In this document: positions 1-64,000 of the stretch, one piece after another
How positions within the stretch are numbered: position 1 is the first letter of the stretch
Layout of the letters: the number at the start of each line of letters is the position of its first letter
Assembly: GCA_030430495.1 (NCBI GenBank)
Contig: JAUIKM010000036.1
Location: 1 to 64,000 of the forward strand
Reading direction: 5' to 3'
From: a bacterium
GTDB taxonomy: Bacteria > Bacteroidota > Ignavibacteria > Kapaibacteriales > UBA7675
DNA length: 64,000 bases
Notes under the pieces: model-generated
What the model was told of the DNA's origin: nothing
What the model saw: only the letters and a program-made list of their open reading frames with translations
Databases searched by the model: none
Position numbers and translations under genes: made by a program

Positions 1-556
1 GTGGCCTCAGATGCAAAAAACACTTCCACTCTTGATGTAATGGAAGACACTGTTTCGGGTGCAAATTGGGCCTTCTGGTATCGCAAGTCAAGGAAATAAT
101 TTATCCTCGGTAAATAAAAGTGCAGGCGAGCCGCATTCCGCCCCGAGCGAGAAGCCGCCCCACGCGCGAAGAGCGGTGCTGCCGGTTTTCACACCCGCTG
201 GCAAACAAAAAAGTCATAAAGCAAGCGTGCGGCAGAGCCGGGCGCGCTGCAATCAGATCGCCGAAATGCCGGTAACGATTTGTTAACACCTGAAATCGGA
301 CGCCAGGCAACGAATTGTTAACATCCTGCCGTCAGCCCTCTATCAATCCCGCTGTCCGTAGTTGTCGCCGCAACATTATTACAACAAATTGACATCAGCA
401 AGGTAATTTCGCAGTGATATTTTTGTGAAGTTATCCCCACGTGCAAAAGGCAACCCGTGGGGTAGAAATAGCGGAACTTTGCCTGATTCTCTCCCAATCA
501 GCGACAAGTCTCTAATCCTTTGTACCTTCTCAAGAATTAAGTGGAGCACGCGGTCT
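1..556. other. left-edge region without a convincing gene
   Basis: No reading frame here carries a recognisable protein. The open frame that continues upstream of the receptor start (from about 425) has no signal-peptide character before the ATG at 557, so I treat it as leader. GTTAAC occurs at about 275 and 316. The promoter of the receptor gene probably lies here, but I cannot place it. Confidence 0.5.
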
Positions 557-3373
557 ATGCAACTCGCACGGCACCTTTGTTTGTTAACGCTTGGAGCATT
601 ACTCGGCCTTAACGGCGCTGTGATGGCGCAGGAAACAGGTACTCTGACGGGCACAGTTTCGGAAGTTGAATCCGGCAAACGCCTGATCGGCGCACAGGTG
701 GTTCTCGACGGAACTCAAATTGGCGATGTCAGCGACCGCACGGGACGTTATGTCATTCCCGGTGTTAAAACTGGCGACTACACGCTGGTCGTAACCTACC
801 TGGGCTATGAGACGGTGCGCATGTCTGCAACGGTTAAAGCCGGCAGCGCAAATGTTTATGACGTCGAAATGAAAACGGTGGAGTTCACCACGGGCGACGT
901 CCTTATTACCGGTCTGCGCGAAGGTCAGGTTAAAGCTCTGAACCAGCAGAAAACCGCGTCAAATATCAAAAACATCGTCGCCGCCGACGCCATTGGTCGT
1001 TTTCCCGACCTCAATACGGCCGAGGCGCTGCAACGCATCCCCGGCACCTCCGTGCAGCGCGACCAGGGCGAAGGTCGTTACGTCCTGATCCGCGGCACCG
1101 AGGCGCGCCTCAACTCCGTACAGATCAACGGCGAACGCGTGCCCTCGCCGGAAGGTGACATCCGCTCCGTGGCGCTCGACGTGATTCCCTCGGACGCCCT
1201 GGCCTCGATTGAAGTCAGCAAGGCGATCACGCCCGACATGGACGGCGACGCTATCGGCGGCTCGATTAACCTGATTACCAAAAGCGCGTTCGACTACAAC
1301 GAACCGATCTACAAACTGACGGTGGCCGGCGGCTACAACGACATCGTCGGCGACCTGAACTACCAGGCCGCCGGCACCTACGGCACAAAACTGGGCGACG
1401 ACAGCAACTTCGGCGTTCTGCTGAGCGCGTCGTACTTCCGCACCGAGCGCGGCTCGGACAACAACGAGATGGAGTGGATCCTGAGCGGCGATCTGGAAGA
1501 TTTTCCGGATGACTTCGGCATCACGCCGCCGGACGGCGCCAACGTCATCGGCGACATGCAGCTGCGCGACTACGTGATTACGCGTGAGCGCCTGGGTATC
1601 AGCTCGACCATCGACTACAAACTGGACGACAACTCCAAAGTGTACATCCGCGGTTTGTTTAACCAGTTCGGCGATCAGGAATATCGACGCCGCGCCCGCG
1701 TGCGCTGGGATAAAGGCGACTACACGGCCGTCAACGCCAATTCCGGCGCCGTCGACGGCGGTAAATACGAACGCGAACTGAAAAACCGCTACGAGGAACA
1801 AACGATCTGGAGTCTTGCCGGCGGCGGCGAGCACCTGCTCTCGAACATCACGCTGGGCTACAACCTGTCGTATTCCTATGCCGAAGAAGATGAGCCGGAT
1901 CGCCGCGACATCGGCTTTGCGACGGACGGCACGGACTTGACCTATGACGTCAGCAATCCCGACCTTCCTGCGTTTTCCGATCCCGGCAATCTGTTTACAG
2001 ATTACACCGCTTTTGAGTTTGACGAACTGGTGATTGAAAACAATCTGACGACGGATCAGGACTTCACGGCCGCGCTGAACCTGGAAATGCCGTACTCGCT
2101 GGCCGACTACCCGGCAACGGTGAAAATCGGCGGCAAATTCCGCGCCAAAACCAAGGATCGCGTTAACAAGGTCGACATCTATGACGACTACGAGGACGGC
2201 GACGGCAACGGCCTGACGTTGGATCAGGTTCTGGGCGATTTTGAGCCGGAAGATTTTCTGGACAACAGCTACACGCCCGGCCGCAACTCCGATCCGGACA
2301 AGGTCGATGCGCTTGTCGACAGCCAACTGAGCAACTTCGAATACAACGCCGGCGACTCGCGCGCCGACACGGATCCGTCCAACTACGAAGCGACGGAAGA
2401 CATCATCGCCGCCTACGCCATGACCACCATCAACTTCGGTGAACTGATGGTCCTGCCCGGCGTGCGCATGGAAATGACCTCGCTGGACTATACCGGCAAC
2501 GTCGTTGAGTTCGACGAGGACGGCGACTATGCGTCGACCACGTCGATCGACGGCACGGACGACTACACGAACATTCTGCCGATGCTGCACGCTCGTTACC
2601 GTTTCAACGAAAACACCAATCTGCGCGCGGCGTACACGACGACGATTGCACGACCGAACTACTACGATCTGGCTCCGTACCGCATCATCAACCGCGAGGA
2701 TGAGGAACTGGAAGTCGGCAATCCTTCGCTCAACCCGACCTCGTCGATGAACATTGATCTTATGGCCGAACACTACATCGAGCCGCTCGGTATCATCTCA
2801 CTTGGCGTGTTCTACAAAAGTCTGACCGACGTGATCTATCCTTCGGTTACGACCGTCACCGGCGGCGATTTCGACGGTTGGGAGCAGGTGCAGCCGCTCA
2901 ATGCCGACGACGCGACGCTCATGGGCGTTGAAGTCGCCTGGGAGCAACAATTGACTTTTCTGCCGGGCGAACTCAACGGCCTCGGCATCTACGCCAACTA
3001 CACCTGGACCGACTCGGAGACGCAAATTCCCGGTCGCGATGAAAAGGTCACGCTGCCCGGCCAGTCAGAGCACACGGCCAACGTTGCACTCTCCTACGAG
3101 AAACATGGCGTTTCGGCGCGTATCTCGCTCAACCTGCACGGTTCCTACCTGGACGAAGTGGGCGACGACGCCGAGAGCGACATTTTCTACGACAACCACA
3201 TGCAGGTCGACTTCTCAGCTTCGTATCTGGTCGCGGACAACATCCGCGTTTTTGCCGAGCTGCTCAACCTGACCGACGAACCGCTGCGCTACTACGTCGG
3301 CACGGAAAATCGTCCGATCGTCCGCGAGTTCTATTCATTCTGGAGCCACTTTGGCGTCAAAGTCGATCTCTGA
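557..3373 (+). CDS. TonB-dependent outer-membrane receptor with CarboxypepD_reg-like N-terminal domain
   Basis: Outer-membrane gated channel that imports a large or scarce substrate using TonB energy; the substrate cannot be named. About 938 residues. I chose the ATG at 557 because it opens directly into a signal peptide (MQLARHLCLLTLGALLGLNG, cleavage near AQE) and GGAG lies at 543-546; the frame stays open upstream to 425. Residues about 26-112 form a carboxypeptidase-regulatory-like beta domain. The plug follows (about 125-240) with motifs such as GRFPDLNTAEALQRIPG, VLIRG and DGDAIGGSINL. The rest is the 22-strand-type barrel, ending in SHFGVKVDL. The plug motifs resemble the TIGR01782 class, often linked to carbohydrate uptake in other phyla. 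It is monocistronic, with a strong terminator just downstream. No SusD partner is adjacent, so this is not a classical Sus pair. Confidence 0.93.
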   Translation: MQLARHLCLLTLGALLGLNGAVMAQETGTLTGTVSEVESGKRLIGAQVVLDGTQIGDVSDRTGRYVIPGVKTGDYTLVVTYLGYETVRMSATVKAGSANVYDVEMKTVEFTTGDVLITGLREGQVKALNQQKTASNIKNIVAADAIGRFPDLNTAEALQRIPGTSVQRDQGEGRYVLIRGTEARLNSVQINGERVPSPEGDIRSVALDVIPSDALASIEVSKAITPDMDGDAIGGSINLITKSAFDYNEPIYKLTVAGGYNDIVGDLNYQAAGTYGTKLGDDSNFGVLLSASYFRTERGSDNNEMEWILSGDLEDFPDDFGITPPDGANVIGDMQLRDYVITRERLGISSTIDYKLDDNSKVYIRGLFNQFGDQEYRRRARVRWDKGDYTAVNANSGAVDGGKYERELKNRYEEQTIWSLAGGGEHLLSNITLGYNLSYSYAEEDEPDRRDIGFATDGTDLTYDVSNPDLPAFSDPGNLFTDYTAFEFDELVIENNLTTDQDFTAALNLEMPYSLADYPATVKIGGKFRAKTKDRVNKVDIYDDYEDGDGNGLTLDQVLGDFEPEDFLDNSYTPGRNSDPDKVDALVDSQLSNFEYNAGDSRADTDPSNYEATEDIIAAYAMTTINFGELMVLPGVRMEMTSLDYTGNVVEFDEDGDYASTTSIDGTDDYTNILPMLHARYRFNENTNLRAAYTTTIARPNYYDLAPYRIINREDEELEVGNPSLNPTSSMNIDLMAEHYIEPLGIISLGVFYKSLTDVIYPSVTTVTGGDFDGWEQVQPLNADDATLMGVEVAWEQQLTFLPGELNGLGIYANYTWTDSETQIPGRDEKVTLPGQSEHTANVALSYEKHGVSARISLNLHGSYLDEVGDDAESDIFYDNHMQVDFSASYLVADNIRVFAELLNLTDEPLRYYVGTENRPIVREFYSFWSHFGVKVDL

Positions 3374-3406
3374 TCGTCCGGTACAGCCTCGCGTTGTTGA
3401 ACAGAC

Positions 3407-3445
3407 AAAGCGCTCTTCCCACGGCGGGGAGGGCGCTTTTTTATG
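3407..3445 (+). terminator. rho-independent terminator of the receptor gene
   Basis: A stem of about 12 bp (AGCGCTCTTCCC pairing with GGGGAGGGCGCT, allowing G-U) is followed by TTTTTT at about 3437-3442. It lies some 35 bp after the receptor stop codon. Confidence 0.85.
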
Positions 3446-3531
3446 CGTGTAAAAGCACTCTGGCGGTTCATGCTGCGTCATTGCGCGCAACTCGTTGAAT
3501 CTTGCCTTGCATTCCGGCATCGGAGGCAGTT

Positions 3532-3717
3532 ATGACCAAAACTCAATACCATCGTTTTCTGGCTGTTGCGATTTCACTGTTCGTAGCAATGCTTGTGATG
3601 TCGATCATCTGGTTCAATCCCATCTTCATTGCGGTTTGCGTCAACGTCGGCGGCATCATTCTTCTCACGCGTTGGTCCTATCAGCGCCGCAACCGGCTCA
3701 TCGACGCTCAGGTTTAG
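3532..3717 (+). CDS. small two-TM membrane protein
   Basis: A 61-residue protein of unknown function. GGAGG at 3522-3526 places the start at the ATG at 3532 (MTKTQYHRF) rather than at upstream in-frame starts. Two hydrophobic segments (about residues 8-26 and 29-46) are separated by NP and followed by a basic tail (RWSYQRRNRLIDAQV), so both ends are probably cytoplasmic. A hairpin with a T-run follows directly, which supports a real short transcript. No family is recognised. Confidence 0.6.
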   Translation: MTKTQYHRFLAVAISLFVAMLVMSIIWFNPIFIAVCVNVGGIILLTRWSYQRRNRLIDAQV

Positions 3718-3743
3718 GACGTATCCCGTTTCTCTTCGGAGGC

Positions 3744-3765
3744 GGCCGTTTTCACCGGCCTTTTT
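3744..3765 (+). terminator. short rho-independent terminator
   Basis: GGCCG pairs with CGGCC around a seven-base loop and is followed by TTTTT at 3761-3765, 27 bp after the stop of the small membrane protein. Confidence 0.6.
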
Positions 3766-3915
3766 CAATCCGCTTTTGTTAACCACTGAGATTGAATCCC
3801 CGCGCTGCGCGCTGCCGGCGGGGGAGTGAACAAGTATTTTTGTCGGAGAGCAACCAGTTCTTTTGCCGAAATGGTCGTTGGTACTCCGGCCGGAGCGGTT
3901 TGGATTCAAGAAGAA

Positions 3916-4029
3916 CAAGTGCACGTTTCAGGTCTTGCAGTTACTATGCTTCCGTTTGGACAGCTCCCTTGGCAGTCAAGTTCAACACTTAAAATATCGA
4001 CTGGGTGAAAGACGTTCGCGCGGGAATTC
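3916..4029. repeat. direct repeat, copy 1
   Basis: Starts CAAGTGCACGTTTCAGG and ends GCGGGAATT. It matches the copy at 4223 nearly base for base at constant spacing, with only scattered substitutions (for example CTTCCG against CTCCCG). Confidence 0.85.
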
Positions 4030-4148
4030 ACGGTGATTGCGGATTTGATCGTAGAGTTCCGAAGCCCGGAGTGCATGTTTCGAGCGTAGTGTTCACCGTG
4101 ATTTCCGCTTGGACAAATCAGTCAGCGGTTAACATCAGCGACCAAAAA

Positions 4149-4197
4149 CATCGACTGGCTGAAAGACCTTCGAGCGGGAATTAAAGGCATTGGCAGG
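4149..4197. repeat. direct repeat, partial third copy
   Basis: The stretch CGACTGGCTGAAAGACCTTC to GGCATTGGCAGG repeats the 3' part of copy 2 and extends it beyond the end shared with copy 1. The repeat family therefore has a longer unit than the 114 bp common to copies 1 and 2. Confidence 0.8.
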
Positions 4198-4222
4198 TCA
4201 AACAGGTACGTTTAAGAGAGAT

Positions 4223-4336
4223 CAAGTGCACGTTTCAGGTCTTGCAGTTACTATGCTCCCGTTTGGACAGCTCCCTTGGCAGTTAAGTTCAACACTCAAA
4301 ACACTTGACTGGCTGAAAGACGTTCGAGCGGGAATC
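4223..4336. repeat. direct repeat, copy 2
   Basis: Direct copy of 3916-4029, 307 bp downstream. Similarity with the partial copy at 4149 continues past 4336 to about 4352 (AAAGGCATTGGCAG). Confidence 0.85.
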
Positions 4337-4933
4337 AAAGGCATTGGCAGCTCTGAAAGGTCCAGTCAAGAGACACAGAGTGCACGTTAAGACATGAGCG
4401 AAAAACTTGGGGCGCGTTTGTGTACGTTCTGTGGCATGCGTTGCGGAGTGATTCGCTAACACGTTGAATTAAATGGTGTTACGCTTGCCGTATAGTGCCG
4501 CGGCTGCGTTTTGGACGCACTTCCCGCTAGATCAGGGGACCACCCCGCCGCCGCCACGGGACAACTCCTCCGCGCTCAAACACACTCCTCCCTCCCTGCA
4601 AAATGTGCAAGTATTTTTTCTGAGTGAAGTTTCGCGGATAAAACGCGCCGCATGCTGCGCACTATCGAAACAAGCTTAACAAACTCAGCTCTGTTTTCCA
4701 CGTCGAAAAAATTGAACGATACCCAATTTGTGGTTGAACGCAACAGAAACGCAGTTAAACGGGCGTGCGGCCTCTCTGTTTATCGCGTTGCCCAGCTTTG
4801 TCGCAATGCTCAAACCCGCTTTTGATGTCGCAGGTCTTGCGATCCGAGACAACAGGCTGGAACCGACTTCAATCGATCATACGAATCGCTTTTCTCTGAA
4901 AATGAGATGGGTGCTTGTACTCTGTTAATTGAA

Positions 4934-4961
4934 CGAAGAGCTACGGCGCCATAGCTCTTCG
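4934..4961 (-). terminator. hairpin downstream of the 4986-5438 gene
   Basis: Perfect 10-bp inverted repeat CGAAGAGCTA/TAGCTCTTCG with an eight-base loop, about 25 bp past the stop codon on the minus strand. The T-run is weak (TTCAATTAAC), so termination is likely but not certain. Confidence 0.6.
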
Positions 4962-4985
4962 CTCAGTTCACATTCTTAACACATC

Positions 4986-5438
4986 CTAAATTTCAGCAAT
5001 GTCGACGGTGATGCTCTCTTCAAGAGTACCGCCGACGTCTTCAACGAGCCAACTGGTAGTAAACTCGTAGTTGATGCCGGTTTCAGGATCCACGTCAGTG
5101 TGAACATGTTCACCCTCAAGTACGCCGTTGTCAATCTCCGCAAGAGCGGCTTCGAAACCTTCGTCGATGTTGTCCATTTCAAAGTCTGACATTTGGCCGT
5201 TGTCGTTTCCAGCATGGGCTGATTGGGGACAGGAGCTAAAACCGAATCCCCTACAGTCGATTCTTATTTTGACCCCGATGGGATCTGCCAGATCATCGAA
5301 GACAACATCCTCGTGGTATGAGGTGTTGCCGCAGCCCAGGAAACAATTGCGATCTCGATGGTAAGAAATGACAGGAAGCGCAAGAAGATCACCGCCAATA
5401 AACAATAAAAGGGCGGCTGTCAATATGAATGTTTTCAT
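4986..5438 (-). CDS. small secreted protein of unknown function
   Basis: A 150-residue protein with a clear signal peptide (MKTFILTAALLLFIGGDLLA, cleavage near LALP). AGGTGA upstream of the ATG supports the start. The mature part is acidic and has four cysteines near its N-terminus (NCFLGC, DC, SC), which could form two disulfides after export. No T9SS sorting domain or known domain is seen. It is a single gene with a hairpin downstream. The Cys spacing does not match the Cys-rich protein at 58.6 kb. Confidence 0.7.
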   Translation of the reverse strand: MKTFILTAALLLFIGGDLLALPVISYHRDRNCFLGCGNTSYHEDVVFDDLADPIGVKIRIDCRGFGFSSCPQSAHAGNDNGQMSDFEMDNIDEGFEAALAEIDNGVLEGEHVHTDVDPETGINYEFTTSWLVEDVGGTLEESITVDIAEI

Positions 5439-5721
5439 ACATCACCTGAAAATATTGATATGTTGGTAATAGTGATAATGGCGCGAAATTGGGACGAAGC
5501 AAGGCAGTGACAATCAGAGAATGATTGTTGAAATTCCGAGCCTGTTCACAGAGGTGGGATCAATACATTGTCACAATGTGGTGCGATTCTACAAAAATTA
5601 GCAGTGCATGTCAAGTAAATAATACACGTATACTCATTTTTATCCATAAGTCGAATTTTCGTCACATTGAATCTGACAATATGCGCAACTTAAACTCAAA
5701 TCCTGCTTTCAACCACGAACA
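5439..5721. other. intergenic, no gene seen
   Basis: AT-richer than its neighbours. It should hold the promoter of the minus-strand secreted protein. I find no RNA gene or other structured element. Confidence 0.4.
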
Positions 5722-5749
5722 CAAAACCCCGACCCAATTAATCTCGGGG
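5722..5749 (-). terminator. rho-independent terminator of the 5839-6303 gene
   Basis: On the minus strand, CCCCGA pairs with TCGGGG around an 11-base loop and is followed directly by TTTTGTG. It lies about 90 bp past the stop of the beta-barrel gene. Confidence 0.6.
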
Positions 5750-5838
5750 CGGGGTAAATGTTCCGCTTTTGTCCGGTAAAAGCACTGTTTAACTGTCGAA
5801 CGGATCGGCAGATGCGATTACCGCAACTTCGCCGGCTC

Positions 5839-6303
5839 TCAGTCAAACCAGAAACGCACGCCGACGGCCGCGCCGATGCGGAAATCCGTCCTGGGTACAA
5901 GCAGGAGAGAAGGCGCAAGTTCTACAAAAATGTCGAACGGCGCAGTGGCGAACATGTAGTCCAGGCCCACCGGTACGCGTGCGGCAACGCCGACGTCATC
6001 CGTCAACACAATCGCGCCGCCGATACCGTAGTACAACGCCAGTTTGCCCTTGCTCACCTTAAAAATTGACACGTCGTGCAGGATATAACTTCCCTGGATA
6101 AGCAGGCGCTCATCGTTGAGCGACCAGGCGGCGGCGAAATCAAGCGCGGAATTGCCGCTCAGCCAGGTTTTCAAACTCACACCGGTAGGATTGCCGATAA
6201 TGATGCCGAGTCCGGTTCCGGAATCCTGGGCCTCAAGCCGCGGCGTAACAAAGAATGCAACAATGGTAATGATGATGATTGGAATTGTTCGAGATGTTTT
6301 CAT
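5839..6303 (-). CDS. small outer-membrane beta-barrel protein
   Basis: A 154-residue exported protein with a signal peptide (MKTSRTIPIIIITIVAFFVT, cleavage near EAQ). The mature part alternates hydrophobic and polar residues, with Gly-rich turns such as GLGIIIGNPTGVSLK and YYGIGGAIV, and ends in VGVRFWFD, close to the aromatic C-terminus typical of barrel proteins. The length fits an eight-strand barrel of the OmpA/OmpW-like class. It resembles short DUF3996-type barrels, but that is a family-level guess. The function is probably structural. Confidence 0.75.
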   Translation of the reverse strand: MKTSRTIPIIIITIVAFFVTPRLEAQDSGTGLGIIIGNPTGVSLKTWLSGNSALDFAAAWSLNDERLLIQGSYILHDVSIFKVSKGKLALYYGIGGAIVLTDDVGVAARVPVGLDYMFATAPFDIFVELAPSLLLVPRTDFRIGAAVGVRFWFD

Positions 6304-6739
6304 TTTTCAGCCCAGTATTAATAGCAGGTAGTTCGTTCAGGTCGTGTCGAGACGGCAACATGCCGCAGCACATGCCGTCGATAATTCTGCAATATGCTTC
6401 AGGCGGACAAAAGTTGGTGCTGAAATCTCGTTGAACTGCAAATCTATTGGTCGACCACTAGGGATTCTGCTGCACCAAATACTCGTTTTGTCCTTCAAGA
6501 AAACGCCACGGTGGCGGCTCCTCGTAGATGCTTCCGGAATTGGATGTTCATGATAAATTAGGTTGACTGGTTTTACTTATTTCACTTGCGTTTGAGATGC
6601 CGGTCGATTAACTTCACCGCGTCTTCAGCACAAAAGCTATGCGCTTCCGTTCACTCCAGACACACTGCCTCTGAGGATTTCGGTTCAGCAACAGGGCTTT
6701 TCATTAATATCTGCATGACAAACCAGGAGGTCATTTTTC
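6304..6739. other. intergenic region, divergent promoters
   Basis: A 436-bp gap between a minus-strand barrel gene and a plus-strand T9SS gene. Promoters for both are expected here. No gene, hairpin or repeat stands out. Confidence 0.4.
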
Positions 6740-8119
6740 ATGGAAATGAAGCAGCGGAAAACGCTTATTGGCGCATTCGGTTTTATTATCTGTTGCCTCG
6801 TTTTCATGGATGTAGGTGTGTTACGAGCTGCCACCGCGTATGAAGGTAGTGGTGCGGAAGAGGAAACCTTCGGTGTGGTGATGGCTTTCGACACGAATCC
6901 TACCTTCCGAATAACCGAGGATGACGCTCGATTTCTGCGCTACCTGTCGTATGAAAACAAGTTCGACTACTCCGGCATCGAATACGAGATCGGCGAGTTT
7001 ATCCTGAGCGACGGAAATGGCGATAAGCAGCGCATTCAATTCGTGGATTGGCCTTCCGATAAAATCGTGATCTACGGTGATTCAACGCAGGGAATTGATC
7101 CCGCTTTGCTGCCCGCCGCGGGGCGGACCAGGTCATTTAACATTGGCGGGGAAGGACCGAACAAAATTCAATTCTATCGTCGTGTTTCCGGCTGGGCTCC
7201 TTCCAATGCCTTCCCCGATATGCCGCCCGACAACGAAGACCCGGACTACACGCCCACGCCCTGGGATGTACTCGACCACAGTGAATGGGTTGTGCGCGTC
7301 TTACGCGCAGACAATAACGAACATCTGTTTACGCTGGACAGCGTTGGAGTGCCGGCGCACAACGACCCCAATTTAACGGGTGCGCTAAAGTATGGGACCA
7401 ACCCCAAAAAGGTACGGCAGGAATTTGTTTTGCCGAACGAGTTGAGCGGGGAAGAGGTGTATCTGCAAATATACTCCAAACGCTGGGGACCGACTGATTA
7501 CGGGATGCGTCTGCTTAGCGAAAGCACCTGGATTAATGTCTCGGCATTGCAAAGTGAATATGGTGTGCGCCTGGCAAATGTCAGCGATACATTGCACCAA
7601 CAGTATTTTGATGAAATACTGGTTCATTGCGACTCCATTAAACAGCAAACTGGCTGGCTTCCCGAGACGCGCTATTTTGAGCTGACCCTGGAAGAATTTG
7701 CAGATATAAATCGTAGATACTTGATTCCACGCATTGAATCCGGCGATACAATCTGGACGGAGATCGACACCAATCCATCTGTTGTCGTGGTGCGCGTACC
7801 GCAGGCCGATGGGGGATTCAAAACTGAGTATCACACCGAAAAAACGGTCCGGATACTTAACATCAGCCCGCAGCCTTTAAACAAACTCGACTTTGCCCTG
7901 GACCTGTCCCTTCTTGTTAGTCTCGAAGTGAGAATCTCACTGCATACGATCGCCGGCCGCAAAGTCGCCGGGTTGTGGACCGGAAAGCTGACGCGCGGGC
8001 CGCACAGTCTGCAGTTGCAACTGCCGGATACAGAACTTGCCCCAGGCGGTTATATGCTGATGGTCAACGCTAATCGAGGCAATGTCGGTGCGGGGCGGGC
8101 GATTGTAATTCAGCCATGA
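6740..8119 (+). CDS. secreted protein with T9SS type A sorting domain
   Basis: A 459-residue protein. AGGAGG at 6725-6730 sits nine bases before the ATG. The N-terminal hydrophobic stretch (about residues 9-30) is an export signal. The middle, about 330 residues, has no recognised domain; it is acidic and aromatic-rich. From about residue 375 the protein shows a T9SS-type sorting domain: ILNISPQPLNKLDF, then beta strands with HTIAGRKV and ELAPGGYMLMV, ending in AIVIQP. It is expected to cross the outer membrane and stay attached to the cell surface or be released. The PQP in place of the usual PNP is a common variant. Confidence 0.82.
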   Translation: MEMKQRKTLIGAFGFIICCLVFMDVGVLRAATAYEGSGAEEETFGVVMAFDTNPTFRITEDDARFLRYLSYENKFDYSGIEYEIGEFILSDGNGDKQRIQFVDWPSDKIVIYGDSTQGIDPALLPAAGRTRSFNIGGEGPNKIQFYRRVSGWAPSNAFPDMPPDNEDPDYTPTPWDVLDHSEWVVRVLRADNNEHLFTLDSVGVPAHNDPNLTGALKYGTNPKKVRQEFVLPNELSGEEVYLQIYSKRWGPTDYGMRLLSESTWINVSALQSEYGVRLANVSDTLHQQYFDEILVHCDSIKQQTGWLPETRYFELTLEEFADINRRYLIPRIESGDTIWTEIDTNPSVVVVRVPQADGGFKTEYHTEKTVRILNISPQPLNKLDFALDLSLLVSLEVRISLHTIAGRKVAGLWTGKLTRGPHSLQLQLPDTELAPGGYMLMVNANRGNVGAGRAIVIQP

Positions 8120-8206
8120 AAAAAGCGACGAGCACAATCAGGTCCGTGCGCTGGTCCTTTCTCAATAATTCCGACAATTAAGCGGCATCCGCGCTCTTTA
8201 AACCAC

Positions 8207-8233
8207 AGCCGCCGGACACAGGGCCCGGCGGCT
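8207..8233. terminator. hairpin between convergent genes
   Basis: Nine-bp perfect stem AGCCGCCGG/CCGGCGGCT with a nine-base loop, between the convergent T9SS genes ending at 8119 and 8318. There is no T-run on either side, so the terminator role is inferred from position. Confidence 0.5.
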
Positions 8234-8317
8234 CATTTCAATCAGCTCAATTTTGGTGCAGTTAAACGCCAGGTGCATGCCTTGCTGTTTAATTCACCGC
8301 GCGCCAAGCGTTGCGGC

Positions 8318-10309
8318 TCAGCGCACAATCACAAACGTGCCGAAACCGACGCGTTCATCAACCTCGAGTCGGTACGTATAAACGCCGGAAGTCAGTCCCG
8401 CCGTCTCAAGTCGCAAAACCTGCGGTCCATCGCCGAGGCGCCGGCCGCGAATCTGCGGTCCAACGAGGCTGCCGCGCGCGTCGTACAGCGCCAGGTTGAC
8501 GCTCGCCGCCGCAGGCAGATCCAGATTGAGCGTCAACACATCTTTTACCGGGTTGGGGCTTAAAACGAGGCTGCTGCTGACGGCGGCGCTCAGCGTGGCG
8601 CTCGTGGCTACGTTGCGGTCGAAACCAAACGCGCGGATCTCCGAGCGGTCGCCTTCGCCGGCGGCGTTAACCGCGTGGACGGCCCACCAGTACTCATTGC
8701 CTTTGGTTAACAATCCCGTCGGATTAAACGTGTATTCCCAGGTGCCGTCGCCCTTGATGTTAACAACCTGCTCCGTCACGTTCTGCGTGCGGACGTAAGG
8801 CTCGTTAAACATCTCGTTGTCGGCAATGATAAAACGATACTGCTCGGCACTTTCCGAGGGCTTCCACGAAAACACGATGTTCTCCGCGCCGAACTCCGCA
8901 CCGCTCGCCGGTCCGACCAGTTCAGGCGGCATCGGCGGGGCCAGCGTTAACTCAAACGAATGTGTCGCACTCCAGCTGCTGATCATGCCGCCGCCCATGG
9001 CGCGTACATGCCAGAAATAGCGAACGTCGAGCTGCGGAATCGGAAAACGCACCGACGTCTCCGTCAGCGCATTTTCGCTGAACACAAGCGTGCCGCTTAC
9101 CGCGTCGTTTTCGCGGATTTCTATCTCGTAGTTTTCCGCGCCGTCGACGGCGTCCCAGCTCAGTTCAATCTCGGCGGTCTGCGCGCTGTGATTGTCGGCG
9201 GGCGCGAGGTTAAGCGGCGCGGCCAGGCCCTGTGAGACTTCGCCGACAATAAAGTCGAGTTTATAGCTCTCGTTGTTTGTCAGCGTAATATCCCTGGTGA
9301 TCGGCGCGGCCAGATCGCCGCCGGAAGCCGTAACACTCGTAATCTGCGATGCGTTGAGAACCGGAATGGCATAACCGCCGGACTGCGAGGTCACAGCGAA
9401 AAAGTCGCCGCCGTCAGGCATGACCTGCACGCCCGCCAGCCCTTCGCCCGGATCGTAGAATTCATTCTCGTTCAGGTCGTTGTACACCACGCCGGTAACG
9501 TAGTAGCTGCCGCGAAAACCAAAATTCTGCGTGACGACCAGTGGCCCGATCTGCGTGGACGGATTGTTGTCCTCTTCGATACTGATGCCGATATCGGTGT
9601 ACACATAGTTTTCAAAATTCATGATGTTTGTGCGGTGTCCCAGATCAATCTGGTTCTGTGTGCCCCAGTCGATGTTAAACCCGGCGTGACCGTGGAAGAC
9701 GCTGTTGGAATACGCCGACACATTCTCTCCGGCGCGCGTCCATCCCGTGTATCCCGCGTCGTTCATGCGGTCGAACGGCGATGTATTGTCCGAGCCGATG
9801 TGCCCCTGATAATCGTTTTGCACCATATCAAATGAGTGGCGCTCCGACGATTCCATCAGCTGTGCGTGGAACGCCAGCGGCGGACGCGAAGGATAGGTGT
9901 TAAACTGCGACTTAACAAGGTCTTTGCTGATTTCAAAAAACTGCAGCGCAAACTGGACCCCGCCGTCATTGTTGTCAACGAGTCGTACGCCTTCAGCCGC
10001 AGGATTGGCCCGGGCGCGATTAATCATTTCGAGCATGAGCTGCTCGTCGTCCGTCGGCTCGCCATGTGAATATTGTTTTGTCGGTGCGGCCAGAACGTCC
10101 GAACCCGATTTGTTTGTGATTGTTGTCGGCTGGACCTGTTCCATATACCAGGCGGCCGGCGATTCGTGTACCATCCTCGGCCGTGAGTCATCGGCCTCCG
10201 CCTTGGCCTGATGGTCCTGTCCGCTGATTGCCGGACTGTTCATGGAAAGACCTGCAACAACGGCGAAACCGACCGCCGGCAGGCAAAAACGCAGGAGAGA
10301 GTTGTTCAT
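8318..10309 (-). CDS. secreted CAP/SCP-domain protein with fibronectin-like modules and T9SS sorting domain
   Basis: A 663-residue exported protein. After the signal peptide (about 1-30), residues about 85-260 form a CAP (SCP/TAPS) domain: EQLMLEMINRARANP, HSFDMVQNDYQGHIGSD, RAGENVSAY and the NIMN region near the end of the domain, the positions that carry the conserved His/Glu pairs of the family. An SdrD-B-like module follows (GVVYNDLNENEFYDPGEG). Two fibronectin III-like modules come next (from LAPADNHSAQTAEIELSWD and from PELVGPASGAEF). From about residue 575 there is a T9SS domain (SPNPVKDVLTLNLDLP, ending TFVIVR). Bacterial CAP proteins are often surface proteins of uncertain activity. 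It is transcribed divergently from the TPR regulator. Confidence 0.9.
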   Translation of the reverse strand: MNNSLLRFCLPAVGFAVVAGLSMNSPAISGQDHQAKAEADDSRPRMVHESPAAWYMEQVQPTTITNKSGSDVLAAPTKQYSHGEPTDDEQLMLEMINRARANPAAEGVRLVDNNDGGVQFALQFFEISKDLVKSQFNTYPSRPPLAFHAQLMESSERHSFDMVQNDYQGHIGSDNTSPFDRMNDAGYTGWTRAGENVSAYSNSVFHGHAGFNIDWGTQNQIDLGHRTNIMNFENYVYTDIGISIEEDNNPSTQIGPLVVTQNFGFRGSYYVTGVVYNDLNENEFYDPGEGLAGVQVMPDGGDFFAVTSQSGGYAIPVLNASQITSVTASGGDLAAPITRDITLTNNESYKLDFIVGEVSQGLAAPLNLAPADNHSAQTAEIELSWDAVDGAENYEIEIRENDAVSGTLVFSENALTETSVRFPIPQLDVRYFWHVRAMGGGMISSWSATHSFELTLAPPMPPELVGPASGAEFGAENIVFSWKPSESAEQYRFIIADNEMFNEPYVRTQNVTEQVVNIKGDGTWEYTFNPTGLLTKGNEYWWAVHAVNAAGEGDRSEIRAFGFDRNVATSATLSAAVSSSLVLSPNPVKDVLTLNLDLPAAASVNLALYDARGSLVGPQIRGRRLGDGPQVLRLETAGLTSGVYTYRLEVDERVGFGTFVIVR

Positions 10310-10757
10310 AAGGGTACCTGAAAGATGTCTCGTCAGTAAAAGTTGGAGCGAGTATTCGTGCGTTCGGGAAGTTTAAAATCTGGGCACATACAATCGGCCG
10401 ACATCCCGGCGGGGGGCGGGAACGGGTGTCGGGAAGAGTCGTAGTCGTGTATGCGGGCACTGAAATCAAAGCTCGCCAACTCCGCAGAGGCGATAGTGCT
10501 TTGAAGGTCGTCTTTCAAAAGTCCAGAAAACCAGGCCGGAAAATAAAGTTACCGATATGCCGGAAAATTACGAAAATCTGAGTTGTCGCTGCGACGAAAA
10601 TCGGTAATGACCGGCCAACTATTTTAGGCCCTCGATTAAAAGCAATTGCGCATCTGATTCCGCGGCCGTTAATTAGTCGCCGTTCCATACATTACTGCTG
10701 CATTGAATCAGGTCGGGATGCAAGGCGCGCGCATCCCTTGTTTTCCGGGGAACCACT
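10310..10757. other. divergent promoter region
   Basis: A 448-bp gap between the CAP protein and the TPR-LuxR regulator, which are transcribed away from each other. It is the natural place for their promoters and possible operator sites. Short open frames here lack any protein character. I cannot identify specific promoter boxes. Confidence 0.45.
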
Positions 10758-13178
10758 ATGTCTGATATTGTCAGGGAAGTAAGTGAGTTGTTGGGCGACG
10801 AAGCTGCGGCCGACAACGACAATCCACATCACACAAAGCTTGAAGATCTTGTCAATCGCTCCACCGCAGTTCGCGAACAACTGTACCGTTCAGCCGACGA
10901 GGGATTGACCCGCGGCCGCGAATTGCTGCAGGAAGCGCAGGAGTTGTTCGATGCGCGCGTGGGGGAGCTGTCGCGCGACTCGTCCGAGTACAGCAATTCT
11001 TCCGTGCTCAAGGACGAACGCCTGCATCCATTTATCAGATGTCTGGGCGTGTGCCAGTGCACCCTCGGCATGGCGTACGCCGCCAACGGCGAGTACAAAC
11101 AGTCCGAAGCCGCCCTGCGCAAATCGCTCGTCTGGTTTAATGGTCTCGGTGATGAAGTCTCCGCCGTCGACGCCTGCGTCGAAATGGGCGAAGTCTGCCG
11201 CCGCCTCGGCGAGTGGAGTGAAGCCCTGAAGTTTTTGCGCGACGCGATTCGCATCTTTCGCAAAGTCGAAAGTAAAAGCGGGCAGAGCCGCGCCCTCACG
11301 AATATCGGCGTGGTGTTCTGGGCCCTCCAGCGCTTCGATGAATCCATCAAGTTTCACCGCGCAGCGCTTGCCGTCGCCAAGGAAGACGGCAACCTGCGCC
11401 TGCAGGCGCGTGCTCTGTCCAATGCCGGGCTGGTCTACACACACGTGGAAAACTTCAGCCGCGCCGCCAAGTGTTTCGACACCGCCGCCAAACTCTCCAA
11501 AAATATCGGCGATCATCGCGGCGAGGCCCGCGAACTCAACAATAAAGGCATGCTGTATCTGCGCGCCGAGCGCTACGATTCGGCCGGTGAAGCTTTCCGC
11601 GCCGCGCATGCGGCTTTCCAGCGACTGCGCGACAACGACGGCCTGATCTCCACTGGTTTTAATCTGGGAGCGCTGGCCGAGCGCGTCAAGGATTTTACCG
11701 AGGCGCACGAAGCGTACGATCGCGTGCTTAAAACGGCGCGCGTGCACGGCCGGCGCGACGCCATGCTGATTGCGCTTAAACACCTGGCCATCTTGCATTG
11801 GTATTCCGGTGAGACGGTCAAGTCGATGGAGGACTCGCGCGAAGCGCTCAAAATTGCGCTCGAACGCAAGGACCGGCGCAGTGAGTCGCGCCTGCTGGCG
11901 CATATCGGCAACCTGTATGCGCGCCTGGGCGATCACGATCGTTCGCGCCAGTACTTCGATCGATCCCTGCAGGTGGACCGCGAAATCGGCGAGGACCGCG
12001 GCCAGGCCGAAACCCTGCAACAGATCGGCGCCGGCTACGCCGACCTGGACAACCATCGCGCGGCGCTCGACTACCACCGCAAAAGCCTCGAAATCATTCG
12101 CGAACTCGGTGATGCTCAAGCCCTTGCCGCCGCACTTGAAAACGTAGCGGACGCCTACCGCGCGCTCAAGGAAATCAATCAGTCGCTCGAACTCTACAAA
12201 CGGGGTTTGCGCAAACGACGCGATTCAAAAGATCGCAGCGGCGAGGCCCGCTGTCTGCGCAAGATTGGTTCCGTGCTGGCCGAATCAGGCCGCCCCGAGC
12301 AGGCCATCGAGTGTTTCAGCGCCGCGCGCGAGATTCAGCGCACTGCGAAGGGGATTCCGGCGGAAGACATTCTCGAAACGCTGATCGGTCTGGGCGAAGC
12401 CCTCGACATCAGCGGGGAAGTTCAGGGAGCGCTGCGCAGTTTTAACGAAGCGCTGGCCTTTGCCGGCGGTATTGACGAACCTGAGCGCGACGCCTCCGTG
12501 CTGCGCGTGCACCAGGCGCTGGCCGACTTTTACGAACGCAACGGCGAGGTTGCCAAAGCCTACGAGCACCACAAGAATTTCTACCGCGCCGAACGCAAAA
12601 TCCGCTCCAGCGAACAGCGCGAACACATCAAGAGTCTGCGCGTGCTCTACGACATCGAACGATCGGAGAAAGAACAGGAGATAGAATTCCTGCGCAGCGA
12701 ACACCTCGAACACCAGGAAAGCAACGAGGAGAAACAGGCGCTAGCCAAAGTGAGTTCGCTCCTGAGGCGCAAGGAACTGCTCAACACCATGCAGCAGTGG
12801 ATTTCCGAATTGTCGGAAACGCCCGACGAACAGCTGCGCGAACGCGTCGACGCCATCGCGGCCAGTTTTGAAGAACTGCGCCGCACTCATACCGAAGCCG
12901 ACGGCGAAGATGACTCGTACGCCTCCGTTCACGACGATTTTATCGCCGTGCTCAGGCGGCAGTTTCCGGCGCTCTCGGCTACGGAACTGCGTGTTGCCGC
13001 CCTGATTAAACTCAATCTGAACGTCAACGAAATCAGCCGCATCGTCAATCTGTCCGTGCGCAGCGTCGAGATGTATCACCAGCGCATCCGCAAACAACTG
13101 GGGCTGGAAAAAGAAACCGACCTGGCGCATATGCTCAACGTTATCGAAGCCGACCGTGCCTCCGGCGACGCCGCCTGA
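10758..13178 (+). CDS. TPR-repeat transcriptional regulator with C-terminal LuxR-type HTH
   Basis: An 806-residue cytoplasmic protein with no signal peptide or TM segment. From about residue 90 to 600 it is a run of roughly a dozen tetratricopeptide repeats, seen as repeated A-L-x-Y/F-x-x-A-L and G-x-A-x-x-L-x-N-x-G patterns (for example SRALTNIGVVFWALQRFDES, ARALSNAGLVYTHVENFSRA). A coiled-coil linker follows at about 610-700. The C-terminus has a helix-turn-helix of the LuxR/GerE class: LSATELRVAALIKLNLNVNE, then ISRIVNLSVRSVEMYHQRIR. TPR-HTH proteins of this kind are common in Bacteroidota-like bacteria and are thought to bind a ligand or protein through the TPRs. The divergent CAP gene is a candidate target; this is inference. 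Confidence 0.88.
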   Translation: MSDIVREVSELLGDEAAADNDNPHHTKLEDLVNRSTAVREQLYRSADEGLTRGRELLQEAQELFDARVGELSRDSSEYSNSSVLKDERLHPFIRCLGVCQCTLGMAYAANGEYKQSEAALRKSLVWFNGLGDEVSAVDACVEMGEVCRRLGEWSEALKFLRDAIRIFRKVESKSGQSRALTNIGVVFWALQRFDESIKFHRAALAVAKEDGNLRLQARALSNAGLVYTHVENFSRAAKCFDTAAKLSKNIGDHRGEARELNNKGMLYLRAERYDSAGEAFRAAHAAFQRLRDNDGLISTGFNLGALAERVKDFTEAHEAYDRVLKTARVHGRRDAMLIALKHLAILHWYSGETVKSMEDSREALKIALERKDRRSESRLLAHIGNLYARLGDHDRSRQYFDRSLQVDREIGEDRGQAETLQQIGAGYADLDNHRAALDYHRKSLEIIRELGDAQALAAALENVADAYRALKEINQSLELYKRGLRKRRDSKDRSGEARCLRKIGSVLAESGRPEQAIECFSAAREIQRTAKGIPAEDILETLIGLGEALDISGEVQGALRSFNEALAFAGGIDEPERDASVLRVHQALADFYERNGEVAKAYEHHKNFYRAERKIRSSEQREHIKSLRVLYDIERSEKEQEIEFLRSEHLEHQESNEEKQALAKVSSLLRRKELLNTMQQWISELSETPDEQLRERVDAIAASFEELRRTHTEADGEDDSYASVHDDFIAVLRRQFPALSATELRVAALIKLNLNVNEISRIVNLSVRSVEMYHQRIRKQLGLEKETDLAHMLNVIEADRASGDAA

Positions 13179-13410
13179 AATTAATTCAGCGCCACTTTGT
13201 GACTTTTTCGGGACTTGCATCTTGTCTGGGAGTTCGCAATCGAAATTCCCATGAGCCGGCTGTTGCCGATTTGAAAACGTGCTGTGAAATTTGCCCGCCT
13301 GCGGCCTGTCCTCCCGCGTCGGACCAGTATCTCAGTTGAACGGGAATGTGATCGATTGCTGCTGCAAAGCCTCAGCGCAACCGTCAACCGGTAATCCAAG
13401 GAATGCCTCT

Positions 13411-14742
13411 TTGATCCTCGCTCTCTTCCCGTCTGCACTGTCCCGATTTGCATGCGCGCTGTTTGTTGCAGTTGCTCTCTCCAGCTTTCCGGCCAGTTTC
13501 CCGGCCGCCGCGGATCAATCCGATAATGACGAAGACATCGTGCCGTTTCGCCGTGACTCGCTCTGGGGCTACGTCGACCGCATGCAACGCGTCGTGGTGG
13601 AACCGCAGTACGATCTCACAATGCCGCTCGTGGAGGGCGTCGGACGCGTCATGCGCTCCGGCCGGTGGGGTTATGTAGATGCCGACGGCAATTTTCTGAC
13701 GGAAATCAAGTTCTCAACCGCCGAACCGTTCAATGGTGAGTTTGCCGCGGTGTCCATCCGCGGGCGTTACGGTTTTGTGGGCCGCGAAGGCGCTATCAAT
13801 ATTCCTCTGCACTACGACTATGTCGGGTCCTTCAGCGAGGGCCGCGCCGCGGTGCGCAAAGGCAATTACTGGGGACACATCGACCAAGACGGCAATATCT
13901 CTACGCCGCTCGAATATCAGTTCGCCGATGCGTTTGCCGATGGTCGCGCCATGATTCGCGTTGGCGAAGAAATCGGCTATGTCGACAGCGACGGCAACGT
14001 GGTCATTGATCCCGAATACGACGAAGGCATGTTTTTCCGCAACGGTATGGCCAAGGTGCGCCGCGGCAGCCAGTGGGGATTCATCGACAAACAGGGCAAT
14101 CCGATCATCAAAATTGAATACGACAAGATCGACATGTTCCGCCAGGGATTTGCCCGCGTCGCGCTCAACGAGCAGTGGGGCGTGATCAATGCCGAAGGTG
14201 AAATCGTCGTGCCGATCATTTACGACCGCCTGGACAATTTCAGCGACGGCCGCGCTCGTTTTGAGGTCAACGGCATGTTCGGCTTTGTCGACAAAAGCGG
14301 CAATATCATCGTGCCCGCCGTCCTGATGTCCGCCAAACCCTTCAGCGAAGGACTGGCCGCCGTTTATCAGGAAAACACGGAATACATCGACACGCTCGGC
14401 ACGGTGGTTCTCAGCCTGCCCGAAGGCCTCGGCGGTTCCTTCTACAACGATCGCGCCTCCGTCTATATCGGCGGCAAATACGGTTTTATCGACCGTCGCG
14501 GCCAGGTCGTCGTCGAGCCGCAGTACGACGACGTCGGCAATTTTGAAAATGGCCTCGCCATTGTGCGCGTCGGCTCCAACTACGGCATTATCGACGAAGA
14601 CGGCAACCGCGTTCTCGACATTCGTTATCCCTACATCGCCGACTTCCGCAACGGACTGGCCACCATTCATTCGCGCCGCAGCACCGATCCCGCCTCGATC
14701 ATCGGCTACGTCGACCTGCGCGGCAAAGGCTACTGGAAATAA
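13411..14742 (+). CDS. secreted WG-repeat protein
   Basis: About 443 residues. I place the start at TTG 13411 because AAGGA lies at 13398-13402 and the product then opens with an export signal (LILALFPSALSRFACALFVA, cleavage near AAADQ). The frame is open back to about 13291, but the 40 residues gained are Cys/Pro-rich and unlike a leader. The mature protein is almost entirely WG repeats, about ten units of the form W/YGF-V/I-D-x-x-G followed by F-x-x-G-x-A-x-V (WGYVDADG, WGFIDKQG, FGFVDKSG, YGFIDRRG). WG repeats form a beta-propeller-like surface of unknown ligand. A terminator follows. Confidence 0.85.
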   Translation: MILALFPSALSRFACALFVAVALSSFPASFPAAADQSDNDEDIVPFRRDSLWGYVDRMQRVVVEPQYDLTMPLVEGVGRVMRSGRWGYVDADGNFLTEIKFSTAEPFNGEFAAVSIRGRYGFVGREGAINIPLHYDYVGSFSEGRAAVRKGNYWGHIDQDGNISTPLEYQFADAFADGRAMIRVGEEIGYVDSDGNVVIDPEYDEGMFFRNGMAKVRRGSQWGFIDKQGNPIIKIEYDKIDMFRQGFARVALNEQWGVINAEGEIVVPIIYDRLDNFSDGRARFEVNGMFGFVDKSGNIIVPAVLMSAKPFSEGLAAVYQENTEYIDTLGTVVLSLPEGLGGSFYNDRASVYIGGKYGFIDRRGQVVVEPQYDDVGNFENGLAIVRVGSNYGIIDEDGNRVLDIRYPYIADFRNGLATIHSRRSTDPASIIGYVDLRGKGYWK

Positions 14743-14805
14743 GCCCGCTCAAGATTTCCTCCGGGCATCTCGCTGCTTCTGCGTAATTTTGCAGTCACAA
14801 TTGAC

Positions 14806-14830
14806 GGGCGCGTCTTCGGCCGCGCCTTTT
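14806..14830 (+). terminator. rho-independent terminator of the WG-repeat gene
   Basis: GGCGCG pairs with CGCGCC (six bp, eight-base loop) and is followed by TTTT at 14827-14830, about 60 bp past the stop. Confidence 0.65.
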
Positions 14831-14867
14831 GACGATTATTCACGGTAAAATCGCAGACGGCTTTATC

Positions 14868-16262
14868 ATGCAGCTTGCAACGATTAAACAGATTTTCCGC
14901 GATCCATCCGCGTTCACAGGAGCGACGGTGGAATTGCGCGGTTGGATTCGCACAGTGCGCACCTCTTCCAAAGGATTCGGATTCATCGAACTCAATGATG
15001 GGTCCTTTTTCAAAAATCTGCAAATCGTCTTTGACAATGAGCTGCCCAATTTTGATGAAGTCGGCAAACTGACGATTGCCAGTTCCCTCGTCGTGCGCGG
15101 TCAGGTCGTGGAATCGCCCGGCGCCGGTCAGGCCGTCGAACTCAAGGCGTCCGCCATCGAAATCGTCGGTGTCGCCGGTTCGGATAACCCCGTCCAGAAA
15201 AAACGCCAGACCTTTGAATTCCTGCGCACCAAGGCGCACCTGCGTCCGCGCACAAACACATTTTCCGCCGTGTTCCGCCTGCGGTCCTATGTCGCATTTG
15301 CGATTCATCGCTTTTTCCAGGAACAGGGATTCATCTACGTCCACACGCCCATTATTACCGGCAGCGACGCCGAGGGGGCAGGTGAGATGTTCCGCGTTTC
15401 CACGCTCGATCCCGTTAACCCGCCGCGTACCGAAGACGGCGCCGTCGACTGGAGCCAGGACTTTTTTGGCCGCGAGACGTCCCTGACCGTTTCCGGCCAG
15501 CTGGAGGTTGAAACCTATTGCGCGGCCTACAGCAAAGTCTACACATTTGGCCCGACCTTCCGCGCGGAAAACTCCAACACGGCGCGCCACGTGAGTGAGT
15601 TCTGGATGATCGAACCGGAAATTGCCTTCGGCGATCTTAAACAGGACAGCGAGCTGGCCGAAGCCATGCTTAAACGCGTCATCGCCGACGTGCTGAACGA
15701 ACTGCCGGAAGAGATGGAATTTTTCAACCGCTTTATCGACGAAGGTCTCAAAGAACGCCTCGAACTCGTGCGCGATTCCGAGTTTAAACGCATTACCTAC
15801 ACGGAGGCGATAGAACTGCTGCAGCAGTCCGGCAAGTCCTTCGAGTTTAAACCGGAATGGGGCAAAGATCTTCAGACTGAGCACGAGCGTTATCTCGTCG
15901 ACGAGCTGTTTAAGACGCCGGTTTTTGTGACCGATTATCCCAAGGACTTCAAAGCATTTTACATGCGTCTCAACGACGACCAGAAAACCGTCGCGGCGAT
16001 GGACCTTCTCGTTCCCGGCGTCGGTGAAATCATCGGCGGCAGCCAGCGTGAAGAGCGTCTGGACGTGCTGGAACGTCGCATTGCGGAGATGGGACTCAAC
16101 CCCGACGACTACTGGTGGTACCTGGACGTGCGTCGTTACGGCGCGGTGCCGATGGCCGGATTTGGTCTCGGTTTTGAGCGTTTAATTATGTACCTGACCG
16201 GGATGAAAAACATCCGCGACGTCATTCCTTTTCCGCGTACACCCAAGTCGGCCGAGTTTTAA
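14868..16262 (+). CDS. asnS: asparaginyl-tRNA synthetase
   Basis: Charges tRNA-Asn with asparagine in the cytoplasm. Starting at ATG 14868 ([10 protein letters not shown]) the protein has 464 residues, almost the length of the E. coli enzyme; the frame remains open for 13 codons upstream. The N-terminal OB-fold (about 15-110; [13 protein letters not shown]) binds the anticodon. The class II core shows HLRPRTN, the insert [15 protein letters not shown], motif 2 ([20 protein letters not shown]), [13 protein letters not shown], and motif 3 ([15 protein letters not shown]), ending in [13 protein letters not shown]. The AsnRS-specific ending and the GEMFRVSTL segment separate it from aspartyl-tRNA synthetase. 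It sits between two terminators, so it is probably monocistronic. Confidence 0.97.
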
Positions 16263-16294
16263 CATCAGAGACCTGTGTTTAAATATTGCTTGCG

Positions 16295-16329
16295 GGCGGG
16301 GGACATCGCGTTTCCCCGCCAGACTTTTT
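16295..16329 (+). terminator. probable terminator of asnS
   Basis: GGCGGGG (16295-16301) pairs with CCCCGCC (16314-16320), followed after AGAC by TTTTT at 16325-16329. The T-run lies inside the sequence that encodes the apparent signal peptide of the next gene, so this hairpin could instead regulate that gene. Confidence 0.55.
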
Positions 16330-16365
16330 GCGCTTGCCCTGATCGCTTCGCTTCTAAATGCCTTC

Positions 16366-17736
16366 TTGTTAGTCGCGCAAACAGAAACCGGCGAATCGCG
16401 AGACAGTTTAAGCGCTCCGAACGACATGCGCTGGAATCTGCGCGTAGCCGCCGGGCATATGTACCAGGCGGCACCGGATGAAGGTTCGGATGTCTACCTG
16501 CCGGATAATCTGGAAGTGCGGCGCGAGGACCAACCCAATCTTCGCCGCAACTGGGACCTCTTTGGAAACGGAGTTACCGACAATCCACTCTTTCACGGCG
16601 CCGCCTGGATGGAAGTGGGTGGAACCTTCAGTCCCTTTGGCGGTCTGGCTGCGGATCTGGCGCTCTACGCCGAGCACCGCGGTATTTCCTACGGCGTTAA
16701 CAGTCGCAATGCCATCTTTGTCGTGCCGCGCTACAAGCTGCGTCTGGATAGCAATTTTCACGTGTTAAACAGAAAGATCGACATTGGCGTCCACGTCGGC
16801 GATACGCGCAATGCGCGCCTGCACGAGGGACTGATTATTGAGCATATCGACGTTCAGGGCTCGCACTTCTATCTGGGCTTCGGCAAGCTGCGACTCGAAT
16901 ACACCAAGATCGGCGACCTTTTGAATCAGATCGGACTTAACATTAACGACCTGGACGACTTTTCGCTGTACTGGCGCGATCAGGAATTGTTCAGCCCGCG
17001 CTGGCGACTGGACCTGGCGCTTTCGCGCACCTTCGTCGATCCCTACTTTACAAGCACGGTTGTCACCGATGCGCTCTATGGCAATCACGTATCAATCGCT
17101 GCATCGGTGACCTTTGACTCGACGCAGCGCGTCTACGCGCAGGCGGCGCGGCGCTTCAGCAAGACGGACGAACACAGCCACGGCGAGCTGATGGCTTTTG
17201 TGCTCGGACTGAACTCCCGGATTGAAAGCGGCCCGCTGCGCGCCGCCGCCACGCTGGAGTGGCGACGCTACGGCGCTTTGTTTAACTCCGGTTATTACAA
17301 TCGCAACGTCTACTTTCGCGAAGAAACCGGCGGCAACTACAACAATACCCAGGGCGACAATGTCTACCCGCTGGAGGCTTTCGATCGCGGCTTCAGTCAA
17401 TGGGCCGTGTACACAGAACTTCGCAATGAGGCCGTTGTTGAGGCCTTTATCCTGCGCTCGGATATTCGATTCAATTTTTATCGCGATCTGTACGCCGGAC
17501 TGCAACTGGACCTGAACTTTATTGACAACGATATCGCCGGTCCGGCGAATTACACTTTTCAGACATGGGCGCTTGGCTGGGAGCCGCGACCCGGCAACAG
17601 CCTGCAAATGGGCCTGACAAACAAAACGATGAATCTCGACAAACACTATCCGACCTTTTACGAATTTGCGCAGGGCTTTGCGCTCGAATTGCGCGCCAAT
17701 ATTGCGGTGGATATCAGCAGCGGGGCAGGGCAGTGA
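16366..17736 (+). CDS. outer-membrane protein of unknown function, start unresolved
   Basis: At least 456 residues. From residue 40 on the protein alternates strands and turns rich in Tyr/Trp/Arg (for example GGLAADLALYAEHRG, RLDVHVGDT-like segments, SRIESGPLRAAATLEWRRYG), typical of a porin-like outer-membrane beta-barrel. The first canonical start in the frame is TTG 16366, but the same frame upstream (16321-16365) encodes RLFALALIASLLNAFLL, which with VAQ/TE looks like a signal peptide. No ATG, GTG or TTG precedes it. Either a rare start (for example ATT at 16285) is used, or an indel joins it to the frame starting at GTG 16275. The 3' end overlaps the next gene by four bases. Confidence 0.7.
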   Translation: MLVAQTETGESRDSLSAPNDMRWNLRVAAGHMYQAAPDEGSDVYLPDNLEVRREDQPNLRRNWDLFGNGVTDNPLFHGAAWMEVGGTFSPFGGLAADLALYAEHRGISYGVNSRNAIFVVPRYKLRLDSNFHVLNRKIDIGVHVGDTRNARLHEGLIIEHIDVQGSHFYLGFGKLRLEYTKIGDLLNQIGLNINDLDDFSLYWRDQELFSPRWRLDLALSRTFVDPYFTSTVVTDALYGNHVSIAASVTFDSTQRVYAQAARRFSKTDEHSHGELMAFVLGLNSRIESGPLRAAATLEWRRYGALFNSGYYNRNVYFREETGGNYNNTQGDNVYPLEAFDRGFSQWAVYTELRNEAVVEAFILRSDIRFNFYRDLYAGLQLDLNFIDNDIAGPANYTFQTWALGWEPRPGNSLQMGLTNKTMNLDKHYPTFYEFAQGFALELRANIAVDISSGAGQ

Positions 17737-18920
17737 ACAGCAACATTGAATTGGAACCGATGGGCGAGGGCGCGCGACTGTACGAATATCAGCAGAGCCG
17801 GCGCTTTTTTGTGCAGGTTGCCGGCGGAATGGAAGAACTCGCCATCGCCGAGCTGACGGAACTCGGCGCTGTGGATGCAGCAGCCGCCTACCGCGGCGTG
17901 TACTGCACGGCCGACAACGAGGCGCTTTACCGCATCAACTATTGCTCCCGCCTGATTTCTCATGTCCTTGCGCCGCTCTTTTCATTCAAGTGCCACTCGA
18001 CCAAATACCTGTACAACATGGCGCGCGAATTGCGCTGGCAGGACTTCATGGATGTCGACACGTCCTTTGCGCTCGACGCGGCGGTCAGTCACAGCAAGAT
18101 TCATCATTCGCGTTATGCGATGCAGGTCCTGAAAGACGCTATTTGTGATCACTTCCGCGATCGCAACGGCAAACGACCTTCGGTTGACAGACACGAGGCG
18201 GACATACGCTTTCACCTGCACATCGACCACAACCGCGCCACGATCAGTCTCGATACGTCGGGTGAGTCGCTGCATCGCCGCGCCTACCGCACGGAGAGCG
18301 TCGAGGCCCCGATGCAGGAGACGCTCGCAGCGGCCATTGTGCGCCTGAGCGGCTGGAACGGCGAACGCGCGCTGCGCGATCCGATGTGCGGCGCCGGCAC
18401 GCTGCTCGCCGAAGCCTGGATGCATGCCACGCATCTGCCGGCGGCGTTTAAACGCGCGCACTTTGGTTTTGAGCGTCTGCCCGATTTTGAGGCCGAAAAA
18501 TGGAAGCGGATACGCGCCGCCGCCGACAGCGCTGTTATTAAAGAGGCGGATTCATTTGACGTGGCGGGCAGCGACGTCAACCCCGCGGCGGTACGCGCCG
18601 CACAGAACAACCTGGCCAATCTGCCGAATGGCGGGCGCGTTGCAATTACGCGACAGAACATCATGGATCTGCCGGGCTACACAGACACCACATTACTGAT
18701 CAATCCGCCATACGGCGTGCGCCTCGGCGAGCGCCAGGCGGCTGAAGACCTCCTGCGCGAAGTCGGCAATTTCCTGAAGCGCCGTTGCACCGGCTGCGAA
18801 GCGTATATCTACGTGGGGGATCGCAAGCTGCTCGGCGCGGTCGGGTTGCGTCCAAGCTGGAAACAAGCGCTCGTCAATGGTTCGCTCGACGGGCGCCTGG
18901 CCAAATTTGAGTTGTATTGA
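17733..18920 (+). CDS. THUMP-domain rRNA methyltransferase, RlmL N-terminal type
   Basis: Probable 23S rRNA guanine-N2 methyltransferase (RlmL/YcbY class), acting on naked or assembling rRNA. I chose GTG 17733 (VNSNIELEP): it overlaps the preceding stop as GTGA, and GGGGCAGGG lies just upstream. This gives about 395 residues. A THUMP domain covers about 55-160. The Rossmann methyltransferase domain follows, with the SAM-binding motif DPMCGAGTLLAEA near residue 215, DVNPAAVRAAQNNL, and the catalytic NPPY motif (LINPPYGVRLGE) near 322. E. coli RlmL is about 700 residues because it is fused to RlmK; this protein has only the N-terminal half, as in many phyla. The overlap implies co-translation with the outer-membrane protein, an unusual pairing. 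Confidence 0.88.
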   Translation: MNSNIELEPMGEGARLYEYQQSRRFFVQVAGGMEELAIAELTELGAVDAAAAYRGVYCTADNEALYRINYCSRLISHVLAPLFSFKCHSTKYLYNMARELRWQDFMDVDTSFALDAAVSHSKIHHSRYAMQVLKDAICDHFRDRNGKRPSVDRHEADIRFHLHIDHNRATISLDTSGESLHRRAYRTESVEAPMQETLAAAIVRLSGWNGERALRDPMCGAGTLLAEAWMHATHLPAAFKRAHFGFERLPDFEAEKWKRIRAAADSAVIKEADSFDVAGSDVNPAAVRAAQNNLANLPNGGRVAITRQNIMDLPGYTDTTLLINPPYGVRLGERQAAEDLLREVGNFLKRRCTGCEAYIYVGDRKLLGAVGLRPSWKQALVNGSLDGRLAKFELY

Positions 18921-18948
18921 CCGTGAAGCTGTGACCGGGCTCTTGTGC

Positions 18949-20067
18949 TCAGCCGGCGAACCGCTTTGCCTGTCTGAGCGGCAACTTCACCGTGACTTTG
19001 GTGCCGCAATCGGCCGCCTCGCTGACGACATTGAGTGTGCCGCCGTAGACCACCGCCAGTGATCGGGCAATCGCCAGTCCGAGACCCAGCCCCTGCTGCT
19101 CGTAAAAATTGCGATTGAACTGCACGTATGCGCCGATGTTGGAGATCTCGGCCGGCGTCATGCCGCGCCCCTCATCTTCGACCACGATGTGGTATTTACC
19201 GTCGACGACACGACCGACGATGTGAATCGGCGTTCCCTTGGTGGAAAAACGACAGGAATTGTCGAGCAGCTCCAGTACAATCTTCTGCGCATGTCCTTCG
19301 CTGATCGCCGGCATGGCATCTTCAAAATCCAGCTTGAGATCGTCCAGTCGACCGTACTCGCGGCAGGTGCGCTCAATCTCGCGAAAGCACTGATCGGCGC
19401 GGCAAAAGGCGCTTGTGTCTAGTTCGGCTGAACTGCCGTGCAGCTCGCTGTCCTGGAGCCAGATAAAAATCAGGTAGTTTTCAACCAGGCGGTGCAGCTG
19501 CTTGCCGGCGCTGGAAATGTGCGTCACCATTTCGCGGATCTGATCGCGTTCAAGCGTGCCGAATTCGGCCAGGATGAATTCGGAGAAGCCGAGAATGCTC
19601 GTGAGCGGCGTGCGGAACTCGTGCGGGATTGTAGTGTTGAGCGACTTGCGGAAACCCTCCAGGCGCGAGTCGGCCAGTTCGTAGAATTTGCGCTGTCGCT
19701 CCAGCCGCGTCTGAATCGTCGCCAGCAGCTCGTCCGCGTTAAATGGTTTAAGCAGGTAATCATCCGCGCCCAGGTTCATCGCGGCGCGCACATCGCGGTG
19801 ATCGCTCATGGCGCTCAGAAATATGAAGGGCGTCATGGAGGTCTCGCGGTTCTTGCGGATCTCCTTGAAAAAGGCGTAGCCGTCGACGTCGGGCATTGTA
19901 ATATCCGACACAATCAGGTCGGGGACGCGGCGGCGAGCGTTCTGCAGTCCTTCGCGGCCGTTGGCGGCGCTCATGACGTCAAAACCTTCAAACTGCAGGA
20001 TGCGACTCACCTGCTCGCGTAGAGGCGCTTCGTCCTCGACGATCAGAATTGTTTCCTTTGTATGCAT
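18949..20067 (-). CDS. receiver-histidine kinase hybrid, soluble
   Basis: A 372-residue cytoplasmic signalling protein with a response-regulator receiver domain first (about 1-125: ILIVEDEAPL, phospho-acceptor Asp in DLIVSDITMPD, Lys in YLLKPF). A histidine kinase follows: H-box HEFRTPLTSILG (about residue 151), N-box LELLDNSCRFSTKG, G1 DEGRGM and G2 QGLGLGLAIARSL. It has no TM or sensor domain, so input must come through phosphorylation of its own receiver by another kinase. That is a relay design frequent in Bacteroidota-like genomes and cyanobacteria. It is a single gene, convergent with the rRNA methyltransferase. Confidence 0.93.
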   Translation of the reverse strand: MHTKETILIVEDEAPLREQVSRILQFEGFDVMSAANGREGLQNARRRVPDLIVSDITMPDVDGYAFFKEIRKNRETSMTPFIFLSAMSDHRDVRAAMNLGADDYLLKPFNADELLATIQTRLERQRKFYELADSRLEGFRKSLNTTIPHEFRTPLTSILGFSEFILAEFGTLERDQIREMVTHISSAGKQLHRLVENYLIFIWLQDSELHGSSAELDTSAFCRADQCFREIERTCREYGRLDDLKLDFEDAMPAISEGHAQKIVLELLDNSCRFSTKGTPIHIVGRVVDGKYHIVVEDEGRGMTPAEISNIGAYVQFNRNFYEQQGLGLGLAIARSLAVVYGGTLNVVSEAADCGTKVTVKLPLRQAKRFAG

Positions 20068-20567
20068 ATCTGTGCTTTCGTTACGTGGTACTACCTGATT
20101 CAGCCAGGACTTTAGACACGAATGTGATGTTAAGCCGGTTGAAGCAATTTTGTAAATCTAGCAAGCAGTGGTGAGTCACACAACGTTTGCGGCAAACTTT
20201 CCAACCGCCCGGTTCTAACTTTTGGCAGGCCGACTTCCGATTCATTACCATTCCGTAATGGGACCGGCTCAGCTGCCGGCGGCTGCGAGGTGCTGATACA
20301 AAAATACCCGACGCGCGACGCGAACACATCTCCAGCCCGTAGGTTAACAAAAGAGTCAGGAAAAGCCGGCGAAAGCCGAGCGTGGGCAGGCGATAAGGAG
20401 AGCGCAGTTTGCCCCCGCGCAACGATTTTGTAGTTTCACGGCGTTTGCGGATCAGGCGTTCCCGGCGGCGGAGCAGGGCCAACGGGATGCGGATCGAAAT
20501 CGGGAGACGGCCGCACAGAGACAGGCGGCGGTTGCTGAGTTAACCAGGTTGGAAAGGACCGGGATCC
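20068..20567. other. intergenic, no gene seen
   Basis: A 500-bp gap between divergently transcribed genes. A minus-strand open frame here (20081-20482) is Arg/Ser/Cys-rich and resembles translated non-coding DNA. No hairpin or RNA gene was recognised. Confidence 0.45.
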
Positions 20568-22166
20568 ATGCGGCGTTTTTTTATCGTGGGTGTGATTCTC
20601 ATCATCGCATTTCATGCGGTGATTGCGGCGGTCTATCCGCCCGTGCTGTATTCGCTGTTGATTTTCGGGCCGCTGATCATCCTGGGCTTTTACGACTTTT
20701 TCCAAACCAAAAAAGCCATCCTGCGCAATTTTCCGATCCTGGGGCACTTCCGCTACCTGATGGAGGCCATCCGGCCGGAGATACGCCAGTACTTTATCGA
20801 GTCAGATACCGAGGGAATGCCCTTTGGGCGCGACGAGCGTTCGGTGATCTACCAGCGCGCCAAAAACGTGCGCGATACCGTGGCGTTCGGAACGATGGAA
20901 AACGTCTATGCCGCGGGCTATGAGTGGGTCAACCACAGCCTGAATCCGCAGTACGTCGACCCGGAATCGCTGCGAGTGACCATCGGAGGACCGCAGTGTG
21001 AAAAACCCTATTCGGCCAGCGTGCTGAACATCTCGGCCATGAGTTTCGGGTCGCTGTCCAACCGCGCAGTACGGGCGATGGGCCTCGGAGCCAAAATGGG
21101 CGGTTTTGCGCAGAATACGGGGGAGGGCGGCCTGAGTCCGCACCACGATGAAACCGGCGCGGACCTGATCTGGCAGATCGGGACGGGCTATTTCGGCTGC
21201 CGCGACGAGCACGGCAATTTTGACCCCGAGCTGTTCCGGACCAAAGCTGTGCGCGACAATGTTAAAATGATTGAAATCAAGCTGTCGCAGGGCGCCAAAC
21301 CGGGCCACGGCGGCATTCTGCCCGCGGCCAAACTGACGAAGGAAATCGCCGAAATACGCCACGTGCCGATGGGCCGCGACGTCAATTCACCGCCGGCGCA
21401 TACGGCCTTCAGCACGCCGACGGAACTGATGTATTTTGTGAAGCGACTGCGTGAACTTTCGGGCGGCAAACCGATTGGATTCAAACTGTGCGTCGGCAAC
21501 CCTTTTGAGTTTGCGGCTATCTGCAAGGCGATGATCGCGACCGACATCGCGCCTGATTTTATCACGGTGGACGGCGGCGAAGGCGGCACGGGCGCCGCGC
21601 CGCTGGAGTTCACCAACCACATCGGGACGCCGATGGTGGAGGGACTGGTAACGGTGCACAACCTGCTGAAAGGTTTTGGACTGCGCGGCAAAGTGCGGAT
21701 TATTGTGGCGGGTAAAGTCAGTTCGGGTTTCAGCCTGGTTAAACGCCTGGCGCTGGGCGCCGACGTCTGTTACTCGGCGCGCGCCATGATGATGGCTACC
21801 GGCTGCATCCAGGCGATGAAGTGCAACACCAACCACTGTCCGGTCGGCGTGGCGACGCAGGACGCCGCGTTGATAGCCGGTCTGAACGTTGCGGACAAGA
21901 GCCGGCGCGTGGCCAGTTACCACAGGCAGGTTCTGCACTCGCTGGCCGAAATGCTGGGAGCCATGAACGTGTCGCACCCCGGCCTGCTGCGGCCGCGGCA
22001 TATCCTTCGTCGCAACGACGACAATACGGTCAGGCGCTACGACGAAATTTTCAGCTACATCGAATCGGGCAGTCTGCAACCGGAGGGAGCGCAGCCGGAA
22101 CCATATGCCCAATGGGCGCGTTTGGCCTCCGCCGACAGCTTTGCTCCGGCCGACCAGTTCGACTGA
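20568..22166 (+). CDS. membrane-anchored FMN-binding glutamate synthase-like protein
   Basis: 532 residues. Two N-terminal TM helices (about 3-24 and 28-45) anchor a cytoplasmic domain homologous to the FMN/2-oxoglutarate domain of glutamate synthase (Pfam Glu_synthase). Visible motifs are SAMSFGSLS, GTGYFGCRD, KLSQGAKPGHGG, VDGGEGGTGAAP and PVGVATQ. Three cysteines are spaced C-x5-C-x4-C (TGCIQAMKCNTNHCPVG), the same spacing as the 3Fe-4S ligands of GltB. The glutaminase domain and an adjacent GltD partner are missing, so true glutamate synthase activity is doubtful. This stand-alone family is widespread and its substrate is not settled. The ATG follows AAGGACC. No operon partners. Confidence 0.88.
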   Translation: MRRFFIVGVILIIAFHAVIAAVYPPVLYSLLIFGPLIILGFYDFFQTKKAILRNFPILGHFRYLMEAIRPEIRQYFIESDTEGMPFGRDERSVIYQRAKNVRDTVAFGTMENVYAAGYEWVNHSLNPQYVDPESLRVTIGGPQCEKPYSASVLNISAMSFGSLSNRAVRAMGLGAKMGGFAQNTGEGGLSPHHDETGADLIWQIGTGYFGCRDEHGNFDPELFRTKAVRDNVKMIEIKLSQGAKPGHGGILPAAKLTKEIAEIRHVPMGRDVNSPPAHTAFSTPTELMYFVKRLRELSGGKPIGFKLCVGNPFEFAAICKAMIATDIAPDFITVDGGEGGTGAAPLEFTNHIGTPMVEGLVTVHNLLKGFGLRGKVRIIVAGKVSSGFSLVKRLALGADVCYSARAMMMATGCIQAMKCNTNHCPVGVATQDAALIAGLNVADKSRRVASYHRQVLHSLAEMLGAMNVSHPGLLRPRHILRRNDDNTVRRYDEIFSYIESGSLQPEGAQPEPYAQWARLASADSFAPADQFD

Positions 22167-22374
22167 CACAACTTGTTGCTCCGTCTTAAGCGGAGATGTG
22201 CGAGCGTGGACAATTTCGATATACGCAGCCGCCGGCGGCATTCTTTGAAATGTCGTGCTTTTTGTCGAATTTCCGCGCAGGCTACAAAAACCTCCCAACC
22301 GCGTCACCGCCTTAGCGACGCCGTGTACCAAGTGACAATTCACTGTTTGCCATACTTTTGAAGGATATTTAACG

Positions 22375-24477
22375 ATGACTCCACGTGCTACTATGGCTCT
22401 AATATGCGCTTTGTGCCTGAGCGCATCATCGGCTTTTGGACAGGGCTACCTGTACAATGTCGTGTCCGAACCACAGACATACCTCGAAGCGCTCAATACT
22501 TCTCCGAACGTCGTAATGACCGCGCCCGCCGATGAAATGTTGAGCGACGCGCAAAGCATCCCGTTTGGATTTGAGTTCTTTGGTCAGACATATACCGAAT
22601 ATCGCATCAGCGACAACGGCTACATCACGTTTGACGCCGCGGCGACGACGTCGATGAATGAATCGATGATCCTGCCGAACATGGATGCTCCGCTCAACTC
22701 GATCTTTGCTTTCTGGACCGGCCTGCAGCTTGCTGAAGGCGGTCAGAGCGGCAGCAACGAAATTGTGACGGGCACTTACGGCACGGCGCCGGACCGCGTG
22801 CACATCATTCAGTGGACGGGCGTGACGCCGGAAGAATTCTCACCGAGCCCGCTGCGCAAGATTACCTTTTCAATCGGTCTGCACGAAAACGGCAAATTCG
22901 ACATCAATTTTACCGACGGCCGAATCATCGGCGGCGGCGCTGCCACGTGCGGCTCGCAGGACATGAACGCCGAGTACGCGGCCGTGGTCGACGCGCCGGA
23001 CTTTGAGTTTCCGCCGCCGGCCACGCTGCCGATCACCTATCGTTTCACGACGCTCGATCGCGACTACGACATTGCGGTGACGGAATTCAACATGCCGCAG
23101 AAACTCGTTGCCTCCGAAGAGCCGCGCCCACTCGGCGCAGTCGTGCAAAACGTTGGCAATAATGTGATTAACTCGCTTGACGTGACACTCACGATCACGG
23201 GCAGCAAAGGCTACAGCTTCAACGAAACGCGCACGTTTACCGACCTGAATCTGGCGTCGAACCAGACCTGGACGATGGACGAGTACGACTGGAAACTGGA
23301 CGTGCCGGGCGAAGTCCTGACGCTTGACGTCAGCGTGGCTAACATCAATGGCGATGAGTCGTTGGACGCCGTGGCCGAGAACAATACGATGTCGGCCGAA
23401 ACCTTTGGTTTCCTTGATGTCAGCGGCACCAAACGCGTCCTGGTGGAAGAGTTCACCGGAACGTGGTGCGGTTACTGCGGCGACGGCGCTCTGGTGGTTG
23501 AGAGGATTCTGGAGGAGACTCCTTCGGTCGTCGCTGTGGCGATTCACGCCGGCGGCAGCTCGGAGCCGATGATGATCGGTCACGGCAGCGACCTCTCGCG
23601 CCGCTACGGTCCGTCCTATCCGCAGGCGCTCATCGATCGCCGTTACTTTGAAGGTGAAGAGAAGGTATGCATCAGCCGGCACCTGTGGCCCGGCGCGGTG
23701 GAGCAGGTCATGAACTCCTACACGCCGCTCAACGTCACGACGGAACACACCTACAACGCCGACACGCGCATGCTGGACTTCAGCGCCACGGCGACCTTTG
23801 TGGACTACCACGAGCCCGCCGACCTGCGTCTGCACATCTATCTGGTTGAGGACAATATTTCGAGCATGACGGACCAGCGCTACTGGCAGGTCAACTACTA
23901 CAATGCCGACGAAAGCCATCCGCACTACGATCTCGGCTCGCGCATCCCGGGATTTGTGCACAATCACGTGCTGCGCGGCGCGCCCACGGGCAGCGGCGGC
24001 GTGCGCATTCAGGTCGACGGCGATTCCTACGATCCGGGCAAGAGCTTCACGCAGGAATACAGCTTCCAGATTCCCGAGACGATGAAGGTTGAAGACATGG
24101 AGATCGTTGCCTTTGTGACCTACGAAGAGGGCGACATCACCAACCACGAGACCTATTCGTCCACGCACGCTCCGGTGCTGGATCCGACGTCCACCGATGT
24201 GAATGATCTGCGCGGCAGCGAGACGGTCGGTCTCATGTCGCCCAACCCGGCGAGCCAGCTGGCCGTGATTCCGGTTCACCTGGAGTCGACGCAGGATGTC
24301 CGCGTGGATCTGTACGCCGTGAACGGAACGCACCTGCGCACGGTGGCGCAAAAACGCGCCTTTGCCGGCGATCACAACTTTGCCGTCAACACGTCGGTTC
24401 TGTCCGCGGGCGTATACAAATTGCGTCTGACGGTGGGCGATCAGGTTGTGTGGCGCGATCTGGTTGTGGCGCGCTGA
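22375..24477 (+). CDS. secreted Omp28-like thioredoxin-fold protein with T9SS sorting domain
   Basis: A 700-residue exported protein; AAGGA at 22361-22365 precedes the ATG. After the signal peptide (about 1-23) there is an N-terminal beta module (YTEYRISDNGYITFD) and a CARDB-like module (DIAVTEFNMPQKL, VVQNVGNNVINSLDVTL). A domain resembling the Omp28 family follows from about residue 355: VLVEEFTGTWCGYCGDG with a C-x-x-C pair, as in thioredoxin folds, and YPQALIDR. The last 85 residues are a T9SS sorting domain (MSPNPASQLAVIPVHL, SAGVYKLRL, ending RDLVVAR). It probably sits on the cell surface. Whether the CGYC pair is redox-active is unknown. Confidence 0.87.
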   Translation: MTPRATMALICALCLSASSAFGQGYLYNVVSEPQTYLEALNTSPNVVMTAPADEMLSDAQSIPFGFEFFGQTYTEYRISDNGYITFDAAATTSMNESMILPNMDAPLNSIFAFWTGLQLAEGGQSGSNEIVTGTYGTAPDRVHIIQWTGVTPEEFSPSPLRKITFSIGLHENGKFDINFTDGRIIGGGAATCGSQDMNAEYAAVVDAPDFEFPPPATLPITYRFTTLDRDYDIAVTEFNMPQKLVASEEPRPLGAVVQNVGNNVINSLDVTLTITGSKGYSFNETRTFTDLNLASNQTWTMDEYDWKLDVPGEVLTLDVSVANINGDESLDAVAENNTMSAETFGFLDVSGTKRVLVEEFTGTWCGYCGDGALVVERILEETPSVVAVAIHAGGSSEPMMIGHGSDLSRRYGPSYPQALIDRRYFEGEEKVCISRHLWPGAVEQVMNSYTPLNVTTEHTYNADTRMLDFSATATFVDYHEPADLRLHIYLVEDNISSMTDQRYWQVNYYNADESHPHYDLGSRIPGFVHNHVLRGAPTGSGGVRIQVDGDSYDPGKSFTQEYSFQIPETMKVEDMEIVAFVTYEEGDITNHETYSSTHAPVLDPTSTDVNDLRGSETVGLMSPNPASQLAVIPVHLESTQDVRVDLYAVNGTHLRTVAQKRAFAGDHNFAVNTSVLSAGVYKLRLTVGDQVVWRDLVVAR

Positions 24478-24514
24478 TTGGTTCGCACCTGATTTGAGAC
24501 TGTGATTTCTTATA

Positions 24515-24552
24515 CGGCGTCCCGCAACTCGATTGCGGGACGCCGTCGTTTT
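24515..24552 (+). terminator. strong rho-independent terminator
   Basis: Perfect 13-bp stem CGGCGTCCCGCAA/TTGCGGGACGCCG with a five-base loop, followed by TCGTTTT. It lies about 38 bp after the Omp28-like gene. Confidence 0.92.
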
Positions 24553-24884
24553 AAACAGGCGTGCAGCGCTTCCGCCGACCGTTCAGGCACAAAATGCCCT
24601 ACGCTTGTACGACAACAGATGCCGTTCAGCTGATTCCGCTTGTGTATCTTGCGCTGTCTGACCTATTTGGCGCGTATTGAAAAAGCCCCGATAAAGGCCT
24701 CTTTTGTTTGTCGGCGATGTTGCAGCGGCGCTGCGCTCCGGCGGCAAAAGCTGTAACCTCAAAAAATATCGAGGTATAATCGGGGCAGATTGGACTTGCA
24801 AACCAGGGCGACCGATGTATTTTCAAAGGCTGTTCCGGTAGCTGCTCATACAAGTCTGTAACCCCTGTTTCCGCGGAAGTAAGC
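24553..24884. other. intergenic leader, no gene seen
   Basis: About 330 bp between a terminator and the 1700-residue protein. It probably contains that gene's promoter. No other element was recognised. Confidence 0.4.
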
Positions 24885-27800
24885 GTGTACAAACCGCCTG
24901 TTCTACTACTATTCCTCCTGTTTCTGCTGACATTGGCGGAAGCGGAAGCCCAGCCAAATCCATGCACCAATCCCGTTTGTGTCGGCAATGCGTATACGCA
25001 GGACGTCCACACGGGGCGCGGCGCGCAGTACGTCAGCATCGAACGCACACCGAGCCAGCAGGCCATTCGCGACGCTATGACGGTGGAGCTGTGGGTCAAG
25101 GCCGAGCGCCAGGCCAACCTGCTGCAGTATATCGCCGGACTGTGGGGACCACGCAACAGCCCGACCGACGATCAGAACGACTCCTGGGCGATTTACATCG
25201 ACGACAACGACGATCTGGTTTTTGAAATTGACGGTCCCGGCGGCAGTCAGGGCGACGTCAACAACTCTATTGTGCGTTATGCCTACGCGGCGCACTACAA
25301 TCGCTGGACGCACATTGCCGCCATTTTTGACGGAGCGAGCGAAACCGTGCGTCTGTACGTCGACGGCGTCGATCGCGGCAGCAACCGCAACGCAGCGTTT
25401 CCGGCGTCTCAACTTCAGACTCCTGCGGCGGCCGACCTGCTGATGCGACTGGGAAGCACCAACGGCCGAACGGACAATGCGTCCTACCGCACCTTTCGCG
25501 GCCAGATCGATGAATTCAAAGTCTGGTCGCGCGTGCTTGACGCAACGGAAATCATCTGTGGTCGCGACCGCGCCGCCCGCGGCAATGAAGCCGGCCTCGT
25601 GATTTACTTTCGCTGCAACGAAGCACCGGCGGCGCGCGAACTCTGCGATGCCACCGGCAACAACAACGTCGGGCGCATCAGCAGCAACGGCCGGTGTGAG
25701 GAAAGCGACCGGACCGTCGACAACACAATTCTGATTGAAGGCCTGCCGTCGCCTTTGCGCGCGACGCTCGAATGTGTCAACGCGCAATCCTGGACATTTA
25801 CCGTAACCGACACTTCGGCCTGTGGAGGCAACTACCGCGTCATTCCGGCAGGCGCCGGTCGTGGTTTTTATTCGATCACGCCATCGGGATTACAGAATTT
25901 CGAGCCGGGCGTGCCGCGCACATTTACGCTGACTGTACAGACGGATCTGGTGGGGCAGCTGCCCAATGCGCGAATTCAGGTGGACCGCGAGCTTGAGTTC
26001 GGCAATCAATGCGCCCGCTCGCAGCGCCTCAATCTGATTGTGGATCGCGTCACCGAGCTGGAATTTTCCGAGTCAATTGTGATATACGACACTCTGCTTG
26101 CCGGCTGCCGAGACACGCCCTTCCGCGATACCGTCATCACCATCCGCAACAACAGCCGCGCCATTGGCACAAACCGACCTGTCAGAATTGAATCGATCAG
26201 CACAAATCTTCCGCGCGTGTTCCGCGTTATCCCTGAGCGGCCGCTGCCGACGAATGTGAATGTCGATGAGGAATTCAGTTTTCGGGTTCGGTTTCTCTCA
26301 AACGACTCGACCGGCATGTATCGCGACACTGTGCGAATTGTCTCCGACGATTGCTCGCCGTTGGCGCTCATCCTGCTTGAGGGTATTGAACAGGAAGCGC
26401 TTTCGGTGCGACATGTCGACAGCGGTTTACGCCTGGATTCGATCGCTTTTGAGGATATTTGCCCGTTGCTGCTCAGCGAGCCGCGCGCCTGGCTGTGGTC
26501 CAATGAAATGTCTTTTCCATTTGGCGTGGACAGCATCACGCTGCCGGATTTCATTCGAATGATTCCAGCGATACGCAGTTTTCCCTATGTGCTGGCGGAC
26601 AACTTTGCATATCGCGCCAATTACTTCCGTTTTCGCCCGCCGACTTCGGGCCGTTTTGTGGACTCAATTGTTTTCCACGCAACGGTTTCGGGCTGTCAGA
26701 TCGAGCGCAAAGTCTACGTCAGCGGCAAGGGAATATCGAGTGAAGTCGAGTTTACAACACCTGCGCCGGTGGACTTTGGAACAATTGTCGTCGGTCAGGT
26801 CGGAGCCAATTCCGTCAACGTGCGCAACGCAGGTGAAGACCAGATCCGCGTATCGCTGAACCTTGAAATCGGTGAACAGTTTTTCATTGTCGGACCGTCG
26901 GTATTCAACCTGAATCCGGGGCAGTCGCGCACCGTCAACCTTGAATTCCGGCCGCTGGAGGACTCCTGCTACTTCGACAAACTGCACGTCTTTGAACAGA
27001 CCTGTTTCCGCACGGACGAGATCCGGCTGATGGGTTGCGGTCAGGTCGAGCGTTTTCGCTTCGACCCGATCGTATTGCGCACGGAGAACGTGGTCAGCTG
27101 CCGCTCGCAGCGCGACACGATCGACATCATCAATATCTCCGGCGCGACGCAGACACTGCGCAACGTCGACCTGGTCGGCAATCCGGGTACTTTTGTGGCG
27201 GTTCAGCCGGCGGCCTATCCGGCTGGTCCGTTTACGCTGGCCAACGGCGAGCGCCAACGTTTTATCTTTGACTATGTGCCGGGCAGCGGTCCCGACCGCG
27301 TCGACCGGGTCTTTTTGCGCTATGAAGCCGATGGGGAAGTGTGGGAGGCGCCGATGATCGGCGCTTCGGTTTCGCCACGCCTCTACGTAACGCCGCTGAC
27401 CGTATACGGTCAGGTGGAGGTCGGTTCGTCGGCCGTCCAGGTTGTCGTGGTGGAAAACGCCTCCTCGATCAGTCTTGATCTGGACGGTGTAAATCTTCCT
27501 CCGGGATTCAGTCTGCAAAATCCCGGACGTTTGCCGACTGTTCTGGATGCGCGCGATACGATTCGCCTCAACGTGATCTTTACGCCTGTGGCCGAACAGA
27601 TTTATGGCGGCACGGACCAGTTTGTGGCTTTTTCCAACAGTCCCTGTCCGGGCGTGCGCACACCGGCGACCATTCGCGGCGAGGGCGTGATCCGCCTGCT
27701 CGACGTCCGGCGCGAGACAATTCCATTCGGTTATACGCCACCCTGCGACTGCGCGGTGGACGTTGTGCCGGTGTTCAACACTTCCGACCTGCTGGACATG

Positions 27801-29987
27801 CAGGTAGACGACATTCGCATTGTGGCGGGTGCGGGCCCGGCGCCGCGACCACAGGTTTTCAGTTGGACCTCGCGCTTCTCGCCCAACGGCGTATTGCCGT
27901 ATTCCATTCCGGCCGATTCAACCGATACACTTACCATTTCGTTTTGTCCGCGCACGCCGGCGGAAGACACCTTTCTTCAGAACACGGCGGTGCTGGAGAT
28001 TGACGGCAGCGGCGCGGGCGGCTGGAGTATCACGCATCGCGTGTATATGTCCGGATTGCGCGCCATTCCGTACCGTCCGAACGCGGCATTTGTCGAATTT
28101 CCCACGACGCCCGTCGACACTTCGCTGGGGACGCGCCGGATTCAGATTGGCATTCCGGACGTCAGCATCAATCCGGAACAACTGCCAATCACGGTAGACT
28201 CTATCACCTTTGAACCCGACGAACGTGTGTTTTCCGCCCGCGAAGCAGGCGGGCGCCCGTTCCCGATTACGATTGCTCCGCCGGACGACGTGCTGGATAT
28301 TGAAATCGATTTTGTGCCGCGCGCGCCGCGCTGCGACGACGAACGCTATGAGGCCCGGATGGTAATCCACACGAGCTCTCCCTGCGTCGATCGAGACACG
28401 ACCGTACTGGTGGTGGGTTGCGGCGAAGCCGACGTGGCCTCGCTCAGCTTTTTACTGGATACGCTGCGCACGCCGCCGCCGAACTACCGGCCGGAATTCC
28501 GGATGACCACCTGCGACACGATAGAAGTTCCGGTCGTGGCCTCGGGAGCCATTCCGGCCAAAGTGGTGGACATTGACTTGTCCTTCCTCTACGATGTTAA
28601 TCAGTTGCAATTCATCGACATACGCTCGCGATTTGAAGCGGCGCACGACAGCTGCGCACCCTTTGTTCCTTCACTTGTGGCGCGCGAGCGCCGCACAACG
28701 ACCGGCACGCTTCTCGGCACGGAAGTGGAGATTGTCAACTTTTGCGGCATCCAGGCATTTGACGACTTTCTGATAGCGCGTTTTGCCGCAGCCACGACGG
28801 CCTCGACTTCGCTCACGATCCGTCTCGATGAAATTCGCTTCGATTCACAGGACCTGCTGCTCTTTGACATCGTCGGCGCCGGTGGAGCGGAGGGCGACGT
28901 CGTGATTGTGCGTCCTGAGATTCAGGTACAGACGCCCCTGGTCGATTTCGGCCAGGTTCGTATCCTCGACTGCCAACAGGCCGACGTGCGGGTGGAAAAT
29001 ACCGGCGATACAACGGTGACGATCGACGACGTCATCCAGATTCCGGCCGATGTTCGCGTGCTCGGCGCCGTGCCTCCGCTGGGGCCGGGCGGCGAGCTGG
29101 AACCCGGTGAGGCTTCGATCGTGACGCTCGAATTTTGCCCGCAAAACGACGTGCCCGTGGATTCGCTTGCGCAGGTCCTCTCGGCATTTCCCTGTGAGCT
29201 GATCGACAGCACGCGCATTCAGGGCCTTGGTTTTGCGCCCGATTATCCCGTGCGGCTGGCCTTTTCCGAGGATTTCCCGACGCCGGTGAATTTCAGACGG
29301 CAGCTTGGAGAATTCGACACCATCCCGATCTACCTGGTTGATCCGCTTGGCGTGGAGTACAACGGAACGCAGTATTGGCTGCAGGACATCAGCTTTGAGG
29401 TTCTGTTCGACTATAACTTCCGCATGTTGCGAATACAGGACGTGGTCTCGCCATATGCATCGCGGTTCACGTTTGACAATTCGCGCCGCGGATTGCTGCG
29501 GATGAATTTCAGCGGCATGGACACCGTGGACGCGGGTTTGCTCGCCGAGATTTTTGTGGAAGTCGTTGTTCCGGATACGGTCGACTCGCGCATTGCGATC
29601 GAAGCTCAGAACTTTGTCACCGACTCGCTTTACTTTCTGGACCTGATGCCGGAAATGACGGAGGACAGTTACTCCACAGAGGGCAAGTGCAACGTCTCCT
29701 TTGTGCGCTTTCCCTCTGGCGGCGGGCAGATTTTCAACCACAGCCCCAATCCCGCAAACAGCACGGTTCGATTTGAATTTGCCATGCGCGAGACCGTCCC
29801 GGTCTACCTGTCCATTCACAACCTCAACGGCGACATCGTACAAACGGTGCTGGAGGGTGAATACACGTTGCAGGGCGGGGAATACAGCATCGACGCGGAT
29901 GTTTCGGCATTGCCGCCGGGCGTGTACTATTCGCGACTGCACGCCGGCATTTTTGAGTCGAGCCGCAAACTGCTGATTATTCATTGA
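24885..29987 (+). CDS. very large secreted LamG-like and HYDIN/Ig-like repeat protein with T9SS sorting domain
   Basis: 1700 residues from GTG 24885, preceded by GGAAG. Signal peptide (LLLFLLFLLTLAEAEAQ). Residues about 45-250 form a concanavalin/LamG-like domain: SQQAIRDAMTVELWVKAE, RWTHIAAIFDGASETVRLYV, FRGQIDEFKVWSRVLDATEI. About 1200 residues of repeated beta-sandwich modules follow, of the ASH/HYDIN or choice-of-anchor D type. They are recognised by D-F-G-x-V/I-x-V-G/L, V-x-V-x-N-x-G/S and phi-x-F-x-P patterns (VDFGTIVVGQVGANSVNVRN, RTVNLEFRPLEDSCYFD, VDFGQVRILDCQQADVRVEN). The last 85 residues are a T9SS sorting domain (HSPNPANSTVRFEF, ALPPGVYYSRL, RKLLIIH). It is probably a surface adhesin or matrix protein. 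The many Cys residues inside the modules could form intra-module disulfides. Confidence 0.87.
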   Translation: MYKPPVLLLFLLFLLTLAEAEAQPNPCTNPVCVGNAYTQDVHTGRGAQYVSIERTPSQQAIRDAMTVELWVKAERQANLLQYIAGLWGPRNSPTDDQNDSWAIYIDDNDDLVFEIDGPGGSQGDVNNSIVRYAYAAHYNRWTHIAAIFDGASETVRLYVDGVDRGSNRNAAFPASQLQTPAAADLLMRLGSTNGRTDNASYRTFRGQIDEFKVWSRVLDATEIICGRDRAARGNEAGLVIYFRCNEAPAARELCDATGNNNVGRISSNGRCEESDRTVDNTILIEGLPSPLRATLECVNAQSWTFTVTDTSACGGNYRVIPAGAGRGFYSITPSGLQNFEPGVPRTFTLTVQTDLVGQLPNARIQVDRELEFGNQCARSQRLNLIVDRVTELEFSESIVIYDTLLAGCRDTPFRDTVITIRNNSRAIGTNRPVRIESISTNLPRVFRVIPERPLPTNVNVDEEFSFRVRFLSNDSTGMYRDTVRIVSDDCSPLALILLEGIEQEALSVRHVDSGLRLDSIAFEDICPLLLSEPRAWLWSNEMSFPFGVDSITLPDFIRMIPAIRSFPYVLADNFAYRANYFRFRPPTSGRFVDSIVFHATVSGCQIERKVYVSGKGISSEVEFTTPAPVDFGTIVVGQVGANSVNVRNAGEDQIRVSLNLEIGEQFFIVGPSVFNLNPGQSRTVNLEFRPLEDSCYFDKLHVFEQTCFRTDEIRLMGCGQVERFRFDPIVLRTENVVSCRSQRDTIDIINISGATQTLRNVDLVGNPGTFVAVQPAAYPAGPFTLANGERQRFIFDYVPGSGPDRVDRVFLRYEADGEVWEAPMIGASVSPRLYVTPLTVYGQVEVGSSAVQVVVVENASSISLDLDGVNLPPGFSLQNPGRLPTVLDARDTIRLNVIFTPVAEQIYGGTDQFVAFSNSPCPGVRTPATIRGEGVIRLLDVRRETIPFGYTPPCDCAVDVVPVFNTSDLLDMQVDDIRIVAGAGPAPRPQVFSWTSRFSPNGVLPYSIPADSTDTLTISFCPRTPAEDTFLQNTAVLEIDGSGAGGWSITHRVYMSGLRAIPYRPNAAFVEFPTTPVDTSLGTRRIQIGIPDVSINPEQLPITVDSITFEPDERVFSAREAGGRPFPITIAPPDDVLDIEIDFVPRAPRCDDERYEARMVIHTSSPCVDRDTTVLVVGCGEADVASLSFLLDTLRTPPPNYRPEFRMTTCDTIEVPVVASGAIPAKVVDIDLSFLYDVNQLQFIDIRSRFEAAHDSCAPFVPSLVARERRTTTGTLLGTEVEIVNFCGIQAFDDFLIARFAAATTASTSLTIRLDEIRFDSQDLLLFDIVGAGGAEGDVVIVRPEIQVQTPLVDFGQVRILDCQQADVRVENTGDTTVTIDDVIQIPADVRVLGAVPPLGPGGELEPGEASIVTLEFCPQNDVPVDSLAQVLSAFPCELIDSTRIQGLGFAPDYPVRLAFSEDFPTPVNFRRQLGEFDTIPIYLVDPLGVEYNGTQYWLQDISFEVLFDYNFRMLRIQDVVSPYASRFTFDNSRRGLLRMNFSGMDTVDAGLLAEIFVEVVVPDTVDSRIAIEAQNFVTDSLYFLDLMPEMTEDSYSTEGKCNVSFVRFPSGGGQIFNHSPNPANSTVRFEFAMRETVPVYLSIHNLNGDIVQTVLEGEYTLQGGEYSIDADVSALPPGVYYSRLHAGIFESSRKLLIIH

Positions 29988-30291
29988 TCATTCGCCGACA
30001 AGTTTGGATATGACTGGTGAATGGCGTTCGACGACATGTGACTGACGTTTGCCGACTGTGAGCTGTGCACGGGCGCTTTGCGCTTCTGAATCACGTGCTC
30101 TCTGTTGACGTGGTTGCGCGCCGACTTCCGGCTGATCGCTTACTGAACGCTTGAGACCTTTTTTCTGCGGACCTTGTCCTGTACCCCAAACAACTGCGTC
30201 GACACAAACTTGCCCAACATCAAACGATCTTTTTGCCGTGGGAGGAACGCAGCTTTCGACGGCTTATCAGGATAGCATAGGGGAGCGGAAT
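29988..30291. other. intergenic, no gene seen
   Basis: 304 bp between two plus-strand T9SS genes, without an evident terminator after the upstream gene. The frame of the downstream gene is open to 30151, but that part lacks signal-peptide character. Confidence 0.4.
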
Positions 30292-31242
30292 ATGATCCGA
30301 CAACTAACACGTTTTTCCTGTTCACATTGTACAGTACTGTTAACGGCGGTATTTGTGATGTTGGGACTCTGGTCTGCGCCGGGCAGCGCTTGCGTCATGC
30401 CTCCGGTCGACCCGCCGACGATTCACATTGAACGCCATTCCGATACCCATGTCTGGTTAACAATTTGCGGGTTCACATCATTTGGTTCGGAGGGCAACAA
30501 CCTCTGTCTTTGCGCACTCGGCTTCGACGAAATCGGCATTGAAATCACAGAGATAAAATCCGTGGAAATCGTGCCGGACACGGTGCTGCTTCGCGAGATC
30601 TGGGGGGCCGGTGTGAATATTGACAAACTGATCCAGGGAAACTGGGAAGATATTTTCAAGTTCGGCAAGGATCAGCGCGTTGCGGATGCGGTGGAAGCAA
30701 TTGAATCAGGTGACTGGGCCGGTTTTTTCTCGCAGGTTGACGGATTTATTCCCGGCAACATTCCGGTGAAAATCATGTTTGACATCTGCATTGAAGACGG
30801 CGTTTCGAATGATGATCTGCTCCAGGCGATGAAGTCGCTCAAGATCCTGACGGACGCGGGCACGCAGGACGGCAAGCCGCAGGGCCACCATCAACACGTC
30901 ATCAATCTGGAATCCTCTTCCGGTGTGGACTTTGACGACAATCGCGTCTCTCTGGGCGTTGGCAAACTCTACACTCGCGACGGTCGCCCGCACGTGCATC
31001 CGATGCCCCTGACGGCCGGAGAAGTACCCAATCTGAGTTTTACGCTTGAGGAAGACACGGACATGAAAGTTGAATTGTTTAACACGCTTGGTCGCCGTGT
31101 GCGGGTTATTTCATCCGGTCGCTTGCAGGCCGGCAGTCATTCAATTCCGATCATGACCGCCGATCTGGCGCCCGGGGCTTACCTGCTCTACATCGCCACG
31201 CCGGACTTCGAGGACGACATCAGTATTCCGGTCGTCCGTTAA
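30292..31242 (+). CDS. T9SS cargo protein, CVMPP/HSDT family, copy A
   Basis: 316 residues from ATG 30292, preceded by GGGGAG; upstream in-frame codons to 30151 are not protein-like. After the signal peptide (about 1-31) the mature N-terminus reads ACVMPPVDPPTIHIERHSDT, then VWLTICGF, a Cys-x-Cys (LCLCALGF), QRVADAVEAI, SGDWAGFF, NIPVKIMFDICIEDG and GHHQHVI. From about residue 245 there is a T9SS domain (LSFTLEEDTDMKVELFNTLG, DLAPGAYLLYI, SIPVVR). A paralogue with the same blocks in the same order lies at 44218-45132 on the other strand. I recognise no described family. The HHQH motif might bind metal, but that is a guess. A terminator follows. Confidence 0.82.
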   Translation: MIRQLTRFSCSHCTVLLTAVFVMLGLWSAPGSACVMPPVDPPTIHIERHSDTHVWLTICGFTSFGSEGNNLCLCALGFDEIGIEITEIKSVEIVPDTVLLREIWGAGVNIDKLIQGNWEDIFKFGKDQRVADAVEAIESGDWAGFFSQVDGFIPGNIPVKIMFDICIEDGVSNDDLLQAMKSLKILTDAGTQDGKPQGHHQHVINLESSSGVDFDDNRVSLGVGKLYTRDGRPHVHPMPLTAGEVPNLSFTLEEDTDMKVELFNTLGRRVRVISSGRLQAGSHSIPIMTADLAPGAYLLYIATPDFEDDISIPVVR

Positions 31243-31271
31243 ATCTCTGAACAATCATGCTTGCAATTGCG

Positions 31272-31302
31272 GGCGGCGATGTACACGCATCGTCGCCTTT
31301 TT
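31272..31302 (+). terminator. rho-independent terminator
   Basis: GGCGGCGATG pairs with CATCGTCGCC (10 bp, one G-U, six-base loop), followed by TTTTT. It lies 30 bp after the stop of the T9SS cargo gene. Confidence 0.9.
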
Positions 31303-31382
31303 ATTATCCCTCATTTGTACAATTGCTGCAAGTGTCTGCCTGATCCCGCCTCCTGAATCTGGCCCCCAACCCGACCCTGAAT

Positions 31383-32315
31383 CTAAGCAAATCCCTTCTT
31401 GTTTGTCACCGCGTCAAAAGCTTCAAGCAGTGCGCCGTAGCGCAGTCCGCGGATGCTGATCCGGATAGCATCTGCGCCGCAGAACTGCATGATTTCATCG
31501 AGAATAATCGAGCCCATCGGCAGAATGTCGGCGCGGTGCGGATGAATAGCGGGATGCGCGCGGATAGATTCCACATCGGTGTTCAGCAGTTCGCGGCACA
31601 GTCGTGCGACGTCTGCCGCGGAAATTGAACGACCATCGAGTTCGGCGGGGCGCATCCGTTCCAGACCGAGAGCCATGGCGGCGAGACTGGAGGGAGTGCC
31701 GCCGACTCCAACAAGCGTTCCGAAGTCCGTCCAGTTTATTTTTTCCAGGTGTTGCCGCACCGTGCGCCGCGCGGCGTCGGCCTGATCTGCTGAAGGAGGA
31801 AGAGCGGGGAAGTGGCGCTCGCTCAGTCGCACTGCGCCGATGTCCAGGCTTCGGGCGTGTTGCGGGCCGTCCTCGTTGCCGCTGACGATCTCAGTGCTGC
31901 CGCCGCCGATGTCTATTACGGTTGACTGTCCACCCGTCGCAGCGCCGCGGAAGGAGAGACGCGCTTCGTGTTCGCCGTCGATGACGCTGATCGTATGGCC
32001 GAGCGCTTGTTCCAGTGCAGCGCGGATTTCAGTTGAGTTTGATGCGTCGCGCATAGCGCTGGTGGTGACGGCCACTGTCGATTGCACGGCGTAGTGTTTG
32101 CAGATGGATGCGTAGCGTTCGAGAATTGGCAGGGCGCGAGCCAGAGCCGCATCGGAAATTTTTCCGCTCTTGTCTACGTCCGCACCCAATCTGGCCACGG
32201 AATGTTCATCTGCCAGCACGCTGACGTCGCCTGAGGCTGATCTCTCGGCGACAACCATGAGAATGGTATTGGTACCGATGTCCAGTCCGGCGGCAACGAG
32301 TGAATTTGATTCCAT
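31383..32315 (-). CDS. Ppx/GppA-type phosphatase
   Basis: 310-residue cytoplasmic member of the exopolyphosphatase / guanosine pentaphosphatase family, which hydrolyses polyphosphate or pppGpp. ASKHA-fold motifs are visible: the phosphate-1 loop GLDIGTNTILMVV (about 10-22), then VAVTTSAMRDASN, VIDGEHEARLSFRGA, and the phosphate-2 loop VIDIGGGSTEIVSG (about 136-149). VGVGGTPSSLAAM and IRISIRGLRYGAL close the domain. The length matches the short two-domain form (about 300 residues), which lacks the C-terminal HD domain of E. coli Ppx. Polyphosphate versus pppGpp preference cannot be told from sequence. It is a single gene, divergent from the kinase operon. Confidence 0.92.
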   Translation of the reverse strand: MESNSLVAAGLDIGTNTILMVVAERSASGDVSVLADEHSVARLGADVDKSGKISDAALARALPILERYASICKHYAVQSTVAVTTSAMRDASNSTEIRAALEQALGHTISVIDGEHEARLSFRGAATGGQSTVIDIGGGSTEIVSGNEDGPQHARSLDIGAVRLSERHFPALPPSADQADAARRTVRQHLEKINWTDFGTLVGVGGTPSSLAAMALGLERMRPAELDGRSISAADVARLCRELLNTDVESIRAHPAIHPHRADILPMGSIILDEIMQFCGADAIRISIRGLRYGALLEAFDAVTNKKGFA

Positions 32316-32594
32316 AGGGCTCTGAATTGCGAGTTACAAAAGCATTTCCGAGCGACGACGCAGCTGACTCAAGTTGATTTGACCGAGAGATAAACTCGCG
32401 ATTCAAGGCCGGGAGAACGGTAATTCAAAACAAATGAGGGCCCCATCATTTTTTATATTGAATTGAGTGAATAATTATTACATTGATCGGCGACGGCCAA
32501 AATGGATGCCATGAGCGTATCGCATCCTGTTCGGGGAGAATAAAAAGACGGCCAGTGATTTGCCTGGAGTACAGGGCAACAACAACAGGGCGGA

Positions 32595-34316
32595 GTGCAT
32601 TTGGCCAAAATCGGTAGAGAAAGGAATGCGTCCTCAGCCGCGCTTATCCTGATAACGCGTATTTTCAGCAGTGTGTCGGCAATTCTGGGCTTGCTGGTTG
32701 TAATCGGCTGGTACTCGCGCAACGAAACGCTGATCCAGGTTGTACCCTATTACGCACCGCTGCAGTTTAACACGGCACTTGGTTTTCTGCTGTGTGGATT
32801 CGGGCTGTTTACGGCTACCTTCCGCAAAAATATTCCGGCGACTATATGCGGTTTCACCGCGGCGGCGCTTGGCGGACTGACACTGATTCAATACCTGGCC
32901 AACGTCGATTTTGGTATCGACAGCCTGCTGTTTGACCCCTACATCACGGTTGAGACTTCACATCGGGGGCGCATGGCGCCGAACACGGCGATCTGTTTTT
33001 TGCTCTGCGGAATTTCCGTGGTGTTTGCAGCGCGCAGACGTCGGGTAACGCGTCAGGCGATCGCCGAGGAACTTCTCGGTTTTTCCATACTGTCGCTTGC
33101 GGTCATGGTTTTTTGCGGGTATCTGTTCGGGGCGGAACCGGCCTACGGCTGGGGCAATCTGACGCGCATGGCAATTCACACGGCGTTTGGTTTTACGATC
33201 CTCGGCATTGGCATATTAACCTACGTATGGTCGCAGTACAAGACGCGACAGTCGAGCATTCCGGTTTACATTCCGGTCATCATTTGTTTTCTGGGCCTGA
33301 TGTTCGACTTTTCCGCACCGCCGGAGGTGGTTGCGGGAATAGTTTATATCCCATTGGTTTTTTGCGCGATCTGGTTTGTGCGCCATTCGATGGCTTTTGT
33401 GTTTGCCGCAGTGGGCAGTTTGTTAAACGTATTGGGCTATTATACAACGGAATCGCCGGACTTCTCCTGGGTTGCGTTTCTGAACATGGCTTTGGCCATT
33501 TCCGCGCTTTGGGTGGTAGCCGCATTGGTGTATATTCGCAAAAAAACCGAGTCGAATCTGGCCCTGGCCAATGTCCGTCTGAAAACCGCGCACAGCAAGT
33601 TGAACGAGAGCAATGAGGAGTTGCGGCGCAGCAATGTGGAGCTGGACAACTTTGCCTATATCGCCTCGCATGATCTGAGAGAACCCTTGCGGGGAATTAA
33701 CAACCAGTCGCGATTTCTGCTGGAAGACTACCGCGGCAAGCTGGACGAATCGGGCATCAGGAAACTGAATCGTCTGATATACCTTGCTTCGCGCCTGGAT
33801 ATGTTAATCAGCGACTTGTTGTACTTTTCGCGCATGGGGCGTGAAAAGCTGGCAATTCAGCCGACCAACCTCAATGTGGTGGTGGAGGATGTAACCACAA
33901 CCATGGAGAGCAGTTTGCCTGAAGGAACTCTCAACGTTTCCGTTCCGGTTAAACTGCCGACGATAACCTGTGCCGCGGTGCGGGTAACTGAACTGTTCCG
34001 CAATCTGTTTGAAAACGCCGTCAAGTACAACGACAATGACGTCAAACACATCGAAGTCGGCACGATTGAACAGGACGGTCAGGAAGTCATATACGTCAAG
34101 GACAACGGCATTGGGATTGACAGTGAATTTTTTGATGATATATTCCGGATATTTAAGCGTCTGCACAGCGAGAAGCGATACGGACAGGGTACGGGATCCG
34201 GCTTGACATTTGTCAAGAAAATAGTGGAGCAGCACGGCGGGCATATCTGGCTGGAATCAAGCCCGGGAGAAGGAACGACATTTTTTTTCACGTTAACTGA
34301 GCGGTCCGATTCATGA
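32595..34316 (+). CDS. membrane sensor histidine kinase, phytochrome-type kinase domain
   Basis: About 573 residues. The N-terminal 300 form a multi-pass membrane module of roughly eight helices with short loops (for example LQFNTALGFLLCGFGLFTA, MAPNTAICFLLCGISVVFAA). The two helices N-T-A-L/I-x-F-L-L-C-G look like an internal duplication. A coiled-coil linker (about 315-350) leads to HisKA (H-box ASHDLREPLRGINNQ near 356) and HATPase_c (FRNLFENAVKYNDND, DNGIGID, GTGSGLTFVKKIVE). The HDLREPLR signature is typical of bacteriophytochrome-like kinases, but no chromophore domain is present. The start could be GTG 32595 or TTG 32601; AGGGCGGAG fits the latter better. The stop overlaps the next gene's ATG (ATGA). 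Confidence 0.9.
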   Translation: MHLAKIGRERNASSAALILITRIFSSVSAILGLLVVIGWYSRNETLIQVVPYYAPLQFNTALGFLLCGFGLFTATFRKNIPATICGFTAAALGGLTLIQYLANVDFGIDSLLFDPYITVETSHRGRMAPNTAICFLLCGISVVFAARRRRVTRQAIAEELLGFSILSLAVMVFCGYLFGAEPAYGWGNLTRMAIHTAFGFTILGIGILTYVWSQYKTRQSSIPVYIPVIICFLGLMFDFSAPPEVVAGIVYIPLVFCAIWFVRHSMAFVFAAVGSLLNVLGYYTTESPDFSWVAFLNMALAISALWVVAALVYIRKKTESNLALANVRLKTAHSKLNESNEELRRSNVELDNFAYIASHDLREPLRGINNQSRFLLEDYRGKLDESGIRKLNRLIYLASRLDMLISDLLYFSRMGREKLAIQPTNLNVVVEDVTTTMESSLPEGTLNVSVPVKLPTITCAAVRVTELFRNLFENAVKYNDNDVKHIEVGTIEQDGQEVIYVKDNGIGIDSEFFDDIFRIFKRLHSEKRYGQGTGSGLTFVKKIVEQHGGHIWLESSPGEGTTFFFTLTERSDS

Positions 34317-34771
34317 ACATCAGTGTATCAGCAAAACAACCGATTTTGATCGTTGAAGATTCGGACGATGATTTCGAAGCGACATTCCGCGCATTTCAAC
34401 ACACAAACAATTTGTCAAATCCCTTGTACAGATGTGAGAACGGCCAGGAAGCCCTCGAATATCTATCACAAACGGGGAAATATGCGGCTCATGGTGCGGC
34501 TCCGCTGCCGGGGCTGATTCTGCTGGATCTGAACATGCCTGGAATGGACGGCAGGAAAGTCCTGTCGAAAGTGAAGTCGACAGCCGAATGGCTTTCAATA
34601 CCGGTCGTTGTATTAACGACGTCGGATAACAGCGGAGACATACAGGAGTGCTACAATTTGGGAGCAAATTCCTACATCAAAAAGCCGGTGGATTTGGAGG
34701 ATTATTTTGCGGCGATCGAGAAGTTAAAGGAATATTGGTTTGAGATTTCAGCACTTCCCAAAGGATCCTGA
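34313..34771 (+). CDS. single-domain response regulator, Rcp1-like
   Basis: 152-residue stand-alone receiver domain. Acidic pocket VEDSDDD, phospho-acceptor Asp in LILLDLNMPGMDG, Thr in VVVLTTSD and Lys in SYIKKPV are all present. The length, the extended alpha4 region and the pairing with an HDLREPLR kinase are those of Rcp1-type regulators, which receive phosphate from phytochrome-like kinases and lack an output domain. It overlaps the kinase by four bases and is followed after one base by the third gene, so the three genes form one operon. Confidence 0.93.
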   Translation: MNISVSAKQPILIVEDSDDDFEATFRAFQHTNNLSNPLYRCENGQEALEYLSQTGKYAAHGAAPLPGLILLDLNMPGMDGRKVLSKVKSTAEWLSIPVVVLTTSDNSGDIQECYNLGANSYIKKPVDLEDYFAAIEKLKEYWFEISALPKGS

Positions 34772-34772
34772 A

Positions 34773-35900
34773 ATGGGAGAATACCGTAGCATACTGATTG
34801 TAGACGACAGCGAGGACGATCGCGAGTTCTTTGCGCGCTTGTTGCGGGCGGAACCAGGCGTGCACTGGAGCATCCTGGAAGCGGAAACCGCCGAGGAAGG
34901 CGTTTCGGTGTTTTGCGCCAATCAGGTTGACTGCGTGCTGCTCGACTATTCCCTGCCCGGTCACAACGGAATGGAATTTTTCAGGCAGCTGTCGGAGCGC
35001 GGTGTACATGCCGCGGTGGTAATGTTAACAGGGCAGGGCGACGTTTCCGTCTCGGTTGAAGCGATGAAACGCGGTGCGCACGACTTCCTTGTTAAGGACA
35101 AACTGGATGGGGCTACTCTGCGGCATGCTATCAGCAATGCGATGGAAAAGGCCGGACTGCAAATGGAAGTGGCGGAATACCAGCGCGCACTGGAACGCAG
35201 CAACCAGGAGCTCAAACGCTTTGCTTATGCGGCGTCGCACGATCTCAAATCGCCGCTTAACAACATCATCGGACAACTGGATGAATTGAAAGAAGACTAT
35301 GCGGCCGGCATGGACAGCGAAGGCCGGGAGTTAATCGACAGTTCCATTTATTCGGCGGCGCGACTCCACCGATTGATTACCGACCTGCTTTCCTACGCAC
35401 TTGTCACGAGCGGACCCGAGCTGTACGAACTGGTGGACTTAAACAGCGTCGCCGAAGACATCAGGAACGGGCTGCGCAAAACAATTGAAGAAAAACAGGC
35501 TACGTTGGAGTTTGATCAGCTGCCGAAAATAGAAGCAAATCCGGCGCACATGCAGCAGTTATTCCAGAATCTCATCAGCAACGCCATCAAATTTCACCGT
35601 CCCGACGTACCGCCGGTCATCAAGGTCGGCGTTGAGATGCTCGAAGAACAAAACAGTTGCAATATCATTTTCCGCGACAACGGAATCGGATTTGAGGTTT
35701 CACAGACGGACCGTTTGTTTGCGCCATTCCAGCGCCTGGTAACGCGCAGCGAATTCGAAGGCTCGGGCGTCGGTCTGGCCACGGTCAAAAAGATTGTCGA
35801 TGCACTTGGCGGCCACATTTTTGTGGACAGCACACCGGGCGCCGGCAGCACGTTCCGCGTGAGTTTGCCGCTGCGTCAGGGCATGCTGAGCGTCGTTTAA
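34773..35900 (+). CDS. receiver-histidine kinase hybrid, third gene of the signalling operon
   Basis: About 375 residues from ATG 34773, preceded by AAGGA at 34760-34764 and one base after the upstream stop. The receiver domain (1-120) has ILIVDDSEDD, Asp in CVLLDYSLPGHNG and Lys in DFLVKDKL. HisKA follows (YAASHDLKSPLNNIIGQLDE, His near 153), then HATPase_c (LFQNLISNAIKFHRPD, RDNGIGFE, GSGVGLATVKKIVDALGG). There is no TM. In the operon the expected flow is membrane kinase to single receiver to this hybrid kinase, whose own output target is not encoded nearby. The order of flow is inference. Confidence 0.92.
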   Translation: MGEYRSILIVDDSEDDREFFARLLRAEPGVHWSILEAETAEEGVSVFCANQVDCVLLDYSLPGHNGMEFFRQLSERGVHAAVVMLTGQGDVSVSVEAMKRGAHDFLVKDKLDGATLRHAISNAMEKAGLQMEVAEYQRALERSNQELKRFAYAASHDLKSPLNNIIGQLDELKEDYAAGMDSEGRELIDSSIYSAARLHRLITDLLSYALVTSGPELYELVDLNSVAEDIRNGLRKTIEEKQATLEFDQLPKIEANPAHMQQLFQNLISNAIKFHRPDVPPVIKVGVEMLEEQNSCNIIFRDNGIGFEVSQTDRLFAPFQRLVTRSEFEGSGVGLATVKKIVDALGGHIFVDSTPGAGSTFRVSLPLRQGMLSVV

Positions 35901-36226
35901 GGGCAAAACCAGGGAATGGTATTCTGAATAGCTCTGGTAACTGAGAATTCGGCCGCGGTCGGCATGTTCAGGAGCTTTGCCGCTCACCGGATTTGCGGCT
36001 GCCTTGAGCGTTGCGGTACGTTGACGTGCAGCAGACTTTTGGTTCTTGTGATTGAGGTTTGAGACTGGTATTGCAGCATGAAGCCAGTATTGGAGGGGGA
36101 TAAGCGCGGTTTATGTTAGTTTACATAATATATATTAGAGTGCATCAGGCCAGTGATTCCTTTTCATGACCAATCTAATAGCCGTCGTGACCAATTATCT
36201 ATCCCAAGAGTATTTTCCCTTTGTAA
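35901..36226. other. intergenic, left border of the accessory island
   Basis: 326 bp without a gene. Base composition shifts to AT-rich at about 36110-36240 (TTTACATAATATATATTAGA), marking the start of the lower-GC segment. No terminal inverted repeat of an insertion sequence was found here. Confidence 0.4.
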
Positions 36227-36358
36227 TCAGTCAAACTTATGTGGTCTTGGAAGCGCCTGATTGATTTCCAGGCCAAGCGTCGCAGAAAAAATCATGTCCG
36301 TAAGTCCGGGAATTCCATCATCTTCAATCGCGTCAAATTGATTCGGCATCATGCTGGC
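36227..36358 (-). pseudogene. 3' remnant of an outer-membrane beta-barrel gene
   Basis: The last 43 codons of this open frame end GLEINQALPRPHKFD-stop. They align with the C-terminus of the intact barrel at 38677-39327, which ends GIDIHDVLPRPHRFE-stop. Further upstream FDA, IPG and D-x-x-F pair with YDA, FPG and D-L-Y-F. The upstream half of the same open frame is transposase (ending MFARLK). This is therefore a chimera: the 5' part of a second barrel gene was lost and its 3' end joined to a decayed IS4-type transposase. Confidence 0.75.
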
Positions 36359-36835
36359 TTTTAGCCTGGCAAACATGGTTTCGATGCCCCAGCGTTGCGG
36401 TAGTAGTCCAGCGCTTTCATGTCGTCGCGATTCGACGCGATAACCAGGTAATCGTCCTTGACTTTCATCCCGGTCAGCCACAGGCGCACACCGTGCACCG
36501 CACGCCTATGGCCAATGCGGCGAGCGGTATCGTGCTTCAGATCATCGAAGAGCTGTTTGACCTGGACAAGGCGATTTCCGCCGGCTACAGGCGCGTCCTT
36601 GCGGATGCGGATAAAACGGGATTGTTGAATGTTGCAATCAGGAAAAGCACTCGTGCCCGACAAACTCACGATCGGCCACCAGGGCTTCAATATGTTCGCC
36701 CGGCAGGAACGTGGTGATCCGCCGGATCATCGCAATCCGTTCCTCGGTACTGGTACATCCCTTGCCTGTTTTTATCTGCCACAAAAACGGCCAGGTCGAG
36801 CCTTTGATACAGAGTTACGGGCTGGTTTTCTTCGT
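36359..36835 (-). mobile_element. decayed IS4-type transposase remnant
   Basis: Minus-strand reading gives pieces of a DDE transposase of the IS4 family in three frames: STEERIAMIRRITTFLPGEH with EALVADREFVGHECF, then FIRIRKDAP with GHRRAVHGVRLWLTGMKVKD and YLVIASNRDDMKALDYYR, then QRWGIETMFARLK. The last part carries the Y-x-x-R-W-x-I-E-x-x-F motif with the catalytic Glu. Frameshifts fall after GHECF and at YYR/QRW (the latter fits loss of one C near 36397). The N-terminal third and the terminal inverted repeats are missing, so it cannot move. Its 3' end runs into the barrel remnant. Confidence 0.85.
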
Positions 36836-36836
36836 G

Positions 36837-38210
36837 CTACTTTTCTTTCACGATTGTACATTGTTGCACTTCTTGTCCTTTGTCTCCCGTGAGTGTTATG
36901 AAGTAGACACCCGCAGCTTGTTCACTGATGTCAAGTGTGCTTACGTTTTTCTTGTTGAAAACAGTTTGTCCTCTTATGTTTGCGAGTTGCACGTCTGTTT
37001 GAGCAGAAAAATTTATTATGCTGTTAGTTGGGTTGGGATAAACCAAGACAATTTTACTTTCTTTAACTACTGATAACGGAGAACACAACGAACTTAAACC
37101 TGCTGTCAGAATAGGGCGATTTCTTTGAATGGTTGTTCCATCTCCTAATTCCCCGTAATTATTCCACCCACATGCCCATAGTGTGCCGTCATTTTTTAGA
37201 AAAAGTGAATACCATCCACCAGCAGCAATCAAGGCAATATCTGCAAGAGAATTTAACTGTACTGGAGAGAATTGCCTGATAGTTGTTCCTATGCCCAATT
37301 CTCCAGATCTATTTCGTCCACAAACCCAAACAGTGCCATCACTTTTCAAAAATACAGAATGACTCCATCCTGCAGCAATAGCGGTGATGCCTGTAAGAGA
37401 ATTAATCTGTACGGGGATTGAAAAATTGGTAGTTGAACCATTGCCCAACTGTCCATAATCATTTTTTCCACAAGCCCAAACTGTGCTGTCATTCTTAAGA
37501 AAAAGAGAAAACCATCCACCGCCCGAAGCAATAGAGGTGATTCCCGTGAGAGAGAGTACCTGAACAGGAGATGATTGACTGGTTATTGAACCATCTCCTA
37601 ACTGACCATCTCTGTTACTTCCACAAGCCCAAGCAGTACCATCACGTTTCAGGAATAGAGAATGGGCATATCCTGCCGCAATGGCGGTGATATCAGTGAG
37701 ATAATTTACCTGAACAGGGATGGGTTGACTTGTATTTGTTCCATACCCTAACTCTCCTGAGCTATTGTTTCCACAAGCCCAAACTGTACCATCATTCTTC
37801 AGAAAAAGAGAGTGATACTCTCCTGCCGAAATGGCAATAATATTTGTAAGAGAACTTATCTGTACAGGCAAAGCTATACTTGTACCTACACTATCTCCTA
37901 ATTGCCCATACTTATTGCTTCCACAAGCCCAAACTGTGCCATCATATTTAAGAAAGAGTGAATGGTCTCTTCCTCCCGCAACAGAAATGATACCTGTAAG
38001 AGAGTTTACCTTAACGGGCATGTTTTGTTGAGTGAATGTTCCATTGCCCACTTGCCCATAAGGGTTGTACCCCCAAGATATTACTGTACTGTCACCGCAA
38101 ATAAAGAAAGAGTGAGCATCTCCACAGATAATTGATTGTGCAATTGTAATATTGTTTAATCCAATCAATGCAATTGTTGCTATTGAAATTGATACTATGT
38201 GCTTTATCAT
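36837..38210 (-). CDS. RCC1-repeat secreted protein with T9SS sorting domain
   Basis: 457 residues with a signal peptide (about 1-24, cleavage near AQS). Seven RCC1-type repeats of about 51 residues follow, each with a core such as WACGSNKYGQLGD and a strand S-L-F-L-K-x-D-G-T-V. These predict a seven-bladed beta-propeller. After a short Cys-containing linker (SSLCSPLSVVKES) comes a T9SS domain (VLVYPNPTNSIINFSA, EQAAGVYFITLTGD, CTIVKEK). Codon use is AT-rich (about 40% GC in sampled lines, against about 57% around), so horizontal acquisition is likely. The blades are similar at the DNA level, so repeat-number changes are possible. Confidence 0.9.
   Translation of the reverse strand: MIKHIVSISIATIALIGLNNITIAQSIICGDAHSFFICGDSTVISWGYNPYGQVGNGTFTQQNMPVKVNSLTGIISVAGGRDHSLFLKYDGTVWACGSNKYGQLGDSVGTSIALPVQISSLTNIIAISAGEYHSLFLKNDGTVWACGNNSSGELGYGTNTSQPIPVQVNYLTDITAIAAGYAHSLFLKRDGTAWACGSNRDGQLGDGSITSQSSPVQVLSLTGITSIASGGGWFSLFLKNDSTVWACGKNDYGQLGNGSTTNFSIPVQINSLTGITAIAAGWSHSVFLKSDGTVWVCGRNRSGELGIGTTIRQFSPVQLNSLADIALIAAGGWYSLFLKNDGTLWACGWNNYGELGDGTTIQRNRPILTAGLSSLCSPLSVVKESKIVLVYPNPTNSIINFSAQTDVQLANIRGQTVFNKKNVSTLDISEQAAGVYFITLTGDKGQEVQQCTIVKEK
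37060..38090 (-). repeat. RCC1-type tandem repeats within the coding sequence
   Basis: Seven consecutive units of about 153 bp, each encoding one propeller blade. Phrases such as CCACAAGCCCAAACTGT recur at this spacing on the plus strand. The boundaries are approximate. Confidence 0.8.
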
Positions 38211-38272
38211 TTTGATTCCTTATTAAGTTTCCTGCTCATAAGGCCTTAGGTGTTGCCCCGTTTTTAAAATGG

Positions 38273-38662
38273 TTGCTGGTCTCCATCCTGGGCACAGAAA
38301 GCACTATTCTCGGGAAAACGTTTGATGGCAGAATATTTCGCTCCATAGCCGACAGAGTTGATGATGTACAATCTGGAACAAATCTTCAAAGAGCTTTGAA
38401 ACTGTCACCGAACCCTACTTCAAGTTTTGTGCCAGTGGAATTTGACGCCGAATTGTCTCCAGAACCGGTTAGTGTTAAAGTCTACGACATCCACGGTAAC
38501 ACTGTTTACAGGTTATACAGCTCGCAAATCAGAGACAACGAAAATGGCGTTGTAATCAAACTGGATTTGCAAACGGTCTCCCCTCCTGCTGGAGTTTACA
38601 TTGTCAGTGTTGAACAGAAAGGTGTTGCAATCGGCAACCAAAGACTCGTGATTTCGAGATAG
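38273..38662 (+). pseudogene. orphan C-terminal fragment of a T9SS cargo protein
   Basis: The 129-residue open frame has no signal peptide and no clear ribosome site. It begins in what looks like the end of a beta-propeller or repeat domain (GKTFDGRIFRSIADRVDD). It then consists of a T9SS sorting domain (LSPNPTSSFVPVEFDAEL, VYDIHGNTVY, PPAGVYIVSVEQ, RLVISR). Without an export signal it cannot be a T9SS substrate as it stands. It is most simply the 3' end of a larger gene removed by the rearrangement that formed this island. Confidence 0.7.
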
Positions 38663-38676
38663 CATAGTGTTTGGTT

Positions 38677-39327
38677 TTACTCAAACCTGTGGGGGCGCGG
38701 CAAAACATCGTGAATATCTATGCCAATATTGATCGTAAAATATAAATCCCCGGGAAACTCAGTGCCAGTTTTCCAGGCGTCGTAGCGGTCTTCTACAATC
38801 GAAAATGAAAAACCGGCGCGAACGCCTACTGTACGCGTCAAATTGTGCTGAAAATGCAGTCCGGTACTTACCAACAACGAGTTTCCTTCATCAAACACTA
38901 TGTCGCCGGTCTGTGATCTTGTCTCGTAATTGCTGTAACCACATTCCACTATGACACTGATGCTGTTGAGACGGTTGTTGCCGCCTGAGAGAACCAGATC
39001 GTAAAAGAATACAAATTCCGTTGCCGAAATGCGAACATCTTTCACCAGACCGTCTATTTCCGGTCCCGCTTCCAGCAGAAGTGCGTCACTGATACTCACG
39101 TCCAGAAGTGAACTGCCGAGCCGGACTCCAAACGACATGTCTACGTCTTTCAGGTAGGCGCGCGTCTGGAAGTTGTACAAACCCCATACATCTGAACTGA
39201 AATCGCCCAGATAGCGCGGCACTCCCCCTTCAACGCTGAAGCCACCGACAAACTTGCCCGCGAACGACGGGACTGTTAAACTTCCCAACATGATGCACAA
39301 AACTATAAGAATTCGAACGGAAGGCAT
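38677..39327 (-). CDS. outer-membrane beta-barrel, last gene of the five-gene operon
   Basis: 216 residues with a signal peptide (MPSVRILIVLCIMLGSLTVP, cleavage near SFAG). The mature protein has alternating amphipathic strands and Gly turns (GGFSVEGGVPRYLGDFSS, VGVRAGFSFSIVEDRYDA) and ends GIDIHDVLPRPHRFE, so it is probably an eight- to ten-strand outer-membrane barrel. Its ATG overlaps the upstream gene's stop by one base (TGATG), implying translational coupling. It is likely the outer-membrane element of the complex encoded by the operon. A truncated relative lies at 36227. Confidence 0.78.
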   Translation of the reverse strand: MPSVRILIVLCIMLGSLTVPSFAGKFVGGFSVEGGVPRYLGDFSSDVWGLYNFQTRAYLKDVDMSFGVRLGSSLLDVSISDALLLEAGPEIDGLVKDVRISATEFVFFYDLVLSGGNNRLNSISVIVECGYSNYETRSQTGDIVFDEGNSLLVSTGLHFQHNLTRTVGVRAGFSFSIVEDRYDAWKTGTEFPGDLYFTINIGIDIHDVLPRPHRFE

Positions 39328-40805
39328 CAGAATACTTCTCGCGGTAGTTTACGGAAGAAAAGATTGATAACCTCTTGTTGCTCGAACGATCGGAGCCCGT
39401 CCTTGAAGTAGTATCTTTCACTAATCGCATCTCGCGCAATGTCGTTTTTGCCAAGTTGGCGACGATAACAACAGATCAGATCCGACAGAACTTTACGATT
39501 CTCTTTAGTATCCGGAATAACCGACAGAGAACCGCGGTCATCAACTCCTTCGGGTTCTATGTCCGAGTTATTGGGTAGAAAATAATAAGGAATCTTGAAC
39601 ATCGTCAGCGAATAGCCCGATGCACCGCCTACGTCTGTATGAATCTGTTCCACAAACATTCTTAGTTTGTCTTGGGCAGATGTGTCAGGAGAGTTGAGGT
39701 CAACGGAATTTGAAAAGATAATCTCGATTTCTGGGCTACTGTTTACATCCACGACATAGTAAAAGAAATCATTCTCGACGATTTTATCTGCTTCAACTAC
39801 GCTGCCGACTTCAGAACTGTGCTGTTCAACTTCAACATTGTTCTCCAGCAACTTCGGAAATTTTATATAGAGTTCCTTATCCGGATAATCCATCTGATTT
39901 GCCGAGAGTTGAAGTTTGAGTGTATCTCTCCTCTCGTTGTCGAAATCAGAACTTACCGATACCTCATCAATTGATTTGCCATCAGTGTCGGGATAAGCTG
40001 CAATCGTGAGATCTCTGAATAAGTTCAGCACATTGCTGCCGCCTGATCCAACTCTCTCGCTCGCAAAAAATGGCAGCCAGCGCTGACGATTGACAACGTC
40101 GTACGTCAGATAACTGCGAATGCAATCGTAGCTAATTGAATCAAACAATATCTCGTCCCGTCCAACACAATTTGAATCTGTAATGCGAATGGGAAAAGCC
40201 TCCTTACCATGCGACAAGTAGTATTCATTTGCAAATCGCAATTCAAGGTACTGCGGGATGGTGTTTTCCGCGATCTTTTCCGTCACGCGTTCTACAAATG
40301 CGGCTGACTTCTGAAGCGCGATTGCCGAAGCCTGCATTTCCTGTGCTGCATATTGGAGTGACTTCAGGTATCTGGTTTGTCTGGACATTTCAGAATTGAG
40401 GTCGTTGACGTTTCTGTTCAGATTGTCAATCTGGGAAATCAATTCCTGCTGGCCCTGGATTGAAACGTCGATATTGTCCGAAAAATTCTCAGTAGCATCT
40501 TTGAAGTTTTTCATGTGTATGGTAGCGCTGGTGTGAATGGTGATCAACCCGCGGTCGAGTACGTGAATGCTGCCGTCAAGATCGTACATGCGATCGGTCA
40601 GTGTTTCCAAGTCTTTGTGAAGCGCGATGGAACTTTCTGTAATAACGCCGACTTGTTTGTTCAACATTGCATTGCTGCTGCATTCCTGTACAAACAACGC
40701 GGCGACCGTCAACAGTAGCGCCGAAACCGCAATCGTGCCCTCGTGCTCTCCGATGGCGCGAAACAGATGCGTACGGAATCGTTCGAATCTGAATCGAAAC
40801 ATCAC
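39327..40805 (-). CDS. single-TM periplasmic coiled-coil protein, operon gene 4
   Basis: 492 residues of unknown family. An Arg-rich N-terminus (MFRFRFERFRTHLFR) is followed by one TM helix (about 24-42, IAVSALLLTVAALFV). By the positive-inside rule the remaining 450 residues are periplasmic. Residues about 50-180 are predicted coiled coil with many Asn/Gln/Ser (LTDRMYDLDGSIHVLD, QIDNLNRNVNDLNSEM). The C-terminal 300 residues look globular. It overlaps the upstream gene by four bases (ATGA) and the barrel gene by one. A membrane-anchored periplasmic coil could bridge to the outer-membrane barrel; this is inference from topology. Confidence 0.75.
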   Translation of the reverse strand: MMFRFRFERFRTHLFRAIGEHEGTIAVSALLLTVAALFVQECSSNAMLNKQVGVITESSIALHKDLETLTDRMYDLDGSIHVLDRGLITIHTSATIHMKNFKDATENFSDNIDVSIQGQQELISQIDNLNRNVNDLNSEMSRQTRYLKSLQYAAQEMQASAIALQKSAAFVERVTEKIAENTIPQYLELRFANEYYLSHGKEAFPIRITDSNCVGRDEILFDSISYDCIRSYLTYDVVNRQRWLPFFASERVGSGGSNVLNLFRDLTIAAYPDTDGKSIDEVSVSSDFDNERRDTLKLQLSANQMDYPDKELYIKFPKLLENNVEVEQHSSEVGSVVEADKIVENDFFYYVVDVNSSPEIEIIFSNSVDLNSPDTSAQDKLRMFVEQIHTDVGGASGYSLTMFKIPYYFLPNNSDIEPEGVDDRGSLSVIPDTKENRKVLSDLICCYRRQLGKNDIARDAISERYYFKDGLRSFEQQEVINLFFRKLPREVF

Positions 40806-41275
40806 AGGATTCCCTCAATGAATTTCATGCGGTGAATGTTGGGATTCGGCTTGTTTTCAAACTGATAAAACAATGAATCCAGCGCGACGGCGTGTTGGCC
40901 AAAATTTGCGGGGAAAACAACAACTCCCTGGAGAGAGCCGGACAGAAATCCTCGTCTGTAGGCACACAGCCAATTGTTGACGTTTTTAATGAAATCAATC
41001 ACCACGTCTTCTACTGAGAAGTGCTTCTTGGAATCAAAAACAGCATGTATCTGAAGCAGCGCCTGACTATGCGAAACGAAGTTATTGAATGCTTCTGCCT
41101 CTGAATGTTGTTCTTTTTCAAGCGCACGCCTGGCTCGAAATTCTGTGTCCTTGTTCAGGTGTTGGGTTATTTTCACAAACAACTGCTCATCCGACGCCAA
41201 GTATTGGAAGAGCATCATAAATTGTATCGTTGTATTGTAATGATTGTACACTATGCCTGCCGTCTGTTTAAACAA
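40802..41275 (-). CDS. small soluble protein of unknown function, operon gene 3
   Basis: 157 residues, alpha-helical in character, with no export signal or TM, so probably cytoplasmic. The frame starts at TTG 41275, 10 bp after the previous stop, without a good ribosome site. An alternative start is the ATG pair near 41218 (MMLFQYLASDEQ). Its stop overlaps the next gene's ATG by four bases, which shows it is translated as part of the operon. No motif or family is recognised. Confidence 0.65.
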   Translation of the reverse strand: MFKQTAGIVYNHYNTTIQFMMLFQYLASDEQLFVKITQHLNKDTEFRARRALEKEQHSEAEAFNNFVSHSQALLQIHAVFDSKKHFSVEDVVIDFIKNVNNWLCAYRRGFLSGSLQGVVVFPANFGQHAVALDSLFYQFENKPNPNIHRMKFIEGIL

Positions 41276-41285
41276 AAAGTATAGA

Positions 41286-43199
41286 CTAACATCCTAGACA
41301 GTCGGTTTCCTTGTCGCTTGAGCTTGATGAACTCCCCGAAGTACTTGAGGAAGATTCTGAGGAATTATTTGAAGAACCATTCGCATCCGGGGTATCTGCC
41401 GTACGTTTTTCGGCGTTCATTCTTTCCTGACATTCTTTACACCAACAGTTGTCTCTGTGAATGAAATTTTCGACCGAGGCAGGCAGGCTATCTATGAACG
41501 GACGCAAAGCTCTATCGAGATTGTTCCGAAATAGCGTATCATTTTTACTATTGGCATATAATTGGCGGACCAATGCTTCACAGTGATCCATGTTGTTGCT
41601 GAACTGGTGATTGTGCGCTACTGGCTTGTCGTTGCGTGACCTGTTGCTTGCTGAACTGCCGCTTGTGTACTGTGCGCCGCCGGGTGAAGAGTGAGCCGGC
41701 TTTTTCACTTTCTTGATTTGTTTAAGAGCATCAATTGCAATCTGGAAGTTGATGTCAATCAATTCGGCACAGGAAGAAGCGTTTTCGATTTTGTTGCGCA
41801 TAAGGTTCCGTGTTGTGTTCTGTGCACGGATTGAATATGTTCCGATCGCCAGGTTGTCCAATGCCTTTTTTTCGGCCTGAAGTAAAGAGTCGTTGCAGAA
41901 GACTGGATTTGCCAAATTATAGTTAAGTAACCAGGCGTGTTTGCTGTATAGTTTGCTGTAGTATTGCAACAGCGCCATATTCTGGCCCGATTGGTTCGGT
42001 CCTCCATAAATAAATGCCAAAGTTGCCGGAGCTATGAGTTCCTGTATTGCCTGGTTGGATCGGAATCTTGCCGTTGTATCCACGGGCAGGCTGCGTGTTG
42101 TGTCTGTGATTCTGATAGAAAATGGCGGGATCGAGTCATTGCCGCCGGAGTTTGCACCAAATGTATTGAGTGAAATTCCAAGCGGAAGTGCTGCCACTAT
42201 AGACATGATGAGAGTAGCCAAACCCGCACCCGGAGAGATTCTGACAGCGGAAATACTGCCTACAGAGACACTGTTCCTGACATACCTGTATATGTTGACA
42301 ATTGGACTGATTAACCAACGGATGAAAATGTTCGGCTCTGTTTTCGCTCTGATTTCAGCAACTTCCTTCTCTAAACCAGAGATGATAATTCGAAGCCTAT
42401 CTATTTCCTTCTGTGCTTTTTTATTTCTGGAATTCTCCCATTCCAATGTTTCTTCAATGTCTTGTTCTTGAGACACTAATTTTTCATTCAAGCTTTTAAC
42501 CTGACGGTTTAACTGCGATATGTTGTCTTCTTTGACTTGAAGCTCGTCTTGCAACTGGCCAGCTTTGTTCTTCGATTCCGACAAAGCCTTCTGCAGCTTC
42601 TCTTCTTCCTGTTCATGTTCTGCTTCCCGTTTGGTGAGTTGTTCAACTTGAATGTTTAACCTTTCATTCAAGCTTTTAACCTGACGGTTTAACTGCGATA
42701 TGTTATCTTCTTTGACTTGAAGCTCGTCTTGCAACTGGCCGGCTTTGTTCTTCGATTCCGACAAAGCCTTCTGCAGCTTCTTTTCCTCCTGTTCATGTTC
42801 TGCTTCCCGTTTGGTGAGTTGTTCAACTTGAATGTTTAACCTTTCATTCAAGCTTTTAACCTGACGGTTTAACTGCGATATGTTGTCTTCTTTGACTTGA
42901 AGCACGTCTTGCAACTGGCCGGCTTTGTTTCTCGATTCCGACAAAGCTTCCTTGAGTTCTTTCAACTCGTGCGTGCGTTCTCCTTCCCGCCTGGTTAGTT
43001 GTTCAAGTCGGATTTCGGCATTCTGGATTTCCGTAACTGCGTGACTCAACAATCTTTTGGCTTGCTCAATCTCGCTCGTGGAGCTAAGAATGCCTTGATC
43101 CGCACTAGATGCAGCCGTGCCGGCGGATGTTATCTTTTCACTTGCCTCATTCAGGGCGCGTAGTACCTTCTTGATTCTATCTTCAATACTGTTTGCCAT
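41286..43199 (-). CDS. large coiled-coil / TM / periplasmic protein with 60-residue repeats, operon gene 2
   Basis: About 637 residues from ATG 43199 (MANSIEDRIKKV), chosen because GGAG lies eight bases upstream; a TTG at 43214 is the alternative. Residues about 1-290 are coiled coil. They include nearly identical 60-residue units (GQLQDELQVKEDNISQLNRQ, VKSLNERLNIQVEQLTKREA). A basic segment (IRWLISPIVNIYRYVR) and one TM helix (about 327-345, GLATLIMSIVAALPLGI) follow, predicting a cytoplasmic coil and a periplasmic C-terminal half. The periplasmic part is followed by a Ser/Asn-rich tail with CWCKEC and a final DCLGC. No family is recognised; only the coil is likely to give database matches. 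Confidence 0.75.
   Translation of the reverse strand: MANSIEDRIKKVLRALNEASEKITSAGTAASSADQGILSSTSEIEQAKRLLSHAVTEIQNAEIRLEQLTRREGERTHELKELKEALSESRNKAGQLQDVLQVKEDNISQLNRQVKSLNERLNIQVEQLTKREAEHEQEEKKLQKALSESKNKAGQLQDELQVKEDNISQLNRQVKSLNERLNIQVEQLTKREAEHEQEEEKLQKALSESKNKAGQLQDELQVKEDNISQLNRQVKSLNEKLVSQEQDIEETLEWENSRNKKAQKEIDRLRIIISGLEKEVAEIRAKTEPNIFIRWLISPIVNIYRYVRNSVSVGSISAVRISPGAGLATLIMSIVAALPLGISLNTFGANSGGNDSIPPFSIRITDTTRSLPVDTTARFRSNQAIQELIAPATLAFIYGGPNQSGQNMALLQYYSKLYSKHAWLLNYNLANPVFCNDSLLQAEKKALDNLAIGTYSIRAQNTTRNLMRNKIENASSCAELIDINFQIAIDALKQIKKVKKPAHSSPGGAQYTSGSSASNRSRNDKPVAHNHQFSNNMDHCEALVRQLYANSKNDTLFRNNLDRALRPFIDSLPASVENFIHRDNCWCKECQERMNAEKRTADTPDANGSSNNSSESSSSTSGSSSSSSDKETDCLGC
42481..43010 (-). 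repeat. 180-bp in-frame tandem repeat in the coiled-coil gene
   Basis: Units begin at 42481, 42661 and 42841, exactly 180 bp apart. The first two differ at only about five positions by eye; the third follows the same sequence for about 120 bp and then diverges. Each unit encodes 60 residues of coiled coil. Confidence 0.93.
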
Positions 43200-43256
43200 A
43201 TCACGTTTCTCCAACTCCGGTGGATTCAGAAGCGACGAAGGTAGTTTAAATGGGAA

Positions 43257-43727
43257 TCATTCTCTTGTATCATTGTCCGCTGATTCACCGCCTTTGTCTT
43301 TGCGTTTTTGCGCTGAAGTCTCATCGGGAGGACTGATTGGTCGATCAGGGTTTGTGTTTTCGGATACTTCACTTCGGCCCAGATCAATTATTGTTTTGTG
43401 CAGTTTTTCGAGTTCAACCTCAAGGAGTTGCCGCATTGCGGCATACCCGACTTTGTTGGGATGATTTACCGTATGCAGCATTCGATCTCCCACTGAGTCG
43501 GCCAGTTCCTTGAGTGCTGTCAGGCCAGCCTGCGTTTTGTCATTTTCAAGCTTTTTAAGGCGCAGAATCCTCTCTGTTTCCTGTTGAATTCTCAATCCCT
43601 CCAATCGGGAACGATTGCCCAGATACGTGACAATTAATCGGTACATCAGATAAAATACGATCAACCATACAAACACACCTGTCACGGTGCCTGTATTGTT
43701 GATTAAAATATTGGTTAATTGTTCCAT
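43257..43727 (-). CDS. single-TM coiled-coil protein, first gene of the five-gene operon
   Basis: 156 residues. A short N-terminus with INNTGT is followed by one TM helix (about 16-35, VTGVFVWLIVFYLMYRLIV). A basic, helical, Glu/Lys-rich region comes next (LGNRSRLEGLRIQQETERIL, LEVELEKLHKTIIDL), then an acidic tail. The charge pattern predicts that the helical part is cytoplasmic. It could interact with the cytoplasmic coil of the next gene. No family is recognised. The gap to the next gene is 57 bp. Confidence 0.7.
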   Translation of the reverse strand: MEQLTNILINNTGTVTGVFVWLIVFYLMYRLIVTYLGNRSRLEGLRIQQETERILRLKKLENDKTQAGLTALKELADSVGDRMLHTVNHPNKVGYAAMRQLLEVELEKLHKTIIDLGRSEVSENTNPDRPISPPDETSAQKRKDKGGESADNDTRE

Positions 43728-44046
43728 CTGATTGTTTTGTGACTCCGAGCAAAATGGCGCTGTTTGCGAACAGCAATAGGAGCAGATGAAAAATTACACA
43801 AGATCTGAAGTCAAAGCCACATTAAAAAACACGTAAAATGTGAAAAATAATACGTAGATAGCGTCTCATATAATACAGTAACGGTGTTCCATCTGGCTAC
43901 TATTCTCCAATCCTCCTCATCACAAATAACTTTCAGTTCTATGACCAACAAAACCCCCTCAAAAAACGAGCCGCCAATGCAAGCGGGCGGCGCTGTAATC
44001 AAGTAATAAATCACACAGTGATGATTGAAACGCCCAGATCGCCGGT

Positions 44047-44077
44047 CCCCCGCCCCACGCCCCACGTCCCACGCCCC
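44047..44077 (-). other. potential G-quadruplex tract
   Basis: On the minus strand there are five runs of three to five G separated by C, CGT and ACGT (plus-strand C-runs at 44047-51, 44053-56, 44060-63, 44068-70 and 44074-77). This satisfies the usual G3+N1-7 pattern. It lies just beyond the terminator of the 44218-45132 gene. Confidence 0.7.
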
Positions 44078-44078
44078 A

Positions 44079-44114
44079 AAAACACAAAGCCGCTGCGTCC
44101 TGAAACGCAACGGC
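44079..44114 (-). terminator. rho-independent terminator of the 44218 gene
   Basis: On the minus strand GCCGTTGCGT pairs with ACGCAGCGGC (10 bp with one U-G pair), followed by TTTGTGTTTTT. It lies about 100 bp past the stop. Confidence 0.75.
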
Positions 44115-44217
44115 CTGGTTTGGAGTGATGTCGGCGGAGGATGTATGACGCACCTGCCGCCCCTGTACACAACAGAAACGGCAGGCGCGGTGCTGCTCCG
44201 TTTTGAATATTCAGTGT

Positions 44218-45132
44218 TTAACGCACCACCGTGAACGCCCGCGAAAGCTCGTCGGCGCCGTCGATGCGCAGACGCAGAATGTAAATTCCCGCCGCGAGTC
44301 TCGAACCGTCGAGCGGCTGAACGTGAAGGCCGCCCGCCTGTGATTCGTTAACAATGCCGTTGATGTGATTGCCCTGCAGATCAAAGAGGTCAATCTCTAT
44401 CCGCGCGCGATGTACCAGCGTGTAACGCAGCTGTGCGCCCTCGCTCGCCTGCACCGGAGTCGGCTGGACGACCGGACGGCCGCGCTCCGTGAAGTGCTCC
44501 GGAACGCCGAGAGAAATGCGCTCGTCCTCAAGCTCGATATTCTCGCCGTCGACCTCGCTCATGTCCTCGATGTGCTGGTGATGCCCCGTCGGCTCCAGCG
44601 TCGTTTCATCGCCCTCGTCCGTCAGCAGGCGCGCGTTGTTGACCGCCAGCAGCAGATCGTCGTTGGACGTGCCGTCGTCGATGCAGAGCTCAAACATGAT
44701 CTTGACCGGAATGCGGCCCGGCACCGTCTGGTTGACCTCCGCAAAAAAGCCGGACCAGTCTCCCGCCGCAATCTTGTCGACTGCGTCCGCGATGCGCTGG
44801 TCCCTGGCAAAATCGAAGACTTCCTCCAGCGGCGGCTCAATCACCTGGCCCGTAGAGTCGGCTGTAATCGTCACGCTCTTGACCTCGGTGATCGTAATGT
44901 TGTCGCCCAGATCCAGTGCGCAGACACAGATATTATTCCCGGTCGTGCCGAAGGTCGTAAAACCGCAGATCGTTATCCAGACCTCCGTGTCGGAATGGCG
45001 TTCGATAATAATCTTGGGCGGTTCGATCGGCGGCATCACACAGGCCGCGGCATCGCGCCACAAGCCGCCCAGCACCAGGAGCGCCGCAGTTAAAACAACT
45101 GTTCGCAGACAATGAGTAGCACCTTTGTTCAT
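44218..45132 (-). CDS. T9SS cargo protein, CVMPP/HSDT family, copy B
   Basis: 304 residues; GGGGAA precedes the ATG. After the signal peptide the mature protein starts ACVMPPIEPPKIIIERHSDT, then VWITICGF, a Cys-x-Cys (ICVCALDL), QRIADAVDKI, AGDWSGFF, RIPVKIMFELCIDDG and GHHQHIEDM. This is the same block order as copy A at 30292-31242. From about residue 225 there is a T9SS domain (LRYTLVHRARIEIDLFDLQG, RLAAGIYILRLRIDG, AFTVVR), more divergent from copy A than the N-terminal part. The unconserved sorting domain and conserved mature part suggest selection on the secreted domain. Function unknown. Confidence 0.82.
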   Translation of the reverse strand: MNKGATHCLRTVVLTAALLVLGGLWRDAAACVMPPIEPPKIIIERHSDTEVWITICGFTTFGTTGNNICVCALDLGDNITITEVKSVTITADSTGQVIEPPLEEVFDFARDQRIADAVDKIAAGDWSGFFAEVNQTVPGRIPVKIMFELCIDDGTSNDDLLLAVNNARLLTDEGDETTLEPTGHHQHIEDMSEVDGENIELEDERISLGVPEHFTERGRPVVQPTPVQASEGAQLRYTLVHRARIEIDLFDLQGNHINGIVNESQAGGLHVQPLDGSRLAAGIYILRLRIDGADELSRAFTVVR

Positions 45133-45272
45133 AATATTCCCCGTTTAATTGGTAAATCAGACTGCACTTGTGATCGGCATTCTAAAAAGGGGGCGTTTGT
45201 AGAATCCATCAGCTGCGAGAATCAGATTTGTCGGAAATGGTTACAGCGAGAGCTGCGACCGTACAAACTGAA

Positions 45273-45304
45273 AATGGCGACGCACATTTTCGCGCGTCGC
45301 CATT
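45273..45304 (-). terminator. rho-independent terminator of the Spondin-like lipoprotein gene
   Basis: Perfect 11-bp stem AATGGCGACGC/GCGTCGCCATT with a 10-base loop, followed on the minus strand by TTCAGTTTG. It lies about 50 bp past the stop at 45355. Confidence 0.85.
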
Positions 45305-45354
45305 GCATTTGCCCGCCGTCAGCAGGATCGGCGAACAGATAAAGTCCAGGTAAT

Positions 45355-46608
45355 TTACTGAGCAATTCGCGTGAAGGTAAAAGACCCGACGATGTCGCCA
45401 CCCAGCGGAAAACCCTCTTTGAATTTGATCGGCTCGGGCGGGTCGTTTTCGGGGCCCAGCATCTCCAGCACGTTGTTTGTGCGCACGCCGCCGTCGTAGG
45501 AAATCAGGTCGATTTTCACCTCGTCCTGCCAGGTGCCGTCTTCCATGAGCGAGAGTCCCGAGCAGCCGATAAACCAGTCCGGGCTCGGGCCGATCATCGA
45601 GACAAAAGTCACCGCGGAGAACTGCGGCGTGGCGTTGAAAGTCACTTCCAACTGTCCCGGCGGGCGAATCTGGCGCGTATCTTCAATAAAAGTCAACGCC
45701 AGATTCTGGTCGATTTTGGCCTGCGCCTCTTCGCCCAGAATCTCCACTGCGCCAAAAACCGCCATCTGCGCCATGCCGGGGCTTGCCACCTGTCCCGGCG
45801 TCCAGAAAGAAACGTCCGGGCTGTGAATGATGCCGCCCAGATCGGAAAAGTGCGGATCTACAACGTGAGCAAAGGTGCCGGGATGGGTTTCTTCGCTCCA
45901 GACGGCGTCGATCACCAGGCGGTAGGTCACGCTCATGCTCGCAGTCTGCGTCTGTGCCTGCAAAGTCGGGGACGGCTGCGATGCGCCGACGCCATTGGCC
46001 GCAACCACATAGAAGTAGTACGCGCGATCGGATTTAAGTCCCTGTGCGCTCCACATCTGCGGATCGTTTATTGCGTCCAATTCGGCCACTTTTTCAAACT
46101 GGGCGTTGGCGGACCCGGACATGTAGACTCGATAGAAATCTGCGTCGGCCACCTGAGCCCACTCAATCTCGATCGTCCGATCCGTCTGCGCGCGCATCGT
46201 CGGCATGGCCGGCGCTTCGGGCGCTTTTTGTTTAACAACGCCGACTTTGGTCGTCACCTGCAGTGCGGTGGACATGTCGGACTTTTCGCCATTGACAAAT
46301 CCGCTGACGACGTAGTACCAGTATGTCGTTCCGGGCTCGAGACCGCTGTCCGTGAAACTCGTGGCCTGCACCTGAGTGACGACTTCCGCGCTGTTGGGGT
46401 CGTCGTTTTCGGCGCGCAGAATCTCGTAGAAATCAGGGTCGCCGCCGCCGTCCCATGCGAGGCCGACCATTGTGCGATCAACAGTGTTTGTTCGCAGATT
46501 TGTCGGCGTTTGCAGGGTGTGCTGCGGATCACCCGAATCGTCGTCGCAGGCCGTAATAAACACAGCAGTCAATGCGGTCATGAGCAGACCGGTTAATAGT
46601 CGTCGCAT
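45355..46608 (-). CDS. lipoprotein with two fibronectin III modules and a Spondin_N-like domain
   Basis: About 417 residues from ATG 46608, chosen because GGAG lies eight bases upstream and the product opens with a lipoprotein signal (MRRLLTGLLMTALTAVFITA, then Cys at the lipobox TAC). Residues about 35-115 and 125-220 are fibronectin III modules (TNLRTNTVDRTMVGLAWDGG, YWYYVVSGFVNGEKS; MRAQTDRTIEIEWAQVADAD). The last 190 residues match the Spondin_N pattern: TYRLVIDAVWSEETHPGTFA, HFSDLGGIIHS, VSFWTPGQVASPGM, FVSMIGPSPDWFIGCSGL and YDGGVRTN. In animals this domain belongs to F-spondin, an extracellular matrix protein; bacterial versions exist but are little studied. Expected on the periplasmic or outer surface. 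Confidence 0.85.
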   Translation of the reverse strand: MRRLLTGLLMTALTAVFITACDDDSGDPQHTLQTPTNLRTNTVDRTMVGLAWDGGGDPDFYEILRAENDDPNSAEVVTQVQATSFTDSGLEPGTTYWYYVVSGFVNGEKSDMSTALQVTTKVGVVKQKAPEAPAMPTMRAQTDRTIEIEWAQVADADFYRVYMSGSANAQFEKVAELDAINDPQMWSAQGLKSDRAYYFYVVAANGVGASQPSPTLQAQTQTASMSVTYRLVIDAVWSEETHPGTFAHVVDPHFSDLGGIIHSPDVSFWTPGQVASPGMAQMAVFGAVEILGEEAQAKIDQNLALTFIEDTRQIRPPGQLEVTFNATPQFSAVTFVSMIGPSPDWFIGCSGLSLMEDGTWQDEVKIDLISYDGGVRTNNVLEMLGPENDPPEPIKFKEGFPLGGDIVGSFTFTRIAQ

Positions 46609-46736
46609 CTCCTGGTCTCCATCGGAAAGGGTTTTGCGCAGGCTGACGTCGTGCAGACAATTCTGACATCTTAAGGGGGGATGCAAGTTTACGCAAGACA
46701 GCGCTGAATTGCAACAACCCAATTTGTCCCCTTCAC

Positions 46737-48086
46737 CTATTCCCCGCGGCCGAACCAACTTTTAACGCTCTCCCACCAGTTCTCGTCCGCCGCGTCGCTG
46801 CCGCTTTTGTCGCCCAGGCCGTATTTCTGGCGGATTTCCCACAATTTCCAGCCGGTCAGGTCGGCCAGATTGTGCGCTTCGTCTTCGCGTCGTTGCTCCA
46901 GCTCTTCAAAATAGGTCAGGGCCATGCCGCAGTCGTCCGGGCTGCCGACCCACGGATGGCGCAATACATACCTGCCCTGAAAATTTTGTTTGTCACCGGT
47001 CTCAGCAAATATCAGGTCTTCGGGAAAAGTCTCGGAGTTGTAACGCAGGTGCAGTCGCGTCAGCATCGGACCGGGATTGCTCAGGCGCGGGTAGCCCAGC
47101 TGGTCCAGTTCATCTGCCGTCAGGGGCGAACCTGCGCAGGGGTCGCACCAGCCGCTGTTCCACGTGTATTCATTAAACACGACCCTGCCGCCCTGCAATT
47201 TGTGCTGGTGGCTGAACATGGCGCGATAAAAGTCCTTGAACTCGCTTTTAACATAGGTCGGAAGTTCCTGTCCCGTCGGCAGCTTGACCGTGCGATAGTT
47301 GGCTGTTTCCACTCGTCCATTGGCGGTCAGGAGATACACCAACAGGTCCTGGTCGCCGCGCGCGTTAACCGTGCCAAGGCGGATCGGCAACATGAACTTG
47401 TCCGATCTGAATTCGACCTGCAGCGGACGCAGTTTAACCTTATCCATGGCAGCCTGTTCTTCCAGGTCAACTTTCGCGACAAAAAAGCGCATATTCTGTT
47501 TAATATAACTGCCGAGCACTTCCTCGGCTCCGTCGGGAATGTTGTACTCGTTTTCCTGCAGCCAGCGCACCAGGCCGCCGCTCTCTTTGGCGGAGAGAAT
47601 CAGGATGTCGTATTCTTCAACGTCGTATTCGGCTTCGATTGTTACGCCGTGACGCACCGCGCGTGACGCTCCAATCTGTTCAGTGCGAACCATTGTATTG
47701 CGATCAGAGATCATGACCACATCGTCCGTTACCCCGTTATGGCAGGGATCCGAATCGTGATACTCGACCAGGCGCGGCGCGGAGTAGCTGTCGACGCGGT
47801 CAAGCAGTTTTGTCTCTCGTACGCGAATGTCTTTCTCTTCCAGGACCTTCGGCACGGGAATCACCATTGCAAACTCGCGCAGCGGGCCGCTGTAGTCGTT
47901 TTCCATGGTTATCACCGTGCGGTCAAGCACGCGAACCATGACGACGCGCGATGCGTCGTTAAACAGCGAGGCATCGGCCTTGGCGACATAAAAACCACAA
48001 AAGGCGTTCAGATAAAAGTGCGGCAGCACGAGCAGCGCCGCAACGACGAAAATCATCGTCGCCTGATTTTTGTGTATGTTTAACAT
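46737..48086 (-). CDS. DUF2330 protein, copy 1
   Basis: 449 residues; AGGAG six bases before the ATG. A signal sequence or N-terminal TM (about 11-28) is followed by the DUF2330 core: FCGFYVAKADASLFNDASRV, ITMENDYSGPLREFAMVIPV and PRLVEYHDSDPC. Near the middle lie EAEYDVEEYDILILSAKESG and LPIRLGTVNARG. A Cys pair (WCDPCAG) and the ending WWESVKSWFGRGE are shared in form with the neighbouring copy. The role of DUF2330 is unknown; the proteins are exported. It is third in a run RnfD-like, DUF2330, DUF2330. Confidence 0.87.
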   Translation of the reverse strand: MLNIHKNQATMIFVVAALLVLPHFYLNAFCGFYVAKADASLFNDASRVVMVRVLDRTVITMENDYSGPLREFAMVIPVPKVLEEKDIRVRETKLLDRVDSYSAPRLVEYHDSDPCHNGVTDDVVMISDRNTMVRTEQIGASRAVRHGVTIEAEYDVEEYDILILSAKESGGLVRWLQENEYNIPDGAEEVLGSYIKQNMRFFVAKVDLEEQAAMDKVKLRPLQVEFRSDKFMLPIRLGTVNARGDQDLLVYLLTANGRVETANYRTVKLPTGQELPTYVKSEFKDFYRAMFSHQHKLQGGRVVFNEYTWNSGWCDPCAGSPLTADELDQLGYPRLSNPGPMLTRLHLRYNSETFPEDLIFAETGDKQNFQGRYVLRHPWVGSPDDCGMALTYFEELEQRREDEAHNLADLTGWKLWEIRQKYGLGDKSGSDAADENWWESVKSWFGRGE

Positions 48087-48139
48087 TCCGGCTCCTGAGT
48101 GTTGTTAACATAATAATGTTGACTTGCGGACCAGCCTCG

Positions 48140-49528
48140 TCAATCGATGCCGAACCAGGACTTCACACTGCCCCAGAAACCGCGATCTTCGTCTTCCATT
48201 TCAATGCCGGCGACCGTGCCGCGCATTTTTGCTTTGATATTGTTGACATTCCAGCCGGTCAGCCGTGCGAGGTTTTCCGCTTCGCCCTCGTGTCGGTCGC
48301 GCAGCCGCCGAAAGTAACTTCGTGCTTCTTCACACTCTTTTATCTCGCCGTCCCAGGCATGCCGTATGACGTAGCGCCCTTGAAAGGTCGAGCGGTCGCG
48401 CGTTTCCGTCAGCATGATGTCCTCGGGGAATGTCTCCGCCGTATAGCGGACGTGCAGGCGTGTGATGTGCAGAGTATTTGGATTGATGGCGGCGCGTTCC
48501 CCGTCGCCCAGGTTGCCGAGGACGGCGATCACGTCGGGCGGCGGCGGGTCTGTCGTGCAGGGATCGCACTTGACGGCGCGGCTCCAGCTGTACTCCGTCT
48601 GGATTGTGCGCATGCCCTCGCGCTCCACAGAATGATTAAACATGGCCTTGTAAAATGGGCCGAACTCATCTTTTATAAACAGGGGCACATTGCTGTTGCT
48701 GGGAATATTCACCGTGCGATAATTGCTGCTCTCCACCCTGCCGTTCGGCGACAAGACAAAAATTAACAGGTCCTGCGGGCCTTTGGCGTTCAGCGTGCCG
48801 AGGCGAATCGGCAGCATGAATTTTTTACTGTGGAAACTGACCTGCAGCGGGCTGAGTCGCGAAAAGTCGGAAGCGGACTGGCGCTCCAGATTGACTTTGG
48901 CGACAAAGAATTTCATGTCGCGTTTAATGTAGGCCTGCAGGATGTCTTCCGCGCCGGTTGGCAGTTTGTACTCGTTGTCTTTCAGCCAGGCTATCAACCC
49001 GGCGCTGAAGGTGGCTGAGAGCACCTGGATGTCGTACTCGCCGACTGTGTACTCGGCTTCGATCTCGACGCCGTAAATGTCGCCTTCGCGTGCTATGTCG
49101 AAACTTTTGGATCTGCCGCCTCCACCGCCGCCGGGCGAGAGCGGCGAGCACTCGTCGCCTCCAGCGCCATATCCACCGCGACTGTAGCGTGGGCAGGGCG
49201 AAGGATCGAAATATTCAACCAGGCGCGGCGCAGTGTAGGCGTCGATGTGATCAATGGCGGAGCGTTTAACGACGCGAATGTCGGATCGTTGTACCAGCGT
49301 CGGCACGGGAATCAGCATCGCAAATTCCGTCAGGTCGCCCTGGTAGTCGTTTTCCATCGTGATCGTCGTGCGGTCGCCCGCGCGCATCAGCACCACGCGC
49401 GAAGCCTGGTTGTAGAGCGAGGCGTCGGCCTTGGCGACGTAGAATCCGCAGAAGGCGGACAGCGAGCTAGGCAGCCAGACAAAGCAAAGCACTATCGCCA
49501 CAAAGGCGATCTTTGTGTTGGATTTCAT
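48140..49528 (-). CDS. DUF2330 protein, copy 2
   Basis: 462 residues with a signal sequence (about 1-25, then FCGFYVAKADASLYNQASRV). It has the same blocks as copy 1: ITMENDYQGDLTEFAMLIPV, PRLVEYFDPSPC, EYDIQVLSATFSAGLI, LPIRLGTLNAKG, a Cys pair (KCDPCTTD) and the ending FWGSVKSWFGID. It differs by a Gly-rich loop with SPGGGGGGRS after the PC motif. The two copies clearly arose by tandem duplication and have diverged. GAGG precedes the ATG; the gap to the upstream RnfD-like gene is only 18 bp, so they are probably co-transcribed. Confidence 0.87.
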   Translation of the reverse strand: MKSNTKIAFVAIVLCFVWLPSSLSAFCGFYVAKADASLYNQASRVVLMRAGDRTTITMENDYQGDLTEFAMLIPVPTLVQRSDIRVVKRSAIDHIDAYTAPRLVEYFDPSPCPRYSRGGYGAGGDECSPLSPGGGGGGRSKSFDIAREGDIYGVEIEAEYTVGEYDIQVLSATFSAGLIAWLKDNEYKLPTGAEDILQAYIKRDMKFFVAKVNLERQSASDFSRLSPLQVSFHSKKFMLPIRLGTLNAKGPQDLLIFVLSPNGRVESSNYRTVNIPSNSNVPLFIKDEFGPFYKAMFNHSVEREGMRTIQTEYSWSRAVKCDPCTTDPPPPDVIAVLGNLGDGERAAINPNTLHITRLHVRYTAETFPEDIMLTETRDRSTFQGRYVIRHAWDGEIKECEEARSYFRRLRDRHEGEAENLARLTGWNVNNIKAKMRGTVAGIEMEDEDRGFWGSVKSWFGID

Positions 49529-49546
49529 GCAGTCCTCAAGTTGTGT

Positions 49547-50410
49547 TTAAGCGGCGGTTGTCGCGGAAACGATGGGCGGACTTTGTTTAAGTTCCGTTCC
49601 GTCGCTGCGGCTGGGCCACTCGTAGCGTTTGCCGGGAAAGAAGATGTTTAACACCGGAACGACCGGTGAGAGGAGAATCAGTGCGTACAGCACGGCGGTC
49701 GGCTCGTAGAGCGCAAAGCGCCCCCAGGCGGCCGCCAGGGCCAGCGCCACGGCGTAGAGGATTCGGGCCGGTCGCGCATCCGGCGTGGTCCTGGGATCGG
49801 AGATCATGAAGAACGCAAAAATCAGCAACGTGCCGCTCTGCAGCTGGTGTAGCGGAATGCTCATAGGGTCGCCGTACCACAGCGCGCGCCCGAACAGAAT
49901 CGCTGCGTAACTGAACAGAAAAACAAAGGTAATGTCGGAGCGTTCGGCGCGCTGCACCACCAGGAAACCGATAAACATCAGCGCCGCGCCGGTTAAGGCC
50001 ACACTGCCCCACAAACCGGGCGAGACCCACGCGTCGTTAAACAGCAACAAAACCACGACGATGCCGAAGTTCGTCGGATTGACAATGTGTCGCCCGCGAA
50101 AGCGAATGACAAATTTGCTGCCCACGGCGAGCAGCGCAGCCGCGATTGCCGTTTCGAGCGAGGAGGTACGCAGCAGCAGGATCAGACTGCCGCTGGAAAT
50201 CAGGGCGCTGCGCGCATCGTATGGACGGTCCGATGTTAAACGGTTGCCGAAATACTGCACCAGCAGCGAAGTGAGGAGAATGGCAATTGCCTGGATTGGA
50301 TCGACGTCGAGTTGCAGCAGGCCGATGCCATAGGACAGCAGCGCGGCGAGCGCAAAAATCTGGAAATGTCGTGGGTCGGTGCGGCGTAACCGCGCAAGTA
50401 AATTCCGCAT
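49547..50410 (-). CDS. RnfD/NqrB-like membrane protein
   Basis: About 287 residues from ATG 50410, preceded by GGGG; the frame is open to 50473. It has roughly nine TM helices. Features shared with the RnfD/NqrB family are RFRGRHIVNPTNFGIVV and the late helix plus loop FAFFMISDPRTTPDARPARI. RnfD and NqrB carry FMN and move electrons coupled to Na+ or H+. No other Rnf or Nqr subunit is nearby and the typical flavin-attachment sequence (S-G-A-T type) is not obvious. It is more likely an orphan relative working with the two DUF2330 proteins encoded directly downstream. Confidence 0.75.
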   Translation of the reverse strand: MRNLLARLRRTDPRHFQIFALAALLSYGIGLLQLDVDPIQAIAILLTSLLVQYFGNRLTSDRPYDARSALISSGSLILLLRTSSLETAIAAALLAVGSKFVIRFRGRHIVNPTNFGIVVVLLLFNDAWVSPGLWGSVALTGAALMFIGFLVVQRAERSDITFVFLFSYAAILFGRALWYGDPMSIPLHQLQSGTLLIFAFFMISDPRTTPDARPARILYAVALALAAAWGRFALYEPTAVLYALILLSPVVPVLNIFFPGKRYEWPSRSDGTELKQSPPIVSATTAA

Positions 50411-50595
50411 CTCAATGTGCCCCGATTGTTTAACAATTTGCACATGCCATTTTTTTAATCGATGGCCGATCATTCGCGCAGTTGTTTGAAGTATTGAAAA
50501 ATTGTCGACTCCTTCGGTTACAGTGCCGGCACGTCCGTCTTGCCGATTGCGCCAAACACAGTATTTTGCGGCCTGGCATCAATTTTGATGTGTGT

Positions 50596-51255
50596 ATGGA
50601 AAAGCACCTTATGCAACATAGCGCTGCGGCCGACGACGCCGGGTCCGAACTGGATCTGGTGCGTCGCATCATGGACGGCGACCGCCGCGCCGAAGCCGAA
50701 ATCTATCGGCGTTATGCCGACGTGCTGCGAGCCATCATTCGCAAGCGGCTCGGCGCCGCTCCGCCGGAAGACATCGACGACATCATGTCCGAAGTGCAGC
50801 TGGCAATGCTGCAAAGCCTGCGCGAAGGCAGGTTCGACAGCTCCAAAGGCCAGTCGCTCGGCTCCTACCTCTACGGCATCGCCCGATTCAAAATCATGGA
50901 CTACCTTCGTCGCAGAAACTCGCACGAGGGACGAATTAGTGACCTGCCGCCCTCGCAGGAGCCCTCCGTGGCGGAAGATCGTTCGATGGAACGCGAGGAA
51001 CGCGCGGAGATGCTGCGCGAGGCGATGGAAAAACTCAAGCCCAAGTACCGCGAGGTGCTCTACCTGCGCTACTTCAAAGAGCTGTCCATCACGGAAATAA
51101 GCGAGGAGCTGAGCCTGCCCCACCGCCGCGTCAGTGAGCGCATTCACTACGCCGTCAAACTCCTGCGCGAGCGCTGCCGCGGAACCGATCTCTTTTCAAT
51201 ATTTGTTCTTCCGATCCGAATTCCGGACCAGTTTTGGAGAGTGTGGGAACAGTAA
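50596..51255 (+). CDS. ECF-like sigma-70 family factor
   Basis: About 219 residues from ATG 50596 (MEKHLMQHSAAAD); ATG 50611 is an alternative, and codons further upstream are not protein-like. Region 2 is present (EAEIYRRYADVLRAIIRKRL, DIDDIMSEVQLAML, SYLYGIARFKIMDYLRRR). After a linker comes region 4 (LKPKYREVLYLRYFKELSIT, EISEELSLPHRRVSERIHYA), with the helix-turn-helix. Such factors direct RNA polymerase to a small regulon and are held by a membrane partner. The next gene starts directly after the stop (TAAATG) and encodes that probable partner. Confidence 0.9.
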   Translation: MEKHLMQHSAAADDAGSELDLVRRIMDGDRRAEAEIYRRYADVLRAIIRKRLGAAPPEDIDDIMSEVQLAMLQSLREGRFDSSKGQSLGSYLYGIARFKIMDYLRRRNSHEGRISDLPPSQEPSVAEDRSMEREERAEMLREAMEKLKPKYREVLYLRYFKELSITEISEELSLPHRRVSERIHYAVKLLRERCRGTDLFSIFVLPIRIPDQFWRVWEQ

Positions 51256-52575
51256 ATGAAGATACAGGCACACAATAGCGAAGAATGGCTGGATGACTAC
51301 CTGATGGGCCGGCTGCCGGAGGCGGACGAGCTGCGTGCGGAAGAACTGTTGTTTGAACATCCACAACTGGCCGCCGCCCTGGACTTTCGCCAGGAAGTCG
51401 TTCACCGCGCCAAAGTCGACGGCGAACGCATTTTTACGCGCGAGATCGAAGCACGCCGCCACAAACCGGCGGCCATCTCCTGGCGCGATAGATTTGCCGT
51501 GCTCTTCCGCCGTCCGGCGCTCATCGGCGGACTCGCCATGGCCGTTGTGGCGGCTTTTGTGATCGTGCGGCTGGCGGACAACCCGAACGGCGATCAGACA
51601 GCGCAGGCACTTAGTGTCAACAAAGAAGCGCCCGGCGACATGTCCGTTCCGCGCCCCGACACATTTCCACCGGCGCAGGCCGCACCCGAATCGTTCAGCG
51701 AAGAAACTGAAATCGCGGATTCCGATAAAGAGGTCTCGGGCGTCAATGGGCGTCCCGGCCCGGACGAACGCCCGGACCTGAGCGGTAATTACATTGAGTC
51801 CTTCGCCATGGCCGAGCCGCCGCGCCGCGCCGCCGAAGGCGATGCGAATCTTGAAGATTTCGGCGGCCAGGGGCTGGACGAGTCTTCGGACGGAAACGGG
51901 TTCGGCAGCGCGCCGGAAGAACAGACTGTTGAGTCGGACGATGCTGCGGTTGCAACCGACAACGCGCCGCTCACAGCCGACCTGAGTCAATTCAGTTTTG
52001 ACAGCAGTGCGCCGTGGACGGAAAGCGTTGCGCCGCCGTGGGTGTCACCCGAATCGCTCCGCGTCGTTGAACCTGTCGTGCAGGACCTGGCGGTGAATGA
52101 GACCGCGGATTCCGATCGTGAAGCCAAGCCTCAGCCCATCGCCCAAATGCGATTCGGCGACACCAGCAGTTCCGAACGCAAACTGTCCCAACGCAGTGAA
52201 GAGGAGCCGCAACAGAATCTATCAGACGGATTCGCCGTGCAGCGATCGCAGATCGACGACGGTCTGGCGCGCTCGCGCTCAATGTACAATTCGATTGGCC
52301 GCATGATGCTGCCCGCGCCGGACGACACCCTGCGCAGTTTTCCGCCTGTGTTCGAGTGGACCGAGCGCCAGCCCTCCGGCGCTTACCTGATAGTTGAGGA
52401 TGCCGCCCGCCGGGAAATCGCGCGCTTCAGGCTGGAAGACGACGTGCGCAGTTTTACGCCCGAAGACCTCGAGCTCGAAGCAGGAACATATGAGTGGTAT
52501 CTGATCGGTGAGAATTACCTGAGTTACCGGTCGCGCTTCCACGTGGCGCAGCGCAACGACGCCGAGCGCGATTGA
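51256..52575 (+). CDS. single-TM protein, probable anti-sigma factor
   Basis: 439 residues with no space after the sigma gene. The cytoplasmic N-terminus (about 1-85) opens WLDDYLMGRLPEADELRAEE, the layout of an anti-sigma domain, though the zinc-finger H-x3-C-x2-C is absent. One TM helix lies at about 92-111 (LIGGLAMAVVAAFVIVRLAD). The periplasmic part is a long acidic low-complexity region (about 115-340). A C-terminal beta module of about 80 residues follows (FPPVFEWTERQPSGAYLIVE, LEAGTYEWYLIGENYLSYRS), similar to fibronectin-like sensing modules in Bacteroidota anti-sigma proteins. The role is inferred from position and topology. Confidence 0.75.
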   Translation: MKIQAHNSEEWLDDYLMGRLPEADELRAEELLFEHPQLAAALDFRQEVVHRAKVDGERIFTREIEARRHKPAAISWRDRFAVLFRRPALIGGLAMAVVAAFVIVRLADNPNGDQTAQALSVNKEAPGDMSVPRPDTFPPAQAAPESFSEETEIADSDKEVSGVNGRPGPDERPDLSGNYIESFAMAEPPRRAAEGDANLEDFGGQGLDESSDGNGFGSAPEEQTVESDDAAVATDNAPLTADLSQFSFDSSAPWTESVAPPWVSPESLRVVEPVVQDLAVNETADSDREAKPQPIAQMRFGDTSSSERKLSQRSEEEPQQNLSDGFAVQRSQIDDGLARSRSMYNSIGRMMLPAPDDTLRSFPPVFEWTERQPSGAYLIVEDAARREIARFRLEDDVRSFTPEDLELEAGTYEWYLIGENYLSYRSRFHVAQRNDAERD

Positions 52576-52610
52576 TAAAAAATGTCCGCTTTCAGTTCAG
52601 TCGGAGGCGG

Positions 52611-53042
52611 TCAGATCTGTTTGAGGTAGCGCGGCAGTTTATTCAGCACCGGCAGCAATCCGCCGTGTTTGATTTTTTTGGCGCATTTGTCCAGCGTACA
52701 CCAGCGCCGTTTGCGCTTGCGCATCTCCGGCCATGTCTGCATCACTTCCAGAACTTCCAGCGGGTAGACGTCCACGTGGCACGTGCCGCCCCACTTCCTG
52801 TATTCGTACTCCCCCAGTTTGTTGCGCCCCACGCGCCCGCCCACGCCCGCTTCCTCACGCGCTTCCTTCAGCGCCGAGTCCCAGGGAGTGTAGCCGAACT
52901 CCAGCACGCCTTTGGGTATGGTCCAGTGTTTGCCGTTGGCGGTGGTGACCAGCAGCACTTCTATTTGACGGTCGTGCATGCGCCACGGCACGACGGCGGA
53001 CTGCCGGAACAGCCACAGCGGTTTTGCGTCTTCGTTGATCAT
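52611..53042 (-). CDS. Nudix hydrolase
   Basis: 143-residue cytoplasmic protein. The Nudix box appears as IPKGVLEFGYTPWDSALKEA followed by REEAGV. The catalytic Glu cluster (KEAREEAG) is kept, but the first conserved Glu (G-x5-E) is Tyr and the Arg of R-E is Lys. The rest (VVPWRMHDRQIEVLLVTTAN, RRWCTLDKCAKKI) fits diadenosine or diphosphoinositol polyphosphate phosphohydrolase-like members. The substrate is uncertain. Convergent with the sigma/anti-sigma pair. Confidence 0.87.
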   Translation of the reverse strand: MINEDAKPLWLFRQSAVVPWRMHDRQIEVLLVTTANGKHWTIPKGVLEFGYTPWDSALKEAREEAGVGGRVGRNKLGEYEYRKWGGTCHVDVYPLEVLEVMQTWPEMRKRKRRWCTLDKCAKKIKHGGLLPVLNKLPRYLKQI

Positions 53043-53176
53043 GCCATGCGGTTCTGCGTAAAACTCCAGAATGCTGTGCGGTCAGTGCGCACAGGCGTCG
53101 TTTGCGACGCATCCAAAAGTACGTTCAAAATGCGATATGACGGAAATCCGCGGCGAATTTTACCGATCCGCGTGCA

Positions 53177-53941
53177 TCAGTAAATGCTGTACTCGCGCAA
53201 CTCGTAGCGCCATTCAGATTCCTGCCGCCCGTCGCTGAAGTGCCGATGGTGCATCTGCACGATGCCGACGCCGAGGGCTGCAAGTCGCTCCACCCGGTCC
53301 GTGATAACCTCGTCGCTGTTGCGGTATATGCACTCGAACCGGAGGGTCGCGACCGCTCCCCGCTTTGTGTTGTACGTCGCCTCGTCATGGTGTACCCGAA
53401 TCAGCAGCGAGCCGCCGTCGCTCAAAGGGGCCGGACCAAAAACGAGCGTGTCGGCAAAACTGTCAAGCGGCAGGAGCGCCACGTAGCGCCGCGGATTGTC
53501 TATCGCCGTCGCGGGTTGCGCGCCGACAGCCAGCCCGCGACCAAACTCGCCGTCGACATAACACAGGTCCAGTCCAAGCGCAAACTCGCCGTCCGGAATT
53601 GCAAATGTCGTCGACTCGCCCGCCGGCAGATATTCCTGCTCGCGGTCGGACCAGAACAAAAGCCTGTCCGGCATTGCGCCGCCGTGCTGCATCTGTTGTC
53701 CGCGTTCCCCGCGCGACTGACTGGTTTCCTCCAGCGCGTTGTATTCCCATGCGTTGCCGTTGGCCAACGGGATCCACAGGCTGTTCCACACGCGCTGCGC
53801 CCGTTGGCTGGTTCCCGTCGGTGCGTCACTGCAGGCTGTCGGCAGCAGACAAATTACCGCCGCCAGTGACAGGCAGAAGATCGAACGCAATGGGGTGATG
53901 GTTCGCAAGTCTTTTATTATCAATGTGTTACATCTTCTCAT
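53177..53941 (-). CDS. lipoprotein of unknown function
   Basis: 254 residues. The N-terminus has a lipoprotein signal (SIFCLSLAAVICLLPTAC, Cys about residue 37) preceded by an unusually long, basic n-region, so an internal start is possible. The mature part begins with WIPLANGNAWEYNA, a phrase typical of Bacteroidota lipoproteins that measure or bind an unknown ligand. No domain is recognised. Its ATG overlaps the stop of the upstream monooxygenase gene by four bases, so the two are co-translated. Confidence 0.75.
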   Translation of the reverse strand: MRRCNTLIIKDLRTITPLRSIFCLSLAAVICLLPTACSDAPTGTSQRAQRVWNSLWIPLANGNAWEYNALEETSQSRGERGQQMQHGGAMPDRLLFWSDREQEYLPAGESTTFAIPDGEFALGLDLCYVDGEFGRGLAVGAQPATAIDNPRRYVALLPLDSFADTLVFGPAPLSDGGSLLIRVHHDEATYNTKRGAVATLRFECIYRNSDEVITDRVERLAALGVGIVQMHHRHFSDGRQESEWRYELREYSIY

Positions 53942-55038
53942 GTCAAGTTCGATTCTCCTGCGTTTTCAGCCGATGCACGTGCGATCTCCTCAATGCGTTT
54001 GACGGTCGTGCGCGCCGTGCGTCCGACGCCGACGAGTGTTGCGCTGGCGTAGCCCGTCCACGAACCATAGCCGAGCAGGAACACCCGCGGCTCTTCAATC
54101 GACTGATTATCGCGCACGGCGATCTTTCCCGCCGTGTTTTGCAGACCGAGCGGTCTCAGGTGTTCCAGGTCGGCTTTAAAACCCGTGCACCAGATGATGA
54201 CGTCGAGCGGCACAAACCGACCGTCATTCCACTGCATGCCGTCCGCCGTGATTCGCTCCGGCGGCAGTAAATAGTGGTCGTAGACGCCCCGCTCGCGGGC
54301 CTGCCGCACCGGCGCAACCTGGACGATGTCGCCCAGTGAAGCGGGTGAAACCGCACCCTCGCCGCGATACTTTGCGCTGGCGAGGTCGAAGATGGCGCGT
54401 CCGTCCAGCTCCGGCGGCAGAAAGACCGGCTCGCGCTCCGTGATCCAGCTGCAATGCGCCACGCCCGCCAGCTCCGCCAGTATCTGTGCGCCGGAATTGC
54501 CGCCGCCGACAACCGCCACGCGTTTACCGGCAAAATCCAGCGGCGTTTTGTACCGCGCCGAGTGAATCTGTTGTCCGTTGAAATCTTCCAGCCCGGGGAT
54601 GGACGGAATCGATGGATTGCCCCAGCTGCCCGCCGCGCTGATTGCGTAGCGCGTAAAGAACCTGCCGACGTTGCTTTCCACGCGCAGCAGTTGCCCATCC
54701 TGTGCAAAAACGCCGTCCACGTTGACGCCGTGACGCACCGGCAGCTTGTAGGCCGCTTCGTATTGCCCCAGATAGTCGATTACTTCGTCGCGATGAGGGT
54801 AGTATTCCGGCCCGCCTTCCATCAGGCGCCCGGGCAGCGAGGACCAGCGCGCCGGAGAAAACAGTCGCAGGCTGTCCCAGGTGTGCCGCCAGGAGCCGCC
54901 GGGGCTCTCGTTGCGGTCGAGAATGACGTGGCGGAGTTTGCTGCGCCGCAGGAAGTAACCTGCCGCCAGCCCCGCCTGCCCCGCACCGATCACAATTACA
55001 TCGAAGACTTCTGCGTCTGCACTTTTTCCAACCAACAT
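53938..55038 (-). CDS. flavin-dependent monooxygenase, ArsO-like
   Basis: 366-residue FAD- and NAD(P)H-dependent oxidoreductase of the class B flavoprotein monooxygenase group. The FAD-binding motif is VIVIGAGQAGLAAGYFLRRS (about 14-33), with the GGSW motif (SPGGSWRHTWDSLRLFSP). The NADPH-binding motif is KRVAVVGGGNSGAQILAE (about 171-188). The late motif IIWCTGFKADLEHL (T-G-F) is also present. Overall layout and length resemble proteins annotated ArsO, but no ars genes are nearby, so an arsenic role is not supported. It overlaps the downstream lipoprotein gene. Confidence 0.9.
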   Translation of the reverse strand: MLVGKSADAEVFDVIVIGAGQAGLAAGYFLRRSKLRHVILDRNESPGGSWRHTWDSLRLFSPARWSSLPGRLMEGGPEYYPHRDEVIDYLGQYEAAYKLPVRHGVNVDGVFAQDGQLLRVESNVGRFFTRYAISAAGSWGNPSIPSIPGLEDFNGQQIHSARYKTPLDFAGKRVAVVGGGNSGAQILAELAGVAHCSWITEREPVFLPPELDGRAIFDLASAKYRGEGAVSPASLGDIVQVAPVRQARERGVYDHYLLPPERITADGMQWNDGRFVPLDVIIWCTGFKADLEHLRPLGLQNTAGKIAVRDNQSIEEPRVFLLGYGSWTGYASATLVGVGRTARTTVKRIEEIARASAENAGESNLT

Positions 55039-55175
55039 TTCCGATTCCCTTTGTACGCACGATTCACAAATATAAGCGATTAACCGCGTTCGGCATGTGG
55101 ATACTATTGTCCCCGCCCGGATAAAGTTCCCGCCGCGCCGGTCCGTTGTTTAACAATTTTACGAATGGTTGGACC

Positions 55176-55655
55176 ATGGCTCGACTGCACCAACTCGAAA
55201 TCCGGCAAATCCTGCAGGCCGATCTGCGTGAAATCTGGAGCTTTTTTCAATCGCCTTTAAACCTGCGTGCAATCACGCCCGAATGGCTCGACTTTCAGGT
55301 TGTGTCGGACGTGCCGCAGGACATGCATCCCGGCCTGATTATCGAGTATCGCGTTCGTCCGCTGGCCGGACTGCGCAGCCGCTGGGTTACCGAAATTACG
55401 CACGTGCGTGCGCCGCATTATTTTGTGGACGAGCAGCGCGTCGGCCCCTACCGCATGTGGCATCACGAGCACGTGTTCAACGAAGTTGCGGGCGGTGTTG
55501 AAGTTATCGACCGGGTCAGTTATGTGCTGCCCTTTGGTCCGCTGGGGGATCTGGCGCATGCCGCATTTGTGCGCCGCCGGTTAAACACCATTTTCACTTA
55601 TCGCAAAAACGTGCTGGCGCGGCGATTCGGTGAACTTAAACAGACGTCCGACTAA
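55176..55655 (+). CDS. SRPBCC-family protein
   Basis: 159 residues from ATG 55176 (MARLHQLEIRQ); the frame is open to 55146 but gains little. START/Bet v 1-like fold: LREIWSFFQSPLNLRAITP, PGLIIEYRVRPLAGLRSRWV, TEITHVRAPHYFVDEQRVGP, WHHEHVFNEVAGGVEVIDRV and LPFGPLGDLAHAAFVRR. These blocks are highly typical of a small cytoplasmic ligand-binding family common in Bacteroidota-like genomes, often near deoxyribodipyrimidine photolyases. The ligand is unknown. It stands alone, divergent from the monooxygenase. Confidence 0.88.
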   Translation: MARLHQLEIRQILQADLREIWSFFQSPLNLRAITPEWLDFQVVSDVPQDMHPGLIIEYRVRPLAGLRSRWVTEITHVRAPHYFVDEQRVGPYRMWHHEHVFNEVAGGVEVIDRVSYVLPFGPLGDLAHAAFVRRRLNTIFTYRKNVLARRFGELKQTSD

Positions 55656-55905
55656 ACCGGATAAATTATTCCTGAGATTTCTGAGCGCTTCGCCTCCGGC
55701 TTTTGGCCGGGCGGCTTGCTTTTTTCTCTTGTTTGTCACACAGTGATCAGCCGCACGTCTTTGAGTCTGTTGTTAAACAACTGAGTCGCCGGCCTGCGGC
55801 CCGCAGTCTTCAGTCTCGCTGACAAACAACAGAGTCAGAAAGCCCGAGACCGCAACGAAGTGAAGGGCTCAAGGGCGCAAGGTAAATGGGGAGTTTAAGA
55901 GACTG

Positions 55906-57939
55906 TCAGCGCAAAACGCGCAGCGCGCCGTCAGCCTGGAATTCGCCCGCCCGAACGCGCAGCAGATACGCGCCCGTCGCCAGATCGTTAAGATTCAGTT
56001 GAGCTCCGCCGGCCACTCCCCGCAGTCGGACCTCCTGCAGCGTCGTGCCGCGCAGGTCGCTGATCACAATGTGTGCGTCGCGCACATCGCGTCCAAAGTC
56101 GACCCAGGTCGTGTTAAACGCCGGCTGCGGATGGATAAACAGATTTGAAACTTCATTCGTGGATTCGCGCACATCCGTGACCGGTGAAACCGCGCGCCAG
56201 ATGCCCTCTTCGAGCGTGGCGGCGTAAATGCGTCCGTTCTGATCGTAGGTGATCGCACTGGGCGTACGGCCAAGTCCCTCGCCGATGTTTTCCCACTCGC
56301 CGCCCGGATCGAGTTGATACAAACCGTCCAGTTCGTTTGTCGCGTAAAACAGCGTGCCGTTAAATCCGGGTTGCAGGTCCAGGATGTTAACATCGCCCTC
56401 AATCTCGGCAATGCTGCTCCAGTTTTTACCGAGGTCGTCGGACCTGAAAATTCTCGTTACGTCGGCAATGACGAGCACGTCGTCCGTGGCGACAATCAGA
56501 TCGACGAACCCGGAATTGTTAAACTCGTCCGGCAGTTCAACTTCCGTCCATTCCTGGCCCAGGTCGTCGGACATCCAGAGGCGGCCGACCATGTCGACAA
56601 TGATAATCTCCGACGTGCTCGTGCCGATGATGTGTTGGCTGCTGCCGGTCCAGTTGAGGTCGGCCCATTCGTCGCCGTCGTCGGCCGTGCGCGCCGCACC
56701 GTTGTTAAACAAGGCCAGAATCGCGCCGTCGAGCGCGCCGTAAATATCGACCACCGAACCGTAGTCGTCCGGGCCGGAATCGCGCCAGGCAAAACCACCC
56801 GATTCCGAGCGAAAAATTTTGTCCTGCGTCGCCGCCCAGGTCACCAGATCGCGTGTGAGCGTCAAGGAGGTGAAGCCCTCGCCCACGTTGCGCGGAATGC
56901 GCCAGTTGACCGAAAACGGCGTGAGGTTCTGCATGTTTCGGCCGTCGTGCGCGGCAATATCGCCCTCGGGGCCGGCCACGATTTCGCGCGCGGTCATGAA
57001 AGGCAGCCCGTCGTTGGCCGGAAACCAGTCGCGGCCGTCAAAACTGCGCGACACGCCTTCCTGGAAACTGGCGGCGAGCAACTGACCGTTGGGCAGCACC
57101 GTCAGCCCGCGGATGCCGTCGCGGAAATTGTTAACAGTTGTCCAGTTTTCACCCTGGTCGTAGCTGACGACCATGCCGAAATCGTCGGCGGCGTAGACCG
57201 TGTCGACGTCGGCCGTCATAGCGACGATGCCGCCGAGAAACGACGTCTCCGAAAAGAGCCACGTGCTGCCGTCATCCGAATACGCGACTCCGTTGTTGAA
57301 AGCGGCGGCCACAATGCGGCCGGACGCCGTTTCAACCATGTCCCAGATCCACTCATCGGCCAGGCCTGCGGCGGTCCAACCCTGGTCGTCGTTGCTGCGC
57401 CGGTAGTTGGGCAGCCCCGGTCCGGTGCCGGCGATCACGTCGCCGTTGGCGCGAATCAGCAGGCTGGTGACGGTGGTGTTTTCGAGTCCGAAGTCTTCCC
57501 ACGTCGCGCCCCTGTCGTCGGAGCGCAGCACGCCGTTGACCGTGCCGGCGTACACAAATTTGTCGTCGGAGGCAAAACAGGCGATTTGTTCGAGTTCCTG
57601 CGGCATTTGCTGCCAGGTGGCGCCGCTGTCGATCGAGCGAAACCAGGCGGGATCAAGATTGGCGGCCAGCAATACTTCGTCGTCGACGGGATGCATCACG
57701 AGAATTTCGCGATCGGCCAGACCGCTGCTTTCCCAGCTGAGGCCGCTGTTCTCCGATTTCCAGATGCCGCGGCTGCCCGCCACAAAGGCGAGTCCTTTCG
57801 GCGTGTGCACGGCGTCCCACATGCGCGCGTCGTGCGGTCCGTTCAGCGAAATCCATGTGAGCGACTGCGCCGTGGTGACCGCCAGGGCCAAGACCAACAG
57901 CGGCACAAGGCATCGGCCTATGGTACCAGGTTTGAGCAT
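55906..57939 (-). CDS. secreted beta-propeller (BNR/YCF48-like) protein with T9SS sorting domain
   Basis: 677 residues with a signal peptide (about 1-26). About ten repeats of the sialidase/photosystem-assembly type follow, marked by S-D-D/N-x-G-x-x-W (KSENSGLSWESSG, RSIDSGATWQQMP, RSDDRGATWEDFG, MSDDLGQEWTEVE, RSDDLGKNWSSIA). These predict one or two beta-propellers at the surface. No catalytic sialidase Arg triad was identified, so it is more likely a binding or scaffolding propeller. The last 85 residues are a T9SS domain (LFIHPQPAFNTTWVDF, DLATGAYLLRVRAGE, GALRVLR). Confidence 0.88.
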   Translation of the reverse strand: MLKPGTIGRCLVPLLVLALAVTTAQSLTWISLNGPHDARMWDAVHTPKGLAFVAGSRGIWKSENSGLSWESSGLADREILVMHPVDDEVLLAANLDPAWFRSIDSGATWQQMPQELEQIACFASDDKFVYAGTVNGVLRSDDRGATWEDFGLENTTVTSLLIRANGDVIAGTGPGLPNYRRSNDDQGWTAAGLADEWIWDMVETASGRIVAAAFNNGVAYSDDGSTWLFSETSFLGGIVAMTADVDTVYAADDFGMVVSYDQGENWTTVNNFRDGIRGLTVLPNGQLLAASFQEGVSRSFDGRDWFPANDGLPFMTAREIVAGPEGDIAAHDGRNMQNLTPFSVNWRIPRNVGEGFTSLTLTRDLVTWAATQDKIFRSESGGFAWRDSGPDDYGSVVDIYGALDGAILALFNNGAARTADDGDEWADLNWTGSSQHIIGTSTSEIIIVDMVGRLWMSDDLGQEWTEVELPDEFNNSGFVDLIVATDDVLVIADVTRIFRSDDLGKNWSSIAEIEGDVNILDLQPGFNGTLFYATNELDGLYQLDPGGEWENIGEGLGRTPSAITYDQNGRIYAATLEEGIWRAVSPVTDVRESTNEVSNLFIHPQPAFNTTWVDFGRDVRDAHIVISDLRGTTLQEVRLRGVAGGAQLNLNDLATGAYLLRVRAGEFQADGALRVLR

Positions 57940-58630
57940 AATTGTATCCGAATTTCAGGAAGTCCGTTACTCGTTCCGACCGGCGCGGGGACGGCGCGGC
58001 AGTCGCATGATGGTCAAATATACACAATCCGGGCCAGCCCGGCGGCGGCTTTCAATTGCGGGACAAGCAAAATGCGGCGGCCGGGTCTTTGCCTCGGAAT
58101 GCAGACACAAGTGCATTTCTTTTGTTGCAGTTCCCGCAAGCGAACAGTCAAAGAGCGCATCAGCGGCCGGCGGGTTACGAACAAAAGAGATTACGACAGC
58201 GAACATGGAGCCGTCGCGAAGGCACATTCGGCAATCAAAGGGCGATTGAAGTTCTGGAGAATTTTGTAGATTCATGCTCGGCCTGCGGGCGGAACGTGTA
58301 CGCCCCCAGCCCTTCCGTACAACCATCGGACCTTTTAGGTCCTGACCGTCATTCGCCGACAGCAGCGCGGGAAACTGTTCCACTGTCCGCGCAGCACCAG
58401 TATTAATTCCGCCCCATGTTTCCACTGCCCGGGGCAGAAGTAAACACACGCATCGCGATGCGCTCTGCGCCGCCGGCGCGCCTGTTTAAACCGCAGGTGA
58501 AACGACCGGACGCTGGTGGTTTATCGCGTGGTTTAACGCAAAAGTCTGCATTTGATTCACTGCCGCTCCACCGCTCTGCGCGTGGTTAACCAATTCACTT
58601 GTTGTTGTATTTTTTTACCGGAGTTGTAAC
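57940..58630. other. intergenic, no gene seen
   Basis: About 690 bp. Minus-strand and plus-strand open frames of up to 160 codons here are Cys/Arg/Pro-rich and lack start signals or domains. The promoter of the Cys-rich gene is expected near 58580-58620. Nothing else was recognised. Confidence 0.45.
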
Positions 58631-59329
58631 ATGCAACGTCTGTTATCCGCCGTTTTTTCACTGTGTTTTCTTTTGAGCGCTTCCGCCTTCGGCATGTCTG
58701 CCAACACCTTTTCCGCCGCTTCGATGGATGCCGTCGGCATCGCTTCCCTGATCGGTTCGCCGGTTGTCGCCGGCGCTCTGCTGCAGGATCCGCCGCCGTG
58801 TGAAGACGCCGTGCTGCGCAAAGCCGGCGCGCGCGTCAAGTACGATTGCTGCGATCCGCAGTCGGCCATGGATGCGCATTACAAAGCCATCCTGCTGGCC
58901 ATTGAGCAGGCACAGGCCGTCTGTGAGGAAATCGGCTGCGACGGCATCGGTTTTGTCAGCGTTTCCACGACCAAACGCATGTCCGGCGGCGCCTGTTACG
59001 CCGTGTCGCAGGTAGAATACGTCTGCTGCTGTCCCTGCCCGACTGAGTTTGACCCGAACTGTCTGGACATCGACAGAACGCCCTGCGAAGGCCAGGAAGT
59101 CATGACGGCCGACGCGGAAGCGGAATTCGAGTGCGGCAACCTGGAATCGACGATCGACGCGATCAAGAAGATCGTTTCAAACCAGTACGAACTGGCCAAA
59201 GCCAAGTGTGATGAGAGCGGCTGCAATATTCTCGACATCCGCGGCATCTGCATCACCTTTGAGCAACTGGACGATGAAACCGGTCTGGCGAGCGGCTGGC
59301 TCTACTTTGCCTGCTGCTGTGAGTGCTGA
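58631..59329 (+). CDS. secreted Cys-rich protein with a duplicated domain
   Basis: 232 residues; GGAG lies eight bases before the ATG. Signal peptide about 1-20 (LLSAVFSLCFLLSASAF). The mature part contains two copies of an 80-residue domain. Copy 1 has CEDAVLRKAGARVKYDC, SAMDAHYKAILLAIEQA, VCEEIGCDG and VEYVCCCPCP. Copy 2 has CEGQEVMTADAEAEFEC, STIDAIKKIVSNQYELA, KCDESGCNI and LYFACCCEC. Each ends in a run C-C-C-x-C. The two copies keep the Cys positions but little else, which suggests disulfide bonds or metal binding outside the cytoplasm. No family is recognised and no T9SS domain is present. A strong terminator follows. Confidence 0.78.
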   Translation: MQRLLSAVFSLCFLLSASAFGMSANTFSAASMDAVGIASLIGSPVVAGALLQDPPPCEDAVLRKAGARVKYDCCDPQSAMDAHYKAILLAIEQAQAVCEEIGCDGIGFVSVSTTKRMSGGACYAVSQVEYVCCCPCPTEFDPNCLDIDRTPCEGQEVMTADAEAEFECGNLESTIDAIKKIVSNQYELAKAKCDESGCNILDIRGICITFEQLDDETGLASGWLYFACCCEC

Positions 59330-59363
59330 TCCTTTTTAACGCTGGACGCAGTTGATTAAACAG

Positions 59364-59402
59364 AAACGGCGGGGTTCCACGCAGGGACTCCGCCGTTTAT
59401 CT
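59364..59402 (+). terminator. terminator between convergent genes
   Basis: 15-bp stem AAACGGCGGGGTTCC/GGGACTCCGCCGTTT with a short loop, followed by TTTATCTTCTT on the plus strand. Its A-rich start on the other side could also serve the convergent barrel gene. Confidence 0.85.
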
Positions 59403-59425
59403 TCTTGGTCTGTACCGAAGTTGTA

Positions 59426-59926
59426 TCAGATGTCGAAGCGCACGCCGCCGGCGATGACTACCTGGGTTAGGTCTTCGATCTGTAACTTGAGTTCACCGAA
59501 GACCACTCCAAACTTTGTCGGGAATTCCACGCCGCCGCCGAGGTTTAATCCAATGTCGGTTTCATCGATTTCGACCGGAACGCCAAAAAGGGAGCCATCA
59601 AATGAAACGTGAAGAATGGCGAGTCCCGCCAGACCGTAGACCAGCACTTCGTCTTCAACAAACACGTAGTGCAAATTGCCGTCGATGACCCAAAACGTCA
59701 CGTTTTCTTCGGCAAAATAGTAGTCAAAATCGGCCCCGATCCGGAATTTGTCGTTGATGCCGAAAACGCCGCGCAGATCAATACCGAGTGCAGAACTCTG
59801 AAATCCATCGGACTTCGAGCCGAAGACGAGTCCGCCGCCGATGCTCTTTTCCTTGGCTTCAACGTGAATGAAGGAAGCGAGAAAACACACCGAAGCAGCC
59901 AGAACGATGTTTAACACCTTTTTCAT
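59426..59926 (-). CDS. small outer-membrane beta-barrel protein
   Basis: 166 residues with a signal peptide (MKKVLNIVLAASVCFLASF, cleavage near VEAKE); GAGG precedes the ATG. The strands and turns (GGGLVFGSKSDGFQSSALGI, YGLAGLAILHVSFDGSLFG, GLNLGGGVEFPTKFGVVFGE) and the ending VVIAGGVRFDI indicate an eight-strand barrel of the OmpA/OmpW-like class. Unknown role. The plan matches the barrel at 5839-6303, but the sequences are not close by eye. Confidence 0.78.
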   Translation of the reverse strand: MKKVLNIVLAASVCFLASFIHVEAKEKSIGGGLVFGSKSDGFQSSALGIDLRGVFGINDKFRIGADFDYYFAEENVTFWVIDGNLHYVFVEDEVLVYGLAGLAILHVSFDGSLFGVPVEIDETDIGLNLGGGVEFPTKFGVVFGELKLQIEDLTQVVIAGGVRFDI

Positions 59927-60375
59927 ACAATCCTCTGTTGGTAAAAAGTTAAAGTAGTACTCTGTATTGACCGGAAGTAAGTTTTTGACAGTCGCGAGGC
60001 GGAACTGACTGTCGGAGTACAGGCACGAGAGTTTGAAGTTGGTACACCGCTTGTGACGAGCCGTATTTTAGTGACGCTTCACCAGGCGGTATGGCGATCC
60101 TGGCGGCAACATGTGTGTGACCTCGGGCGCAGAGGTGTTCCGGATGGTCCGAACGCTGTCGCTGACGACCGGGGCCGGTTGCGGCCGGCATTCCGCCGGA
60201 AACAATCGCGCGTGTCACGTCCGCACAAATAACCGCGGCCGCGTTGTTGCGTGAGCAACAAAACGCCGAATATAACCAAATCGCCGCAGCGATTCAAAAT
60301 CGACTGACAAGTTTGTGCCTTTCGTCAGGCGTGCGCATGCGTACCGTCGCGCTTGCAACGATGTTTTGACGTGAA
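59927..60375. other. intergenic, no gene seen
   Basis: About 450 bp between two minus-strand genes. It should contain the promoter of the barrel gene. Short frames here are not credible. Confidence 0.4.
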
Positions 60376-60387
60376 TGCCGCGCGGCA
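60376..60387 (-). terminator. GC-rich palindrome at the end of the 60389 gene
   Basis: Perfect 12-bp palindrome TGCCGCGCGGCA directly next to the stop codon. No T-run follows on the minus strand, so a terminator role is only possible. Confidence 0.3.
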
Positions 60388-60388
60388 C

Positions 60389-60988
60389 TCAACGCTGGGA
60401 GCGGCCGCGGTGTACGTCGCCTTCCTTCCAGTTCAGCACGCGCGTCATGGCCATTGTGCCGACCGCTTCTTTGCGAAATGCCGTCGGCCGTTCGCCTTTA
60501 AAGGGATTGGTGTTGATCGTCAGCAGCATGTTGTTCTGATCGAGGATGCTGATAATGCCGAGCATGCGCACCGTGTCGCTGCCGGTCATCTGGCGGATTT
60601 TGGCCTTGCCTTCCTCGCTCTTCATTTTGATCACGATGTCGATCCAGGCCGGTGTTTTGGTCGTGTCCAGCTGCCAGGTCACTTCCTGCATCTCGTTGGT
60701 GATGAACATCGGTTCGCTGCGCGAAAACTTGTGCAGTTCAAACTGTTTGTTCTGGTGGAAAACGACCCAGGTGGCGTCGTAGCCCTCGGGGCCTTCCCAC
60801 TTGCCGGCCAATTTGTAGCCTTTCCAGGGAATCATTCTGGACGAGTCCGGAATCTCAAAAATTTCGGCTTCGGTCTGGCTGCCTTTTTTGGTCGCCCCCG
60901 GGCGATGCTGTGCCGGCATGGCCAGCGCGGCGAGCAGAAGAATGGACGCGGCTGTAAGGGTGTAGATAATTGTGCGGCTCGATAACAT
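60389..60988 (-). CDS. secreted protein resembling the TIGR03067 domain
   Basis: 199 residues with an N-terminal signal (about 1-26, ending MPAQ); GAGGTGA precedes the ATG. The mature part follows the plan of TIGR03067 domains, which are lipocalin-like: a start near residue 60 (YKLAGKWEGPEG), then TPAWIDIVIK, a middle strand MLGIISILDQNNMLLTI, and the typical late phrase NPFKGERPTAFRKE. These proteins are exported and of unknown function, common in Planctomycetota and some FCB bacteria. Confidence 0.65.
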   Translation of the reverse strand: MLSSRTIIYTLTAASILLLAALAMPAQHRPGATKKGSQTEAEIFEIPDSSRMIPWKGYKLAGKWEGPEGYDATWVVFHQNKQFELHKFSRSEPMFITNEMQEVTWQLDTTKTPAWIDIVIKMKSEEGKAKIRQMTGSDTVRMLGIISILDQNNMLLTINTNPFKGERPTAFRKEAVGTMAMTRVLNWKEGDVHRGRSQR

Positions 60989-61065
60989 TGATTCACCTCG
61001 ATTGTTCAGCGGAACCAGATTCCGGGTTGTCTGGCGTGTGACACTTCATCCGCCGTTTGGTTGCT

Positions 61066-62646
61066 TCACGTGAGTTCGGACGTAAAATGAAAGCGAATGT
61101 TGGGAAAATCCTGTTTGGCCAGCTCAATTGAATAGGCCGACTCCGCCATGAAACAGAGCCGTCCGAGTTTGTCCACCGCCATCGCGCGCTTTTTCTTGTC
61201 GCGGAAACGCTCCAGTTCCGCCGGATCCTCACAGGTCACCCAACAGGCCTTGAACAGCGAAGCGGGTTCGTAGCGGCATTTGGCGCCGTATTCGTGTTCC
61301 AGGCGGTACTGAATGACGTCGAACTGCAGCGGGCCGACGGTGCCGATAATCTGGCGTCCGCTCATTTCGCTCGTAAACAGCTGCGCCACGCCCTCTTCCA
61401 TCAATTGGTCGATGCCCTTGGCCAGTTGTTTCGATTTCATCGGGTCCGCGTTGAGCACGTAGCGGAACATCTCTGGTGAGAAACTGGGTATGCCCTTGAA
61501 GCGGAATTGCTCGCCTTCGGTCAGCGTGTCGCCAATGCGGAAGTTGCCGGTGTCGTAGATGCCGACGATGTCGCCCGGATACGCTTCGTCGATCAGCTCC
61601 GTGCGCGATGCCATAAAACTCGTCACATTGGCAAAGCGCAACTGCTTGCCCAGGCGCACGTGATTGTACACCGTATTGCGCTGGAACACGCCCGAACAGA
61701 TTTTCAGAAAGGCGATCCGGTTGCGGTGTTTCGGGTCCATGTTGGCGTGGATCTTGAACACAAAACCGCTGAATGCCTCTTCCTTCGGATCGACCATGCG
61801 TTCGTCCGTCGGCGCGGGCAGCGGCGGCGGCGCGATGTCCACAAAACAATTCAGCAATTCGGCCACGCCGAAGTTGTTGATCGCGGATCCAAAAAAGACC
61901 GGTTGCAGTTCGCCGGCCAGGTAGTCTTCCCTTGAGAACTCGGGATACACGCCCGAAATCAGCTCAACTTCCTCGCGCAGTTTCTCCGCCAGCGAGCCGG
62001 CGATGTTGTCCAGGCGCTCATCCGCCAGGTCGCTGATCACGATCGCCTCGTCCTCGTCCTGCACGCTGTGCGCGCGGAAGAGAATCAGTTTTTTGGTCAG
62101 CAGACTGTAGACGCCTTTCAGTTCGCTGCCCATGCCCAACGGCCAGGTCAGCGGGCAGACCGTCAGTCCGAGTTTTTCCTCCAGTTCGTCGAGCAGTTCC
62201 ATCGGCTCGCGCCCGACGCGGTCCAGTTTGTTGATGAAGACAATCATCGGCGTCTTGCGCATCGAACACACGCCGACCAGTTTTTCGGTTTGTTGCTCAA
62301 CGCCTTTGGCCACGTCGACAACGACAATCGCGCTGTCGACGGCGGTCAGCGTGCGGAAGGTGTCCTCCGCAAAGTCCTGGTGACCGGGCGTGTCGAGGAT
62401 GTTGACCTTGCGGCCCTTGTATTCAAAACCCATGACCGACGTGGCGACGGAAATCCCGCGCTGGCGTTCAATCTCCATGAAGTCGGACGTGGTAGAGCGT
62501 TTGATTTTATTGGACTTAACGGCTCCCGCCACCTGGATTGCGCCGCCGAACAACAGCAGTTTTTCCGTCAATGTCGTTTTGCCCGCATCCGGGTGGGACA
62601 CGATGGCGAAGGTGCGTCGGCGTTCGATTTCTTTCAGTCTGTGCAT
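61066..62646 (-). CDS. prfC: peptide chain release factor 3
   Basis: 526-residue GTPase that recycles RF1/RF2 from the ribosome after termination; the length is close to E. coli RF3 (529). G-domain motifs are G1 SHPDAGKTT (about 17-25), the switch region [19 protein letters not shown]3 DTPGH (about 85-89) and G4 NKLD (about 139-142). RF3-specific stretches are [42 protein letters not shown] and [20 protein letters not shown]. These separate it from EF-G. No operon partners are evident; the downstream gap to the TIGR03067-like gene is 77 bp. Confidence 0.97.
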
Positions 62647-62696
62647 GTTCTTCTGAGTGTTGATTCTGTCAAATGCGCCAGGTGGTCAATTGCAGC

Positions 62697-63113
62697 TTAC
62701 TGCCGCTCGCTGCCCGATTGCTCGTTGTTATCCCGAGCCTGATCTTCCTGTTCGTCATCGTCGTCGAAGTCGACGGGCTCAATGGCCGGCTCCGCGCTCG
62801 CGGGCGCCTGGTTTTTGGGCCGACTGAGCAAGCGCGCGGCAATCAGTCCGCCGACGCCGGTCAGCAGGTTCACCAGCATGAGCATGCCGAAAACCTCGAC
62901 GTTCTCGGCCGTATCCGGAACGCCGCCCAGAATGGACATAATGCGGCCGCCCAACAACAGGTTGCCGCAGGACACAATGACAAGCAAAATGGTCAGGAAG
63001 GTCAGCCAGGAGTTGCGCCGTCCGCGCTGCGAAAAACGAACAATTGACAGCAGCAAAACCACCAGCGGGCCGGCTACGGCCCAGATCAACATGATTGCGT
63101 TGACGGCATTCAT
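62697..63113 (-). CDS. small membrane protein with acidic tail
   Basis: About 138 residues from ATG 63113, chosen because GGAGGGG lies eight bases upstream; codons further upstream are not protein-like. Three TM helices (about 4-22, 36-55 and 75-95) are followed by a charged C-terminal tail (FDDDDEQEDQARDNNEQSG), probably cytoplasmic. No family is recognised. It is 50 bp upstream of prfC and may be co-transcribed with it. Confidence 0.65.
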   Translation of the reverse strand: MNAVNAIMLIWAVAGPLVVLLLSIVRFSQRGRRNSWLTFLTILLVIVSCGNLLLGGRIMSILGGVPDTAENVEVFGMLMLVNLLTGVGGLIAARLLSRPKNQAPASAEPAIEPVDFDDDDEQEDQARDNNEQSGSERQ

Positions 63114-63266
63114 CGTGAGCGCCCCTCCCGATCGATCCGGCGCAGTGCCTCCACAGCCGGACGAGAAAACGCCGAACCCGCCACAGTACAGCGACTGCGC
63201 GGGTTCGGATCCATTTTGCGCATGTCCGCCGCCGGGTCCCGGCGGCGAACAGCGTAGCAAAACGTA

Positions 63267-64000
63267 TTATTGCCACGGTAGATTGTAGCGCAGACCGGCG
63301 TAAATCGTACGTCCCTGGATCGGGCCCCAGACCAACGATGAATCAAAATACGGTCCGTAAGGGTCGTCGGCCGCCAGCACCGGCTGCTCCTGACGGTAGT
63401 CGGTCAGGTTCTCCACGCCGATGTAGAAGTCGAGCAGATCAAAGCGGCGCGTAATCTGCGTGTTGGCCTGTCCATAAGCCGGAAAGCGCTCGTCCAGCTG
63501 ATATTGCTCCGGGTTGGACGCCGTCGACGGCAGCCGTCCGCCGCTGCGAATCACGACCGTCGCGTCGACCTGCCACTCCTCCGCCTCGTCCTGATACGAG
63601 AAGTTCACAAATCCCTTGTGCGGACTTTGCAGCGGCGCTTCCAGCAGCACGCCGTCGATCGTGGTGAACACGTCGTTCCAGCGGTAGGCCACCGTCGTCT
63701 CCAAACCGCTGAATAACTCCGTCGAAACCTGCACCAGGAAGGAATTGGCGTAGGAGTCGCCGTCGAGGTTGTTTACAAAGACTTTTTGCGGGTCGCGGTC
63801 GGTGTTAATTATCACCTGATTGCTGAATTCCGTGCGGAAAAACTCGGTGTTGAAACTGACCACCTGCTCGCCAAATTCAAATGCCGCGGCGTAGGCGATG
63901 CCGAGGTTGAGCGCCCGTTCGGGGCGCAGCGACTCTTCAATCACGATGTCGCGCGAACTGGCCATCAGCGCCATGTTTTCAGCAAACACATTGGCGGTGC
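63267..64000 (-). CDS. TonB-dependent receptor, C-terminal part
   Basis: Partial gene; the frame is open through the right edge of the window. About 245 residues of the barrel end are seen: TANVFAENMALMASSRDIVI, ESLRPERALNLGIAYAAAFE, VSFNTEFFRTEFSNQVIIN, then DFYIGVENLTDYRQEQPVL and the end TIYAGLRYNLPW-Q. The phrases A-x-N-x-x-A-E-N and S-R and the F-Y-x-G-V-E-N-L-T-D-Y-R-Q-x-x-P stretch are typical of TonB-dependent receptors with a CarboxypepD_reg domain. It is not the same protein as the receptor at 557. Substrate unknown. Confidence 0.88.
   Translation of the reverse strand, partial: TANVFAENMALMASSRDIVIEESLRPERALNLGIAYAAAFEFGEQVVSFNTEFFRTEFSNQVIINTDRDPQKVFVNNLDGDSYANSFLVQVSTELFSGLETTVAYRWNDVFTTIDGVLLEAPLQSPHKGFVNFSYQDEAEEWQVDATVVIRSGGRLPSTASNPEQYQLDERFPAYGQANTQITRRFDLLDFYIGVENLTDYRQEQPVLAADDPYGPYFDSSLVWGPIQGRTIYAGLRYNLPWQ

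Follow-up and report, generated by a model that had tools for sequence, protein, structure and literature searches.

A five-gene ORFan operon on a low-GC genomic island and its possible reading as a trans-envelope tether

The minus strand of the window (the whole 64,000-nucleotide stretch of DNA analysed here) carries, between positions 38677 and 43727, five open frames, designated A to E, which make up an operon of ORFan genes within a genomic island. Judged from their sequences, proteins A to D are without assignable family, and E is the sole product of the operon to have gained a tentative one. It is possible, with a probability of about 0.3, that this acquired, lineage-restricted operon encodes a passive tether or scaffold between the inner and the outer membrane. 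That the genes are island cargo without a shared machine is equally likely, and the tether is named first only for the intact, tightly coupled frames. The features of the operon and its island are listed in Table 1.

Table 1. Operon genes and other features of the island (positions in the window)
Feature	Position	Strand	Description
Gene A	43257..43727	-	156 aa; one TM (15-33), then cytoplasmic helical tail; no family
Gene B	41286..43214	-	642 aa (637 from ATG 43199); no family
Tandem repeats in the coil of B	42477..43016	-	three copies, 180 bp / 60 aa each
Gene C	40802..41275	-	157 aa (138 from internal ATG); soluble, probably helical; no family
Gene D	39327..40805	-	492 aa (491 from ATG 40802); no family
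Gene E	38677..39327	-	216 aa; signal peptide, probable PF13505-like outer-membrane barrel
Truncated C-terminal part of T9SS cargo gene	38273..38662	+	convergent with E; composition operon-like
DUF805 RNA, cis-regulatory RNA candidate	38225..38291	-	RF03081, 56.2 bits, E 1.4e-07
RCC1-repeat protein with T9SS tail	36837..38210	-	GC3 0.30; probably separate arrival
Decayed DDE transposase pieces	36227..36690	-	left island edge

An ORF check of the window placed the five frames where an earlier note on this DNA had put them. In 300 first-order Markov simulations of 5,051 bp the longest stop-free stretch had a mean of 145 codons and a maximum of 256, compared with 642 and 492 aa for the real frames of B and D, which therefore cannot be attributed to chance. 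GC content by codon position was also coding-like, the second position being the lowest in all five genes (GC2 0.28-0.39, GC1 0.49-0.55), and the claim of five tightly packed minus-strand genes was thus borne out. The spacings given in the earlier note, gaps of 57 bp (A/B) and 10 bp (B/C) followed by overlaps of 4 bp (C/D) and 1 bp (D/E), also hold, the first with B starting at ATG 43199, which has GGAG upstream (42 bp with TTG 43214), and the third with D starting at GTG 40805 (1 bp, TGATG, with ATG 40802). Which codon starts B, C and D is ambiguous, most of all for C; its TTG at 41275 has no obvious Shine-Dalgarno sequence and an ATG at residue 20 is a possible alternative. Promoter and terminator scans scored only modestly above shuffles and were not interpretable.

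Hydropathy revealed at most one hydrophobic, TM-like segment per protein: A, B and D have one apiece, that of E looks like a signal peptide, and C lacks any. This pattern fits the topologies proposed in the earlier note. The orientation of A, B and D in the membrane was inferred with the positive-inside rule. B is composed of a cytoplasmic heptad coil (residues 10-290), a TM segment (331-349) and a C-terminal part containing CWCKEC and CLGC, while D is composed of a TM segment (25-43), a heptad coil (50-182) and a C-terminal domain of ~310 aa, which is probably periplasmic. Both coils were assigned from the lack of proline in the two regions and from a strong hydrophobicity period there of 3.52 residues. 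The coil of B has probably been lengthened recently by tandem repeats, since two of the copies are 97% identical in DNA; copies 2 and 3 differ at six bases, four of them in third codon position. A single-sequence AlphaFold model of C had a pLDDT of 40.3 and was rejected as unusable. The string F-x-IRITD, common to B and D, was rejected, as 7 of 60 shuffles equalled the best 8-mer identity.

Searches of Pfam, PADLOC, NCBIfam and PHROGs (the last with A, C, D and E) yielded only noise for the five proteins, mostly coiled coil, and PDB sequence searches, with B represented by its C-terminal part, yielded nothing significant. The families of A to D, which had gone unrecognised in the earlier note, were not identified by profile or by sequence. 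PADLOC matches fell essentially within residues 4-303 of B and 48-185 of D, with none outside coiled coil and none in A, C or E; the SMC, Jet, Lmu and ZorA matches from PADLOC and NCBIfam were rejected as coiled-coil noise. Profile searches and hydropathy detected neither an ATPase nor a multi-TM motor nor an enzyme domain in A to E, and the five proteins showed no domain for peptidoglycan binding and none known from tethers. The missing family assignment of A to D is weak evidence for a new system, because uncultivated lineages very commonly harbour new families that have no known relatives (PMC10849945). The operon resembles the FESNov-type families of uncultivated taxa in consisting of genes without recognised families; those families span several species (PMC10849945), whereas the operon genes were found in one genome only.

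It is very unlikely that the operon serves in anti-phage defence, with sensor and effector parts anchored in the membrane. An accessory island of low GC that carries a transposase remnant would be a suitable place for such a system, and the TM segment and helical tail of A gave a weak match to ZorA of the Zorya ZorAB pair (E 0.016). However, the ZorA score of A is far below the cut-off and neither a MotA/ExbB domain nor ZorB was present. In addition, the PADLOC matches were limited to coils, no domain for a nuclease, an ATPase, nucleotide sensing or a pore was detected, and tblastn found nothing in plasmid records or in phage records (the latter searched with B and D only).

Protein E is a probable, modestly supported outer-membrane barrel. 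Its residues 6-24 are hydrophobic and signal-peptide-like, ending in SFAG, both by eye and by hydropathy. Two weak matches in the same order are signal-peptide barrels of PF13505, one of them with an OmpA domain, and the hairpin motif GGxxxYxGDFSSDxxG of E has close variants in order-level barrels. A profile built from three OMP barrels of the order matched E alone in the 5.6 Mb host genome (E 1.3e-4), and hhalign of E against the order-level barrels gave a probability of 86% over 57 columns, which were N-terminal only. Mature E, lacking the signal peptide, scored 11.7 bits and barely exceeded the highest-scoring of 2000 shuffles (9.9). Pfam gave no match for E, full-length or mature, and the curated PF13505 cut-off was not reached. 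As regards a closed 8-strand barrel fold, the single-sequence AF2 model was strand-rich but, at a pLDDT of 36.5, unusable. The barrel put forward in the earlier note is modestly supported by the profile and the alignment, although the mature part of the protein stays near shuffle level.

The PF13505 OMP_b-brl barrels (L010, L011) and E share a signal peptide followed by the hairpin motif, a beta-rich composition and a similar barrel length. Unlike PF13505 members, E has no direct Pfam match and its likeness is weak beyond the first ~70 residues, and unlike the barrel-OmpA fusion of the same order it has no OmpA domain. The barrel proteins of the order (L010 115-2943, L011 487-1713) have Cys-rich stretches after the barrel, and in L010 two such barrel genes are adjacent, one with an OmpA domain. 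An LPRPH[KR]F[DE] end common to E and the transposase remnant (E 0.026) was rejected, there being no matching DNA similarity at this site.

The low-GC island described earlier is clear, with a GC content of 44-46% at about 36.0-44.0 kb against ~57% for the window. The transposase remnant attributed to it was weakly confirmed; a DDE_Tnp_1 match was found (E 0.0037), but below the Pfam cut-off, and the remnant has short open frames only and is single copy in the genome. GC3 was 0.43-0.54 in the five operon genes, 0.53-0.77 in host-like neighbours and 0.30 in the RCC1-repeat gene. This difference between the operon and the RCC1-repeat gene suggests stacked arrivals, probably from at least two sources. 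The RCC1-repeat gene, a T9SS cargo gene, probably has its own leader and lies outside the operon, because the DUF805 RNA candidate ends ~15 nt before its start codon. The T9SS cargo fragment beside E is apparently cut off where the RCC1 module begins. To the left of the island, the region 24885-32315 has the same order in a family member, whose contig ends before the island position.

Other genes surround the island. The plus strand encodes, at 24885-29987, a T9SS cargo of 1700 aa in which Laminin_G_3 and ASH/HYDIN-type Ig domains occur, and a 59% identical copy is present in a family member; ASH/HYDIN-type domains owe their name to proteins of cilia and centrosomes. Two paralogues with 48% identity (30151-31242 and 44218-45132, the second with a T9SS-type tail), flank histidine-kinase genes and the island, and a tandem pair of adjacent DUF2330 genes is located at 46737-49528 on the minus strand.

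A T9SS-linked module for surface assembly or secretion, with E as outer-membrane port or anchor, D as periplasmic shaft and the neighbouring T9SS cargo as client, is quite unlikely. The operon-like cargo fragment converges on E and the RCC1-repeat T9SS cargo adjoins, but T9SS tails are so abundant in the host genome (23 matches to one query) that this neighbourhood says little, and no Gld or Por component was matched in NCBIfam or Pfam. From the abundance of these tails the host would belong to the Bacteroidota/FCB group. The T9SS/gliding core GldK-GldL-GldM-GldN is similar to the operon in concept only, as an inner-membrane protein with a long periplasmic part and outer-membrane partners; unlike that core, A to E have no GldK/L/M/N profile match and include no two-TM, GldL-like motor protein.

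Relatives of the operon were sought among sampled genomes of the class and phylum and among closer relatives, a sampling that is incomplete. D was found in the window itself only (61 genomes of relatives, and 323 class genomes for its C-terminal part), as was C (341 genomes). A and the C-terminal part of B gave weak matches only (best E 2.9e-4, 245 class genomes each); those inspected, named by eye, were a dihydropyrimidinase-like frame and DivIC-like, F0-b-like and TIM-barrel-like proteins, and were rejected as chance. The DNA around most of the weak matches was searched again with all five proteins, and no locus with credible matches to two of them was found. A combined query of 395 phylum genomes, a weak test in which at most two candidates were scored per genome, returned the window only. 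Peptide-word scans, which reach close relatives only, found none in 84,980 genome records (B and D) or in IMG/VR (all five proteins).

The earlier note had proposed that the five proteins may make up a single trans-envelope complex, an idea it would give up if the genes were kept together in no other genome. Within the limits of these searches no second genome with the operon or any two of its genes was found, an outcome that goes against the single complex, while the operon, the topologies, the unrecognised families and the accessory island all stood. It is consequently gene packing that carries the case for functional linkage, no second operon copy or conserved gene pair having been found. 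This result also favours island cargo, that is lineage-restricted ORFans that arrived jointly and of which some happen to encode envelope proteins. The same is true of the decayed parts held by the island (the transposase pieces and the truncated T9SS cargo gene) and of the GC3 values, which indicate several stacked arrivals. Against cargo are the five intact, co-directional frames, tightly packed with two overlapping junctions, an arrangement that usually denotes shared function.

For the tether there are, besides this packing and the overlapping junctions, the heptad coils of B and D, the foreign composition of the operon, the layered hydrophobic segments of A, B, D and E, and the profile and hhalign matches of E. 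Against it, apart from the missing second copy, are the near-shuffle score of mature E, the unusable models of C and E and the failure to find a peptidoglycan-binding or tether domain. D would be held in the inner membrane, its 133-residue coil crossing the periplasm, and its ~310-residue domain would sit at the outer membrane beside the barrel E. A coil rises 0.15 nm per residue, and that of D would measure ~20 nm if fully extended, which is of the order of the periplasm width. A and B would gather at the inner membrane through their cytoplasmic helices, C would act as a small cytoplasmic adaptor, and the Cys-containing periplasmic tail of B may form disulphides or bind metal. Any contact among the five proteins, like the role of the operon, is an inference. 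A passive tether fits the layering better than a pump, a motor or a set of enzymes, because neither catalytic nor energising domains were detected. An energised machine of the Tol/Ton/Agl type would have an ExbB/TolQ/MotA-like multi-TM motor, and the operon has none, as each of its products has at most a single TM-like segment.

Myxococcus gliding shows that a cluster of unknown envelope proteins may be a genuine machine (PMC3169522). The likeness of the operon to this Glt/Agl-type machine is again one of concept only, namely of clusters for envelope-spanning proteins of initially unknown function (PMC3169522). Unlike it, the operon has no AglRQS/ExbB-TolQ-like motor and no sequence match was seen, and the Glt/Agl core genes have a traceable taxonomic distribution (PMC3169522), whereas none was found for the operon genes.

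The operon is classed, with low confidence, with trans-envelope assemblies. It is unlikely, though conceivable, that it represents an undescribed envelope-spanning assembly made up only of coiled-coil proteins with one TM segment each, together with a small adaptor and a barrel, and spread horizontally in poorly sampled bacteria; as part of that whole reading, the assembly would have no motor and no known tether domain. If the proteins form no complex, the operon is one more case of ORFan cargo in a genomic island, common in under-sampled lineages. Should they assemble into one, the result would be a bridge without a motor from the inner to the outer membrane, outside all of the families searched, and a target for work on envelope tethering or surface building in such bacteria.
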